Positions 1 through 64,000 of a DNA stretch of 64,000 nucleotides are shown here, in pieces (positions within the stretch are counted from its first letter, which is position 1; each line of letters begins with the position of its first letter). This stretch comes from Pachyseris speciosa (Eukaryota; Cnidaria; Anthozoa; Scleractinia; Pachyseridae), in the NCBI GenBank assembly GCA_016490735.1, contig JAEMWC010000048.1, positions 273,501 to 337,500 of the forward strand. Reading direction: 5' to 3'. The notes beneath the pieces were generated by a model. The model saw only the letters and a program-made list of their open reading frames with translations, was not told the DNA's origin and did not search any database. Made by a program: the position numbers and the translations under genes.

Positions 1-150
1 TCAACGGTAAAATGTTCGGTGTTTTAAAGGCAGTTATTTTAGATAGATTTTAGAACGTTTCTTCGAACAAGGGGCCGATAGTTTACTAGAGGAGAAACAA
101 TCATCACTTAAACAATAAAGTACTGTTTTTGTACAGCTTATTACATATAG

Positions 151-301
151 ATTACAGCATAGAAAGTGCGACGTACGGATTTTTATTCACGAGTTGCAAA
201 ACTTGGGAAAACGAACGAGTGAGCGCAGCGAACGAGTGAGTTTTCCAAAGTTTTGCAACGAGTGAATAAGAATCCGAACAAAGCACATTCTATGCTGTAA
301 T
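151..301. mobile_element. Short foldback/MITE-like element
   Basis: The two ends are inverted copies of each other: ATTACAGCATAGAA at the left and TTCTATGCTGTAAT at the right. Inner arms around the ACGAGTTGCAAAACTT and AGTTTTGCAACGAGTGA blocks also pair. There is no coding potential. This is a small non-autonomous foldback; the superfamily was not determined because no clear target duplication is visible. Confidence 0.6.
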
Positions 302-1231
302 TTGTTTATTATATATATAACGAGAATTAAACCTATACTTGAAATCAGTTCCCGATTCAATAAGCTTACACGAAGACCAGCAAAAAATTCAAGACTGATC
401 TACATGACCGAGCGTAATAAAAAACATGTCCGGTTTCCAGGTCAGCAACAAGTAGACAAAGCCTACACAAGCTTAAATATCACTTCCTATTTAGAATAAC
501 TGAAAAATAAAGGAGAATTTGTAAATACAAAGTGTGAAATGTTTTCGCTTGTCCCTAATAGGCGTCAGATTCAATCATGTGATGGCAGCGCTTCGAGCAG
601 TGCAACGACAAATTCGCACTCTGTTGACTTACATTGTTTATATAAATGTTGAATGTTCCTCCTTGAGTGTTCGCCCCCTGGTTTTTGTTCGATTGCGTCC
701 CAATAAAATCATCTAACGGTAAATCCAGTGGAACAAAACGGGAAGCCGAAGCCATGTTTTTGAAACACAAACTTCGAGCGGACCCGCGCTTCTCGGAAGC
801 CATTTGAATGCTTTGCTTTGATTGGCTAAGCGATTCTTTTCTGGACGGTGATTGGTTATATTTTCACATGTGAAGAATGCTGTACGCGAAGCTGATTGGA
901 CATATCGCTTTTTTCACATGTGAAAATATAGCACATATAGAATTCTATTTGCAAGGTTTATTGCCTAAAATTCTCGCTATATATATATAATAAAAGACGT
1001 TTATCTCACAATGAAAACAATCTCTGACTTCTTTCAATGTTAACTTTTTTACTCGCTAAATAGTCTAAAATGAAAAGAAATGTTTATGTACACTTGATAC
1101 TCGACATTCAAACTGGACCATGTCTAACATGATAATACTCTGACAGGTTGAAAAAAATTAATATGCGAATGGACGAGACCCTCGGACAAATGTGTTTGCC
1201 TTTTTTCCTGTTGATGACAAGATACAAAACC
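302..1231. other. Non-coding stretch with weak inverted ends
   Basis: No gene is recognised. A TATATATAACGAGAATT block near 312-328 is roughly inverted near 969-985 (AATTCTCGCTATATATA), so much of the interval may be one decayed DNA transposon. Two TTTCACATGTGAA palindromes occur near 860-930. The short ORFs here have no recognisable domain. Confidence 0.35.
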
Positions 1232-1245
1232 AGCCTTATCATTTG
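1232..1245 (+). repeat. Left target-site duplication of the retrozyme array
   Basis: The 14-mer AGCCTTATCATTTG stands directly left of the first 256-bp unit and recurs directly right of the inverted tail at 7201-7214. It is the expected footprint of one insertion event for the whole array. Confidence 0.75.
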
Positions 1246-1351
1246 GATATACCTCACAAATTAATGTGATTTGGTAAGCTGAAGCCTCTCTAAAGGCACT
1301 AAGGCCACATGGTAGCGGGCATTACCCCTTAAATCTACCAAAGCAAAGATT

Positions 1352-1432
1352 GAGCCCAAGCATTAGCAGCCATGGACAGCTGTTTCGGCCTTGTTAGGCC
1401 TCATCAGCATGGCATAGCTAATGCTCAGGCTC
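1352..1432 (-). ncRNA. Type I hammerhead ribozyme (first unit, representative)
   Basis: Read on the minus strand from 1432 to 1352. Stem I 5' strand is GAGCC, AGCATTAGC and CCATG blocks; then the core CTGATGA, stem II GGCC-TAACAA-GGCC, GAA, stem III as the palindrome ACAGCTGT, cleavage triplet GTC, and stem I 3' strand CATGG, GCTAATGCT and GGCTC. The three stem I blocks pair exactly, separated by small internal loops. Predicted cleavage is between minus-strand positions 1375 and 1374. The short palindromic stem III suggests action as a dimer or in a multimeric transcript. The same fold repeats every 256 bp. Confidence 0.9.
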
Positions 1433-4400
1433 AAGTACCCACATATCCATAAAACAAGCAGTGAAAACGTAAAGCTTGTGGGATGTGGCTGGAGTGACAA
1501 GGATATACCTCACAAATTAATGTGATTTGGTAAGCTGAAGCCTCTCTAAAGGCACTAAGGCCACATGGTAGCGGGCATTACCCCTTAAATCTACCAAAGC
1601 AAAGATTGAGCCCAAGCATTAGCAGCCATGGACAGCTGTTTCGGCCTTGTTAGGCCTCATCAGCATGGCATAGCTAATGCTCAGGCTCAAGTACCCACAT
1701 ATCCATAAAACAGGCAGTGAAAACGTAAAGCTTGTGGGATGTGGCTGGAGTGACAAGGATATACCTCACAAATTAATGTGATTTGGTAAGCTGAAGCCAC
1801 TCTAAAGGCACTAAGGCCACATGGTAGCGGGCATTACCCCTTAAATCTACCAAAGCAAAGATTGAGCCCAAGCATTACCAGCCATGGACAGCTGTTTCGG
1901 CCTTGTTAGGCCTCATCAGCGTGGCATAGCTAATGCTCAGGCTCAAGTACCCACATATCCATAAAACAAGCAGTGAAAACGTAAAGCTTGTGGGATGTGG
2001 CTGGAGTGACAAGGATATACCTCACAAATTAATGTGATTTGGTAAGCTGAAGCCACTCTAAAGGCACTAAGGCCACATGGTAGCGGGCATTACCCCTTAA
2101 ATCTACCAAAGCAAAGATTGAGCCCAAGCATTAGCAGCCATGGACAGCTGTTTCGGCCTTGTTAGGCCTCATCAGCATGGCATAGCTAATGCTCAGGCTC
2201 AAGTACCCACATATCCATAAAACAAGCAGTGAAAACGTAAAGCTTGCGGGATGTGGCTGGAGTGACAAGGATATACCTCACAAATTAATGTGATTTGGTA
2301 AGCTGAAGCCACTCTAAAGGCACTAAGGCCACATGGTAGCAGGCATTACCCCTTAAATCTACCAAAGCAAAGATTGAGCCCAAGCATTAGCAGCCATGGA
2401 CAGCTGTTTCGGCCTTGTTAGGCCTCATCAGCATGGCATAGCTAATGCTCAGGCTCAAGTACCCACATATCCATAAAACAAGCAGTGAAAACGTAAAGCT
2501 TGTGGGATGTGGCTGGAGTGACAAGGATATACCTCACAAATTAATGTGATTTGGTAAGCTGAAGCCACTCTAAAGGCACTAAGGCCACATGGTAGCGGGC
2601 ATTACGCCTTAAATCTACCAAAGCAAAGATTGAGCCCAAGCATTACCAGCCATGGACAGCTGTTTCGGCCTTGTTAGGCCTCATCACCATGGCATAGCTA
2701 ATGCTCAGGCTCAAGTACCCACATATCCATAAAACAGGCAGTGAAAACGTAAAGCTTGTGGGATGTGGCTGGAGTGACAAGGATATACCTCACAAATTAA
2801 TGTGATTTGGTAAGCTGAAGCCTCTCTAAAGGCACTAAGGCCACATGGTAGCGGGCATTACCCCTTAAATCTACCAAAGCAAAGATTGAGCCCAAGCATT
2901 AGCAGCCATGGACAGCTGTTTCGGCCTTGTTAGGCCTCATCAGCGTGGCATAGCTAATGCTCAGGCTCAAGTACCCACATATCCATAAAACAAGCAGTGA
3001 AAACGTAAAGCTTGTGGGATGTGGCTGGAGTGACAAGGATATACCTCACAAATTAATGTGATTTGGTAAGCTGAAGCCACTCTAAAGGCACTAAGGCCAC
3101 ATGGTAGCGGGCATTACCCCTTAAATCTACCAAAGCAAAGATTGAGCCCAAGCATTAGCAGCCATGGACAGCTGTTTCGGCCTTGTTAGGCCTCATCAGC
3201 ATGGCATAGCTAATGCTCAGGCTCAAGTACCCACATATCCATAAAACAAGCAGTGAAAACGTAAAGCTTGTGGGATGTGGCTGGAGTGACAAGGATATAC
3301 CTCACAAATTAATGTGATTTGGTAAGCTGAAGCCACTCTAAAGGCACTAAGGCCACATGGTAGCAGGCATTACCCCTTAAATCTACCAAAGCAAAGATTG
3401 AGCCCAAGCATTAGCAGCCATGGACAGCTGTTTCGGCCTTGTTAGGCCTCATCAGCATGGCATAGCTAATGCTCAGGCTCAAGTACCCACATATCCATAA
3501 AACAAGCAGTGAAAACGTAAAGCTTGTGGGATGTGGCTGGAGTGACAAGGATATACCTCACAAATTAATGTGATTTGGTAAGCTGAAGCCACTCTAAAGG
3601 CACTAAGGCCACATGGTAGCGGGCATTACGCCTTAAATCTACCAAAGCAAAGATTGAGCCCAAGCATTACCAGCCATGGACAGCTGTTTCGGCCTTGTTA
3701 GGCCTCATCAGCATGGCATAGCTAATGCTCAGGCTCAAGTACCCACATATCCATAAAACAAGCAGTGAAAACGTAAAGCTTGTGGGATGTGGCTGGAGTG
3801 ACAAGGATATACCTCACAAATTAATGTGATTTGGTAAGCTGAAGCCACTCTAAAGGCACTAAGGCCACATGGTAGCAGGCATTACCCCTTAAATCTACCA
3901 AAGCAAAGATTGAGCCCAAGCATTAGCAGCCATGGACAGCTGTTTCGGCCTTGTTAGGCCTCATCAGCATGGCATAGCTAATGCTCAGGCTCAAGTACCC
4001 ACATATCCATAAAACAAGCAGTGAAAACGTAAAGCTTGTGGGATGTGGCTGGAGTGACAAGGATATACCTCACAAATTAATGTGATTTGGTAAGCTGAAG
4101 CCACTCTAAAGGCACTAAGGCCACATGGTAGCAGGCATTACCCCTTAAATCTACCAAAGCAAAGATTGAGCCCAAGCATTAGCAGCCATGGACAGCTGTT
4201 TCGGCCTTGTTAGGCCTCATCAGCATGGCATAGCTAATGCTCAGGCTCAAGTACCCACATATCCATAAAACAAGCAGTGAAAACGTAAAGCTTGTGGGAT
4301 GTGGCTGGAGTGACAAGGATATACCTCACAAATTAATGTGATTTGGTAAGCTGAAGCCACTCTAAAGGCACTAAGGCCACATGGTAGCGGGCATTACGCC

Positions 4401-6822
4401 TTAAATCTACCAAAGCAAAGATTGAGCCCAAGCATTAGCAGCCATGGACAGCTGTTTCGGCCTTGTTAGGCCTCATCAGCATGGCATAGCTAATGCTCAG
4501 GCTCAAGTACCCACATATCCATAAAACAAGCAGTGAAAACGTAAAGCTTGTGGGATGTGGCTGGAGTGACAAGGATATACCTCACAAATTAATGTGATTT
4601 GGTAAGCTGAAGCCACTCTAAAGGCACTAAGGCCACATGGTAGCGGGCATTACCCCTTAAATCTACCAAAGCAAAGATTGAGCCCAAGCATTAGCAGCCA
4701 TGGACAGCTGTTTCGGCCTTGTTAGGCCTCATCAGCATGGCATAGCTAATGCTCAGGCTCAAGTACCCACATATCCATAAAACAAGCAGTGAAAACGTAA
4801 AGCTTGTGGGATGTGGCTGGAGTGACAAGGATATACCTCACAAATTAATGTGATTTGGTAAGCTGAAGCCACTCTAAAGGCACTAAGGCCACATGGTAGC
4901 AGGCATTACCCCTTAAATCTACCAAAGCAAAGATTGAGCCCAAGCATTAGCAGCCATGGACAGCTGTTTCGGCCTTGTTAGGCCTCATCAGCATGGCATA
5001 GCTAATGCTCAGGCTCAAGTACCCACATATCCATAAAACAGGCAGTGAAAACGTAAAGCTTGTGGGATGTGGCTGGAGTGACAAGGATATACCTCACAAA
5101 TTAATGTGATTTGGTAAGCTGAAGCCACTCTAAAGGCACTAAGGCCACATGGTAGCGGGCATTAGCCCTTAAATCTACCAAAGCAAAGATTGAGCCCAAG
5201 CATTACCAGCCATGGACAGCTGTTTTGGCCTTGTTAGGCCTCATCAGCGTGGCATAGCTAATGCTCAGGCTCAAGTACCCACATATCCATAAAACAAGCA
5301 GTGAAAACGTAAAGCTTGTGGGATGTGGCTGGAGTGACAAGGATATACCTCACAAATTAATGTGATTTGGTAAGCTGAAGCCACTCTAAAGGCACTAAGG
5401 CCACATGGTAGCGGGCATTACCCCTTAAATCTACCAAAGCAAAGATTGAGCCCAAGCATTAGCAGCCATGGACAGCTGTTTCGGCCTTGTTAGGCCTCAT
5501 CAGCATGGCATAGCTAATGCTCAGGCTCAAGTACCCACATATCCATAAAACAAGCAGTGAAAACGTAAAGCTTGTGGGATGTGGCTGGAGTGACAAGGAT
5601 ATACCTCACAAATTAATGTGATTTGGTAAGCTGAAGCCACTCTAAAGTCACTAAGGCCACATGGTAGCAGGCATTACCCCTTAAATCTACCAAAGCAAAG
5701 ATTGAGCCCAAGCATTAGCAGCCATGGACAGCTGTTTCGGCCTTGTTAGGCCTCATCAGCATGGCATAGCTAATGCTCAGGCTCAAGTACCCACATATCC
5801 ATAAAACAGGCAGTGAAAACGTAAAGCTTGTGGGATGTGGCTGGAGTGACAAGGATATACCTCACAAATTAATGTGATTTGGTAAGCTGAAGCCACTCTA
5901 AAGGCACTAAGGCCACATGGTAGCGGGCATTAGCCCTTAAATCTACCAAAGCAAAGATTGAGCCCAAGCATTACCAGCCATGGACAGCTGTTTTGGCCTT
6001 GTTAGGCCTCATCAGCGTGGCATAGCTAATGCTCAGGCTCAAGTACCCACATATCCATAAAACAAGCAGTGAAAACGTAAAGCTTGTGGGATGTGGCTGG
6101 AGTGACAAGGATATACCTCACAAATTAATGTGATTTGGTAAGCTGAAGCCACTCTAAAGGCACTAAGGCCACATGGTAGCAGGCATTACCCCTTAAATCT
6201 ACCAAAGCAAAGATTGAGCCCAAGCATTAGCAGCCATGGACAGCTGTTTCGGCCTTGTTAGGCCTCATCAGCATGGCATAGCTAATGCTCAGGCTCAAGT
6301 ACCCACATATCCATAAAACAGGCAGTGAAAACGTAAAGCTTGTGGGATGTGGCTGGAGTGACAAGGATATACCTCACAAATTAATGTGATTTGGTAAGCT
6401 GAAGCCACTCTAAAGGCACTAAGGCCACATGGTAGCGGGCATTAGCCCTTAAATCTACCAAAGCAAAGATTGAGCCCAAGCATTACCAGCCATGGACAGC
6501 TGTTTTGGCCTTGTTAGGCCTCATCAGCGTGGCATAGCTAATGCTCAGGCTCAAGTACCCACATATCCATAAAACAAGCAGTGAAAACGTAAAGCTTGTG
6601 GGATGTGGCTGGAGTGACAAGGATATACCTCACAAATTAATGTGATTTGGTAAGCTGAAGCCACTCTAAAGGCACTAAGGCCACATGGTAGCGGGCATTA
6701 CGCCTTAAATCTACCAAAGCAAAGATTGAGCCCAAGCATTAGCAGCCATGGACAGCTGTTTCGGCCTTGTTAGGCCTCATCAGCATGGCATAGCTAATGC
6801 TCAGGCTCAAGTACCCACATAG

Positions 6823-7200
6823 ATTTAAGGGGTAATGCCCACTACCATGTGGCCTTAGTGCCTTTAGAGTGGCTTCAGCTTACCAAATCACATTAATTTG
6901 TGAGGTATATCCTTGTCACTCCAGCCACATCCCACAAGCTTTACGTTTTCACTGCTTGTTTTATGGATATGTGGGTACTTGAGCCTGAGCATTAGCTATG
7001 CCATGCTGATGAGGCCTAACAAGGCCGAAACAGCTGTCCATGGCTGCTAATGCTTGGGCTCAATCTTTGCTTTGGTAGATTTAAGGGGTAATGCCCGCTA
7101 CCATGTGGCCTTAGTGCCTTTAGAGTGGCTTCAGCTTACCAAATCACATTAATTTGTGAGGTATATCCTTGTCACTCCAGCCACATCCCACAAGCTTTAC
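6823..7200 (+). repeat. Inverted terminal part of the retrozyme array
   Basis: About 378 bp (1.5 units) of the 256-bp repeat in the opposite orientation. The switch occurs where the forward array reaches GTACCCACATA and continues as AGATTTAAGG in reverse. A complete hammerhead (6981-7061) is therefore encoded on the plus strand. An inverted tail at one end resembles the arrangements typical of Penelope-like retroelements, which suggests template switching during insertion. Confidence 0.85.
6981..7061 (+). ncRNA. Type I hammerhead ribozyme in the inverted copy
   Basis: Same 81-nt fold as in the forward units, now on the plus strand: CTGATGA at about 7005-7011, GAAAC at about 7026-7030, GTC followed by CATGG, and long stem I flanks. 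All core residues are present. Confidence 0.85.
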
Positions 7201-7214
7201 AGCCTTATCATTTG
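7201..7214 (+). repeat. Right target-site duplication of the retrozyme array
   Basis: AGCCTTATCATTTG, identical to 1232-1245. It marks the right boundary of the array insertion. Confidence 0.75.
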
Positions 7215-8179
7215 TCGAATTTAAGCTACTTGCTTCAACTGTTACGGCCAAATTCGTTGTATCACACTCCGCGTTTTGCAAACTTAAGTTTCTGTTCCGC
7301 CAATCATCTGATTGGGGGTGGGGTCATGCAAATAGCCCAATCAGAACGCGTTTTATTGTGATTTGCAAAACCTCACCCCCACTCAGATGATTGTAGGGAC
7401 GGTGACGGCAACGAGAACGCCACAAAACAATAGGCTAATGAGCAAAAACAACGTGAAATGATCAAATTTTAGGCTTTGTCGAGAACGTGAGCGTATGACG
7501 GTGAACTCTTCTTCCTTTTTCCCAACTTCAATGCCGTTTTCACTAATTTAGCTCCAGGATAGTTCGCCCAAATTTTATAAGTTGAACAAGATTTTAAAAT
7601 CGCGAAAGAGTTACAAAAACGAGAGGTTAAATTTTGAAATGACGTTTCCGTTGCCGTCGTCGTTGCTTAAGCTCTCTTATATTGAACTTTCCAGGGGAAA
7701 TCAATTTTGGTTGGAGTTAGCGCGAGCTTCGAGTTAATAAGGGTTCGATTTACCGGGAGTCGCCTGTAGGTTTTTTTACTGAGGCGATCCGCTGAACAGA
7801 GTTTCTGTCCGTTTGGGAGTTAAAAACGCAAGAACATGAGAAAACAGAATGTCTTTGTTTTATGTTATTGAACGAAAACAGTGGCTCGCGTGCTATTTGG
7901 GCTCTGCAGCATGTCTTAGCAGTGTGAGAATTTGGCTCGGTTGCTTTTCAAAAGAGAAGTCTTTGTGCATGGAACATTCATGGTCTAACGTCTTCAAACT
8001 GTACACAAAACATGAACAACTTCCAAACTGCTTAACTGTGTAATGTTTTCGTTTCAAATGAGAATACAAATCGGAAATTAACCAGGTCCAAGACTGTCTG
8101 AAAAAAAAACAACAACAACAAACAAACAAACAAACAAGAAAAACAGCCAGTGGATGCCCTTGATTGTCCAGTCCATTTT
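7215..8179. other. 3' flank of NDC80, no other gene seen
   Basis: Lies downstream of the minus-strand NDC80 stop codon, so its proximal part is probably the 3' UTR. A minus-strand AATAAA lies at 7352-7357, which is far (about 820 bp). A 90-bp imperfect inverted repeat around 7300-7400 (CCAATCATCTGATTG paired with CAGATGATTG) is present. An AAACAAAC-rich tract lies at 8101-8145. Confidence 0.4.
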
Positions 8180-11100
8180 CTACTGCTCTTCTTTTTCTTT
8201 CTGCTGCTGATATCGTAACAGAACGGATGATTTAGGAATCTCGCGGTTTTTGGTTTGTTCCAGTTCTTCCTCCGCTTGTTCAAGAACTTCGTGAATTCGA
8301 TTCTGAAACAAAACAGACTGAAGGTAAACCGAACGAAACAAGAGGACAAAAAGGGACGATATTTATTGTGGAAACAAGTATAAAAAAGAGAAGGCACGAA
8401 CTAAGCTAAACAACCCACAGATAGAAGTAAAAAGGTTTTATTGTGTTATTACCGGCCATTTTGTCACGCGGCTGAACACCGTTTTATGGTCCTTCCAGAT
8501 ACTCTAATGAGGAACACTTCTTTTCTTATAACCCCACCCATCTCCCCTCCCTATGGCCAATGGAGAGCCTAAACAGGGACGGCAAAGTGGTGAGAGAACT
8601 CGCTTCCCACCGTTGTGGCCCGGGTTCGTTCTCCGGACTCGGCGTCATATGTAGGTTGAGTCTGTTGTTGGTTCTCATCCTTGCTCCGAGAGGTTTCTCT
8701 CCGGGTAATCCGGTTTTCCCCTCTCCTCAAAAACCAACATTTCCAAATTCCAATTCGATCCGGAATTTTGAGGGCCACAGGTTTGTCAGTTGAAGAGTCG
8801 TTGAATTACTGTTGAGTGTCACCTTCGTTAAACAAAGTCGTTTTGTTTTTAAAACTTACCATCAACAGCTTACAACCGAAAGGGCGCCTCGAACTGTTCG
8901 CTTTATCGCTTATACACCTAAATCTTACCATTTGCAATCTAATGAGGTTATTCAACAAAAGCAGTTGCACTTTAACAAGAGAAATCCTTGCAATATAGTG
9001 GTTAAAACTTTGCTGAAATGGACGCTACGCGCAACTTGAGCGAGTCTACAGACGTTAGATATGAAAGGTCCTTACAGCATGCTGGGTCGACTACTGTCCA
9101 ATAGAGAAAGAGAGTCACCAGTTATGCTAGGGACACAAATCGGCTTTTGTCAAGGCGTGTTTTCTCCCGACCGAGAACTCACGAAAAAAGGACTTTTGAG
9201 AAAGTCTACAGTTATGCCTAATCAATAAAGACACCTGTATACCTGCTACCCAGCTGAAACTCCACTCCCTAAACTCTCACCTGAATTGCAGTTTTGTGCT
9301 CCTTTATAGAATGACAAGCCTTCAGTATGAAGCCACAATATTCCTCTTTTTCTTTTTCACGTGCGACTTTACTTTCTTCTGCCCTATATATCAAATAGTA
9401 TAAAAAAAAAAAAGCATTAGCTGCGTTAGTATGGCTGATTTCTTTAAAGCCAACGTAATCTGCCACCAAATGGTCAAGCTTTGGTTTAAAATAACTTAGA
9501 CGAACGTCAGTGGCAAAAATTAATTTTTGGTGGCTTAAATGTACAAAGCAAGAGATGATAAGAATATTCCTGACAAATTCCCAAACCAACCCCCCGTCTT
9601 CCAAAGCAAAAGAACAAATGAAGACCATGTATATGCATTTGTACTTGAATAAGAGTCAAGTCTACGTTACCTAAGCTTGAATTCTTTCAATTTCCCTTCC
9701 TTTTCTTCCACTGTCTCTTGATATTCGAAAAGTTTTCCTCGCATTTGCTGAACGCGCTCATCCAAACTCTGCGCGGTGCCTGTGGATTTTTGGTACTCTT
9801 TGGCCATGATCTAACAAGCACAAACACAGCAACGTTAACAGAAGATTGTGAAACTCGACGCAAATAAACGTTGCAAATTTGTCTTTTGCAATTCAACTTA
9901 ATCACCTTTTAGCTCTGTCGCTACACTCTAGTGAAGGAGAAAGGCACAACGAAGACTTAGTTATAACAGTTCGCAATTTTCTAGGAACTAAAAGAGAACT
10001 AGTACATGTAGTCGAGTTCAACAGTACTAATGGAAAACGCCGCGCAAACTGCAGAAACGCCTCATAAATGGTATAGTGAAAATACGATCGAAAATTCGAG
10101 TATGCTATTAACTTTCAATAGATAGAGTTGCTGCATTATACTGATTAGGGACAGTGAAATGAGAAAAAGTGAAGTAGATATGAAATAGGACGAGCCTGCA
10201 TAAATAAAATCAGAGACGACGAAGGAATCAGGAGCACACACCGTAGTATGTGTTCAGGCGAGCAGTTCACAATAAGTACATGTAATTTCTTTGTATTACC
10301 TTGCGCTGAGCCAGCCGTGCGTTTCCCAAACTCTGGAAACCATTTCGGGCCCGAGAGGCATTTTTCAAGTCAGTTTTCTTTCTCTAGGTACTAGCTTTTT
10401 GAACAAACTAGCCTCGTGTCTTTCTCAATTTTATAGAGTTAGAAATGTTATAGAGTTTTATAATGTTAGAATATGAACTTAATGCATGTAAAATACCTTT
10501 TCGGGCCCGAAACGTTTTCGGAAGTTTTGAGAAACGCGCGCTTGCAGGTTTATAAGCTACACCAAATTTAAGGCAGCAGGCGGAAAAGTTTAGCCTGAGT
10601 AAAATTTAATGGTACCACGCATTACTGACTGGCATGCCAGTAACTAATTCTCTGGCAGATCTATCGCTCCATAAATCAGTTTACAGCCGTCATACCTCTT
10701 TTTTCCAGTCTAAATCCTTGTCTAAAGCTTTCAATTTCATCTCCAATCCCGTTACTTCTTCCTGTTTGTCTGAAGTCATATCACTTATCTGTAAAGACAA
10801 AACAAAACAAAGCAAAAACAATTTTGAATGACTCTACTTTCACATCCGTACAAGCCATTATTTGTAATCTTTTCAGCTGCCTCGCTTGGAAAATACCGTT
10901 TCTTTTACCAAAAGAGAAATAACGACGCATAAATTCCCTCCTCGTGACACTTATATCCTTTTGCAAACTGAAAAAAATGGCAGTTGCTTAAAAGTTCTGA
11001 CAGTTGATTGACAAGAATAGAGAAAAGATAAATAATTTCTACATGATGCTTGTTGTTTTAACAGTTCATGTATACCTGATCATAGGCTTCTTCCTCAGTG

Positions 11101-14100
11101 ATGACCTGGGACTTGACCGTGCGACTCTTCTCGCTTATTTGTTGCTTCAGGCGGAGTAAAGCAGGCTGCAGTTAAAGAATATTAACATCAATTTTGGAGA
11201 CAAATTTAAAATATTATCAATTAATTACATTTTAATTAGGTAAATTGATCACAGTAAAGAAATTCGTCGAAAATCACAGCAAAGGCCTGCTCTACTGAGT
11301 GTGTAATAAACTGGCAGATAACGGTCCCTCTTGCGGATGAGAAATTTATCCAGAACTTGGCAGAATAGTGAGTGGCAAAAACAGGAGAGGGAGGATTGAA
11401 GCTGTACATTCTGACCTTTCACAGGCCAAGTACAGGTAACTTCCTGCTCAAAAACGCTAGATCCAAATGTCATCTTGAAGTCTGAATTTTTTTTGCTGAT
11501 CTATTCAAATAGTTAAGTTACAGGGTGTACCTTGATTGTTCCTTTGAAGTCCATGTGAGTTCGCTGATCAAGCCTCTGGGAATGTGGATTAAAATGCATC
11601 TCAAAATCAATGCCATTTGCATTTTCTGCCGAGGATGGGACGAGTTTCAATTTCCTTGCCATTTCATTGTATTCGCGAATGTGTTTCTCCGACTGAAAGA
11701 AAAAAACATGTTTTAAGTGACAATTCTTTCAGCTTTGCAATATCAAAACCAAAGCGTTTTGAGATAATTTGTAAATGTTTATTTTCCACACAGTCCTCTG
11801 ACCTCTTCGTGCTTTTTGGCATATTGCATCTCTTTTTCCCAGATCTGCTGATCAAAATAATCCCGACTTTTTTCGAGTTGCTCCACAGCTTTTTGTAGTT
11901 CTCTTTTTTCATGCTTCATTCTTTCCACGTCTGCTGCACTGAGCTCCTGGTTGTTAAGTGTACGCTGTAAGATAGAAAATAAGTATACAGATATAAATAG
12001 ATAAACAAACAAACAATAAATGGAGGGAGGGGAGGGGAGGGGAGGGGAGGGGAGGGAAAGAGGGGGAGGGGAGGGGGATAGGGAGGAGGACGGCTGTCAT
12101 GGATAAATAACAAACATGTATGACTTTCAACTCCATTCAGATTTTTCAACATTTGGTCATTTGGGTGAGGGCGCATTATTAATTTTACTTTAGTACTGTG
12201 TGAAAATTTTCCCAGATACCGTAGAATTCCCAAAGTAACGGCCCCCGTTGCTTTCGGATTTAGTTGGTCACTACTTCGGGTAGCCGTTACTTTTGGATGG
12301 TTAAAAAACGTTTCACGCAAAGAGGACGCGTAACAGGATATGAAAAGGTCATTCCAGATAGACAAGGTATCAAAGGAACAAAGCAAAATCTAACAAAAAA
12401 GACCCCAAACGTTCGTTGTGATAGCGAAAGTAGTGTTTGTATTATACAGTATGTTGCCTTGTTTCCCGGACACCCCTATTTCCGGACACTTTGACTTTAC
12501 GATTTCGTATTTCAAATGAAGAATGAGCGCAATTTTATGCAATTGCGCGAAAAGAAGCCTGAAAAAAATTCAGGACTTCAACGGGGTTTGATCCCGTGGC
12601 CTCGCTATACAGGTACGAGGCTGTAACCAACTGAGCTATGAAGCCACTGACTTTGGGAGCAGGTCAATTGTGGGTTCATATGTTCCCGTTAAAGAAATAA
12701 ATCATATATGAACTGCGGAAATGAAATCAAGTGAAGAGAGATCCTCGCAGTTGTGAGCGCAATTTATGCAATTGCGATTTTTTCGCTAAAATAAATCTTT
12801 GCACCTGTTTGAAACGCACTGCGCCTTTTTTACCAAATCTTGACTAGTTATTTTGACTTTTCTACGGAGTTAAAGTTGCTAAATCTGGCCATCGTCTGTC
12901 CCACGACCGAGTCAGAAGGGGCTTGGGTCTATTCTCAATTTGACGTCACAAACTGATTTACATCGCATTTAAACAGTTTGTGACATAAAATTGCGAATAG
13001 ACCCAAGCCCCTTCTGACTCGGTCCATTTCAGAGCACTTTAATTTTCTGGGGGATCACGCCTACTGACCACCTAAAGTTAACTCATGCTAACACGTTCGA
13101 AGCACCCACTGTAAAGACCACAATTATTTCAAAATTATTAAAAGGCCTTAAAGCTTTCGTGAATTCTCAAGTTAATCGAGAGGACTTTAAGCACCTGTAG
13201 CATGGAGTTTTCTAGCATTGCGGCATCTTGTTCAACCTCTGCAAAACAGGGAATTATTCGCAATCAAATAACAATTCAAAATAGAAAGTGTTTGGACATG
13301 AATTAGTATCCTACGCAGCCGTTCTTTGTCTCGTCACGCAACGCGAGGAGCTAGACATGAATTCGTGCAAGTAGAGTGTTAAATATTAAGCTGGAAGGAT
13401 TGATTGTTAGCACTATATAGAGTTAACTGATTGAGCCACAGTTGTCTGTTTCACTAAAGAGTATTCCTGAGGACATGGGGCTGCTAAGCTTTTGTTGAAT
13501 TGTACCATAACAAAAGCTGCACCAGCATGACAACGTAACCCAATTCAATATTTTTTTAATCTGCTACGTACATGTATAATCCTGATAGAATCCTAACATA
13601 GGTTTTTTAAGCCTGTGCCACAGGGAAGGGCAGGAGGGGAGGGGGTACTAAAAAATTTTAATACGGGGATGCTCCGCCCCAAGGTCCGACCCCTTACCCT
13701 TTTATATACCATTTTGACAGAAAAGGTACCCCTTTCGTATACCTTCCATTGACAAACAGCGCCCCTTTCGTATACCTAAAACAGGAAGTCTTCTTGTCTT
13801 TTTCATGTAGAGTTCAATAAATTAAAACAGTACAGTCATAAGGTATGTGTGTTCAAAATATTTTAATGAAAGGCCCTTTTAAATACCTCAGAGACAGATT
13901 TCCCTACCCTTTCATATACCAGTACTTCGACTCGTGAACTCCCTACCCTTTCATATATCTCAAGCGTTAAAAGGGTACCCCTTTCGGGCGGAGCCTCCCC
14001 ATATAGGCCATTACAGGGAGTACCGTAGCCCCCCCCCCCCCCTCCATCTTCCACTTTGACGATGTAATAATCATTTCATAATCTTGTAATTACTTTTATT

Positions 14101-15363
14101 GAAATATAAAACCATTCTTACTCAGTCCCTGCAGTTCCTCCACAAGCTGGCTGTTGACATCATCTAGCTGTTTTTTGTGTTTCCCCAAGTCCGCAACATA
14201 GTTTACAAATTTTTCCCTGAAAATCAAGGATACAAAATTCCATGTGATATCACTTGGTAAAACAAACAACAAGGACATTTAAGATACCGCTGAGCATTGA
14301 TTCCAAGTTTTTACAACTTTGCCAAGTTGTAAGTTGTGTCCCCCCTTCTCCTTTCCAAGCCACACACACAAACAGAATATCACACTTTTAAGAATAGCCA
14401 TCTACAGCTGCCATTTGACACGTTTGCACTCACCTGTCTGAAATTAATGTTGTCTTTTTGTCCGACAATTTCAGTAGACGTGACTATCAAAGAAAATGGC
14501 ATACGTGATCTGTCTTAGTATGGAGTGTTACTCTTTTACAGACTGATTATCCCTATGGCCTTTTAATAAAATTTGTGACGTGCCATTAAATTGTAATAAA
14601 TAAATACTTAAATACTTTTGTCCATCAACCTACTAATAATTGAACTTACTAATATTTGACAATGACAGCGTTAAATTTGGTCAAGACGAGCAGAGTCACA
14701 CATAAATAACAATTTTATTGTACACAGCTTCTTCTAACTTACAGAATCATTTTCCAGGGCATTTAATTCCTCCTCAAGGGACATGTTTTCCTTTACTAAT
14801 TCTTCCATTCCTAGAAAGATGATTTATGATTATTAACAATCACCTTCGTACTTTTTAAAAACAGCATAAAACAGTTAAATCAAATCTCTCTAGCTTTTTG
14901 ACTGTCCTGCATCTTTGAGACTGTTATTTCAATCAATGATAACTTTAACTGTACTTCATATAACAACAACTGTTAGCTTGCCTTCGAGTAATGCAACATT
15001 CCTCGATCCTAGGAACAAAAACAGAAACACAAGAGATCAGTAACTGTTAAAAAAAAACAACTTGAAATCACAAGAATGCAAAAGTCAACAAAAATCAGCA
15101 GCTCCACACTGTTATTAAATTTTCCCATTACCGGTAATTAACAAAACTGGAACCATAAAGCCCACAGAATATCGTATAAATGAAGAACATGACAACTTGA
15201 ACTTTTAAGAAGGAATAATTAAGTCTGCCCAAGAACTTTTGAAAACTTACTGATGTTTTCAACCAACTCATTGTCAAATTCACCCAGCTCATCAAGTTCT
15301 TGACCCATCATAAATGCTGCATAACTTTTATCAAGATAACTGAAAAAGAACTGAAAGAAAACA

Positions 15364-15427
<64 letters not shown>

Positions 15428-15843
15428 TATGGTAGTGTAGACAATTTGCTGGAGAAAGAGGGCCAATGGGCATACAGATTGAGAACAATAGCGCCGGAGG
15501 GTCTTAACGAAAGTGACTTTCTTTATTGTCAGAACCGCAGAAGTCGCGCGCATAATTAATTTCTTGTCAGGCTTTTCTAGTGCATGCGCCTATTATTACC
15601 GTTAGCGTTTGTGTTTGTATTGCACGCGCTTTTTGTTACCGGTATAATTGTTAGCGCTCACGTGTTTAGATTTGTAAGCCGCACTTTTATAATTGCGTGT
15701 AACGCTTGTAACAGTCATTCACCCTGAGGAAGACTGTTCTACACAGTCAAAATATAGGTGGTCCTTAAAAATGTTTTTTTCCCTTATGTTTAGTTATATT
15801 TGAAACGGGAAACAGTATAAATACATTTTTGATGCTTGAGATT

Positions 15844-15913
<70 letters not shown>

Positions 15914-16350
15914 CAACATCAAATGGCGTAAGCTAAAACAGGCCCGGTCATATTCAAATGCAAACAAGCGTTGTAACTTGTGTTTATGGGAAAAATACTT
16001 TATTATATGTAAACCCGAAATGTCAACACTAAACAATAGAAGCGAACTGGTATCTACGTGTAGACATTCCAAGAAATTCCTGTTAAAGATGGTGCTCGCT
16101 TAGTTTAACCAATCATATCTGTCTACATGTCACGCCGCTAGGCATTGTTCTGTATTTTCAAATTTTGTGTATATTCTTATGTATCCGTTATTTTTGGCAG
16201 TTGCCTGATGATTGCTTCACAAGAAGCATGAAACTCTGAGTAGCAATAAATGTCTTCGACGAAATAATCCAACTCTGGAAATATACATATTGCTCTAGTT
16301 TATCTATTGAGCACTCTAATAGCTGATGAAGACTCAATTCATTACCTTTT

Positions 16351-16387
<37 letters not shown>

Positions 16388-18472
16388 GGTTCAAATTTTA
16401 TTTTGGTTAAATTTTTTCAATCCAGTTTATTTTTTTCAAACTAGTTTATGTTTTTCAAACCAGTTTATTTTTTACAATCATGGGAAGTTTTTCTTCAATA
16501 CGCAAACTTTAATTCATTTCTTTAAGTGAACTTACATGTGCCTCAAAAAAGTTACACAAAAACATTAAATAAAGGGTGAGGGTTAGTGGTTAGGGGGGTT
16601 ACAGATTGGGTTTAGGGGGGGTAGGGTTAGGCACTGATCTTACTAATTAGGCCTAAACCCTGATTTTAAATGGTTAGCTTTTATGGAAGGGTTAGGGAGA
16701 CTATACTGTAATGCTATTGTATATGTTGTGGTACGAAATTTACTTTCTCCTATGAATAATTAGGGCTAGGAGACAAAGGAAATAAATTTCATACCAACTG
16801 GTATGAAATTTATTTCCTGTCTCCTAACCCTTATTATTCATAGGAGATAAAGGAACTAAATTTCATACCAACTGGTATGGAATGATTCCCTTTGTCTCCT
16901 AACCCTAATTATTCAAAGGAGACAAAGGAAATAAATTTGATACAGGTATGAAGTAATTTCACACAAAGTAAATTTCGTACCACAACATATATGGTTGTAC
17001 TACAAAGCCTATATGTTGTTTTATCAGAACTCATCTTTGGTCATGCCAGCTACCAGTTATAATTTATTAAATAATGCAAGAAATGGATAATTTAGTTAAT
17101 GGTAACAATTTTAAGGTTGTAAATTGTACTACAGACATTTTACATGTTACAGTAATCAATGGCCATGCACTTGACATAATACATAATTTGTGAAATAGTG
17201 GCCACCCCTGTATTGTATGAATTGTTGGATTACATCACTTTAATTTACAAGGCTGTGATCTAAGAAAAATTTTTGGGAGCTCAAAACTCTGAACCTGTGA
17301 AATCTAGGGTGCCCAGCATAATAATTGTGTGAAAAAACTAAGATTTCCTTGTCTCCCAAAGGCGAAAGTAAGTCGCCAGGGCCCCTGGGCACTGCTAGAG
17401 CACAACCTTGGTTAAATTACACTGCAGGTTATCTATATATGTGTCAGTAACAGTACTCTCTCAGAGTACCCAGGACTTCAGTAGTAGCTGTCTAATGCTA
17501 TGCAGGGGATAAGCACTGCAGACAAACTTTGTGTGGTGATCTCTCACTGACATGAGCCATGTGTGGGGATTGGAACATTGCAGGCACAATTCCTGAAAGC
17601 CATTAAGTCTCTTTCAATAAGGTTGAAGAAAACTTCACTTTGTAGTGGTCCCTATACAGGTTTCACTCTAGCAGTAATTGACTTCTGCTCACAGTGTATT
17701 TTGCATGGGCTTAAAAACTCATTGACAACTCTTTGACTTATTTTACTGTATAATGTCTATCATTTAGCCATTTCTCTGTTTTTTGGCTACTCATTAAGTG
17801 GTGAGGCAGAAATTTTGGTTTGTTCATTTAACTCAGTTATTTTCTGGTAAAAGTACTCTTTATCAACACAGTATTCTTCTATGGCTTCTGTCATTTTGAA
17901 AATGGCTTAGAAGCCTTGCAGATAAGATTGTAGAGAGAGTTTGGGAACTATGAATAAATTAAAAGTTTGGTAGAGAGGAGTCTGGGATGTAAAAAGTCAG
18001 GATATCAACAAATATGGGTTAATTTGCATCAGTCACCAGTGTGGTGTAATGGATAGGGTGCAAGACTTCTGATCCAGAGGTTGGCAGTTCAAACTCCGGT
18101 AAGTGCAATTAAAAAAAATCTTTGTTGCAAAATGTGTGGTTGGGTATAAGGTAAGTGTGTTAGATGGCAGGGAGTAGGGGGGAATGATACAATGAATGGG
18201 GGGGGGGAGGTTAAGAGTAGGGAGAAGGTGGGAGTGGTACTTAGAAGAAGGAAAAAAGTGATCTGAAAAAATGTTCTTAAAGTCTTTTTGTAACCCCCCA
18301 TAAATTTCCATGCCCCATTTTTTTCAACCACACCCCAAAAATAAAAGCCCTTTTTAGACAGTTGATAAGAACAAACCAGTTTAAAAATAACAAACTGGTT
18401 TGAAAAAAATAAACTAGTTTGAAAAAACTAAACTGGATTGAAAAAAATTTCAACCAAAGTAAAATATGAACC

Positions 18473-18558
<86 letters not shown>

Positions 18559-21500
18559 CAACACAACTAAGTAATTAAGTGAAAATGTGGCTCAGTGGCT
18601 CAGTTTTGAATGAGTTTTAACACGGCATCCTTGTAAAGCAGCTTTTACATGTAGTATGTAGTTAATAGTATTTTAGGTTAGGTAGTTTAGTTAGGGATAA
18701 TTAGTTAATCTTTTATCATTTTATAAGGATTTACTGTGTATAAATAAAGTTACCATTACCATAAATTACCACCATTACCATAAATTACCACCATTACCAT
18801 GTGAAACTATAAACCGCCGACCACCCAAAAAGGCTAGGGCAATTGAAAATGAATTTGAAAGAAATGAAGAAAATATGGAAAATAATAAACATAAAAAGAG
18901 GATTCAATATGTCGTGAAAAGTATTTACACATTCAGACAGCTTGAATATCACATCATGAACAACGAGGGAAAAAGTTTTGTTCAATTTGCAGAAGGTATG
19001 AACAAGGTAAGGTGAGATAAAGAAAGATCATGCGAAGGAGCTTGGGCTACTGGATTTCTAAAGGTTACCGGTACTAGTCTGGTGGCTAGTGATTCAGCTG
19101 AACAGATGTCTAGCCCTTTATTTGTTTAAATACAAACCAACTAAGCCGTATGAAGTGGATTTGGCAAGAGGTACTCAAAATTAATTGTTCGAAAACTGAA
19201 GGCATGTGGATTGGTTCATTGAGAAATCATAAAGCAAAACCCTTTGGTATTAGATGGCCTGATGAGCCAATAAAAGCTTTAGGTGTATATTTTACATATA
19301 ACCAGAAACTGCTTAACCCATTGACTACCGGCTGTTTTTACATTTTCGGAGTGATTTTCCACCTATAAATGACGAATAGCAATTCGTGACCCTTTATTTG
19401 AGCTACCAGGGAAAAGTGGTGCTGTCCTAAGCCACTGGAGGCTCAAGGTTTCTGAAAACGTCATTTTGACGTAGCTATTTTTATCCATGAAGCGACAACA
19501 ATGGCCCAAGTTCGGTTTGCTTGCGATTTCTGCTAAATTTACAGCCATTTTTCATCTTTAGCGGCTGCCTGATGAGCATCATTAAGCGTGACGGTAGCTA
19601 AGAGTCCACTTTCTCCAAGAATCGAGCAAAGTGATGTACTTTGTTGTTGAATTTGGCTTGTTACTCGACGAACTGGGAATTTGGCCGGTCAAACACTTAG
19701 TACCTTTGGGACTCGACTATTGATGAATTTCTCGACCTACCGCCACATATTTTGGAATTTCTGAGTACTGAAGATGACCACAAGCAGGAATTTTTGGCAG
19801 TAGGTCAGAGTGGCTGTAGACTTAGTTTATATGTGAAAGAATTGGGAGAAGGAACGGGTGCTGTCAAAAATTCTCGTCATTTCCCAGCATGCAATGTGGT
19901 CTAGATGTTGAAAATGGCGGAAAGGCCCGAATGCACTGGAACAAAAGGCTGTATCTACGTTCGGGAGAAGAATATGAACAAAAAAAGTCATTTCTAAGCT
20001 AGAAATAGGACTGAATTTCGTTATGATGGTTGAAGTTTGGTTTTTCGGCGATGATTTCCTTAAAAAACATGAAGGCAAAAAGGGGCATTTTTGTCGTTTC
20101 TCTTTGACGTTAAAAACAGTCAGTTTTGTTCTTGTCCAAACTCAAAAGGCCATATTTGTTAAAAATCGCTGCGTTTCTTGCAATTATTGGATATCCAAAT
20201 TTAAAGGGCATTCCATTTCGTGCTCACAACTAACAGTTAAGGCAATATTCGTGCGATTGAGAAACTTGCAATGTTTTGAAGCATGGGAGTTTTTTACGGC
20301 CGGTTTTGGCCGGCACGGGTGCCAATGGGTTAAAGACAAGAATTTTATTGAGCGTTTGGATTCAGTAAAAAAACTAATTAATATCTGGTCCTCTAGAGGC
20401 TTATTGATTTACGGAAAGGTGACATTAATCAAATCTTTTCTTATCTCTAAGTTTGTCTACGTTTGTTCAGTGCTACCGACACCTAAGGAACTGATAAAAG
20501 AACTAAATAAGTTAATGTTTAAATTCTTGTGGAAAGGCACAGATAAAGTGAAAAGAGTATCAGTGATAAACGAATTTGAGGAAGGAGGTTTGAGAATGAT
20601 TGATCTTGAATGCATGGTGAAATTGTTAAGACTTGCTTGGTTGAGATGAATTTTTAATGGCATCAGTGGACCATGGAAGAGCTTCCTACAACACCTCTTG
20701 AGTCCCTTAGGAGGCTTCTTTTTTTTGGCTTGCAATTAGAACATTTCTGATTATACAATTCCTTCTCAATTCTATTACGAACTCTTGTCTTGGTGGTCAG
20801 AGTTCCGTCAGACTTTCACCACAGAAAAGGATTGGACGAATATTATTTGGAATAACTGTGAAATTAGAATAGACAATAAGCCCATCTATTGCAAAAACTA
20901 TTACGAAGCTGGAATTGTACACACCCAAGATCTTTTGTTTAATTTAAATGTTGCAGATGCCTATAATCACCTTTCGAACAAAATAAATAAAACAAATATT
21001 TTACAGTTGGCTGGTCTACATCAGTCTATTCCTTCACCTTTGAGAGATAAAGACTGCCTTCCATCAATAAATCCTCCAACGTTCGTGATTGAAGACAATA
21101 TATTTGACGTAACAAAAAAGAAGTCAAAAGAATTCTATGTGCTATTTATCAGGGAAAAAGCACAGCTTTCTTATATCGCTTACAAATTACAGAGCGATTT
21201 TAATCTTACTAGTGATCAATTGAGACAAATTTTCCAGCTTCCTCATTCCGTTACTCTTGAATCGTATGTTAAAGCTTTTCAATACAAAGTTCTTAACTCA
21301 ATTCTTTATAAACTGTACAAACACCAAATTATATAAAACGGATTTTAGAACAAATGATCTTTGTAGTTTCTGCAAAGGTCAGCCTGAATCACTAAACCAT
21401 CTGCTCTTCCACTGCCCTTATTTTAAGCAGTTCTGGAACAATTTTGAAATTTACTGGTGCATTATTTCGAGTAAAAGGATCCGCCTTTCCTTGCAAAATG

Positions 21501-24500
21501 TGCTTGTTGGAATTATTACTGAATCTACTGACCCTTTACATATATTGCTGAACTATTTTAAAATAATTGGAAAGATTTTCTTGTGGAATTGCAGAAAAAA
21601 CCAAATTCTTCCCAACATTCGGGGATTTTGAGCAAAAATTGTTGCAAAATATGAAACTGAAAAAATAATTCGTCAGAAAGACTTCTTTAGGAAAAAATGG
21701 ATACTGTCTCCTTATCTATCTTAACTCACTGTTCCTGTCGTTACACCATTAATCTTTATTGTACCTATACTGTATACTGTTATTATTCTTTTAGCTCATT
21801 AGTAGCTGTTGTTTGTCCGTAAGCAGTGTAAGTAGTACCGTTCTGTAAGTAGTGTAAGTATCGTTAAGTACCGTTCTGTAAGTAGTGTAAGTATTGTATT
21901 TTTAAGTAGTTTGTAAGTAGCCACAGTTCCTTATTGCCATTAATGTAAGTAAATTCGTGTAAACGATGTAAGTAATTGTGTAAGTAGTGCTTGTGTTGTG
22001 GAAATAAATATTTATAAAAAAAAAAGTCACACACAAAAAAAGAGAGGTAATAGGAGGGACTGATTACAAAATCTCATGTTCCAAAGGAAGGGGGGGGGGG
22101 GTTATTAGAGATGGGAGACTTATTACAAAAACCGACTTCCAAACAGGGGGCTTATTAGAGAGGGGGGGTTATAAGGGGGGATTAGAGCTTTTATGGTGTA
22201 TCATCTGGGATTTAGTAGCTCAGTTCGTATCCATACCTTATCTTCTGTTTGAGGTCCATCATCTTGGTATTCTCCTGCTCCATAGTTGTCCTCTGGGAAC
22301 AAAACATGTCCCTCGATATCTTGACCAACACTCAAACCAAGCTACAGGGAGAAAAATGATAAATTACTCAAAGTGGCATTATTACAAGCAATCGAGTCAG
22401 ACTATGAACAGTGCACAGACAGAATTCATGTCACAGGTATAATACCTGTCTAGCATGTGGTAATGAAAATTTACTATTTAACAAACATTTTTGAGAATTT
22501 GGATTGACAAGTTACTGGAACAGGAAGGTTAGATTTTACAGAAAATCTCCAAACGAAGGCACCCACGTTTCGATCTATGGATCTCCCATTTACAATGGAC
22601 CACTCAGAATTTGATGGTTTTCATAACCTTCTGTTGTAGGTTTTCAGATATACATGATTGTAGTTTTGCATCTATAGCCTCAACAGATTCAAGGAAAACT
22701 CAGTTGTTTTCTGCGCAGTTGACTGCAGAATGGAATGTCGGCTCTAGATAGTAAACCAGTGTTCTCCCCTGAGGTATTTCATGCCAGGCAAGCCACCTGG
22801 CTTGATTCATTGAAAAATTGTTGCCACCTAGTTTAAAAGTGAAGGATGCTCTGAACAGAAACGAAAAGCTTCTAAAAGCAAATTAAGTTCCTTTTTTACC
22901 CTGGAAAAGAGACATAAGAGTGTTAGTAATGCTAGATTAGGATTCCTTTAGACACAGTTGAAAATTTCCGTCAGAATGCCCTCTGGCCTTCCCAAAATAA
23001 TGGGGAGAACACTGGTAAAAATACATACTAACCCTAATGAGCTCAATGAGCCAACACAAAGCCCCCAGTATTATAGGCCATGCATGAGGACTTCCAACTG
23101 ATTGTAAGTTACTCTTTGAAATAGGAAATGGATACCTGCAACAACAGAAAACATCAAGGTTGGCATGGTTTATTGCAGTGATTCAGGTGCAATGTGACTT
23201 ACCTGATTATTAAATAATTAATAACATGTATTAAATAATTAATAACATGTAACTAGTAGTAGAAGTAGTAGTAATTAACCTTTATTTATTATGAAGAAGT
23301 GTAAATCCTTCAGTCATATGACATAACTGTTATTAAGGGGTACCCTACTTATACAAAATCTTACAAAATTACAAACTATATTTATAAAGTTAACTAATAA
23401 TAAGTCTGCCTTATTAACATTCATGAAGCAATGCCCAAGGGTATTCTTTATTGAAAACTAAGCGCCAAATGCTCGTAACTGAATTAAGAGAACAGCACTC
23501 ATAAACAGCACACAAGATGCCCATCCAACTTGGAAATGGTCGACTTTTTTAAATGCAGCGCTTATTACCAGTGTCTTGCTTACTGATATTACTCAAGAAG
23601 CTTCATTAGCTGGAAAACAGTGTGCAACATTCTTGCTTGACTTAAAAACAGCACACAGTAGCCTTGGTTAACCTTAAGCCAGCGCGCATAGATTTTGTCC
23701 GACCTGAAAACAGCACTCAAAAGATTTAGGGTTACTGTTAAGTTTAGAGTTAGGGTTAAAATTAGGGCTAGGGTTAGAGTTAGGGTTAGGGTTAGTGAAG
23801 TATTTTGTTCCATTTTTTTCACTGTCGTCATTTACGTTGATTTGTGATACGATTTTCATTCCACTGGTTCCATTTGACGACGAAAATGAACCCTTCAAAA
23901 TCGTTTCAAATGACCAAAGCACACGAAACGCCAGTCAAAGCTCTATTTCGAAGCGGAAACCGACAGGAAACAGCTTAATCTTTTAACTCTTATTTTGCCC
24001 TTGAACATCGTTAACTCGAATTTTCGGTGTTGCTCACAAACAGAAGTTGTTGGTATTGGCCAAAAGCTATCTTCAAGTAAGAACAGCTGTCTTTAATATT
24101 TTATTCTATTTCTCGGCAAGCTGTTTGAGGACTGAATCAAGTCCGATCCTGCTGTATGCCATTTTCAACCAAATCACCCTCTTCAGCACTTTACTTATAT
24201 CGGCCAAAGCCCTTCCAAAATAATTAAGAGTCAACCAAGAAACCTGTGCACTCTTTTCATTTCAGAGGAACCCTTTAAGCTGATTGAGACTCAAAATGCG
24301 CCGCTTACTTTAACGTTAACACTAATGTTTGCAATGCCTTAGGCCTAACCCTATCCGTAGCTCTAACCCTAGCTCTAACTTTAACCCTAGCTCTAACCCT
24401 AACCCTAGCTCTAACCGTAGCTCTATTTTTGTTGGCTTCAAATTGGCTTCAAAACGTACATATTTGTGTAAGATGTGAAATTTAATCCCTATTGTCTGTC

Positions 24501-27500
24501 GACGGATTCATTTTCATCATCAAATGGAAAATATGGAATGAAAATGGTATTAAAATCAAAGTAAATGACAACAGTTCAAGAATTTGGAGAAAAAACTTAA
24601 CTTTTTCTGGAGATATTCTTTAGCTTGACGGTAGAAAATTTGCACACCCAGTACATTGAATTGTGAAATTCGATCGCACACAAATGGTCTGTCACATGAT
24701 TCGCGTGAAAATTATTGACTGCTTATCTCGGGTGAAAATGCTTTTTGCTGTTAATCTTGCGTGAAAATACTTTTTGCTTATGTTTACAAGACTCCATATA
24801 AGTGAACTAACCAAGGTACTCAATGCAAAAGTGATTTATATGTTAAAATCCACCAGCACGTTAATCTCTACATGTGTTTACATGACCAGACAGCCAATCA
24901 TGAGTTTTGTGCTTTTGAATATTTGCCGCGTGTGGCAATGAAACTTTTCCTTGTACTGTTTTCCAAGATACTCAGCTCATCGAAAACGGACCGACTTCTC
25001 GTGATGCCGATTGCCCACTCTTAGATGAATTTTCTGTGATGTTTTCAAAGTGAAAATTTTTCCACTGCAGCTGAGCAAATTTCATTTCCAGTCCTCGCCA
25101 GAACTTTTCAAGGTGACAGTGCCCTCCATGATTGCAATAAATTCTGGGAATCAAATGGCCTCTCCAACGCAGAAAACACTGAATCAAGCATCCCATTTTT
25201 TCGCCTAAGTCAAAAAACAACTCTCCTTTCCCAGTTTCTGCCATGGCAACCTTTGGCAAATGGGCCAACACTCTCAACTACAGGCCACCTTTAAGACGAG
25301 AGTTGCTTTCAGACTGTCCCGCCTAGCTCAGTACTCTGTCCTGCAAAATGCCGATTTGCTCGCTCCGGCAGTCAACTTAAATCTCTTCGCGTTTGGCAAG
25401 CACAGAGAAACACCACTCGCTTCTTTGAGAAGTGTCTGACTTGCGGATCTACAGAATTAAATGACGTCTTTTTGACCACCAGGCTGGCGAGTTTCCATTA
25501 AATTTACTTAGCGATCAACACCTCAGAGCCACGTAAGTTTCCTATCAACAAAACGTAAATCGATGTTTTAACCGCCAAATGTGTAGTCTACATCACACTA
25601 TCAAACAATCCTTTTCTACCGGTCAATCATTTCACATGCTCTTCAGGTAATTCAATCCATGCGTGAATATTAATATACCGTATTTTATCGGCTATAAGCC
25701 GAGCGATTTTTACACATGTTTGGCCTAACTTACATTCAAATGAGCTCAACTGAATTGAAGGGCATTCCGCAAAAGGGGCGTATATTGGTTTTTTGCCTTA
25801 AAACCCAAATCTTTCTAAACTCACTCTACTTTGGCATACAGACTGGTTATGATGTCAGAAATGAAGTTCTGTACTTATTTTGCGATTAAAAAGCTAGCCT
25901 TCTAAGGATTAGCTTATGACTTTTCCCCAAAACTCAAGAAACAGAAACAAAAGGATCTGATGCATGATTAGTTTCTTTTGTTTGAGTTGTTCCATTTGTA
26001 GGCAAAAGTCATAGGCTAATCCTTCGGATCCTAGCTTTTTAATCGCAAAATAAGTACAGAACTTCATTTCTGACATCATAACCAGTCTGTATGCCAAAGT
26101 AGAGTGAGTTTATAGAGATTTGGATTTTAAGGCAAAAAAAGCGATATATGCCCCTTTTGCGGAACGCCCTTTAATTATATTACGTTAAAAATATTAGAAA
26201 TATAATATAAAATGCATGATCAACTGATCAACAGTTTACTGTGCCTTGCACACTAGCTACATTTTTTCAGTTAGATCTTCACCAGTTTGGCTATAATGCC
26301 AGAATAGTGGGGCTCCCTGTCTCCTGTTTACATATCCTTTCTTACTTCAACAGTTAGTGACAGCCAACTGACTCTGATGGCTCCTACATGTACAATGCAA
26401 CAGTATGCATAACTGTTTTGCCAGGTCAGGGAGTGGACATCCATTGTTTTACTTAACAAATAGATTCCATGTTGCCGTGAGTCTGTTCAGTAATAGATCA
26501 CAGATAACGTCAAAATGTGGTAAAAACAAAGAAGCGGCACACGAGCCGCAGGCGAGTGTGTCACTGATGTTTTTACCACATTTTGACGTCTTCTGTGATC
26601 TATTACTGAACAGACGCCCGGCAACATGGAATCTATTTATTTTATATAATAAAGAAACAAAATGCAAGCGAAAAACTTGTTTATTTTCACATTTCTGGAA
26701 AAATAGTTGCAGTGATGACGTAATCTGTGCATCTGTCCTCTAATAGATCATAGCTAAGAACCAATCACAACGCGAGAACTATTCACCTTATTACATAAAG
26801 TGCTATAGCTACTGTATTGCAACACATAGATGTATAAATCACCATTTAACCAGGATATGAAAAATACCCTTAATTCATATTTACATGTAACAATAATTTA
26901 CATGTGTTAGTTTGTTCTGTTTACAGCATTATATGTAGTCTACTATGCTCTTGGATTGAAGGACCAAAGGTCCCATGAAAGTGCAAAATTAATATTACAG
27001 ATATGTTAGCAATAATTTGCCTTTTTCCACTAACCCCAACATCTTGAAGACTTTAGGGATTTCATCTGCTGGTTTTGAGTCCAATGCTGCTGTCTTCTGA
27101 GAGTCAGCCTTTATGTACTTGTAAAGAAACTAGAGAAAAAATAAAAAGGTTTCAGCAGGTACTATGATAACAAGGCAAACTTCATATCTAACACACTGTT
27201 CACCAAACAATGGAACAACTTCCATTGTATTCACATTCAAGTGCTGCCCGTTCGTTTTGGAATGAAACTAAAATGTCTTTTCTGATTTTACATCACCTGG
27301 AAAATGTTACAGAATTCTTTCATCGACGGTGCACTTAGGATCCTCATGGAGATTTGGTGTGGATAATTGAACTCTGTTAGAAACTAGAAAAGGAATGACA
27401 TTATCAGGACTAATAGACACAAAGATGAAGGTTACTATTAAATGTGATATGTTACATGAAGATGACCATTATCGACCTGGCTATATAGAGTGAACTTTCA

Positions 27501-28555
27501 CATGATGTCACGGTGACCATGTTGGTGTCCCAAAACAAAGAAATGTCAGCCATGTTGGTGTCCCAAATTAAACCTCTGGAAATTGAATTCTATTTTTGTA
27601 AAAAATACTTCTTTTGTTTCACTAAACCAATATGGCTGGTAGTCACATACAAGTCACAAGCTACAATGCACATATGAAGATCCCCTCAAAAAAGACAAAA
27701 TATACTCTGTAACAAACCTCCATAAGATATCTGATCATCCTTTGCTGATAACCTATGGTAGAAAAACATTAACAATTTGTTTACTAGCCCTGTGGGTGAA
27801 TGGCAGCTGCTTAACAAATCCCCTTGCTGCAGGTCATCCACAGCAATTTTTTGTTGTAAGCTCGAGAGAAGAAAAAAATCGAGGATTTCAATGAATCCTC
27901 AACTGCGTGATTTCTATCTGTAATGATAACTCCCATTGTGAGAAAAGAAGTTTCGACTGGATGACTGATCGCAAATTCTTTCTCACTCACCTCGGTCTGA
28001 AAGTGGTCTTGTATCTTTCATCTGCGCACAATTTTCTCTGCCATACTGGCTAGATGTCCTCCTGGCAAGATACCAATGGCAGAAGATAGCTAAATTGACG
28101 CGAGGCACGAGAACAATGTACGCAATCTTCTCCTCGTGTAGAAAATTATGTCAGCAAAGAATAGTTTGAGTTTCCTTACAAATTCATTTTGTCAAAACAT
28201 AAAGTGGCACAGGGTGACATGGACGTTAACATTACATAGGTTGAAGGAAAAAACAGAGCTCACCTCCTCGCGTGAGCACTCGATTGTTAAGACAAAATCG
28301 CCATTATTAACAGTAGAAATGGCCTAAAAATGCGGCGATGGTAAAAAAATAGTTTGAACTTTTATGGATGACGTTTGAATTATTTTGAATTTACCTCCCG
28401 GTTGTAGATCTCGTATTTGCAAGCGAAGGCCTCCCCGATGTTGAAGGTCGATGACTTCCAAATGAAGAACGCGGTCCGAGAGAAGTTTTCTTCTCTCGAA
28501 CGACTGGTCTGCTTTGATTTCCAGTGTTTAAAGTTCCTAAAGTAGTACGTCTCAT
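8180..28555 (-). CDS. NDC80: NDC80 (HEC1) outer kinetochore protein, complete 20-exon gene
   Basis: Kinetochore subunit that binds microtubules as part of the NDC80 complex. Exons (minus, 5' to 3'): 28555-28395, 28061-27991, 27752-27718, 27383-27297, 27129-27035, 23135-23033, 22341-22237, 15350-15251, 15008-14982, 14810-14743, 14483-14434, 14216-14122, 13238-13195, 11964-11803, 11692-11531, 11165-11076, 10788-10696, 9810-9671, 9383-9281, 8302-8180. All phases join, giving 637 codons; human NDC80 has 642. The basic N-tail starts MRRTTLG and has RRTT/RRTS sites like Aurora B targets. The calponin-homology head includes [32 protein letters not shown] and [21 protein letters not shown] long coiled coil follows, interrupted near [13 protein letters not shown] at the known loop region. 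The start is the first in-frame ATG fitting the family. Homology is by recognition, not a search. Confidence 0.95.
8571..8775 (+). mobile_element. tRNA-derived SINE in the last NDC80 intron
   Basis: The head resembles a tRNA promoter: an A box around AGTGGTGAGAGAACTCG and a B box in GGTTCGTTCTC. It is followed by a conserved-looking body (CTCCGAGAGGTTTCTCTCCGG, then CCCCTCTCCTCAAAAACCAA). I recall this body from abundant cnidarian SINEs. It is non-coding; short ORFs across it are spurious. Confidence 0.6.
12025..12085. repeat. GGGGA-type simple repeat
   Basis: Purine tract of repeated GGGAGGGGA units in an NDC80 intron, between the exons ending at 11964 and starting at 13195. It produces a proline/serine-rich artefact ORF on the minus strand. 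Confidence 0.8.
12505..12790 (-). mobile_element. tRNA-Thr-derived SINE
   Basis: A 73-nt tRNA-like head at 12645-12573 (minus) begins GGCTTCATAGCTCAG and ends with a GGTTCAA-like T-loop (here mutated to GGATCAAA) and TGAAGTC. It is followed by CCTGAA-T-run-TTCAGGCTTC and the GCAATTGCATAAATTGCG tail. The same family recurs twice near 39.5-40.0 kb, which supports a mobile repeat rather than a tRNA gene. It lies inside an NDC80 intron. Confidence 0.65.
12905..13024. mobile_element. 120-bp foldback MITE
   Basis: Arms of about 50 bp are near-perfect inverted repeats: GACCGAGTCAGAAGGGGCTT at the left end and its complement ending at 13024. A spacer around TTACATCGCATTTAAA separates them. It sits in an NDC80 intron. 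Confidence 0.8.
13600..14050. other. Intronic degenerate repeat of CCCTTTCGTATACC blocks
   Basis: Several imperfect copies of a CCCTTTCGTATACC or ACCCTTTCATATACC motif occur between about 13690 and 13985, followed by a run of C at about 14030. Between NDC80 exons; non-coding. Confidence 0.5.
14982..15008 (-). CDS. NDC80: NDC80 27-nt microexon with GC donor
   Basis: Exon 9 of NDC80. The acceptor CCTAG ends at 15009, and the donor is GCAAGC rather than GT. It encodes nine codons bridging exon 8 and exon 10. The joined reading, around [13 protein letters not shown], keeps frame and aligns with human FNVDAFKLESLEAKN. Without it exon 8 would still join exon 10 in frame, so it could be alternatively skipped. 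Only the alignment to the family argues for inclusion. Confidence 0.75.
15366..15424. repeat. (TA)n microsatellite
   Basis: Uninterrupted TA dinucleotide run directly upstream (minus sense) of the NDC80 exon 8 acceptor. Confidence 0.95.
15718..15756 (+). ncRNA. Decayed hammerhead-like motif of a PLE remnant
   Basis: Hammerhead architecture with core mutations: CACC, CTGAGGA (not CTGATGA), stem II GACTGT/ACAGTC, AAAATATA (not GAAAC), then GGTG pairing with CACC. Core changes predict it is inactive. It lies between two TA microsatellites next to other PLE sequence. Confidence 0.5.
15846..15907. repeat. (TA)n microsatellite
   Basis: TA dinucleotide run in an NDC80 intron, immediately upstream of the PLE fragment. 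Confidence 0.95.
15910..16250 (+). mobile_element. 3' fragment of a Penelope-like element
   Basis: The plus strand encodes a broken C-terminal segment containing [20 protein letters not shown] and [16 protein letters not shown] recognise this as the end of a GIY-YIG/PLE protein family common in cnidarians. It is followed by a hammerhead ribozyme at 16201-16246, as expected for the 3' region of a PLE. The upstream reverse transcriptase is missing. Confidence 0.6.
16201..16246 (+). ncRNA. Hammerhead ribozyme of a PLE, intact core
   Basis: Stem I TTGC pairs with GCAA. Core CTGATGA at 16205-16211; stem II TGCTTC-ACAA-GAAGCA; GAA at 16230-16232; stem III ACTC-T-GAGT with a one-base loop; then A at 16242 before predicted cleavage (GTA triplet). 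A T-T mismatch lies at the base of stem II. Minimal hammerheads with tiny stem III are known in Penelope-like elements. Confidence 0.75.
16349..16380. repeat. (TA)n microsatellite
   Basis: Short TA run abutting the left end of the 2.1-kb inverted-repeat element. Confidence 0.85.
16560..16640. repeat. GGGTTAG-rich tract
   Basis: Degenerate GGGTTAGGG-like G-rich stretch inside the 2.1-kb element. Confidence 0.5.
16721..16990. mobile_element. 270-bp MITE with internal palindromes
   Basis: Terminal inverted repeats ATATGTTGTGGTACGAAATT and its complement. Inside are three alternating palindromic blocks built from AGGAGACAAAGGAAATAAAT and CATACCAACTGGTATG, so the element can fold on itself several times. 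Nested in the 16381-18480 element, with which it shares the end motif TATGTTGTGGT. Confidence 0.75.
18035..18110 (+). other. tRNA-like SINE head
   Basis: GTGTGGTGTAATGGATAGG followed by CTTCTGATCCAGAGG and a B-box-like GCAGTTCAAACTCC. The anticodon arm does not fold well, so this is a tRNA-derived repeat rather than a tRNA gene. Confidence 0.4.
18476..18556. repeat. (TA)n microsatellite
   Basis: Long TA run abutting the right end of the 2.1-kb inverted-repeat element. Confidence 0.95.
19313..20333. mobile_element. piggyBac-like non-autonomous element with TTAA duplication
   Basis: TTAA at 19313-19316 and 20330-20333 flank a 1013-bp insert whose ends are CCCATTG and CAATGGG. A TTAA target duplication with CCC-starting inverted ends is the piggyBac signature. 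Removing it rejoins the LINE reading (NQKLL to KDKNFIE) in frame, confirming precise insertion. No transposase was found inside. Confidence 0.8.
21826..21990 (+). repeat. GTAAGTAGT minisatellite at the LINE 3' end
   Basis: Irregular repeats of GTAAGTAGT and GTAAGTACCGTT form the 3' tail region of the LINE before its A-run. Confidence 0.7.
23727..23800 (+). repeat. Degenerate TTAGGG telomere-like tract
   Basis: GTTAGGGTTA-type repeats with variants (GAGTTAGG, GGCTAGGG). An inverted CTAACCC tract lies at about 24346-24425. Both lie in the large NDC80 intron 5. Confidence 0.7.
24346..24425 (-). repeat. Degenerate CTAACCC telomere-like tract
   Basis: Repeats of TAACCCTAGCTC and CTAACCCTAACC, in inverted orientation to 23727-23800 and about 550 bp away. 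Confidence 0.7.
24430..25755. other. NDC80 intron sequence, no gene recognised
   Basis: A 101-codon minus-strand ORF at 24972-25277 has no recognisable domain. I see no repeats with clear ends here; probably old transposon debris. Confidence 0.4.
25760..26169. mobile_element. 410-bp foldback element with about 170-bp arms
   Basis: The left arm begins GGGCATTCCGCAAAAGGGGC, and the right arm ends with the near-complement CCCCTTTTGCGGAACGCCC. The arms pair through GGTTATGATGTCAGAAATGA/CATTTCTGACATCATAACC and end in a spacer with AAACAGAAACAAAAGG. Non-coding; in NDC80 intron 5. Confidence 0.8.
26458..26638. mobile_element. 180-bp foldback MITE
   Basis: Arms of about 73 bp: AAATAGATTCCATGTTGCC at the left and its complement ending CATGGAATCTATTT at the right. 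The loop is CGGCACACGAGCCGCAGGCG. Overlapping ORFs on both strands are artefacts of the palindrome. Confidence 0.85.
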
Positions 28556-28763
28556 TCTTCCGCAAAAAAGTCTGCAAATCTGGTGATCATCAATAAAACT
28601 ACAACAAAAAATTTGTGAACTACAAACAAGCGATGGGAACGGTTCACCTTGAAAACCGCGCTCCCAACGCTCGGTTCCAGCTTGCACTCGGGCTAGAATG
28701 ACAGTACTGTTCATGTACTAGTCATGAATGATACCCTCAACTACTTTTTGGCGCGAATAATGG
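28556..28763. promoter_or_regulatory. 5' flank of NDC80
   Basis: Immediate upstream region of the minus-strand NDC80 start codon. No TATA box is evident. An open reading frame continues upstream of the chosen ATG to 28714 but shows no family similarity, so it is treated as 5' UTR/promoter. This is an inference from position only. Confidence 0.35.
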
Positions 28764-29011
28764 GCCATGTTCTGAACGAGTAAGGGCCCGGGAACGAGGT
28801 TTTAAAATTTATCGACTGGAAAAAATTCTTTCCACTGCATGAAAGAGCATCTCAAAGATGGTCACCTAACCAACTTTGACACTGTTCAATTGAATTGGAT
28901 CTGAAAAAAAAAAATGCGTTTGAAAATTAGAGACTTTGTATGGTTTGGAGGGACACACTTTCCGAAATAGACACATTTGTATGGGAATTTTTTAAGTTTT
29001 AAATGCATGTT

Positions 29012-29042
<31 letters not shown>
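29012..29042. repeat. (ATG)n microsatellite
   Basis: Perfect GATGAT run leading into TAACTTTATTCAAGTCTC, resembling the microsatellite tail of a retroelement. Confidence 0.9.
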
Positions 29043-29043
<1 letters not shown>

Positions 29044-29068
29044 AACTTTATTCAAGTCTCAAATCTGT

Positions 29069-29461
29069 ATAGCCGAACACAAGTGCTCTACTAATTGGGG
29101 AGACTAAAATATGAGGTAAAATCCATAGCCGAACACAAGTGCCCTACTAATTGGGGAGACTAAAATATGAGGTAAAATCCATAGCCGAACACAAGTGCCC
29201 TACTAATTGGGGAGACTAAAATATGAGGTAAAATCCATAGCCGAACACAAGTGCCCTACTAATTGGGGAGACTAAAATATGAGGTAAAATCCATAGCCGA
29301 ACACAAGTGCCCTACTAATTGGGGAGACTAAAATATAAGGTAAAATCCATAGCCGAACACAAGTGCCCTACTAATTGGGGAGACTAAAATATAAGGTAAA
29401 ATCCATAGCCGAACACAAGTGCTCTACTAATTGGGGAGACTAAAATATAAGGTCAAATCCA
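29069..29461 (+). repeat. 56-bp tandem repeat, seven copies
   Basis: ATAGCCGAACACAAGTGCCC starts copies at 29069, 29125, 29181 and onward in exact 56-bp steps through about 29461. Copies differ by single bases (GCTCTA/GCCCTA, ATGAGG/ATAAGG). There is no spacer diversity, so it is a minisatellite and not a CRISPR-like array. Confidence 0.93.
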
Positions 29462-29849
29462 TTCAACTAAAATCTAGTAAAAAATAAGATTAAATCTAAG
29501 AAAAAATTCATTAATTAATGCTATTACAATAATATTACCCACTAGTTGATTAATAACTACATAGTTGAACAGCAAGAACATGTATATCCGTCTTCCTGCA
29601 GAAGAACTTGCATAAAATTTTCGTATCATGCTTTTAAAGTTGTTCAAAGTTTTTGTTGATCTGATATTTGTAGGCAGTTTTCCCCATAATTTTGGTCCAA
29701 GGTAACGCAGAGAATATCTGGCGGCTTTTCAACCAAACGTACTCAAACTTGCTGAAACTGTTTATTTTGAGATACCCTTTCATGTGAGAATCGAAGTTTG
29801 AAATGAAGTTTGGATTTGTTCCCAGGCCCTTACTCGTTTAGAACATGGC

Positions 29850-32320
29850 ACATTATAAGGCGATTTCGGTCAGAAATTGAATCAAAATTTCCTGTCATTT
29901 CCTCCGTAATTCTTTAGAAATTCCTAAGACGTTTGTTCAGTCAACATTTTTGCATCTAGAAGAAAATGATTCAGTGTTAACGCACGGATTTAGTTCAAAG
30001 TCAACTCTACTGAGGTCCAGACCTGCCAGCTCTCACGATTTTGCCGTGGGTCTCACGATTTTTTATCTTTTCTCACAGCCTCACGACAAGACAATCTCAC
30101 GGTGTTTTGGAGGGCATTTTCAGGCACTTGTTGTCGGTGAGCACAAAACTTACAGCCGTTTTACAGTGTCTAAGAATTTGTCCGCTGAAATTAGCCTGTC
30201 CTGAAGAAATGACCCTTCATTATCAGTTCCGTTCTGGTGATATCCTATCAGAATCCTCAAAGAGAGTACACCAAACAACCCAAGATAACATTTAAATAAA
30301 CACTTAATGACTGCAGCCAGTAAAAATAGGGTTCACGTAATGTTGCTCTGGGCAAAAAAGTGAAATCTCACTACTTTTTGTAAAATCTCCAGATTTTTTT
30401 TTCAAGAGTCTCCAGATTTTCCTTTATTAGGAATTGGCAGGTGTGTGAGGCCTTCCAAGGGGTTGTGTGGTCTGGTGCCGCTTTACCGCTGGTTTACAAC
30501 TCTGTCTCTCGCTTGTTTCGTCAGGGAGAAATGTCACTGTCGCAAACTGTCGCCCTTTTCTGCCAATTTCTGTCGATTTTCGGTTTTTTGAGAGAAGATT
30601 GTCGCCTGTTTTAAGATCCATGTTGCTAGTCGCTTCTTAATCTACCCTTGGTACTCCGCGGAGATCAGAAATAGGCTTCTGTAGATTGTCCGCGTAAAAT
30701 GGCATATTATGCTTCTAGCAGTGCTCAGAAGTTTTGGAAATTATGCCAAAATTATGCTAGTTTCTCTAAATTATGCTTCCTATCATCAAAATTAGGCTTC
30801 TTTGGTTTTAAAGGCCCATTATCACCCTTGATGCATCGCGCGCCTTGACCGTTAATTCTCGAATTTCGTGAAACACGAAATTACTCAGACTTCGAAGCCC
30901 TTGTTTTATAAGACCCACTGGACTAAAATGAAGACCCACATAAGGTACGATAACATTGATGTCGTAGGAAGGAAACAATGGATAGCGAGTCCGGCGATGG
31001 GCTTACGGTAATACGCGAAACGAAATGAAACGAAACGAAAATTTGTGTTTGTGACAGTCTCCCGTGTTGTCTATAACTTTTACATTCCCACAGACTATAA
31101 ATAATTAAAAAAGTAATAAACTGAAGAAATATGACAAAAGACACCCCTTAGCAACAAAAACAATCATTTGGGATTTAAAAGATATTATTTGCCGTCTTCT
31201 CAAGGTGGTCTTCGTTTTAGTCCAGAGGGTCTTAGGTCTTAGGTCTTCGTTTCTGGGTCTTCGTTTTAGTAACACCCCTCTTAGTTTTATTGTATCATGG
31301 ACAAATCTCCAAATTTATGGCCGTAAATATGTTCTCTGTGTATTCTTTTTCATTTTCATTATCATTTTGGGAACAATTTGTATGTACGTAAGTTTTGGCC
31401 CGTTTAAAGTCAAAAGAGTCAGTGTGGCAATAGTCGGTAGCGGTAACTTCGCAGCGTCGTTTTTTTTTTTTTTTTTTTTTTATCAAAGTGAGGCTCAAGG
31501 AGGTTTACAGAGACTCGTTGTTTAAGTTTGGTGCTTTTTGCCTCGGAGCTTTCAAGAATTCGCTGACCTTGTTGGAGCCGACTTACTGCGATTTGGAAAC
31601 TGATGTGATGTTGAGTATTAAAAATTATACGTGTCTTGATAACTGTTTTCCACATGTTTGATGTTTTACCTCTAGGTCAATTTGTATAAAAAGTTCTGCG
31701 GCTTTGGTCAACATTTCAGTGTTTTTAATCCGACTTGTCGCTAAATCTCTTTATCGACTGCTATTTTTGTACCCCATCGGGCATTCTAGCTTTGCATTCA
31801 GTTCGCAGCTTGCCTAAACATGCGTGATAATTAATTTCTCCTCCTCGCCGAGATCTCCTTGATCGTTGCGGACTTCCCCGCTTTTTTCCTCCCGTGTTTT
31901 AAAGCGGAGCTCAACGTTTAACTCCTTTAGTCAAGCCGCATGGTCGACTGCATTTTGAACACAGTATAAAGCGAAAGGATATAAATAACTGAATGAGAAC
32001 TTGACGTATGAATATTTTTCTTACTGCAGACTAGAAACCATTACCCGACAAGAAATGTTTTCTTGTGGATATTTTGTTACCATCCTCACCACATAATATC
32101 AGCGAGTTTTATCAATAACGGATCGTTCAATACTTTCCTGTTTTTATTTTAAACCTGTGAACGTATTGTTCACGGTTTCAATGAAGAAATACGAAGAAAT
32201 ATGCAAGTTGTGAATTTGTAGCCATTAGCTTTGCGAAACCGGGGACAAATGATAACTCGGCGTAATGAACCAGTTCAAAAGCCCGATAAAAACCAATCGA
32301 CTAATCAGAGGCATGATAGC
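29850..32320. other. Intergenic stretch, no gene recognised
   Basis: Contains AT-rich blocks with repeated ATTATGC words (about 30690-30790) and AAAGGCCCATTATCACC at about 30810. The latter is roughly inverted near 35130, so an old large element may span this interval. A T20 run lies at about 31462. ORFs are short and have no domain. Confidence 0.4.
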
Positions 32321-32403
32321 CAATCTCGTTCCAAGAGCCTACGTGTCTTTGGTCAGTGTCTTGGCGCTGACCAAAAGACACGTGGGCTCTGGGAACGAGA
32401 TTG
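32321..32403. mobile_element. 83-bp palindromic MITE
   Basis: CAATCTCGTTCC at the left and GGGAACGAGATTG at the right, with inner arms ACGTGTCTTT...AAAAGACACGTG around GTCTTGGCGCTGAC. Near-perfect hairpin. Confidence 0.8.
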
Positions 32404-33517
32404 CATCTAGGCATTACATTACAGACCTTATATAGTATCGTTGACATCAATACCAATGGCAGCAATTCACAAGGCCTGCAGGGTGAGTTAGGGACATCTA
32501 CGACTTTTTCTATTTGGAGCAAGGTCGTAATTTGGAAGCACAGAGAGGTTAAATAATCCACTCCTGTTTTAATAAAACTGAAGTAATTCAACTGTGCACA
32601 TTCACATATTCGTGCAATCGCATATTAGACCATTCAGTACAGTCAATAGGGGTCACAGGTGACTGATTGCTGCAAGATTTCAATATCTGAATATACGTCT
32701 ACGTTCTCAAAATTCTTGGTTTTCAATGGAGGTCTTAGCTATAGGACAACTTTTTGAGATTGCAGAATCCCTAATTTAAACAGAGACTAGAAAGTATGCC
32801 CGATTCACAAATAGCAACCACAAATACCGTGATAAAATAAACATACTTTAGTGAGTATCCTCCACGTGCCACGAATGTATCGGATCGATTAAGTTTTGGA
32901 AATTCGGGTCTCTGAATTTTCGGTTTTGATTCGTTTGTATTCGCTTTTCGGTTTTCATCGCAATTTACTTCGGTTTTTCTTTTTTGAGTGATGTTTTTGT
33001 GCGGTTCTTTGGTTTCTAATAGTCCCTAATTCCCCCCTCGTTATTGTTCATCGCTTTCCTTTCAACAGTATTCGTTTACGTTTGTTGCCTTTTTTTTCAA
33101 TTTTCTTTTTCGTTATTCATATTGTAAGGTAGTGAATGCAAGAGAAATCTGTGCAAAAGTTTTCCTTTCAAAGGCACTGCAAGGATCATTCTTCATTTGA
33201 TTGGGGCTATTGTCAACCTCAAACCTGACTTCACATAAAAGTATACGGTTACAAAAGTGACCCAAGCAGACTCTTTAAAACAAATAAAAAAGAGTGGAAC
33301 ACAAGGCAAGTTTTGAACAATTTGCATTACTAGCAATCACATAAAGACGTGCAGTAACTGGCTGGAGCATTCTTTTCGTAGAAAGCAAATACAAACGTAG
33401 TGTTTAAAGTTTAATATAAGGCAACATCGGCACAAGTTAAGGGATGCCCAACTTTATTAAAGCTGATTCATAGAAAAAAAAAACAAATGCTTTTGCACCT
33501 GTCAAAAAATTATCTCA

Positions 33518-33599
33518 TGGCAGCGGGGGATATCGAACCGACACCTCCACAGAGACTGGTGCCTTAAACCAGCGCTTTAAACCACTCGGCCACGCTACC
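33518..33599 (-). pseudogene. tRNA-Leu(AAG) copy, probably degenerate
   Basis: 82 nt, minus strand, starting GGTAGCGTGGCCGAGTGGTT and ending CGCTGCCA. The anticodon loop TTAAGGC gives AAG. The T-arm (GTCGGTTCGATATCCCC) is mispaired compared with the sister copy at 33836-33917, so it is likely a pseudogene. Confidence 0.6.
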
Positions 33600-33835
33600 T
33601 GAGTGGCACTTATTTGCCTACAATCAATGATTCACAGGGCAAGTTTTGAAGAAATTGTATTGCCAGCACTCACATAAAGACAGTAACTATTTGGAGCATT
33701 ATTTTTGTAGAAAGCAAAACAAGCGTGGTGTTTTAAAATTTAGCCCAAGACAACATCGGCACAAGGCAAGGGATGACCAACTTTATTAAAGTTTATTCAT
33801 AAAAATAAACATAAAATCGGTCTAAAAATATCTCA

Positions 33836-33917
33836 TGGCAGCGGTGGGCTTCGAACCCACGCCTCCGAAGAGACTGGTGCCTTAGACCAGCGCCTTTGAC
33901 CACTCGGCCACGCTACC
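33836..33917 (-). tRNA. tRNA-Leu(AAG)
   Basis: 82-nt class II tRNA on the minus strand. The acceptor stem GGTAGCG pairs with CGCTGCC; the D-arm has GCCGAGTGGTC; the anticodon stem CTGGT/ACCAG holds loop CTAAGGC with anticodon AAG; the variable arm is TCTCTTCGGAGGC; the T-arm GTGGGTTCGAAGCCCAC pairs well. The sequence closely matches animal tRNA-Leu(AAG). Confidence 0.85.
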
Positions 33918-34317
33918 TGATTGGGACTGTTTCGCCTACAATCAATGACGAAACTCATTGGTACCTTTTTAAAAAAATTCAGTTGTGTACGATATAGCTA
34001 GTTGACTGACTTGCAAATGATAATTTTCGCTTCCCCAAAATTAATGTTGGTTAGTTAAAAATCGATCCTATTCCTTGATGGACAGTAAGTCCAATGCCTA
34101 GGAGCAGATAAAGTATTTGTCATTGAAGGTAAAAGTGAGACGGAAACTGATTCTTCAGTCCTGTTATGTTTTAGCTTGTCATCTTAGCTGACGTAACGAC
34201 ATTTTTAGTGCAAGAATATTGAGCTTAGGCCCATGCCTTTTTAGAGAGTGTGCAAAAACGTAGGGTACAAAAGCAAGGGCCGATACAACGTAGAATGGTT
34301 TTAAGTTTTGTGTACTA

Positions 34318-34365
34318 TATTTCGGCTGGCCAAGCCAGCCTTCTTCAGGTACGTAGCACATTCTC
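34318..34365 (-). ncRNA. Hammerhead-like motif with CTGAAGA core
   Basis: Minus strand: GTAC, CTGAAGA, stem II GGCTGG-CTT-GGCCAGCC, GAAATATA, GTAC. The architecture is of the PLE hammerhead kind, but the U of CTGATGA is A and GAAAC is GAAAT, so activity is doubtful. The surrounding ORF (34179-34424, minus) has no domain I can name. Confidence 0.5.
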
Positions 34366-34488
34366 GTTCCATTCTTTTCAAAGAGGTCCCTAATATGGAA
34401 CTCTTGTTCCATGTGCGAACTCAAACATTATTTCACATTGATTCTACATCGCTGGTGTGATTGAATGTAATCTAGAATTCACAGCTCG

Positions 34489-34562
34489 CCTACGAGCGGT
34501 AGGCGTTAGGCGTTGGGCACCAGTCCCTTCGGGGGAGCGGGTTCGAATCCCACCGCTGCCAC
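34489..34562 (+). pseudogene. tRNA-Leu pseudogene fragment
   Basis: The 3' half of a tRNA-Leu(AAG)-like sequence: GGGCACCAGTC, CCTTCGGGGG and GGTTCGAATCCCACCGCTGCCA. The 5' half is scrambled. Related to the two copies upstream, but on the opposite strand. Confidence 0.7.
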
Positions 34563-34569
34563 TAGTCAC

Positions 34570-36705
34570 TGACTAGTTGTTTTGTAGGCAACACAGAAAA
34601 ATGCTGTTTATATAAAACATCCATGAAAAAGCATTCCTTACTTTTTGCCATGATGCCTTGGATACCATTAAACGTCATCACACAGTTGTTTGTTTTTGCT
34701 TCTTGATTCATAGAATATTTAGATATGTAATTTGCCCCGTGGCGTTATTATACCTTTCTTATTCGACTTGATCCATTAGTTAAATCAAAGCATTATGCAA
34801 TCTTAAAGTCTGTCGTGAAAACAAAGCGTTAATAATCGTCGATCCCGAGAAATTTCAATCTCAGTTCTTGGTAGATTTGTTGAGTGTAAAAGCCACGGAA
34901 TTTCAGGCCAGTATGATCAAATGTCACCACATAAGCAAATAAATAGAACAACTGAATAAGCAGACCAGACTCTACAAGCCTGAAGTTTTTTTCAGGCTTT
35001 ATTTCCAGTACTGCTTAGGAAGTGTTTATAACTGCGATGATCATTCACATATTTAGACATTATATGTTCATAACAATAGCGCGATTTGGAAACAAAAACA
35101 AACGACCGCTTTAGATCAAAAGGTGGACCAAAGGTGATAATGGGCCTTTAAGCAAAACAAAGTGCTGTCCTTGTGTTGTGTATTTTTTTTCTAAGCGTCT
35201 CTATGATACTTTAAGCTCGCTACTCTAGTTCGACTTTTTCAACTTCTCCGTGTCTGAGACGTGCTTTCTGATTGTTGAACGTTGTCAGCTGCTGAACTAT
35301 CTAAACTGGTAATGGAAGTGCTCCGGCGAGACGAGTACGCCATCTTGGATCCGTACGCGTTTTAGAAACAAAATAAGTAAAAGGCAGTACGTACATTCAA
35401 AACGAAATTACGTTACTTCTTCATTTCGTGAAATTAAAAAAGGCCAGATTATGCTGGCAGTGCTAAATTTAGATAAAAGCTAAAAATTATGCTCGGTTTG
35501 CTAAATAATAATTATGCAAAATTATGCTAGCAAAATCGACGAAAGCCCAATGTCCCCTTTTGTATGATATGATGGCTAATTACTGGAAATGTTTGCTCTA
35601 GGAAACTTTTTCAGAAGGATTTGTTGTAATTTGGCACTACTTGGTCGAGAAATTGCCTTCTTCCTCCAAAATTCAAGGCATAGCTTTTTTTGCATGTCAG
35701 GAATGAGTGAAATTCCAACTCACTCTCACTCACTGCCCGCCCCCCACCCCCCCCCCCCTTCCAAATCCTTCTTTGTTCGTCACCAGATAAGGGTCGTTAA
35801 ACAGGCTCAAGAAGCGGCATTTATTTATTTATTCGACAAGCTAGTGATAGCCTTATGTTCCAGTCAAACAAGACATCATGGCCGAAACAAGCAAATACGA
35901 GAAACGTTTGAGACGTCATGCTCGGTTTCCTTTACGGTCTCCTTTGTATCATCAGAAATGAAAGGTATACATCCTTGATCAACAGTTACTCCAATCTCGT
36001 ACACATAGTCTTCGCTCCCCTTGTCCAGCAGTCGAGACAAGAAACGAACGACTCAAGAAAGTTCCGGGGCCCGTTTCTCGAAGACTACCCGGTAATTACC
36101 GTCTGTTTACGGGTCCGTTAAGTTATCGCAACTTCCGAAAAACGGGTCTTTGATCCGGATGGTTACAGAAGAATTCTTCTTTAACCCTTTCCTGTACAAC
36201 ATTTCGTACGTGTTTTTTCGGTGAGTTCTAAGTTATAAATAATGCAATCGGTACATTATTTTTTCAGCACGACCGGGTGGCTCGACACATAAAAAATATG
36301 TGAAATGGAAATTGACAGACTTCGAAGCTGCTGTAAGGCAAGAATATCCCAGAATTCCTTTGGGTCACAAACGTGAAAATTACAGACAGTGAGAGCAAAT
36401 AGCGTTAACCACGTCGCGCTAAAGAAGTGAGCAGGAAAAAGTGGAACGAATTGCAAGAATTGGAGTCGAAGTTTGCTTCAAATGTAGGCTTTTCGCTTCA
36501 AGAGGAATTTTTTGTATTAAAAACTTCAAGACAAAGTAGCATATTTTTTGTGCTGTCCGAGGGAGTTTTTTAGTTTTGCAACAGAATAAATGCTCATATT
36601 CCATGAAAATTGGGAGTTTTGGTCAGTTTACGGGATGATAAAGTCTAAACAACTGAGCATTTGGCAATAACGATGGTTCATTTCAACCATAGTCCGGGAT
36701 TTGGT
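34570..36705. other. Intergenic stretch, no gene recognised
   Basis: Holds a TTTTTTTCAGGC block (about 34990) and TGATCATTCACAT (about 35040) shared with the tRNA-Thr SINE family, and ATTATGC-rich sequence (about 35450-35540) resembling 30690-30790. A C-run lies near 35745. The 129-codon ORF at 35589-35978 has no recognised domain. Confidence 0.4.
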
Positions 36706-36848
36706 AGCCTGTTCCAGGCGTTCAGATGGTAAACGAGGCGCGTTAGTACTGGCAGAGCAAGACCCCCTCCATTTTTCGCCCTTTATTTTCGCCTCGCTCT
36801 GCTGGTAATCTTGCGCCCTGTTTACTAGCTGAACGCCTGGAACAGGCT
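36706..36848. mobile_element. 143-bp foldback MITE
   Basis: Perfect 20-bp inverted ends AGCCTGTTCCAGGCGTTCAG. The inner arms GGTAAACGAGGCGC and GCGCCCTGTTTAC are weaker. A GGATTTG flank on both sides may be the target duplication. Confidence 0.8.
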
Positions 36849-36849
36849 A

Positions 36850-38847
36850 GGATTTGTGAACGTTGCAGGTTTTTAAGTCTGCGATCTCTGAGTACCACAG
36901 TTAAAGGGTCCGTACAAGAAAGAGTTAATGGACGACCCCTCTGGTAGCAAAGAGCGAAAAATTGCCATTTAAACCGGCCAGGAGACACAAGGAAGCATTC
37001 AGCTAAAGGTAAGTGGGCTTTTCTTTACAATATTTCGAAATTTTAGGCACCTTTTGAAACCTGAATATAGCTCTACAATAATGGCCCCGACGCGGTTATG
37101 ATAGCAGGCGAACCGGCCAGAAGCACCGCAAAATAAACCAGTTATTGAGCAACACAAACAAACACATGGTGATATTAAATTAAAACATTACTTATTTTTT
37201 AACTTTTACATCAATATTATGACTCCTGTACAGAATATTAAGCATATGACTACACATACAGCATGTCTGGGCTGCCTGTGGACATATAAGACATTGAAAT
37301 CTACGTTTGTATAATCATAAGTGAGTAAAACACTTGCTCTGTTGTGTACGGTAGCATTTACTCTTAAGAAATTAACTAGAGCATTTAGTAAAAAAAAAAA
37401 AAAAAAAAAACGCATGCAACGTTATCAATATGTGTTCCTAACTGGAACAATTTTAGCTCATTTAAAACAGCTACAACATGCACATTCATGAATCAAAGCT
37501 AAAACTGCATGATACTTATAAATCGCTAAGGTTTAGTTATTGGCAAGCTCTACAAAACTACAGTAAACCTGACCCAGCTATATTATAACAGGGGCACCCA
37601 GCGACAAGTTTCGGTAGATATCTGTGCGGTGGAGGGTAATCAGGTAATTCGCCTTGGGCTTTCGGCGTCGATTAAAGAGTGCACTCGGATTTTCGTAACT
37701 AAAACGTGGCCTAAAAGATTCGCAATTGGGAAATCATAGCCCCTGAGGTCTTTGGAAAGGTCGTAATTGCTGTTTTTGGTAGTCAAAAACGTCAGCTAGC
37801 ATTTTCGGAAAGAAAATAGTTCCCATGAAAGTTCGTTGAAAGTTCATTTCAGCTAGCTTTTTCTTAAAGGAAAATTTTGTTCCCTAACATTTTCGGGCAG
37901 TTAAAATTTCAGCTAGGGAATCCGAACAGTTCTTGTAGCTTATGAAAACATCACTTTCAACTTACTTTAAACACCATAAGATACTTAAAAGTAATTTGGC
38001 TCGTTGGGTGCCCCTGTTATAATACTTTACTTTACCAATAAACTAGTAAAGTATAAACAAACTTTTATTAATAACCCACTCCATAATAAGGATAAAATTT
38101 AAAATCATTCTGACACCTGAATACGATCCAGCCGCCTATTGGTAACGAATATCAGTATATACATTCCGCGTCGTCTACATTGCATTTATACGAACATGTT
38201 ACGTGCAGTGAAGGGGCACTTCTATTCTGCAGTATACACCCTTTATTAGCCTCCAATTAGCTACAACAAAACACACGAATGCCTTGTTACAAGCTCCGCT
38301 TATATATAGCTACGCCTGACTAATGAGAAGTGAAAATGACTGGTAACGAACCATGATATACTTCTATACAGCCTATGCATGTAAGCCTGTACTAACGTAA
38401 CTGCATCACCATGGTCACTGGTTTCTACTCATGACTGACAAAACTGATGAGATGAACTCGCGAACCAATTAACTTCTATTCAACTGAAAGCTGACAACAG
38501 TGCTGGAAGCATACTGTCCATGCTGCCACATGGCTTATTTTTCTACTTGTGGCTGCATAATTACACTGATCAATGCAGTCAAGCTTAGTGTACCATGGTT
38601 TCGTTTACTTATACAGCTGACTGCACGGTTGAAACATGCTGTACTGTAGCTTGTTTCCTGCTTGCAGTTTTGGAGCGAGTCTGATACACCTCACTTGCGG
38701 GTGGCTGGCATTCAGCAATGTTATCTCCACTTTTATCTGGTTCTGTTTAGTCATAAGAAGGAGCAATTTAGTCCTGACGTTGATGATTCATTTTCTTGTT
38801 TCTTTTCAACTCAAACATGATTACAATATTGATTCAAATGAACAGTA
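36850..38847. other. 3' flank of the LGR-type receptor, no other gene seen
   Basis: Includes an A20 run at about 37390 and AT-rich unique-looking sequence. A minus-strand AATAAA (38242-38247) could end the receptor transcript if its last codons are at 38848. Confidence 0.4.
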
Positions 38848-41464
38848 TTAGTAAGCATACTTACTGTCGGGCACAGCAATTGTGACTCGTTTTTTTGTGG
38901 CTGGTTTTCCCGATACATCATGAGTTATAGTTCTCTTGCGCACATCTGCAAAAAATGCACTGTTTTAGGGTTTGCCATTCAAAATTTCTTGCCCAAAGAG
39001 ATTATTATTCAAGAAGATACCACGAGGAATAAAAATCCACTGCGAGTGGGGAAGGGGTTAAAATGTTACAAGTTTTTAAGAGTAATCTCTTATCCAGAAA
39101 TTTCTGTCTTTTGTGCCCTCATCGTTCAATCCCATTTCTTCTTTTGGAATATTTATCTGGATTGGAAGATAATGGTTCACAAAATGTTATGCGCCGGACT
39201 GCTAACACAGGTTTCCTCGAAATTGTGCTTGTACATACACTGAATATGTGATGTTTCACAAGTCGTGTACCCTGCTGCTCGAACCTTGAGCTCAAATCAT
39301 CCAGCACGTGCCAACAAAGAAAATCCTCCTACTTCAGTCTGCGCTTCGCAATTCACACTTTCCTTATGCCATGTGCTTACCCTGTCTCTCGGCCGGCAGT
39401 CGAGGGCTACCGTCGTCAGTTTTGCGTTCTCTTCTATGTCGACTAGTAGCTGCTGTTTGAAGAGAGAAAGAAACAAATGAAATTTGAATAAATATTTGCA
39501 AGCTAAGTTGTCGCTTCACAAGAAAAAATATGAAATGAAGAAATGATCCTCGAAGTTGTGAACGCAATTTATCCAATTGCATAAAGAAGCCTGAAAAAAT
39601 CCAGGACTTCAACGGGGTTTGAACCCATGTCCTCGCGATACCGGTGCGATGCTCTAACCGACTGAGCTATGAAGCCACTGACGTTGGGAACAGGTCAATT
39701 ATGGGTTCATATGTTCCCGTGATAGAAAAGTGTGTGCATGATATATGAAATAAATCATATATGAACTGCGGAAATGAAATGAGGAAATGATCCTTGCAGT
39801 TATGAACGCAATTTATGCAGTTTCTTAAAGAAGCCTGAAAAACTCCGCACTGGTATCGAGAGGTAACAGGTTCAAACCCCGTTGAAGTCCTGAATTTTTT
39901 TCAGGCTTCTTCACGCAATTGCATAAATTGCGAGGATCATTTCTTCATTTCATTCATTTCCGCAGTTCACATATGATTTATTTATATATCATTCACGAGA
40001 AAAAATATCTATACTATGGTAACATTGCTTTCACTCATGAGTTGGAGAACAATTATCTCAAACATTTTAAAAACAAAAATGGACAAAATGGTTCCAAATT
40101 TACCAATAACAATTCATCACTTGAGTTTACTCACTCTCAAGGTAAGGGTATCGAAAAGTTGAGACAGATATCTTTTGTTGTTTCACTACAGATAGACTAG
40201 CATAAAACTAGCTTAGGAATATTAAGTGGATAACATGCCGATAATTCACTCATTATTGAGTGAAGTTGAAAGAAGAAATAGGTTACAAGCGTCTAGTGAC
40301 ACCTTGGTCGGGATCATGCGGCAAAGTCAGAACTCCCATTTCCATCTCTTCATGTTCTCCCCCTGATGATAAAAATCGATCAATCAATCAATCAATCAGC
40401 CAACTAACCCTCCCAGCCACCAACCAACAAAACACCTGATCAATCAACCAACCAGTCAATCAGTCAATCAATCAACCAACCACCAACCAATCAATCCACC
40501 AATCAATCAATCAATCAATCCAACAATCCATCAATCAACCAATTAATCAGACAATCTATTATTCAAACAATCAACCGACCAACCAAATCACAAAACACCC
40601 ACCCAACAATCCAACAACACAATCAATCAATCCATCATTCATCAATCATCAATCAATCAACCAACCAACCCACTAAGCCAAAACTCCTATTTCCGTCTGT
40701 TTAATCAATTAATCATTCCACAACAAACAAATCAATCAAACAATGAACCAACTAACCTAGCAACCCAGCAACCTTCTAACCAACCAACCAACTCACCAAC
40801 TCACACCAACCCACACACCAAATAAGTAGGTCACCAACCCACCCACCCACCCATCAACTAACCAACCAACCAACCCACCAAAAAAACCCACCAAGCAACC
40901 CACTAACCAACCCATCTACCAACCAGCCAACCAGCCTAACCACCAACCAACCAAACAACCAAACCACAAACTAACCCAACCAACCAATCAACCAAATCAC
41001 CCACCAACCCACCAACCGACCCACTAACCTACCCACCTACCAGCAAGCCAACCAGCCTAACCACCAACCAAACAATCAACCAGACCACCCACCAACCAAC
41101 AACCAACAACCAAACCACCCACCAGCCCACACACCCAACCACCAACAACCAACCCACTAACCAACCCACCTCCAGCAAGCCAACCAGCCAAACCACCAAC
41201 CAAACAAGCAACCAGACCACCCACCAACCCAGCCAACCAACCTACCAGCAAACCCACCAAACCACCAACCAACCAAACCACCCACCAATCCAGCCAACCC
41301 ACCCACCAACCATCCAACTTACCAGCAAACCCACCAAACCACCATCCAATTAATCAACCAACCAGCCAGCCAGTCAAATCAATCAATGAATCAATCAATC
41401 AACCAACCAAGCGATGAATCAATCAACCAATCAATCAATCAACCAACCAACCAACCAAGCGATG

Positions 41465-41510
<46 letters not shown>

Positions 41511-44500
41511 CCAACCAACCAAGCAATGAATCAATCAATCATTCAATCAATCAGTCAATCACCAGGACAATCGTACTTCACGTAGTTATGATGTAACTCC
41601 AGCTAGTGGGTTCAAATAATTTACAATTCGATCAATTATTCAAAAAAGTAAATAATGTTTACACATGTTAATAAGATAATAAACTAATTATTCATTGACC
41701 AGCTAACCCCGCATCCATCCATCCATTCACCCATAAATTAATCAATCAGTCAACTGACACTTCAACAAAAAAGTCAACAAATCAATAAATTAGTGGAAAT
41801 TTAGCTAATTGATATCACAATGAGAATGAATATATGAAAATCATATATTTGAAGTGCGGATTAAAGAAATAAACATGTGAATGATCATCGCAGTTGGGTG
41901 CTCTACTTAAGCAGTGTGAAACGAAGACCTCTGCGACACCAGTGCAGTGCTCTACCAACTAATTAAGCTAAGAAGCCATCTGGGAGCTGGTTGTTTTGTT
42001 GGTTCGTCACTCATGGGTTTATGAGGAACCAACAAAATAACCAGCTCCCAGATGGCTTGTTTTGCTCTTTCTATAACAAGATCTCTACTATGATTGATAA
42101 ACATATTCCTGTTAAGCAACTTTCTAAGAATGAGCGTAAGTTACTCTCAAAGCCCTGGATTACTGGTGCCTTGAGGAAATCTATATATGTCAAGAATAAT
42201 CTACATAAGAAATTTATCAAGACTAAATCTATATACATTCATACAAAATTTAAATTATTTAAGAATAAATTAAATCATCTTCTGAAAATATCTAAGAGGA
42301 AATATTACAATAGCTATTTCCTTGATAACAGTTTATGACTGTTTCTTCATTTTCCCAACAACTTCTGTTGAGATTGAAGATGAGATTCCTAGATTAAAAT
42401 CTGGCAAGGCTACAGGTCCTTTCGGTATATCACTTGATATCCTTAAATTATTAAAACCAGTTCTGTCAAAACCACTGGAAATGGTATTTAACAGCTCATT
42501 TCTACTGGACTTCTACCTAGTGACTTAAAGTTAGCTAATGTCATACCTGTTTTTAATCAAAGTACAACTGTGAAGAAGTCGTGGATATGAAACTTTATTT
42601 GCTATAAGGGAGATTAAGCCAAGGTGACTCGAGGAAACGGCGTTTTAACTAGTTTAAACGCGTAAAAGCTCTTCCTGGAAAGTGCTTAAACAATATTTTA
42701 ATACGTTTAAACGGCCAGCACTTATAAGCATCATTTTGTTTTTGTTCATGAGCTTATTAACGCAATTTAACCTCGGGGTGCATATTTACATATTTGCGTT
42801 TGAATGAATTATCGAGACAGGGAGATATCGTGAGAATTAAAACAATGTACTCCTTTTGAAAGCTCAACAGGATTCTGTCTTGTCCGTATGGTCGGATAAA
42901 TATCAGGCAAAAGGACGATTTCGCCAAAACGAAGCAAGCCAAACACTGTAGTATTTCGGGGAAATTTGTTACACAATGCTGTCAAACGAACGCAACCGAA
43001 ATTTGACATACGCAAATTAAGCTTTTTACTGCCGATGTGAAATGCAACATTTGCCGTCGTTTTCTTAAATAATCACTGATGCCATGTTTTAGGATATTAA
43101 AGTAAACAAGTTTCATTCAAAACTTTTACTGAAAAAAATGGCGCGTTTAGTTAAAACGAAGAGTATTTCTCAAAGCAAACTTGTGTTTACATTGTGGCTA
43201 GACGCGATGGCGCCACAACAAGGTAATTTGATTTTAGATTGCGTTGTCCTAGTTAGAATGTTATTTCCAACGCTGAAAATGGTTTCGCGAATGCACCTAT
43301 ATTTGTGTCAAAAATTTCCGTCATCAATTTCTGTGCACACTTGGAGAATATCTTGGGTTGAACGGCTCATATTTTTCCACAGATCGTGAATTGGATGAAC
43401 GTAGGAGAAGCTGCGCTTGTGACGGAATATTGTTCATTATTTCTTTCGCTGTCTGGCTGTTTGATCGAAAGTTCCTCTTGCCTTATATTCGTTCCATCCG
43501 AGCTGAAATAAAGTTACTTTACTTTACTTTTTTCATTCCGTTCATCGGTTCGACTGTTGCTACTTAGACATACTTCAGGAAGCCGACAGAGGTGTTCGGG
43601 CAATATTTCGGAAAATCGATATCTATTTTGTCTGCCGTTGACATATCGATTTGTTTACATCTGAGTGAGTGACAAATTTGCATAATCTGACCCCCAACAA
43701 CAGTCGTTCCTACGCTTTCGCCTATCCACGACAAAAAAGGGATCTCAAACCTGCTTATCAAACTATCATCCTATTTCAGTACTCTCAATTTTTCACAATA
43801 TAGACTTATGAATAATAGGTTAAATAGTTTTTTGGAGAAGCATAAAATTTTATTTGAAAACCAATTTGGATTTAGGTCAAATCATAACACTGATCATGCA
43901 ATCTTATCTATAGTAGATAAAATCCAAAAAGCAATAGAGAATCAAAACTATTCTTGTGGAGTTTTTCTTGGTTTTAGTAAGGCATTTGATACGGTTAATC
44001 ATGAAATCCTGTTAAACAAGCTAGAATATTAAGGTATAAGAGGAATTGCAAATGACTGGTTTAAATCTTATCTTGATAATCGACAACAAGTTGTCACAGT
44101 AAATAATGTAACTTCAGGGAAATGTAGTATCACATGCGGAATTCTACAAGGTTCTGTTCTAGGTCCCCTGCTGTTTTTATTATATATCAATGACTTTCAC
44201 CATTCCTCAGAACTTTTTGATTTTCATTTATTTGCAGATGATGCTAATTTATTCTATGAGCATAAAAGTCTCCAGATACTCCAAAATAACATAAAATTAG
44301 AATTAACTAACATTCATACCTGGCTTTGTGGCAACAAACTCTCTTTGAATATACAAAAATCAAATTTTATACTTTTCCATCCACCACAAAGAAAATTAAA
44401 TGACTCTATGTTTAATCTCCTCTTATGCGATAAGCAAATGAAAAGAGAGTACTGTATCAAATATCTTGGTATACAAATTGATTCACACCTTAGTTGGAAA

Positions 44501-47500
44501 AGAAAGTTGAATTTATAGCTAAAAAAATTAGAAGTATTGGCATGTTATACAAAGTAAGACACTTTGTTGACATAACCATTTTGGTTAAATTATATTACGC
44601 CTTACTCTTTCCATTTTTGACTTACGGTATTATTATTTGGGGTAATGCATACGAATCAATTCTTAAACTTGTATTTACACTTCAAAAGAAAGCTATGCGC
44701 ATTATCACTGTTTCCCAGTTCGACACTCATTCTTGCCCCTTGTTCAAATCTCTTCAGGTAATTAAGTTCTATGATCTTGTTACATTTTATGTTGCTATTT
44801 TTATGTACACATTTTATAATCAACTCCTTCCTACTACCCTTCATTCCTTCTTCACTAGAGTAATTTATATTCATAAATACAATACTAGATTTGCAGGAAA
44901 ACAGTCTTACTATTTTCCTTATGTAAGAACTAACTATGGTAAATTCAACATTCGGTTCATAGGCCCATCTATTTGGAATTCCCTTGACAGTGATATAAAG
45001 TTGTCATCCTTATCTATGTTCAAGAAAAGGTTAAAAGAACAATATCTTGAAGGATATTAGGAAGCGTCTGTAATATTAGATTTGTAAAACTGTTTTGCAC
45101 TATCTATAACTTTCACCGTATCTTAGTATTTTTGCCATACCCTTTGCTTAATTTATGTATTATGTTTTTAACTCTAGTCTTCTCCTATCTATTTTATAGT
45201 ATTTTCTCTCTCCATAATCTTATTTTTGCTCACGGTTTGTTACATGTTTGTGTATGTGTGTTTCTATCTGCTTGTGTACCGACCTAAATTAGTATGATCA
45301 GCTTTGTTAAACTGGCTGCCTGCCCTTTTTAACTTTATGGTTATTTCAGGTAGCCAGCCCCCTCTTTATCTTTTTATTTAAACGATGATATGTCTGTAAT
45401 GTCACTAAATGGGGGAAATTAAGCATGTTGTTGTTGTTGTTGTTGTTCTCCACCAGTGTCGTAGTGGTTGTGCTTAAGTAGTACTCACAACTACGATGAT
45501 CATTCACATATTCATTTGATATCCTCAGGGTGGTTGTACTATTAAGCTCCTGATTCACACCATTTCCGCAAAAGCCTTGTCTTTGGAATTCCTACCCTTT
45601 CTCCCAATGTAGTCATTGTAGTTCCAATATGGATACTTCCTGGAAAAGTAAATATTACGTACCTTCTTCACCGTTTCTTTGCTCATCATCTACATTTCCA
45701 TGCTGTTGCTGTTCTTGCTGTTCCTCTCCTTCTTGTTCTTGTTCTTTTTTTGAAAGAAATAATGAAAAGAATAAATAGTTTGAAGGGAAAATTGTTTCAA
45801 ATCAGGGTTGTTTCAGTAGGGAGACTGCCTTGGATTTGAATTTCTCTAATATGGTTCATCAAGTTTGATTGCAGATCTCAAAACTGCAAACTACAACATT
45901 TGTCTAAAATTACAAACACTTTATGTAAAAAGAAGATCACTAAGCTACCTTCCTCAGTTTGTCCACAAGGGAAAATTCTCCTCACATAGCTCCACGGCTT
46001 GCCCAGTATCCTTTTCAGTATCCCTTGTACCTGCATAGTAAAGAATTACAAAGGCAGCAAATTGATATTTTGAAACAAAAGGTAATTATTTTAAGGTAAC
46101 CCACGAGTGGCAGAGTGGATAATTCACTGATACTCTTACAGATCAAATTGCACCATGAATACCGAAGAGTCAACCTAACGCTGATTCATTAATACAGTGA
46201 GGCAATAATCAGACAGACTATAATCTTTACTTCCCAATATGCCATCAATCCTAATCAAATGTGTTAAAATGATAAAATCGATGACTGATAATTCACTATG
46301 TGAATTCATGAAAGTTAATTAAATGGCCCAAAATCAAATCAATAAATTTAGATACACTGTGAGTAAAATTAACTGATTATATAATTTAATGAGTCTTAAT
46401 TCACCGTATTACGTTTATAAGAATAAGTTTACTTATTGTAATTAAATAAATGCAATTTGCACTAAGTGTCAACCTCTCAAAAGTGACTGCAATGAAACCA
46501 ATTTGTGTGAAACAGGCACTTGATAATAGCAGAACATACAATTATGGCCATTATACTCAGGAGAATTATCGTCGCATGTATTGTATTTAATTTTAATTCC
46601 ATGCTGCATAATATTACAGGAGCACACTAGCGCTTTTAAAAATTCTATTGTGTTTAAGTAAAGAACATGATGATGATGATGATTGCCATGTTGAAGTATT
46701 GTTTCATCGCGAAACATTAAATTGAACCGAATGTCCTCATTAATAATAAAGTTTCAGATAATTAACTTCAGCTTCTTCTTGATCAATTAACTGATATAAT
46801 TATGCATATTTATTAAAGCAGCCAGACAAACCAAAATGTTAATACAGGAATGGGGGCAAATGGAGGTTCAAATTACAGTGAAAAAATAATAAATTATTTT
46901 CATACCTGTGAGGTGGAAAATGTGTAAAGGATAGGATTGATGGCCGAGTTAATAGGAAGAGCAAACACGGCAAACCAAACAGCAAGATCTCCTGGCTCAT
47001 CAAATGACGTCTCCACCAGGGATTTGATACCATAAATGATCACAGGAAACCAGCACAAGGCATCGGTGAGAATAATGCAGAACACGCGTTTGGCAAGTGA
47101 AGTCTCCCTCTTGTTGGTGGCTGTTTGGGACCGTGCTTGGATCTCTCGTTCAGTGCCTTGGCGGGCAAGACGCCTGCTTGACACGCAGCTCTTATAGAGG
47201 ATCATGAGGTAAGCCACAGTAATAAAGAGGAACAGTACAAAATTCAACCCCATGAAGAAAGAAACAGAGTATTCCCAACCTGCCGGAAAATCTGCACTGA
47301 GTTGTAGGGGGAGGCAGACCACAGATCTTCCATAGTAGTGGTGAAACCCACTTGGATCATTAAAATACTGAATTCCCATCGTTGGAAGAAAAGCAATCAG
47401 AGAACTAAGAACCCAGATAACAACGCAAAGAATACGCGCTTTGTTAGGGGTGAGTGCATTTCCTTGGTAAGGAAACACAATATTCTTCACCCTGTCAGCA

Positions 47501-50500
47501 GAGATCAGAGAGAGCAGCATAACAGAAGCCTCACTTGACAGGACAGCAATGGCACCTGTGACCTGGCAAGTCCACCCGGTCCGCCATTGATAGTCGTATA
47601 AGTAATATTTTCCATGCCACAATGCATCCTTCACACCTAACATGATAAGGTATACACCCATCATGCCATCTGAAATCGCTAAATTCATCAACATGATACT
47701 CTGCACAACATTCTTTTCTTTGAACTTCAGACGCCAGAAAATCACAAAAACTGCTCCTAACAAGGAGAGAGAGCCAATGATCCAGATGCTTATCCTTGGA
47801 GCTCGATGCCTGAACATGCTGTCACAGTTTGCAAAGTTGTCATTGAAGGGATAGTCACATGCAGCATCCTCTTTGTATTCCAAGTGACAACACATCAGGT
47901 TTGTGTCAAGTGACCTGCAATCATAAACAGTGTTGAATTAAACTACAAGAAAAACAGATCAGAAGGCAGAAACTCAGATACGAAAGGAGATGAGATTATT
48001 TAGAGCTGATACTGCAGGTCAAACAATGAATAAGTACATAATAAATAAATAAATAAATAAATATAAAAATATTATCACTGCACCAGTGCCAAGCCTTCAT
48101 TTGCTAAAACATATTGCAGAGCCCTTCCCGAAGATTCTGGAAGTCAACATTCTCTTACTGCCAAATAAAAAGAAACCTGCAATCTGAGCGGAGTACAAAA
48201 CGTGTAAACCTGAAGGTGTGACCCAATCTGTCTCTGATAGCAAAACTGTTAAAAATGTTTTGAGGGAAACCTTTCCTCAAGATAATGCAAGGACGTGTTG
48301 GCCACTGTACCCATTCATCTCCTCTTGACCTTGCATTTTTATGTAGTACATCCCAGAAATTTCTTGAGACCACTGGCTCAACTTTAAAGGATCTTTCTCA
48401 TTACCATTTGCAAGATTTCTAAGATGAAGGCCCTAATTCTCCAATTGATAAATTACAGCTGTTACCTCCCTCAGATCAACTCATTTCAGAATTAATGAGG
48501 ATATTTTGCCATCTGTGATGTACGAGATTTTTCTATCAGCACTTTTAAATTCTCTAACAACAGTATGGCGACTACTGACGTGAAACGTACAAAACCTTCT
48601 TACACTCTTAAAATGTCAATAAAATTCTCGAAAAAGCCCTCAGGAAGCTCGCTCATTTCATTGTAATGCAGGAATCTGAAATAAAGAAAAACTAATAGTA
48701 AACGATTGGCTGAAGTTCTCGTAACGTTTAATTTGCTTAAATGGAAACTGATTGAATTTTTTGGGTTATTTTAAGGCAATTAATCATAAATAATTTCAAA
48801 GAGAAACGAATTCTTATTGAACTTTAGTTTGATTTTACTGTATACAATATCCCTGCTTTGTCTGGGAAGACTCAGATAGCCCTCGCGCACTTACAATTGT
48901 TTGGCTGAAGGAATATTTCAACTAGATCTCGAATGTGTTAATGATGTAATTCAATTTGAGTTACTGTGTTGTGGACGACTCATCAATAAAAAAGCTAGAG
49001 GAACATATTGCCCTATAATTATAAGCCTCAAACAAACTCTATATTTTGTTGACAGGTTTTGATGCAGGTAGTCCAATCCACTGACTACTGACGTACAAAA
49101 TGCAGTATCTTCTGGTTTATTGAATATTTTCTAGAGTTAGCACCATTCACTAAAGTAATTGCCTCAGCTCTTGACCCATCGTAATTACCCTGATAGTTTT
49201 TGTTTATTAGGTTTATAAATTAAAAATATAACGATGGCATTTACTTACAGGAAACGCAGATCTTTGAGATCAATAAATGTCTGCAGTGACACTTTGCGTA
49301 TCTTATTGTCAACAAGGTTACTGATGAAAAATGTTGTATATTACGAATGATTAAAAAGGTCGTATCCTGTGTTATGGTAGGCAGCGCCAAAGTGCACCTG
49401 ATTACCCTTTGACGTGTGTAGATGACACCTTTACCATCTTGAGTGACATTGCTACGAAGGTGACCTCAGACTAATATGGTATCACAAGCTGGGGCATTGC
49501 ATGTAAAACTAGGTTGCATAAAATTAAAACTAAGCAGAATAAATGCGTTAGTGGCTATACAACAGCCCATTGGTCAAAAGCCGTCACGTTGATCCGCTTC
49601 ACCATGGAAACCGAGACTGACAACACAATTTCCTTTCTTGACATGTTGGTGACTAGATACTTGAATTGATACCTCTCTACCAGTGTCTAGAAAAAGCCTA
49701 CACCACTGACCAGTACTTAGCTAGCGTATGATTCAAATCAACCTTAATATTATTTAAAACGGGGTATTATCGAGTACCTGTAGGATCGATCAAAACACTC
49801 ATAATTAAATCATCAGTTATCTCTAAAGGAAAGAAACTCCTTTCAAAGGGTTCAGTATCCGAGCCTCTTTGTTGTTGCCTATAACAACAGGTATACAAAC
49901 TGTTTTCAGATCTGACACAGCACTTAGCTGGATCACACCTAGTAAGACAAGACGGAGTACAGGGTAGTGTACAAGATTCCTTGCAAATGTGGTAAGGTCT
50001 ATATTGGAGAGACGAGAAGACCTTTGCATGGAGGTATCAAGGAACACGACAGAGAGATACATGTCGCTCGAACTCAATCCTCCGCAGTTTCAGAACACAG
50101 CAATGAGACCGGGCATTATCTGTTCTTGGATAAGACTTTATCCTGGCAACATCAACAGAGACAGTGGAATCGAAATTCCTAAAGCCAGGATACCCATGAT
50201 TAAACAACATAACAGCCGATCGTTACCAAAGCGGAATGTCGAGGGAACGATTTAAGGTTTTAATGACAATTTGTGACCCCTTTCAGTAATTCCCAAAGCT
50301 TCCAAACTGGAGGACAAAACGATGGGTTTTCTTTCTGTTAGGAGAAACAAACCTTTCAAATGTAAAATAATCGTTTGTTTAGCCTTTCAGATTGGGAATT
50401 AACTGAAAGGGGTCTCTTGAAATTAGCCCATCAACAACAGCCCAGGTGAGGATCGAAACGTGCCAATTACCACCAACTACGGCGCTACTTACACTACTAA

Positions 50501-51844
50501 ACAGCCAGTGGACCCCATGGCCTAATGAAGACCATCAATATAGCGATCAAAGTGTCGCGATCTACATCTATGTGGCTAAATCATGAGACAAACGATTAAC
50601 TCATCTATCAGTTTTAATTTTTTTCACGACTCACATTGACAACAGGTTCTTCAGGCCTTTAAAAATCCCTTCTGGCAAATCTTGAAGTTCATTTTGAGAC
50701 AAATACCTAAAAAGGTACAGCAGCAGATATTATAGTGTACACCATAAAAGGAAACCTAGCCTCCCACACTGGGAATTGACCATTCAATCACATTCGTTTT
50801 TTATAAATATGATTTACAACTTACAGATCGTATAACTTATCCAGGCCTCGAAACTGATCACGATAGAGCCTCCTCAGCTTGTTGTTATCCATTTTACTGT
50901 AAAGTTAAAAAATCAGCCTCAGTTTGGTTCAATGTTTCAAACTTTACAAGTAGAATTATAACTTGCAACTTTTAATTAACTCGTTATTTCTGCCAAAGTT
51001 CTTAAGGGACTTGATTCAGCAGGGCTTTGATCTATCTAAACTGGTTATCCAACAAAATCAAACATTGGTTTTGGAAATGGGACAACCATAAAACTGTTGA
51101 ACATGGAGGATGTTGTCCGAGTTCGCAAATCTCTTTCCGCAAAGGACTGTGTTTCAATACTAATGTAGCCACTCACGCGGGCAGTGGGCAAGACGTACAC
51201 TGTATATTGTTGTCCAAATGTTCTCTTGCAGTGATTTCATGATGTCTTCAGTGGTCATGCCGGGGGCTGACACTAAGTGATTAGCTCTGAAAGTCAGCTA
51301 TTTGTACCCACTTCCTTAAATCTCACCTTCTGAGAATAGCTTTGTTAAAAGTGGGTATTGATATCATTCTTTTCCTCTGGACACTTCCGCTCAAAGGGAT
51401 TAATTGGGAACTGCACGCGACACACCCCCTATTCATAGGCGTACTTTATATAATATTGTATGTCGTACTGTATTTCAGTTTCTATCACTCTGGAAGTGCG
51501 AAGACGCTGTTGAGTAGATCAACAGACAACAACTCAAATAAATAGGGGAGAGAAAGACTCTTTTCCGCGTGCAACAAAGGAAATAGGACACGTCTGCGCG
51601 CAGGCTGCAGTCGAGTGGGACTTATTAATTTTTCGACATCTCTTTCACTTACAGTATTTTTATTTCAGTGATGTTATGGAAGATGTCACGGGGTAAATCC
51701 TCAATTTTGTTGTTATGCATCAGCCTTCAAAGATGAAATAACCACAAGAAAAATATACGTTTGTAATAACAAGAACCTAAAATGTACTAAACTGATTTCT
51801 GTTGTCTGTTTTCATGTAACCCGTCTCTTTAAATACTGGGGATG

Positions 51845-51879
<35 letters not shown>

Positions 51880-53098
51880 GAGTGAAACACGAAAATTTGG
51901 TTTATCAACGGAGTTGATAATGTAAATTGACCACCGCACAGGGATTCGATTAGCTGAAGTTTCGAGCGTTAGCCCTTCGTCGGAGCGAATCGAGGAATTG
52001 TGGGTTGTGTATGGTTTATATACAGAAAATGGAGCTACGCTATTGGTGGTAACATGGTAACGTGAAAAACAGGAATAAATTAACTGAATGAAAAGCGCTC
52101 GTTGATACCGTGGGGATTAAGAGTGCTAATTTGAAAGATCAGTTTTTGCTCGAGCGGTAGTTCCGAAAAGATTCTAGCAGTTTCTGGATCATTTTGCAGT
52201 ATCTTAAAATTATTAAGAATGAGAGAATTTTTCGAGAAACGTGGCTATCCTGATTCTGTGGTTCAATCGGGCCATCACCGCGCTCAGCAGATTGATCAAC
52301 AGTCAGCACTACATACGTCACAAAAGGAAAAGAATGACAGAATTCCATTCACCCTCACATTTCACCCTCATAATAACCCAGTTAAAGCCATCATTCTTAA
52401 TAACTTTAAGATACTGCAAAATGATCCAGAAACTGCTAGAATCTTTCCGGAACCACCGCTGACTTCATTCAAACGCGACAAAAATGTAGGTAACTTTCTA
52501 GTTAAAAGCGCATTCAAATCAACTGAACAACCTGGCACTTTTAAATGCGCGCGCTCGCGATGCAAAACTTGTCCTTTCATTCAAAACACTGACAAAATAT
52601 CGGGCCCTAAGCGATCTGTTAGATCACTGATCGTTTCATGTGTACCTCCGCAAATGTTATCTATTGCATAAACCTGCACATTATGCAAAAAGTTATACAT
52701 CGGCGAAACAGGAAGACGACTAGGTGATCGATTCCGAGAACATCTTCGTGATGTTGAGAAAAAGATGACAAAGACGCATCCAAACCTGTCGCTCGGCATT
52801 TTAATCTCCCTAACCATTCCAAACAACACATGCCGATCTCCGGCCTTTCCCTATACATCAAGGTACCACGGAAAGCCGTAAAAATCTCGAGCAAAAACTG
52901 ATCTTTGAAATTGGCACTCTTAATCCCCACGGTATCAACGAGCGCCTTTCATTCAATTAATTTATTCCTGTTTTTCACGTTACCATGTTACCACCAATAG
53001 CGTAGCTCCATTTTCTGTATATAAACCATACACAACTCACAATTCCTCGATTCGCTCCGACGAAGGGCTAACGCTCGAAACTTCAGCTAATCGAATCC

Positions 53099-53129
<31 letters not shown>

Positions 53130-55628
53130 CGTTGATAAACCAAATTTTGGTCTTCAAATACTGGTTTGGCATCTTCATTGATGATACTACCCTCTCGGAT
53201 TCGCAATTGGCCGACCCAAAGATTCAGTAATGATAAATTAAAAACTTTAATTAAAGTAACATTTCTGGAATTTAAATAGCATGACATTTTACTGTACAAG
53301 GAATACATTCCCACAAAGATGATTAACGGAACCAGCATTTAGTTTTATTCATTTTAAGACAAAAACTGTCATTTCCTTAATTAGCTTAAATAAAATTGGT
53401 GTTGAAATTGAAACAATTTATGCTATGATAATTTTGTTGATAGCTGAGTTAATCTTTTGTCTCACGATTGAGTCACAGAGATGTGAATCGCAACGTTTCG
53501 ACCGCTATACTGCTGGTCTTCATCAGGCGATGGTGTCGACTGGCTGCATGTGAGTATAAGAAGCACCGTGGCTGGTGGTGATTGGTGCGTTTCGATCCTC
53601 GCTTAGGCTGTTGTTGATTGGAGGATTTCGATCCTTGTCGTTCAGACTAGAAATTGTTCCTTCAGCGGTCCGCTTTGGTATTGATCGGCTGTTGTGGTGT
53701 TTGATCGTGGGCATCCACGCTTCAGGAATTTCAATTTCACTGTCCCTGTTGATGTTGTTAGGGTGAAGTCTTATGTGAATAGCCTCTTTAACCATACGGG
53801 TGTACTAATGTGGGTCTCGGTCAATAAATTTAATTTCTTTACAGAGCGGATAATGTCCGGTCGCGTTGCTATGTTCTGAAACGGCGGAGGATTGGGATCG
53901 AGCAAGCCGTATGTCTCTATCGTGTTCCTTAATCCGTTCATGCATAGATCTTCCCGTCTCTCCAATATAAACCTTGCCACATTCGCAGGGAATCTTGTAG
54001 ACTACTCCATCTAGGTGTGATCTAAGAGTTGTGTCTAAGAGTTGTAGGCAACGGCGAAGAGCCTCCGATATGCCTTTGACGTATGGCAGAACCACAGTAG
54101 ACTTAATTTCGGGTTCAGGTTCTTTAGTGGCTGTTCGTCCCTTGGTTTTCGTAAGATTTTTTACAAACGAAAACGGATAAACGTTGGAAACAAGGACCGA
54201 TGAGAGGTGTTTCTTTTCATGAGAGATAACTGATGGTTTTGTTATGAGGCGTTCGGATCGATCGTACAGGCACTTGACAATACCGCGTTTTACAGATTGT
54301 GGGTGGTGTGAATCATACGCTAGGTACTGGTCAGTGTGTGTAGGCTTTCTGTAAACACTGGTAGAGAGGTATCCGTTCGAATCCGTGATGATCAACGTAT
54401 CAAGGAAGGGAATTGAGTTGTCATTCTCAGTTTCCATTGTGAAACGGATCGTTGGCTGTTGACTGTTGAGGTGTTGTAAAAACGAGTCAACTTTGTCACG
54501 ATCTAAGATGGTAAAGGTGTCATCCACATATCGTTTCCAGATCTTAAGTGTACAGGGCGTCGATGTTAAAGCTTGCTCCTCAAAACCCTCCATGTAGAGG
54601 TTAGCTATCACTTCGGATACCGGGCTACCCGTGGCTGCTCCTTCTTGCTGTTCGTAAATCAGTCCATCCTACTGGAAGTATGTGGATCTAAGAACGAAAC
54701 TCAAGATGTCTGCAATCTGCGTAGGTGTTAAAGTCGTGCGGTTGGCAAGGCACGGGTCAGCTTCTAGTTTTCGCAGTGCAGTCTGTACTGCTCCTTCGAT
54801 TGGAACGTTCGTAAACAGAGACACTACGTCAAAAGACACCATGATCTTGTTTTCTAGTACCCTTTCATCGTTCATAATGGACACAAAATGAGCTGGGTTG
54901 TCAACTGTGTACTCTGAGTTCCCTGTTAGGGGAGGTAATACATCGGCTAAGTAGGAAGACAGATCATAAGCAAAGGTGTGTACACAAGAGACTATAGGTC
55001 TCAGTGGTGTGTTGGCCTTGTGTATCTTGGGAAGGCCATAAATTCTAGGTGGTTGCTTATGCTTGGGCCTGATCTTGTTATACACAGAATCTGTCAAGTG
55101 TCCACCTCGCTTCAGGCTCAGAAGTTTCTCAGTCAACTTTCGGGTCCTTCTTAAGAAGTCGGTATTAACAGGGACAGTGGAATTGAAATTCCTGAAGTGT
55201 GGATGCCCACGATCAAACACCACAACAGCCGATCAATACCAAAGCGGACCGCTGAAGGAACAATTTCTAGTCTGAACGACAAGGATCGAAATCCTCCAAT
55301 CAACAACAGCCTAAGCGAGGATCGAAACGCACCAATCACCACCAGCCACGGTGCTTCTTATACTCACATGCAGCCAGTCGACACCATCGCCTGATGAAGA
55401 CCAGCAGTATAGCGGTCGAAACGTTGCGATTCACATCTCTGTGACTCAATCGTGAGACAAAAGATTAACTCAGCTATCATTTGAAACCACGATGACGAAC
55501 ACCTTTCATGATAATTTTGTTCTTAACGTCATTTTAGCTAATAAATTTACACTTACAGCTTTTTAAGCCTTGGAAGGTTCCCAAAAAGTCCTGGTTTCAA
55601 ATGCTGCACCTCGTTGCCAGAGAAGTCC
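38848..55628 (-). CDS. LRR-containing rhodopsin-like GPCR (LGR / relaxin-receptor type), 5' end missing
   Basis: Cell-surface receptor combining an extracellular leucine-rich-repeat domain with a seven-transmembrane core; the family binds glycoprotein hormones or relaxin-like peptides. Exons found (minus, 5' to 3'): 55628-55557, 51724-51653, 50896-50825, 50706-50635, 49320-49249, 48675-48604 (LRRs), 47914-46906 (7TM), then tail exons 46030-45949, 45743-45663, 39452-39381, 38945-38865. LRR exons are all 72 nt with the same phase, a hallmark of LGR genes, and every junction keeps frame. More LRRs and the signal peptide are expected upstream, but none is recognised between 55629 and 64000. The last exon may read on to TAA at 38850-38848 or splice at GTAAGT (38864). 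The subtype (RXFP-like or other) is inferred. Confidence 0.88.
38865..38945 (-). CDS. Receptor cytoplasmic tail exon 4
   Basis: Basic segment DVRKRTITHDVSGKPATKK. It begins in the phase left by the previous exon. It ends at a strong donor (ACA then GTAAGT), but reading through gives only six more codons before TAA, so it may be the terminal exon. The choice is unresolved. Confidence 0.6.
39381..39452 (-). CDS. Receptor cytoplasmic tail exon 3
   Basis: Encodes AATSRHRRERKTDDGSPRLP, a charged and probably disordered tail. Acceptor AACAG and donor GTAAGC; phase 1 at both edges matches its neighbours. Confidence 0.7.
39535..39990. mobile_element. Two tRNA-Thr-derived SINE copies in opposite orientation
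   Basis: One copy runs on the minus strand through 39535-39745, with the tRNA-like head at 39676-39604. A second, 5'-truncated copy runs on the plus strand at about 39840-39990, ending in the TTTTTTTCAGGCTTC and GCAATTGCATAAATTGCG tail. Together they form a large imperfect inverted repeat inside a receptor intron. Confidence 0.7.
39604..39676 (-). tRNA. tRNA-Thr(GGT)-like sequence, SINE head
   Basis: 73 nt that fold as a tRNA: acceptor GGCTTCA/TGAAGTC with one G-T, D-arm GCTC...GAGC, anticodon loop CCGGTAT (GGT), T-arm TGGGTTCAAACCCC. U33 is replaced by C and the anticodon stem has one mismatch. The same sequence with the same 3' tail is repeated elsewhere in the window, so it is most likely a SINE promoter and not a working tRNA gene. 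Confidence 0.45.
40376..41570. repeat. 1.2-kb low-complexity CCAA/TCAA tract
   Basis: Alternating TCAATCAA and CCAACCAACC tetranucleotide-like repeats with frequent interruptions; almost no G on the plus strand. It generates long Gly/Trp/Val/Leu or Asn/Gln/Ser/Ile artefact ORFs. In a receptor intron. Confidence 0.93.
41880..41990 (-). mobile_element. tRNA-derived repeat fragment
   Basis: The minus strand reads ATGGCTTCTTAGCTTAATTAG then GTTGGTAGAGCACTGCACTGG: an A-box-like tRNA head. TGATCATCGCAGTTG flanks it, as in the other tRNA-derived SINEs here. A nearby inverted copy of GGCTTCTT/GCTCCCAGATGG suggests a small foldback at 41970-42060. Confidence 0.5.
41991..45447 (+). pseudogene. CR1/jockey-like LINE, interrupted and mutated
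   Basis: Plus-strand non-LTR retrotransposon inside the receptor gene. In order: a linker segment with LSKPWITGALRKSI, an RT start with LKSGKATGP, then, beyond a 1.15-kb insertion, FGFRSNHNTDHAIL, GFSKAFDTVNHEILL, GSVLGPLLFLLYINDF and the catalytic FADDANLFY. The C-terminal portion ends at 45060. Damage includes an in-frame stop just after NKLEY (about 44030), a frameshift near 44510 and a deletion near 42335. The 3' end is a GTT microsatellite at about 45425-45447, as usual for CR1-like tails. Endonuclease sequence is not recognised. Confidence 0.8.
42578..43732. mobile_element. 1.15-kb insertion in the LINE with 10-bp inverted ends
   Basis: Ends GTCGTGGATA and TATCCACGAC. LINE coding sequence stops at the left edge and resumes right after the right edge. 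No transposase is recognised inside and no clear target duplication is visible, so the superfamily is open. Confidence 0.55.
45663..45743 (-). CDS. Receptor cytoplasmic tail exon 2, Glu/Gln-rich
   Basis: Encodes EQEQEGEEQQEQQQHGNVDD and a few more residues. Acidic, glutamine-rich and likely disordered. Phase 1 at both ends joins exactly to 45949 and 39452. Confidence 0.75.
45949..46030 (-). CDS. Receptor cytoplasmic tail exon 1
   Basis: Encodes VQGILKRILGKPWSYVRR and IFPCGQTEE: the amphipathic helix 8 region and a cysteine that could be palmitoylated, directly after the TM7 exon. Acceptor TGCAG, donor GTAGCT. Confidence 0.8.
46906..47914 (-). CDS. Receptor seven-transmembrane exon
   Basis: One 1009-nt exon carries the whole 7TM core and the cysteine-rich hinge before it (CCHLEYKEDAACDYPF). 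Hydrophobic segments, counted from the internal Met, lie at about residues 35-54, 66-86, 111-133, 154-176, 209-235, 269-290 and 304-326. NPILY closes TM7 within LPINSAINPILYTFS, and KRVFCIILTDALCWFPV is TM6; both are typical LGR motifs. The DRY position reads DRV. The extracellular loop 1 cysteine (GWTC) and loop 2 cysteine (VVCLP) for the conserved disulfide are present. Acceptor TTGCAG at 47915; donor GTATGA. Confidence 0.92.
48604..48675 (-). CDS. Receptor LRR exon (last before hinge)
   Basis: 72 nt, one leucine-rich repeat: FLHYNEMSELPEGFF then ENFIDILR. The donor GTAAGA at 48603 leaves two bases that join the G of the 7TM exon in frame. The consensus is slightly worn (ENFIDILR for xNLxxLxx), as usual for a final repeat. 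Confidence 0.85.
49249..49320 (-). CDS. Receptor LRR exon
   Basis: 72 nt. Encodes NLVDNKIRKVSLQTF then IDLKDLRFL. Acceptor CATCAG, donor GTAAGT, same phase as the other LRR exons. Confidence 0.85.
49385..50610 (+). pseudogene. Decayed Penelope-like element, plus strand
   Basis: Fragments in order: an RT catalytic-region remnant (VDDTFTIL), a METETDNTISFLDML segment, a GIY-YIG nuclease piece KIPCKCGKVYIGETRR (ORF from 49967), a mutated hammerhead at 50514-50561, and the TGAGACAAACGATTAACTCA end. It is the same family as the 53.4-55.5 kb copy, inverted relative to it, and full of frameshifts and stops. It lies in the receptor intron between 50635 and 49320. Confidence 0.75.
50514..50561 (+). 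ncRNA. Mutated PLE hammerhead
   Basis: Corresponds to the intact motif at 55386-55430, but the core reads CTAATGA and the second core strand reads ATCAAAGTG instead of GTCGAAACG. Predicted inactive. Confidence 0.6.
50635..50706 (-). CDS. Receptor LRR exon
   Basis: 72 nt. Encodes YLSQNELQDLPEGIFKGLKN then LLS, a near-ideal LRR (LxxNxLxxLPxGxFxxLxxL). Donor GTGAGT. Confidence 0.88.
50825..50896 (-). CDS. Receptor LRR exon
   Basis: 72 nt. Encodes KMDNNKLRRLYRDQFRGLDK then LYDL. Acceptor TTACAG, donor GTAAGT; it joins the next exon in frame. Confidence 0.87.
51653..51724 (-). CDS. Receptor LRR exon
   Basis: 72 nt. Encodes LMHNNKIEDLPRDIFHNITE then IKIL. Acceptor TTGAAG, donor GTAAGT. Confidence 0.87.
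51893..53147 (+). pseudogene. Penelope-like element remnant with 262-bp inverted ends
   Basis: The arms 51893-52154 and 52886-53147 are near-identical inverted repeats. Between them the plus strand encodes the C-terminal RT/linker part (ORF 52219-52671, with FTLTFHPHNNPVKAIILNNF and CARSRCKTCPF), then in other frames a GIY-YIG nuclease piece with KKLYIGETGRRLGDRFREHL near 52690-52745. Both ends carry a decayed hammerhead-like block (CGACGAAGGGCTAACGCTCGA). RT catalytic sequence is absent. It lies in the receptor intron between 55557 and 51724. Confidence 0.78.
53425..53438 (+). repeat. Left target duplication of the PLE
   Basis: ATGATAATTTTGTT, repeated at 55508-55521 on the other side of the PLE. 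Confidence 0.6.
53487..53531 (-). ncRNA. PLE hammerhead ribozyme, intact core
   Basis: Minus strand: stem I ATCGC/GCGAT, core CTGATGA, stem II AGACC...GGTC around AGCAGTATAGC, GAA, stem III ACGT as a tiny palindrome, then U before predicted cleavage (GTT triplet). All core residues are present; the very short stem III suggests dimeric activity. Confidence 0.75.
53805..54611 (-). CDS. PLE reverse transcriptase C-terminal part plus GIY-YIG nuclease
   Basis: 268 codons. The catalytic YVDDTF lies at about residues 28-33. IPFLDTLIITDSNGYLSTSV is near residues 68-87, and CECGKVYIGETGRSMHERIK marks the GIY-YIG domain (about 208-227), with an EHSNATGH motif after it. It joins the upstream ORF through one TAG codon at about 54666, so the element's single protein is split. 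The downstream part overlaps the inverted end sequence. Confidence 0.82.
   Translation of the reverse strand: MIANLYMEGFEEQALTSTPCTLKIWKRYVDDTFTILDRDKVDSFLQHLNSQQPTIRFTMETENDNSIPFLDTLIITDSNGYLSTSVYRKPTHTDQYLAYDSHHPQSVKRGIVKCLYDRSERLITKPSVISHEKKHLSSVLVSNVYPFSFVKNLTKTKGRTATKEPEPEIKSTVVLPYVKGISEALRRCLQLLDTTLRSHLDGVVYKIPCECGKVYIGETGRSMHERIKEHDRDIRLARSQSSAVSEHSNATGHYPLCKEIKFIDRDPH
54669..55223 (-). CDS. PLE reverse transcriptase N-terminal part, truncated
   Basis: RT motifs PPRIYGLPKIHKANTPLRPI, AYDLSSYLADVL, VSFDVVSLFTNVPIEGAVQT and a segment ending in STYFQ before TAG. Upstream it runs directly into inverted 3'-end sequence, so the first residues (MVFDRGHPHFRNFN) are not true RT. It is 5'-truncated. 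Confidence 0.8.
   Translation of the reverse strand: MVFDRGHPHFRNFNSTVPVNTDFLRRTRKLTEKLLSLKRGGHLTDSVYNKIRPKHKQPPRIYGLPKIHKANTPLRPIVSCVHTFAYDLSSYLADVLPPLTGNSEYTVDNPAHFVSIMNDERVLENKIMVSFDVVSLFTNVPIEGAVQTALRKLEADPCLANRTTLTPTQIADILSFVLRSTYFQ
55386..55430 (+). ncRNA. PLE hammerhead ribozyme in the inverted end
   Basis: Identical in sequence to 53487-53531 but on the plus strand: ATCGC, CTGATGA, AGACC...GGTC, GAAAC, GTT, GCGAT. Transcripts through the element in either direction would therefore meet one hammerhead. Confidence 0.75.
55508..55521 (+). repeat. Right target duplication of the PLE
   Basis: ATGATAATTTTGTT, identical to 53425-53438. About 38 bp of extra sequence lies between the recognised PLE end and this repeat. 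Confidence 0.55.
55557..55628 (-). CDS. Receptor LRR exon (most upstream found)
   Basis: 72 nt. Encodes DFSGNEVQHLKPGLFGNLPR then LKKL. It begins with one base that must join an upstream exon in phase 2, so the coding sequence continues upstream, but I find no further LRR exon before 64000. Confidence 0.83.
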
Positions 55629-55699
55629 CTGAAGAAGCAAACATCAGTTATTAACGATACAAGCTCCCTTCGCCCGTGAAAGACTAAGCAAGAAATGAA

Positions 55700-56110
55700 T
55701 AGATGGATGGATGAATGAATGAATGAACGAATGAATGAATGTAGTTATTGCCACCAGCCAGTTAAAATCATTGTCATGACCATGAACATTGTTAACACAA
55801 TTAACATAGCCGCCATAAATAGCACCATCATCAACACCATTACAAACACCTCTACTGCCGCCATCAACATAAACAACACTTCCATTACATAATCATCATC
55901 ATCATCATCATCACCATTACAATCAAATAAACAATAGAAAATAATGTATGGAAGCAGATTAAAAAAATCAACATTACAGTAATCACGCCACTGCCACCAC
56001 CACATATACCCACCATCGCCACTATCACCATTACCACCACCATAAGCATCCCTAACCGCACTGCTATCACCACCAGCCTCAACATTACCACTGCTATGGT
56101 CATCACCGAC
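55700..56110. repeat. Simple-repeat region: (AATG)n, (CAT)n and ACC-rich tracts
   Basis: ATGAATGAATGA at about 55705-55740, CATCATCATCATCATCA at about 55890-55912 and ACCACCATCACC-type sequence to 56110. The minus-strand Met/Val-rich ORFs are artefacts of this bias. Confidence 0.85.
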
Positions 56111-56583
56111 CACCACGAACAACACCGTAGTAGTATATCATGGTCAGAATTAGCCGGATTTGTGGATTCCCTTTGGATTCCCTCGCAAAAAGTGGATTCC
56201 CTTCATTACATATGCTGGATTCCCTCACAAAAAAAGAATGGATTCTTCCATACTAATAAGTATCGAGGTTCACTAATCAGCGTCGCACTTCTACAATAAA
56301 AATAATGGGCTTGCCTAGGCGTGCCCGGTCTCTTTTAACCATGATTGGCTCATGTAGAATCTATTTTGTGTTCAAAATAAAAACGCGCTTTTCGTTGGTA
56401 GCGTCAACCTTGCTTTCCGCTCCGTTAGTCACTAATTATTCAAAACTAGTGATCCAAACTAACCTATATTTGCATACAAACTCTGAAGTAAAAAAGCCCA
56501 TGGGACATCCTTGAAACCACTGCCATTCAACAACGACAATAGACGGCTTAAGTTGTTTGGAACGATCAATATAAACACGCGAC

Positions 56584-56599
56584 TAATATGAATTACACG
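56584..56599 (+). repeat. Left target duplication of the small retrozyme insertion
   Basis: TAATATGAATTACACG, repeated exactly at 57000-57015. Confidence 0.85.
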
Positions 56600-56999
56600 C
56601 AGTGAAAACGTAAAGCTTGTGGGATGTGGCTGGAGTGACAATGATACCTCACAAATTAATGTGATTTGGTAAGCTGAAGCCACTCTAAAGGCACTAAGGC
56701 CACATGGTAGCGGGCATTACCCCTTAAATCTACCAAAGCAAAGATTGAGCCCAAGCATTAGCAGCCATGGACAGCTGTTTCGGCCTTGTTAGGCCTCATC
56801 AGCATGGCATAGCTAATACTCAGGCTCAAGTACCCACATATCCATAAAACAAGGCCGAAACAGCTGTCCATGGCTGCTAATGCTTGGGCTCAATCTTTGC
56901 TTTGGTAGATTTAAGGGGTAATGCCCGCTACCATGTGGCCTTAGTGCCTTTAGAGTGGCTTCAGCTTACCAAATCACATTAATTTGTGAGGTATCATCA
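56600..56999. mobile_element. 400-bp palindromic retrozyme insertion
   Basis: A second insertion of the 256-bp family. The left arm is one unit in the same orientation as the main array (CAGTGAAAACG to CATATCCATAAAACAA), with a complete minus-strand hammerhead at 56747-56827. The right arm is an inverted partial unit starting inside the hammerhead (GGCCGAAACAGCTGTCC) and ending GAGGTATCATCA. It is flanked by a 16-bp direct repeat. The arm junction falls at a shared AACAA(GG), consistent with template switching. Confidence 0.85.
56747..56827 (-). ncRNA. Type I hammerhead ribozyme in the small retrozyme
   Basis: Same 81-nt fold as in the array, with CTGATGA, GGCC-TAACAA-GGCC, GAAAC and GTC. 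One stem I base differs (CTAATACTC for CTAATGCTC), giving a mismatch. Confidence 0.8.
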
Positions 57000-57015
57000 T
57001 AATATGAATTACACG
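57000..57015 (+). repeat. Right target duplication of the small retrozyme insertion
   Basis: TAATATGAATTACACG, identical to 56584-56599. Confidence 0.85.
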
Positions 57016-57136
57016 TTTCCTGAGAGACAAACATAAACTTTATTGCCTTTTCTCAGCGAATGCAAAAACAATACAGAAAGTGATTTGAAATGAGCAAAAT
57101 GTCAATCATCCTCTTGAACTTCGTGTGGAGGAAAAA

Positions 57137-57448
57137 TCAATCGTTTTCTTGATATCTGGAATACTTGTAAGGTGACTTCCTGTGTAAACGTCGAGATCGT
57201 CTTGAAAGCTTCTTCGGTTCATCGTCCATGTAATTTACAAATTTTAATTGTGGGTGTTTACGCTTTCTTGCTGGCGACAGCGTTTCGACTGTGGGAGGGG
57301 GTGTCAAGATCGACGGAGGGAGGGAGGGAGGTGCGGGTTTGGAGGTTGCTATGGTAGATAAGGGATGTGGGGCTGGTTCCTTTACCGTTGGTTCAAGTGC
57401 TGGCGCTTGACCTGGAGTTGGTGGCACTGTTTGCAAATTGCTTACCAT
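57137..57448 (-). pseudogene. Proline-rich tail of the packaging ATPase gene, out of frame
   Basis: 103-codon ORF, proline/threonine-rich then basic (LSRRSRRLHRKSPYKYSRY). It continues the ATPase reading in a different frame after the stop near 57535, so a small indel probably separated the two. A minus-strand AATAAA at 57039-57044 lies just beyond the stop. Confidence 0.5.
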
Positions 57449-57534
57449 AGCCTCGTTAGAAATGTGTTCCCGCCCTTGAGGTTGAGGCAGAATTGTTGCT
57501 TCAGGCGTTAAGGAATTGAACTGGTGTTTATATG

Positions 57535-58416
57535 TTAAAACTTGTTTTGCAACTGCATGTACTGCCTCGCTCTTTCGTCGTCTCCAAGGTTTGTACGATA
57601 CAGAAGGTTATCCATATTATTCTGAATGCGCTGCATCTCCGGAATTACCGGGGGAACCATCTGGGTTTGCTGCTTGAGATACTGGAGCAGTCCCTTGGAA
57701 ATGTTACTCTCTTCGAACGCTTTGTCGAATCTTTCTTCGCCAGGTAATACATTTGTTCGCAATCTGCAACTTTCTGGAGTCGTTGGCTTGAGATCAACAA
57801 AAAGATACCCAAACGGTCTTCTCACCGCGTCTTCGTACTCTTTTAAAAACAAAGCAGTTTGTCTTGGGTACATTTGTTTGGCTAAAGTCAAAATCTGCAG
57901 TTTATCCCAAGGATTCTTGAAAAGGACCAAGTAATGACTGTTGAAGCTGATGCTTCGGTTGCCTTTGCCTTGGTGAAACAGATTTTGTACAATGTAAATA
58001 ACGCTCAGGTTTCGATGATGGGATCCTTTTGTAAACAGGTTCACGATCCGATTATCACTTTCTGCTTCAATCATTTGGTCGTCGATGACAATCAAGTTGC
58101 GTATGTTGACATCCAAATAGGAATCATTGTCTAGAGAAGGCGGAATCCCCTTGACAAATTCGATTGTCGGTATCACCATCAATAACTGGGTGTAAGCGGG
58201 TTGCCACTGTGAATAACACCAGATTATTCTCTCCGGTGGCTGATCGATCACGGTTTGAGCTTGTTGCAAGAGTGATTGCACCCAGAACGTTTTTCCCGAG
58301 CAAGTCATCCCTGCAACCATGCAGGTAAATGGGTGAAGCATTTGAAACCGCTGACACTTTTCTTGAGACATCGGTATAAATGGAGCGAAACCGGAATAAC
58401 TGTGTTTACTGTTCAT
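57535..58416 (-). CDS. A32/FtsK-HerA-type genome-packaging ATPase of a Polinton/adintovirus-like element
   Basis: 293 codons. A P-loop NTPase that in this family drives DNA into capsids. Walker A AGMTCSGKT lies at residues 35-43, a hydrophobic Walker B NLIVIDDQ at 107-114, and the downstream SVIYIVQNLFHQG (138-150) matches the glutamine-containing motif of A32-like ATPases. It is an endogenous viral-type gene: no introns, and it is beside ORFs on the opposite strand that look like virion proteins. A C2H2-like fragment upstream in another frame (58406-58588) and the tail ORF downstream in another frame suggest the original protein was longer and is now broken by frameshifts. Assignment is by motif recognition. 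Confidence 0.75.
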   Translation of the reverse strand: MNSKHSYSGFAPFIPMSQEKCQRFQMLHPFTCMVAGMTCSGKTFWVQSLLQQAQTVIDQPPERIIWCYSQWQPAYTQLLMVIPTIEFVKGIPPSLDNDSYLDVNIRNLIVIDDQMIEAESDNRIVNLFTKGSHHRNLSVIYIVQNLFHQGKGNRSISFNSHYLVLFKNPWDKLQILTLAKQMYPRQTALFLKEYEDAVRRPFGYLFVDLKPTTPESCRLRTNVLPGEERFDKAFEESNISKGLLQYLKQQTQMVPPVIPEMQRIQNNMDNLLYRTNLGDDERARQYMQLQNKF

Positions 58417-58588
58417 GTGTCTTTTGCATGTTATCTTTCCTGGAAAAATCTTTTTGACAAACAGTACAGGACCAACTCATGTCAACTGAATCGAAGCTTA
58501 ACGTCAACTGACAAAATGTGTAATGTTTCACAATGATATAGGTTTCAGCCACCAGAATTATATTGTTTTCCGTCCTCCTCCTCCTCAA
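58406..58588 (-). pseudogene. C2H2-zinc-finger-like fragment upstream of the ATPase
   Basis: Contains MSWSCTVCQKDFSRKDNMQ, the first half of a C2H2 finger (C-x2-C), then stops. It overlaps the start of the ATPase in another frame. It is possibly the former N-terminus of the same protein; this is an inference. Confidence 0.4.
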
Positions 58589-58675
58589 TTGTATTGTTTT
58601 CCCTCCTCCTCCTCCTCCCCCCCCCCCTCCTCCTCCTCTCCAATTCTATTGTTTTCCCTCCTCCTCAATTCTTTT
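58575..58675. repeat. CCT/CTC-rich simple repeat
   Basis: Tracts of CCTCCTCCTCC with a C-run at about 58618. It lies between the divergent ATPase and virion ORFs, where their promoters would be expected. Confidence 0.85.
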
Positions 58676-58779
58676 GCTCTATCACTATATTGAAATCAAT
58701 ATAAAGCGAGACACTGGATAAAGTATGTCATTCGAGTTTGGGAAAGTGTTGCTTACACTTCATTTTCTTCAGAGTAGAA

Positions 58780-59205
58780 ATGAAGAAACTTTACATTCCA
58801 AATACCAAGTTGTATGAAGATTATTATCTAAACTAAGCTAAGCAAAACGGAGGTAATTTACCGTCTTTCCACGGATCCCGATTTCAGCAGGGATATGGCT
58901 TAGGTTCCATATTTAAAGGTTTGTTTCGCTGGGCGATGCCTCATTTACAACAAGGTGCTAAGGTACTCGGCAAAAAGGCACTACAAACAGGTACTCAAGT
59001 CGCTCAAGATGTTCTGGATGGAGATCATGTTAACACAGCGCTTGCAAAGCGAAGTAGAGAAGGTATTGGTGATGTAGTATCTCAGGCTGGGAGTGGTCAG
59101 AGTTCTACAAAAAGAAAAGTGCAGTTCCGTTGTTTACCTCCAGGGAAGAGACGAAAAACAGTTGTGTTGGATCAAGACCAAGACGACTTTGAACTTTGGT
59201 CGTAA
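58780..59205 (+). pseudogene. Probable minor virion protein ORF of the viral-like module
   Basis: The open frame from Met at 58921 gives 94 codons. The same frame extends upstream to ATG at 58780, with one stop (TAA at 58834-58836). It has a small amphipathic Ala/Gly/Leu-rich segment (LFRWAMPHLQQGAKVLGKKA) followed by a charged region with basic KRKVQF and GKRRKT clusters. I recall similar proteins beside Polinton/adintovirus ATPases (pX/pVI-like or F54H12.2-associated), but that link is by memory of pattern, not by search. The premature stop suggests an inactive copy. Confidence 0.5.
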
Positions 59206-59258
59206 ATTGAGCTGGGCTCTCTATAAAATACTGGCGCTTACTATCCTTAATTCATTCT

Positions 59259-59591
59259 ATGATCATGTCTCGAGTAGTAAAGAACAATCGCGGTTTCCTT
59301 GAACTCTTAACTTGTTGCCCTGAAAATCAACGTCAGTTTTTCCTAGAGACAGCCACTCCAGAACAGATGCACGCATTAGTGCAGATTATTTATAATGTGC
59401 TTCGTGGAAATATTCCAGTCTCTGAAGAAGGTAACCGTAAAATGATTCCATTCAAGGATGCCATTCTTAATCTCACTGAGCCAAGTATTCCTTACAAGAC
59501 AAAAAAGCAAACCCTTGCTCGAGAGGGTGGAGGCTTTATTCAAGATTTGTTGATACCAGTTGGAACTAGCTTTGGGCCCCTAATCTTATAA
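59259..59591 (+). CDS. Small ORF of the viral-like module, function unknown
   Basis: 110 codons, with a second Met two codons in. An alpha-helical N-terminal half (FLELLTCCPENQRQFFLETA; ALVQIIYNVLRGNIPV), a basic middle, then a GGGF and hydrophobic end (IQDLLIPVGTSFGPLIL). This composition, with helices plus a glycine-hydrophobic tail, recurs in short proteins near Polinton-like ATPases. No enzymatic motif is visible. It is the only ORF of this module without an obvious break. Confidence 0.5.
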   Translation: MIMSRVVKNNRGFLELLTCCPENQRQFFLETATPEQMHALVQIIYNVLRGNIPVSEEGNRKMIPFKDAILNLTEPSIPYKTKKQTLAREGGGFIQDLLIPVGTSFGPLIL

Positions 59592-59654
59592 AAAATCGCA
59601 AACTACTCTGTAGTGTGTTCAGTCCGTTCTTGTCGTTAGCGAGTGCTGGTCAAT

Positions 59655-60263
59655 ATGATGAAGAGAAAGGTCGATTGGGATAAAGAGGAAGAGAGTGGTT
59701 ATGAGGACACTAACACAAGTTAAGAGGAAAGTGATGACGAAGAACCTCGAATTAAAGATGTTTTAGAAGGACTTTCCCAAGCCGTTTCCAGACAACAGGC
59801 CTCCAATTTATTACACAGCATGGCGGCTTCCAAGGATATCTTGTTTTGGACACCTCGTGGACAGTTACTTCGAAACCAGAGAATAATACCAGTGACTAAC
59901 ATCTCAGAGCTGGTTGAATATGTGTTACTCCCTTATAACGACGATGTTGCCAAACCCCGCGCCCTCAAAACATTTATTGACGGGTTGGCAGAGTTAGGAA
60001 TCAATAAGCGTTTGATAAAGAATAAGAAAATTTTGGCTGAACTAATGGAAAAAGAACGAGCCTATCGAGATAAAGACTGTGAGGCTAGTGATGACGAAAT
60101 GGTTTCCGAAAGCAGTAATGTTGAAGATGACAGAGAGACCGAAAACTCTGATCTGGAACATGAAGGAAATTCAGAAGTTGAATGCACTAGAAAAGTTGAA
60201 AATTTACAGGTGCATGTAAATCCAGTTTCCAAAAGTGTAAATCTGGATTTACATGTTTTGTAA
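59655..60263 (+). pseudogene. ORF of the viral-like module, interrupted by one stop
   Basis: Open from Met at 59820 (147 codons). The same frame extends upstream to ATG at 59655, broken by TAA at 59721-59723. Central DILFWTPRGQLLRNQRIIPV and a TNISELVEYVLLP segment suggest a folded domain. The C-terminus is highly acidic. Its position after the two preceding plus-strand ORFs suggests the same ancient transcription unit. Function unknown. Confidence 0.5.
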
Positions 60264-60620
60264 ATTATAATTTACATGTTAAGGTTTTGTAAAATAAAAT
60301 TTACAAGAAATTTACATGTTGGAGTGGATCATGTAAATGTAATGTAAATAGTTATTTACCGAGGACCATTTTCTTGTAGTATAAATTGACGAACCTGTAA
60401 ATAACATGTAAATTATTTCAATTAGATTTACAGTATCTCACTCATGTAAATGGTTTCAAACTATCCTGTAAATAACATGTAAATGGATACAATCCTGTAA
60501 ACTGAATTTACATGAAACGTTCATGTTTTAGGGGAAGATGTAAATTTACCCTAAATAATGATTGAAAGTCATTTCTGGAAGTATAATTTGAAGAACATCA
60601 GATGTAAATAACATGGAATT
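60205..60620. repeat. Dense cluster of TGTAAAT / ATTTACA motifs
   Basis: Around twenty copies of TGTAAAT or its complement occur in about 400 bp, often as ATGTAAAT. Longer shared blocks include CCTGTAAATAACATGTAAAT near 60392 and 60463, and palindromes such as TGTAAATTATAATTTACA (60258-60275). Spacing is irregular, so this is not a simple tandem repeat. It starts inside the last ORF and extends beyond it. Confidence 0.75.
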
Positions 60621-61286
60621 GTTGGTTCCTGAAAATAGGGTAAATGTTCCCGTAAAAGTTATTAACAGGGTCATTTTCTGGTAAGCATAAGTTTTTAGTG
60701 TAACGTGATGTTTACAAGTTAGTTGTTTCGCCAGAGCAGGAAGAATCCTCAAGTTACCATTCACGTGAAGAAGGCCCGGGTGGGCTGTTGAATGCAAACT
60801 TTTCAATAACTTGAAATCGAAGCATTTGTTTCTTCTCCCCTTTAAAGTAATTGAACCCGGGAAGAAAGAGTTCAATATTGGCCTTAACTTCAGTTAACTC
60901 GAACAATGTATACATTCCTTTTTCGTGTCATTTATAAGGTAAGCCGATTATACCTTAAACGAAAAGGGGACTAGAGGATCTTGATACCTTGGTAATCGAC
61001 TGCAAACATGTAAATGAAGCGGCAAATCGGAAGAATGGCTGTCAAATAAATAAGCAAGTTCCAAAAAACACTTAAAAATCGGGTCGGGCTGGACGCTCGG
61101 GCTGTGGTTCGATTTTTGAATATACCATATATGTAGTATCTGCCAAAGCTCAAGAGTCAAACGCTGCCAGCGACAGTGTGGGCTCACTTAACTCGGTAAC
61201 CGCGCCGCTATATATTTTTGGTGCCGTTACTGGCGCCTTTTTAACGCCGTTGGGTTCAAAATAAGTTACGTCTTCCACTAGGAAAG
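60621..61286. other. Non-coding stretch, no gene recognised
   Basis: Unique-looking AT-rich sequence. Two short minus-strand ORFs (60546-60875, 60948-61187) carry no domain. It might contain the promoter of the candidate exon at 61287. Confidence 0.3.
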
Positions 61287-61346
61287 TATGGCTCAACTGC
61301 AAGCGAAAGACTGTTCGATTATTTTGAAGACTCGTGTTTCTTCTGA
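61287..61346 (+). CDS. Candidate first exon of an unidentified gene
   Basis: ATG then MAQLQAKDCSIILKTRVSSE, ending at a strong donor (GAG then GTAAGT). A second piece at 63517-63570, with acceptor TTGGCAG, continues in phase as VELDTAEGFLKANGLRT and stops. No family is recognised. The evidence is splice signals and phase only. Confidence 0.3.
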   Translation, partial: YGSTASERLFDYFEDSCFF

Positions 61347-64000
61347 GGTAAGTTAATTTATTTTTGCATTTTCTTGTGTTTTAAGGACAGTGCCTCCTAT
61401 TGATAGTGCGCATTCGTTCTGCGCACCACGCAACCATCTTATCTTGCGCAATTACTCGCGCGGTTTCCTCAGAAGATTGTTTGTTTTGATGGTTATCGTA
61501 TTTTTTGTAAGCTCTCGATTTAGCGGATAGTTTCACAGGATTGGCAACAGGCTGTCTACACCAAAAACCCGTAAACGAAAGCGTTATTGTGGTGTCTTTT
61601 ATGAAATTACGCTGAATCACGCCGGGAAAAGCAATTGAAGTGAAGTGGCAAAAGCTTAATCAAAAAATATCGCTGTATAAACTGATTCAAGGGAATCGCT
61701 TAAAAAAGTCATGTGCTACACATATCGGTTCAATACACAACAAATCCGTTTTGGTTTTATTCTTTTATTTTATTGCTGTTTCAACAATAATAAAAAGAAA
61801 GATGTTTTCATCGAACGTAAGATATAACATAACACGATGTCTTACCTTCGTAACTGATGAAAAGCTTGAACTTAATTGGCCTGGATAACGGAATGCGAAA
61901 ATCAGAAGCAAGGAATCACGAATACTGGCTCTCAAACTGCGTAGTTTTTATGCATTTCAAAACTCCTTCCAGAAAGATAATACAACCGCAAGAAACAACT
62001 ACGAAAGTAATTGACAAAACTACAAAACGTGATCTTACGTACGTGTTTGTCTTCCACTTCGTCAGAGCCCAAAAGGGAAAGTTATACTGGAAAAAACTTT
62101 GAAATTTACGCAAAATGCACATCTCAAAACGTCTTCGAATTTGCTCTTAGCATTCAAAGCCATCTTCATTGAAAAAATGTCCTCTAATTCCCGAAGAATC
62201 AAGAAAACTTTTTGTTCCAGCATGTGTCGCCATACCGGATATCCCAGCATGCCCAAGGAAAAGACATGCAAATATTTCAATTACTAGGGAGGGGGTAGAG
62301 CAAAAACTGTCTCAAGCCCCCAAAACAGCGCCTTAAAAGTAGAAAATAACCTATTTAGCTCTAAAACCGCATGGTGACCCCCACTTTTTACCTCACAAAA
62401 CGAAAGTGGTAAGCCTACTCAACACATGGTGAGTTTTTCGTAGTTCGCAAAATATATTTAGCCTGTGTTTTTGCTCAACTAAAAGGGAGCAGTCAGGGCC
62501 AAAAATGCCTCCAATGCAATGATTTTGTAATAAATACCACATAAAAAGTAGTTTTTATATCACCAGTTGTTATGTGTTTCAAAGCTTGTGGTTTGTTGTT
62601 GCCTTGGTATATGTAAACAGGAATTCTAAGGAAATGTTCAGAGAAATATTTCTTCTTTTCTTTTTTGCGAAAAAAATACTAAGTCTCTATTTTTTGCAGC
62701 TTTGGACTTAATTATCTCTGAAAAATGGACGGTTACCCCCAATTTTCTTTTCAATTTTCGTTAACCCTTACCAACATCTACATTTTAGCATAGTGATAAT
62801 CCGCAAAAAAATATCTTCGTATTAGGAGACACCGTCCTTAAAATTTTGGAACCGGCTCCTCTTTCACAACGGACGATCGAACACTCGATACTTTACATGT
62901 ATTCTACCTGAAATGGCGATCATTTGCAAGAGTAAAGAGTGTTTAAATTAGTCCGGATTCAAAGTGAAAAATTATTGAATTCAAAAGGGTTTCTATCAAG
63001 ATCGACTATATCAATACATGAAGCTTTATTTTATTCACAAGTCCCACGAATTGGTGCAGACACAATTGCAACACCCGTACCGCTCGTTGTAAATATCAAT
63101 ATATATTTACAATATAAAGCATCTGTCTCAAAATGATCAGCTTCAAACATGCTGCATTTTTCGAGTCATGAAGATATTATTTATATTCAATATCGAGGGC
63201 CGGGGTCACTGCAAAAAGCCATATTGACTTCAAAGCATGTGTTTTCACTTGCATACACAAGGTAAATTAACCTTCAATTAACAAACTTAATTGCCATATA
63301 AAGTGTCTAGGTCTGCAGTGCACCAGTGAACATTAAGTGATAGACTGAAGAAACGGATTAAAATCGACAGAGGGGTTTCAGTACAGGCCATACACACAAC
63401 TGTCTCGTCTCCTTTCTTGATGAAATCCCATAAAGTTTCTCAAGTAACAATCCCAAGAGTCTAGAAAGTGTGATGATTGTGGATACTCATTAAATCAATG
63501 CAATTTATTTTGGCAGGTTGAATTAGATACAGCAGAAGGATTCTTGAAAGCAAATGGTTTGAGGACCTGACACCAGTCTTGGTTGTTAAGTATAGGGTAC
63601 ACTATCTTTTCTACTTAATATGTTACAGTCAGTGCCTTAGCAAGGAAATGCTTTTGCTGCTAAAAAACACTGTGTACATATAAGTGAAAATTTTCAACAC
63701 TAGTCCAGAAAGAAGCCCACTTCACTTCACTTCACTTTCACTTCACTTTATTTCAATAATTTGATATACAATTTAGAAAAATACACAACCTGCATGTAGC
63801 AAAGCTAATCGAGGCGGGTTGTGTAACTTACCGATTTGAAGCCTTGTGTATTATGGTTTCCTTTTTTCTATTCCAAATTTGTTTTGTCTGTCCCCTCCTT
63901 CCCTAAAAAAAATGACTGTGATGAACTATTGTATATCTCTAAAACCAGAAGTGTATGCTCAGATATACTACATATCAGTAATCATGACATGTTGTACTTC
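61347..64000. other. Non-coding or intronic stretch at the window end
   Basis: Holds a possible second exon (63517-63570) and a CACTTCACTTCACTTT microrepeat near 63718-63748. ORFs of 60-80 codons have no domain. If the receptor gene extends this way, its 5' exons were not recognised here. Confidence 0.3.

Follow-up and report, generated by a model that had tools for sequence, protein, structure and literature searches.

Retrozymes of the animal non-LTR kind, as the accessible portions of one study describe them (PMC7229834), consist of tandem units of 170-400 nt with type I hammerhead ribozymes, have a GC content below 50%, are flanked by target-site duplications of more than 4 bp and occur in stony corals, all of which holds for the locus described here. 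Their likely movers are given as LINEs or Penelope-like elements (PLEs) in the accessible text of a 2024 review (PMC11722881), and structural evidence for the machinery that moves animal retrozymes was not found in the literature that we searched. For PLEs, a study of the anole system (PMC11167929) reports that both target strands are cleaved and extended, with cDNA starting internally at two sites, the stretch between which is the tail; in vitro, the anole PLE showed no difference in start site between strands. The coral array that is our subject is an element of a known kind, and its siting, together with that of its sister copies in the same genome, suggests that it was pasted in by a Penelope copying enzyme.

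The window, i.e., the whole stretch of DNA that was analyzed, comprises 64,000 nt of the Pachyseris speciosa genome (assembly GCA_016490735.1, contig JAEMWC010000048.1, positions 273,501-337,500 of the forward strand). The 256-bp tandem array of about 21.8 units noted in a first-pass annotation was recovered by TRF at 1245-6821 (period 256, 21.8 copies, 98% matches, 0% indels), and the minus-strand type I hammerheads by which it was proposed to be of retrozyme type are supported by Rfam at an E-value of 1.4e-5. The hammerhead of unit 1 lies at 1369-1413 on the minus strand and recurs every 256 bp through 22 units. The annotation placed CTGATGA and GAAAC in every unit, a slight overstatement because the core is altered in units 6 (at the first C of CTGATGA), 16, 19 and 21 (at the G of GAAA); the CTGATGA...GAAA motif is exact in the other 18 of the 22, and over the whole window the same pattern has 31 matches against 4.5 expected from shuffles. 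The covariance-model check that the annotation proposed succeeded by E-value and not by gathering score. Rfam lists no hammerhead at the gathering threshold anywhere in the window; in E-value mode over positions 1-7500, a hammerhead family is matched on the minus strand in all 22 direct units. Sixteen of these reach 33.9 bits with RF00163 (E 1.4e-5), 0.1 bit short of its gathering score of 34, two (units 3 and 7, weakened in stem I) reach 29.6 bits with the same family, and the four with altered cores match RF02275 alone, at 23-26 bits against a gathering score of 52. The length of the array, initially called unusual, is not exceptional, since the accessible portions of the study by Cervera and de la Pena (2020, PMC7229834) report Acropora millepora arrays ranging from dimers up to 62-mers. 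No open reading frame of at least 110 aa occurs within 1245-7199, the 256-bp units being too short for one; that no reverse-transcriptase or GIY-YIG gene is found there lowers the likelihood that the retrozyme is itself a PLE, but not that it was inserted in a PLE-like manner. Three hammerhead and unit patterns had no matches in a collection of viral contigs, nor had the retrozyme any in a phage collection, and both collections may exclude records close to the genome of the window. Overall, with its type I hammerheads on the minus strand, the array looks like that of an animal non-LTR retrozyme.

What bears on mechanism is that the insertion has defined limits, with a target-site duplication, and that the array is just one of its two arms, the other being inverted. 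The direct arm (1245-6821, RNA sense on the minus strand) has its cDNA start at unit position 2, which we call site A, and the inverted arm (6822-7199, plus strand, 1.48 units) has its start at unit position 226, site B; the two meet at a joint with 2 nt of microhomology. The left duplication, CAGCCTTATCATTTG, occupies 1231-1245, with 1 nt at its inner edge common to the element, and is matched perfectly over 15 bp by the right duplication at 7200-7214. The locus has a duplication score of 15, and none of 1118 cross-paired controls scored 12 or more. Formation of the inverted arm by fold-back of the first cDNA, i.e., by copying of the adjoining direct unit, is unlikely because variant C82G of that unit is missing from the inverted arm, unless it arose by later mutation. 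A second retrozyme copy at 56600-57000 repeats the plan of duplication, arm, inverted arm and duplication, and contains one hammerhead (RF02275, 29.1 bits). It lies between a left duplication, (T)AATATGAATTACACG, at 56584-56599 and a right one at 57000-57015; its direct arm starts at unit position 215 (site B), its inverted arm at about 256 (site A), and 6 nt of microhomology mark the joint. The inverted arm, the 15-bp duplication and the second copy had all been absent from the first-pass annotation.

Across the genome, 14 of 34 retrozyme loci have a duplication score of at least 11, as compared to 3 of the 1118 cross-paired controls, whereas 19 of the 34 have no duplication either by the score rule or by a one-mismatch match of the kind accepted at L035. 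Retrozyme insertions with a target-site duplication (13-16 bp) thus number 16, being the 14 found by score, L035 with its one mismatch, and L051, a chance encounter. Fifteen of the 16 are two-armed and head-to-head, and in every one of these 15 one end starts in zone A (unit positions 256-5) and the opposite end in zone B (210-226), leaving an A-to-B interval of 32-49 nt, tail-like, on one terminus; the zones had already been recognized when 13 of the 15 were viewed. Three readings were made by eye, namely the B end of L032 and the B start of L014, both misplaced by the script, and the first sighting of L051. Microhomology at 15 joints averages 2.3 nt against an expectation of 0.7 nt, and reaches 8 nt in L012. 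Four further loci have two arms but no duplication: L028 (A+B), L020 (a B end on the right, an N gap at the left end), L031 (starts at 170 and 19, outside both zones) and the complex L024. Among the 34, L022 and L023 are the same sequence read in opposite orientations, and L036 and L038 are apparently one insertion, judging by their flanks. Run-off at the hammerhead cut was ruled out as the source of the arm ends, none of which (0/34) lies within 3 nt of that cut. Derivation of both arms from the same RNA was likewise rejected as a general rule, the partner arm having been the nearest match, alone or in a tie, at only 7 of 14 loci; private variants common to both arms do occur in L021, L013 and the second copy in the window. 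Plain satellite DNA grown in place, with the hammerhead incidental, would fit the 256-bp tandem periodicity with its repeated blocks, but this is a very improbable origin, disfavored because of the duplications; the perfect duplication of the window array, its inverted arm, the two-armed relatives dispersed over other target sites and an 88-nt hammerhead segment identical in 43 of the 121 copies examined all count against it.

Our main reading, to which we give a probability of roughly 0.7, is that the locus is a single animal non-LTR retrozyme insertion made by target-primed reverse transcription at the two ends of a staggered break, with a PLE acting in trans as the most likely source of the enzyme. 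Minus-strand transcripts would cut themselves at their type I hammerheads into 256-nt monomers, which would be ligated into circles, and circular or multimeric retrozyme RNA would serve as template. From the duplications we infer a staggered cut with 3' overhangs, such that the PLE protein would cleave the two strands 13-16 nt apart. Each 3' end would then prime cDNA synthesis from within the RNA, one at A, which lies downstream of the predicted hammerhead cut by some 126-131 nt, and the other at B, 32-49 nt beyond A. The cDNA would cross the hammerhead cut without interruption, in the window array 22 times, the two cDNA 3' ends would be joined, often via short microhomology, and repair would leave the order of duplication, arm, inverted arm and duplication; the long array would have been reshuffled by exchange between units or by a mixed template. 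Against this reading stand the loci without a duplication, L031, with its two arms starting outside both zones, and two points given below, the in vitro starts of the anole PLE and the inner joint common to L019 and L035. That a LINE made the insertions instead, the inverted arms reflecting LINE-type twin priming, we consider improbable. Twin priming does yield inverted 5' segments and microhomology at the joints, but it occurs in a minority of L1 insertions, while here two arms are present in 15 of the 16 retrozyme insertions that have a duplication; nor does it predict fixed starts at two sites separated by 32-49 nt, with always one of each. What LINEs have in their favor beyond this is the presence of LINE-like reverse-transcriptase pieces in the window and their being named beside PLEs in the accessible text of the 2024 review (PMC11722881).

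Candidate machinery, separate from the retrozyme, exists in the window itself as a probable, 5'-truncated PLE at 53439-55507 (minus strand), with reverse-transcriptase pieces and inverted termini of 316 bp. Its assignment is based on homologues with a reverse-transcriptase domain, the anatomy of its ends and a GIY-YIG-like motif discerned by eye; Pfam made no call for the endonuclease, Rfam called no hammerhead in the ends, and an intact PLE gene was not found. When solved structures were searched with a profile, the only matches were weak ones to reverse transcriptases (best E 0.0023), and the predicted structure, with a mean pLDDT of 46, is of low confidence and too poor for a structure search. 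The element has a 14-bp duplication, ATGATAATTTTGTT, head-to-head termini and a 29-nt tail on its right end only, and the two-armed PLE copies (that of the window, L053 and L054) all carry a tail on one end and lack it on the other (3/3), the tail being 29 nt. These three match the retrozyme anatomy, in favor of PLE-type insertion. On the other side, two arms are present in only 3 of the 6 PLE copies that have a duplication, and the retrozyme unit has no sequence in common with the PLE of the window beyond a 27-nt match (E 0.33). In the comparison of PLE copies, no partner end was found at L045, L048, L050 or L051; L046 and L047, which have the same flank, were left out, and the shorter PLE duplications (L049, 10-11 bp) are without a control.

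Variation among units bears on how the long arm came about. Variants such as A43T and A213G are intermixed within the window array and L012 and are common to other loci, and adjacent units are no more similar than shuffled ones. This favors a form of the same two-ended PLE insertion in which the long arm was copied not from a circle but from a linear multimer, transcribed from an older array and left uncut, and in the anole system hammerhead cleavage is not needed and unprocessed RNA is the main substrate (PMC11167929). A 22-mer transcript in which 18 units retain the core motif would, however, be expected to cut itself, L009 is nearly homogeneous across 17.5 laps, and a cluster of 7 among the 34 arm ends lies at 212-216, next to site B, as expected for a closed circle; the linear template is a real contender to which we nonetheless give only about one chance in three. 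Somewhat less probable still, and in our judgment unlikely, is the insertion of a short two-armed retrozyme that later grew to 22 units by unequal DNA exchange. Blocks 14-16 equal 17-19 save for one base, units 20-21 repeat 18-19 likewise, and there is a weak period-3 signal among units (p 0.02, one of 8 offsets tried), but long arms also occur at L009 (3.5 kb), L012 (3.0 kb) and L020 (3.1 kb), with very little variation at L009, and the duplication around the window array is still perfect.

More broadly, and more tentatively, at slightly under even odds, we propose that animal retrozymes are parasites of Penelope-type machinery, in which one small circular ribozyme RNA would be loaded and cDNA made from both ends of the break, always with one start at A and one at B, rolling for up to 22 laps before the ends are joined. 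If strict A+B pairing is true, both primers would use the same RNA molecule or the enzyme would be one asymmetric dimer. Such pairing is not predicted by the anole PLE, because its start sites in vitro show no difference between strands, and independent joining does not account for the identical inner joint (247/212) of L019 and L035, whose target sites differ. The paired-start rule, if it holds, can be tested in any animal genome and points to the type of enzyme that should be purified; it would also suggest that a circular RNA can act as a rolling template for chromosomal insertion.

Compared with plant LTR retrozymes, as the accessible portions of PMC4918200, PMC7761336 and PMC11722881 describe them, the coral element is likewise non-autonomous and probably ribozyme-processed, with a supposed circular RNA stage, but those elements have type III hammerheads, LTRs and 4-bp duplications and are supposedly moved by Gypsy elements, and the type I hammerhead and 15-bp duplication of the coral element set it outside that group. 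Animal retrozymes are a closer fit: the tandem unit falls within about 150-450 bp (256 bp x 21.8), GC is 46% (<50%), the duplication exceeds 4 bp (15 bp here and 13-16 bp in the 16 insertions), and the circular RNA is predicted to be highly self-paired, its fold of -92.4 kcal/mol having a z of -5.5 and being equaled by none of 200 shuffles. Two inverted arms with two fixed, paired starts are not described in the accessible portions of the animal-retrozyme literature. The Adineta Pen families and anole PAc (PMC3846280, PMC11167929) encode a reverse transcriptase and an endonuclease, whereas the coral retrozyme, in which no coding capacity was seen, does not have the two genes of an autonomous PLE, nor does it have a sequence in common with the PLE of the window by which it might be recognized; it also differs from PLEs in its full type I hammerhead and its tail of 32-49 nt with a ragged start. 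What it shares with the Pen families and PAc is head-to-head inverted termini, with a duplication around the whole insert, a tail on one terminus (30-40 nt in those elements), a hammerhead near the start region and internal starts, and the first of these, the Penelope-type arrangement of termini within one duplication, is found in 15 of the 16 coral insertions.

TRF places the window array at 1245-6821, with a period of 256 bp, 21.8 copies and 98% matches, which bears out its description in the first-pass annotation as a 256-bp tandem array of about 21.8 units. On the minus strand, every unit has the layout of a type I hammerhead, with an interrupted stem I, CTGATGA, stem II (GGCC/GGCC, loop TAACAA), GAAAC, a short stem III and GTC. 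In Rfam searches, 16 of the 22 units match RF00163 at 33.9 bits (E 1.4e-5), two score 29.6 bits and four are matched through RF02275 only (23-26 bits). The covariance-model check proposed earlier thus gave minus-strand matches by E-value and zero hammerhead matches at the gathering threshold (34 for RF00163). The further claim of a hammerhead in every unit holds insofar as all 22 match one of these models and gives way at the core, which is changed in four units. The consensus is kept over the 70 nt printed in 15 of 22; unit 10 departs from it only in outer stem I, and a mismatch adjoins the core in units 3 and 7. At GAAA, units 16, 19 and 21 have A in place of G, a change expected to inactivate the hammerhead. 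The first C of CTGATGA is G in unit 6, and a mutant of the same C in the anole Penelope-like element (PLE) hammerhead is inactive (PMC11167929). The circular fold of the unit is predicted at -92.4 kcal/mol, as compared to -68.0 in shuffles (z -5.5). We place the array among the animal retrozymes as a new member; the view that it is unusually long is not supported, its length lying inside the range already known. At another retrozyme locus, L012 (3752-6739), GAAAC is replaced in 6 of 12 units, which turns CTGATGAGGCC-loop-GGCCTCATCAG into a perfect palindrome, as though this change had been templated by the stem II hairpin itself.

The array continues unbroken into 1.48 units in inverted orientation (6822-7199), with 2-nt microhomology at the joint and a perfect 15-bp target-site duplication outside both arms. 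A second insertion, at ~56600-57000, has a direct arm of ~1 lap of the unit, an inverted arm of ~0.6 lap, 6-nt microhomology at the joint and a 15-16-bp duplication. The cDNA start zones in these two copies (~1 and 215-225) were recorded before other loci were fetched from the assembly (984 Mb, 2368 contigs), in which 95 matches were listed and 40 of 133 candidates scored; the 32 fetched stretches yielded 34 loci, the two window copies included. Duplication scores of at least 11 were reached by 14 of 34 loci and 3 of 1118 cross-paired controls, and scores of at least 13 by 13 loci and none of the 1118 controls. With L035 (14 bp with one mismatch, its score of 10 reached by 7/1118 controls) and L051 (14 bp, found by chance inside a PLE stretch), there are 16 insertions with duplications, each 13-16 bp long. 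In fifteen of them two arms lie head-to-head, the short arm measuring ~15 nt in L032 and ~26 nt in L051; the sixteenth, L014, is one-armed, with a start that by eye lies in zone B.

All 15 two-armed insertions pair one start in zone A (unit position 256-5) with one in zone B (210-226). Left/right starts are 2/226 in the window array, 215/256 in the second copy, 221/4 in L009, 2/214 in L012, 210/2 in L013, 3/219 in L015, 220/1 in L016, 214/4 in L017, 223/3 in L019, 223/2 in L021, 3/216 in L025, 217/3 in L029, 220/2 in L032 (B end read by eye), 212/5 in L035 and 2/215 in L051. Were each end to pick A or B freely, 15 mixed pairs would arise with a probability of 3e-5, and with one far below that under a uniform-end model, though the final zone widths were set post hoc.

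A starts lie 126-131 nt and B starts 161-177 nt beyond the predicted hammerhead cut, the cDNA spans that cut as many as 22 times, and none of the 34 arm ends falls within 3 nt of it. End-to-end copying of hammerhead-cut linear monomers is disfavoured on all three counts. We take the template to have been unbroken across the cut, in the form either of a circle or of a multimer left uncut. Both arms carry the same private variants in the second window copy, in L021 (T18G, T66A) and in L013 (G219A); the partner arm is nearest or tied in just 7 of 14 loci, and mean divergence is 2.7% within loci and 5.1% between them. Units are near-uniform across the 17.5 laps of L009. In the window array and L012, A43T and A213G, which are also present at other loci, are mixed, and neighbouring units resemble one another no more than shuffled units do; in the window array, blocks 14-16 and 17-19 repeat. 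These two loci would therefore reflect a mixed template, later unit exchange, or both. A cluster of arm ends (7 of 34) at 212-216, adjoining site B, was noticed post hoc and fits synthesis round a circle halting at the other start. L019:2801 and L035:2986 share an identical inner joint (247/212) despite different target sites, for which we offer no explanation.

Elsewhere in the window are a 56-bp unit repeated 7 times (29069-29462, 98% matches), short telomere-like runs at 23722-23795 and 24344-24425 (TTAGGG on one side, CCCTAA-like on the other) and an imperfect 318-bp tandem duplication (33300-33948) with one minus-strand tRNA gene per copy (53 and 29 bits). RVT_1 reverse-transcriptase pieces at 43691-45060 belong to a separate retroelement, and a GPCR gene (46900-47937) has named relatives, among the best 120 of 216 matches, in Pocillopora and Stylophora only (57-68% identity). 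We take the host to be a stony coral. A Pox_A32-like ATPase piece at 57535-60263 (E 0.0005, below the Pfam cut-off) lies beside several unassigned frames, and we take this stretch to be perhaps a Maverick or adintovirus-like remnant. A diverged PLE terminus copy (78-79%) with a tailless end occupies 50151-50613.

The element at ~53439-55507, with 316-bp inverted termini, is probably a PLE, judging from homologues with a reverse-transcriptase domain, its end anatomy and a GIY-YIG-like motif seen by eye; Pfam did not call the endonuclease, and no intact PLE gene came to light. Among the best 120 of 4825 matches, named relatives of a PLE protein piece occur in Oculina, Montipora, Acropora, Pocillopora and a sea urchin. 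Both termini hold a hammerhead-like motif by pattern match, with no Rfam hammerhead call at E 2 or better. A 14-bp duplication flanks the element, and only its right end bears the 29-nt extension. Other copies were drawn from 40 listed among 1433 candidates, few of which were fetched. L053 and L054 have 12-bp duplications, one tailless end and one tailed end, with 5-7 extra nt at the latter, so that all three two-armed copies obey the rule of a single tail; they make up three of the six copies with both ends, the one-armed copies being L013 (12-bp duplication), L049 (10-11 bp) and L052 (16-18 bp). The shortest of these duplications may have arisen by chance.

PLEs have been put forward as strong candidate movers of retrozymes on the basis of common hammerheads, tandem copies and co-occurrence (PMC7229834), and a 2024 review, in the part consulted, leaves both LINEs and PLEs possible (PMC11722881). 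In the literature consulted, we found no statement on paired starts or inverted arms of retrozymes. Under the mechanism that we propose, the array would be transcribed, the transcript would be cleaved by its hammerheads and give circles, and these would be inserted by PLE protein supplied in trans at a target break with 3' overhangs. Comparison of the retrozyme unit with the window PLE found no sequence through which retrozyme RNA could be recognised by such an element. The resident element shares its anatomy with the retrozyme insertions, namely a duplication, two arms and a tail at one end only. Inverted pLTRs, one with a 31-bp tail, are described in the portion consulted of an account of Adineta (PMC3846280), and the anole PLE in vitro cuts and extends both strands, with internal starts at two sites whose interval equals the tail (PMC11167929).
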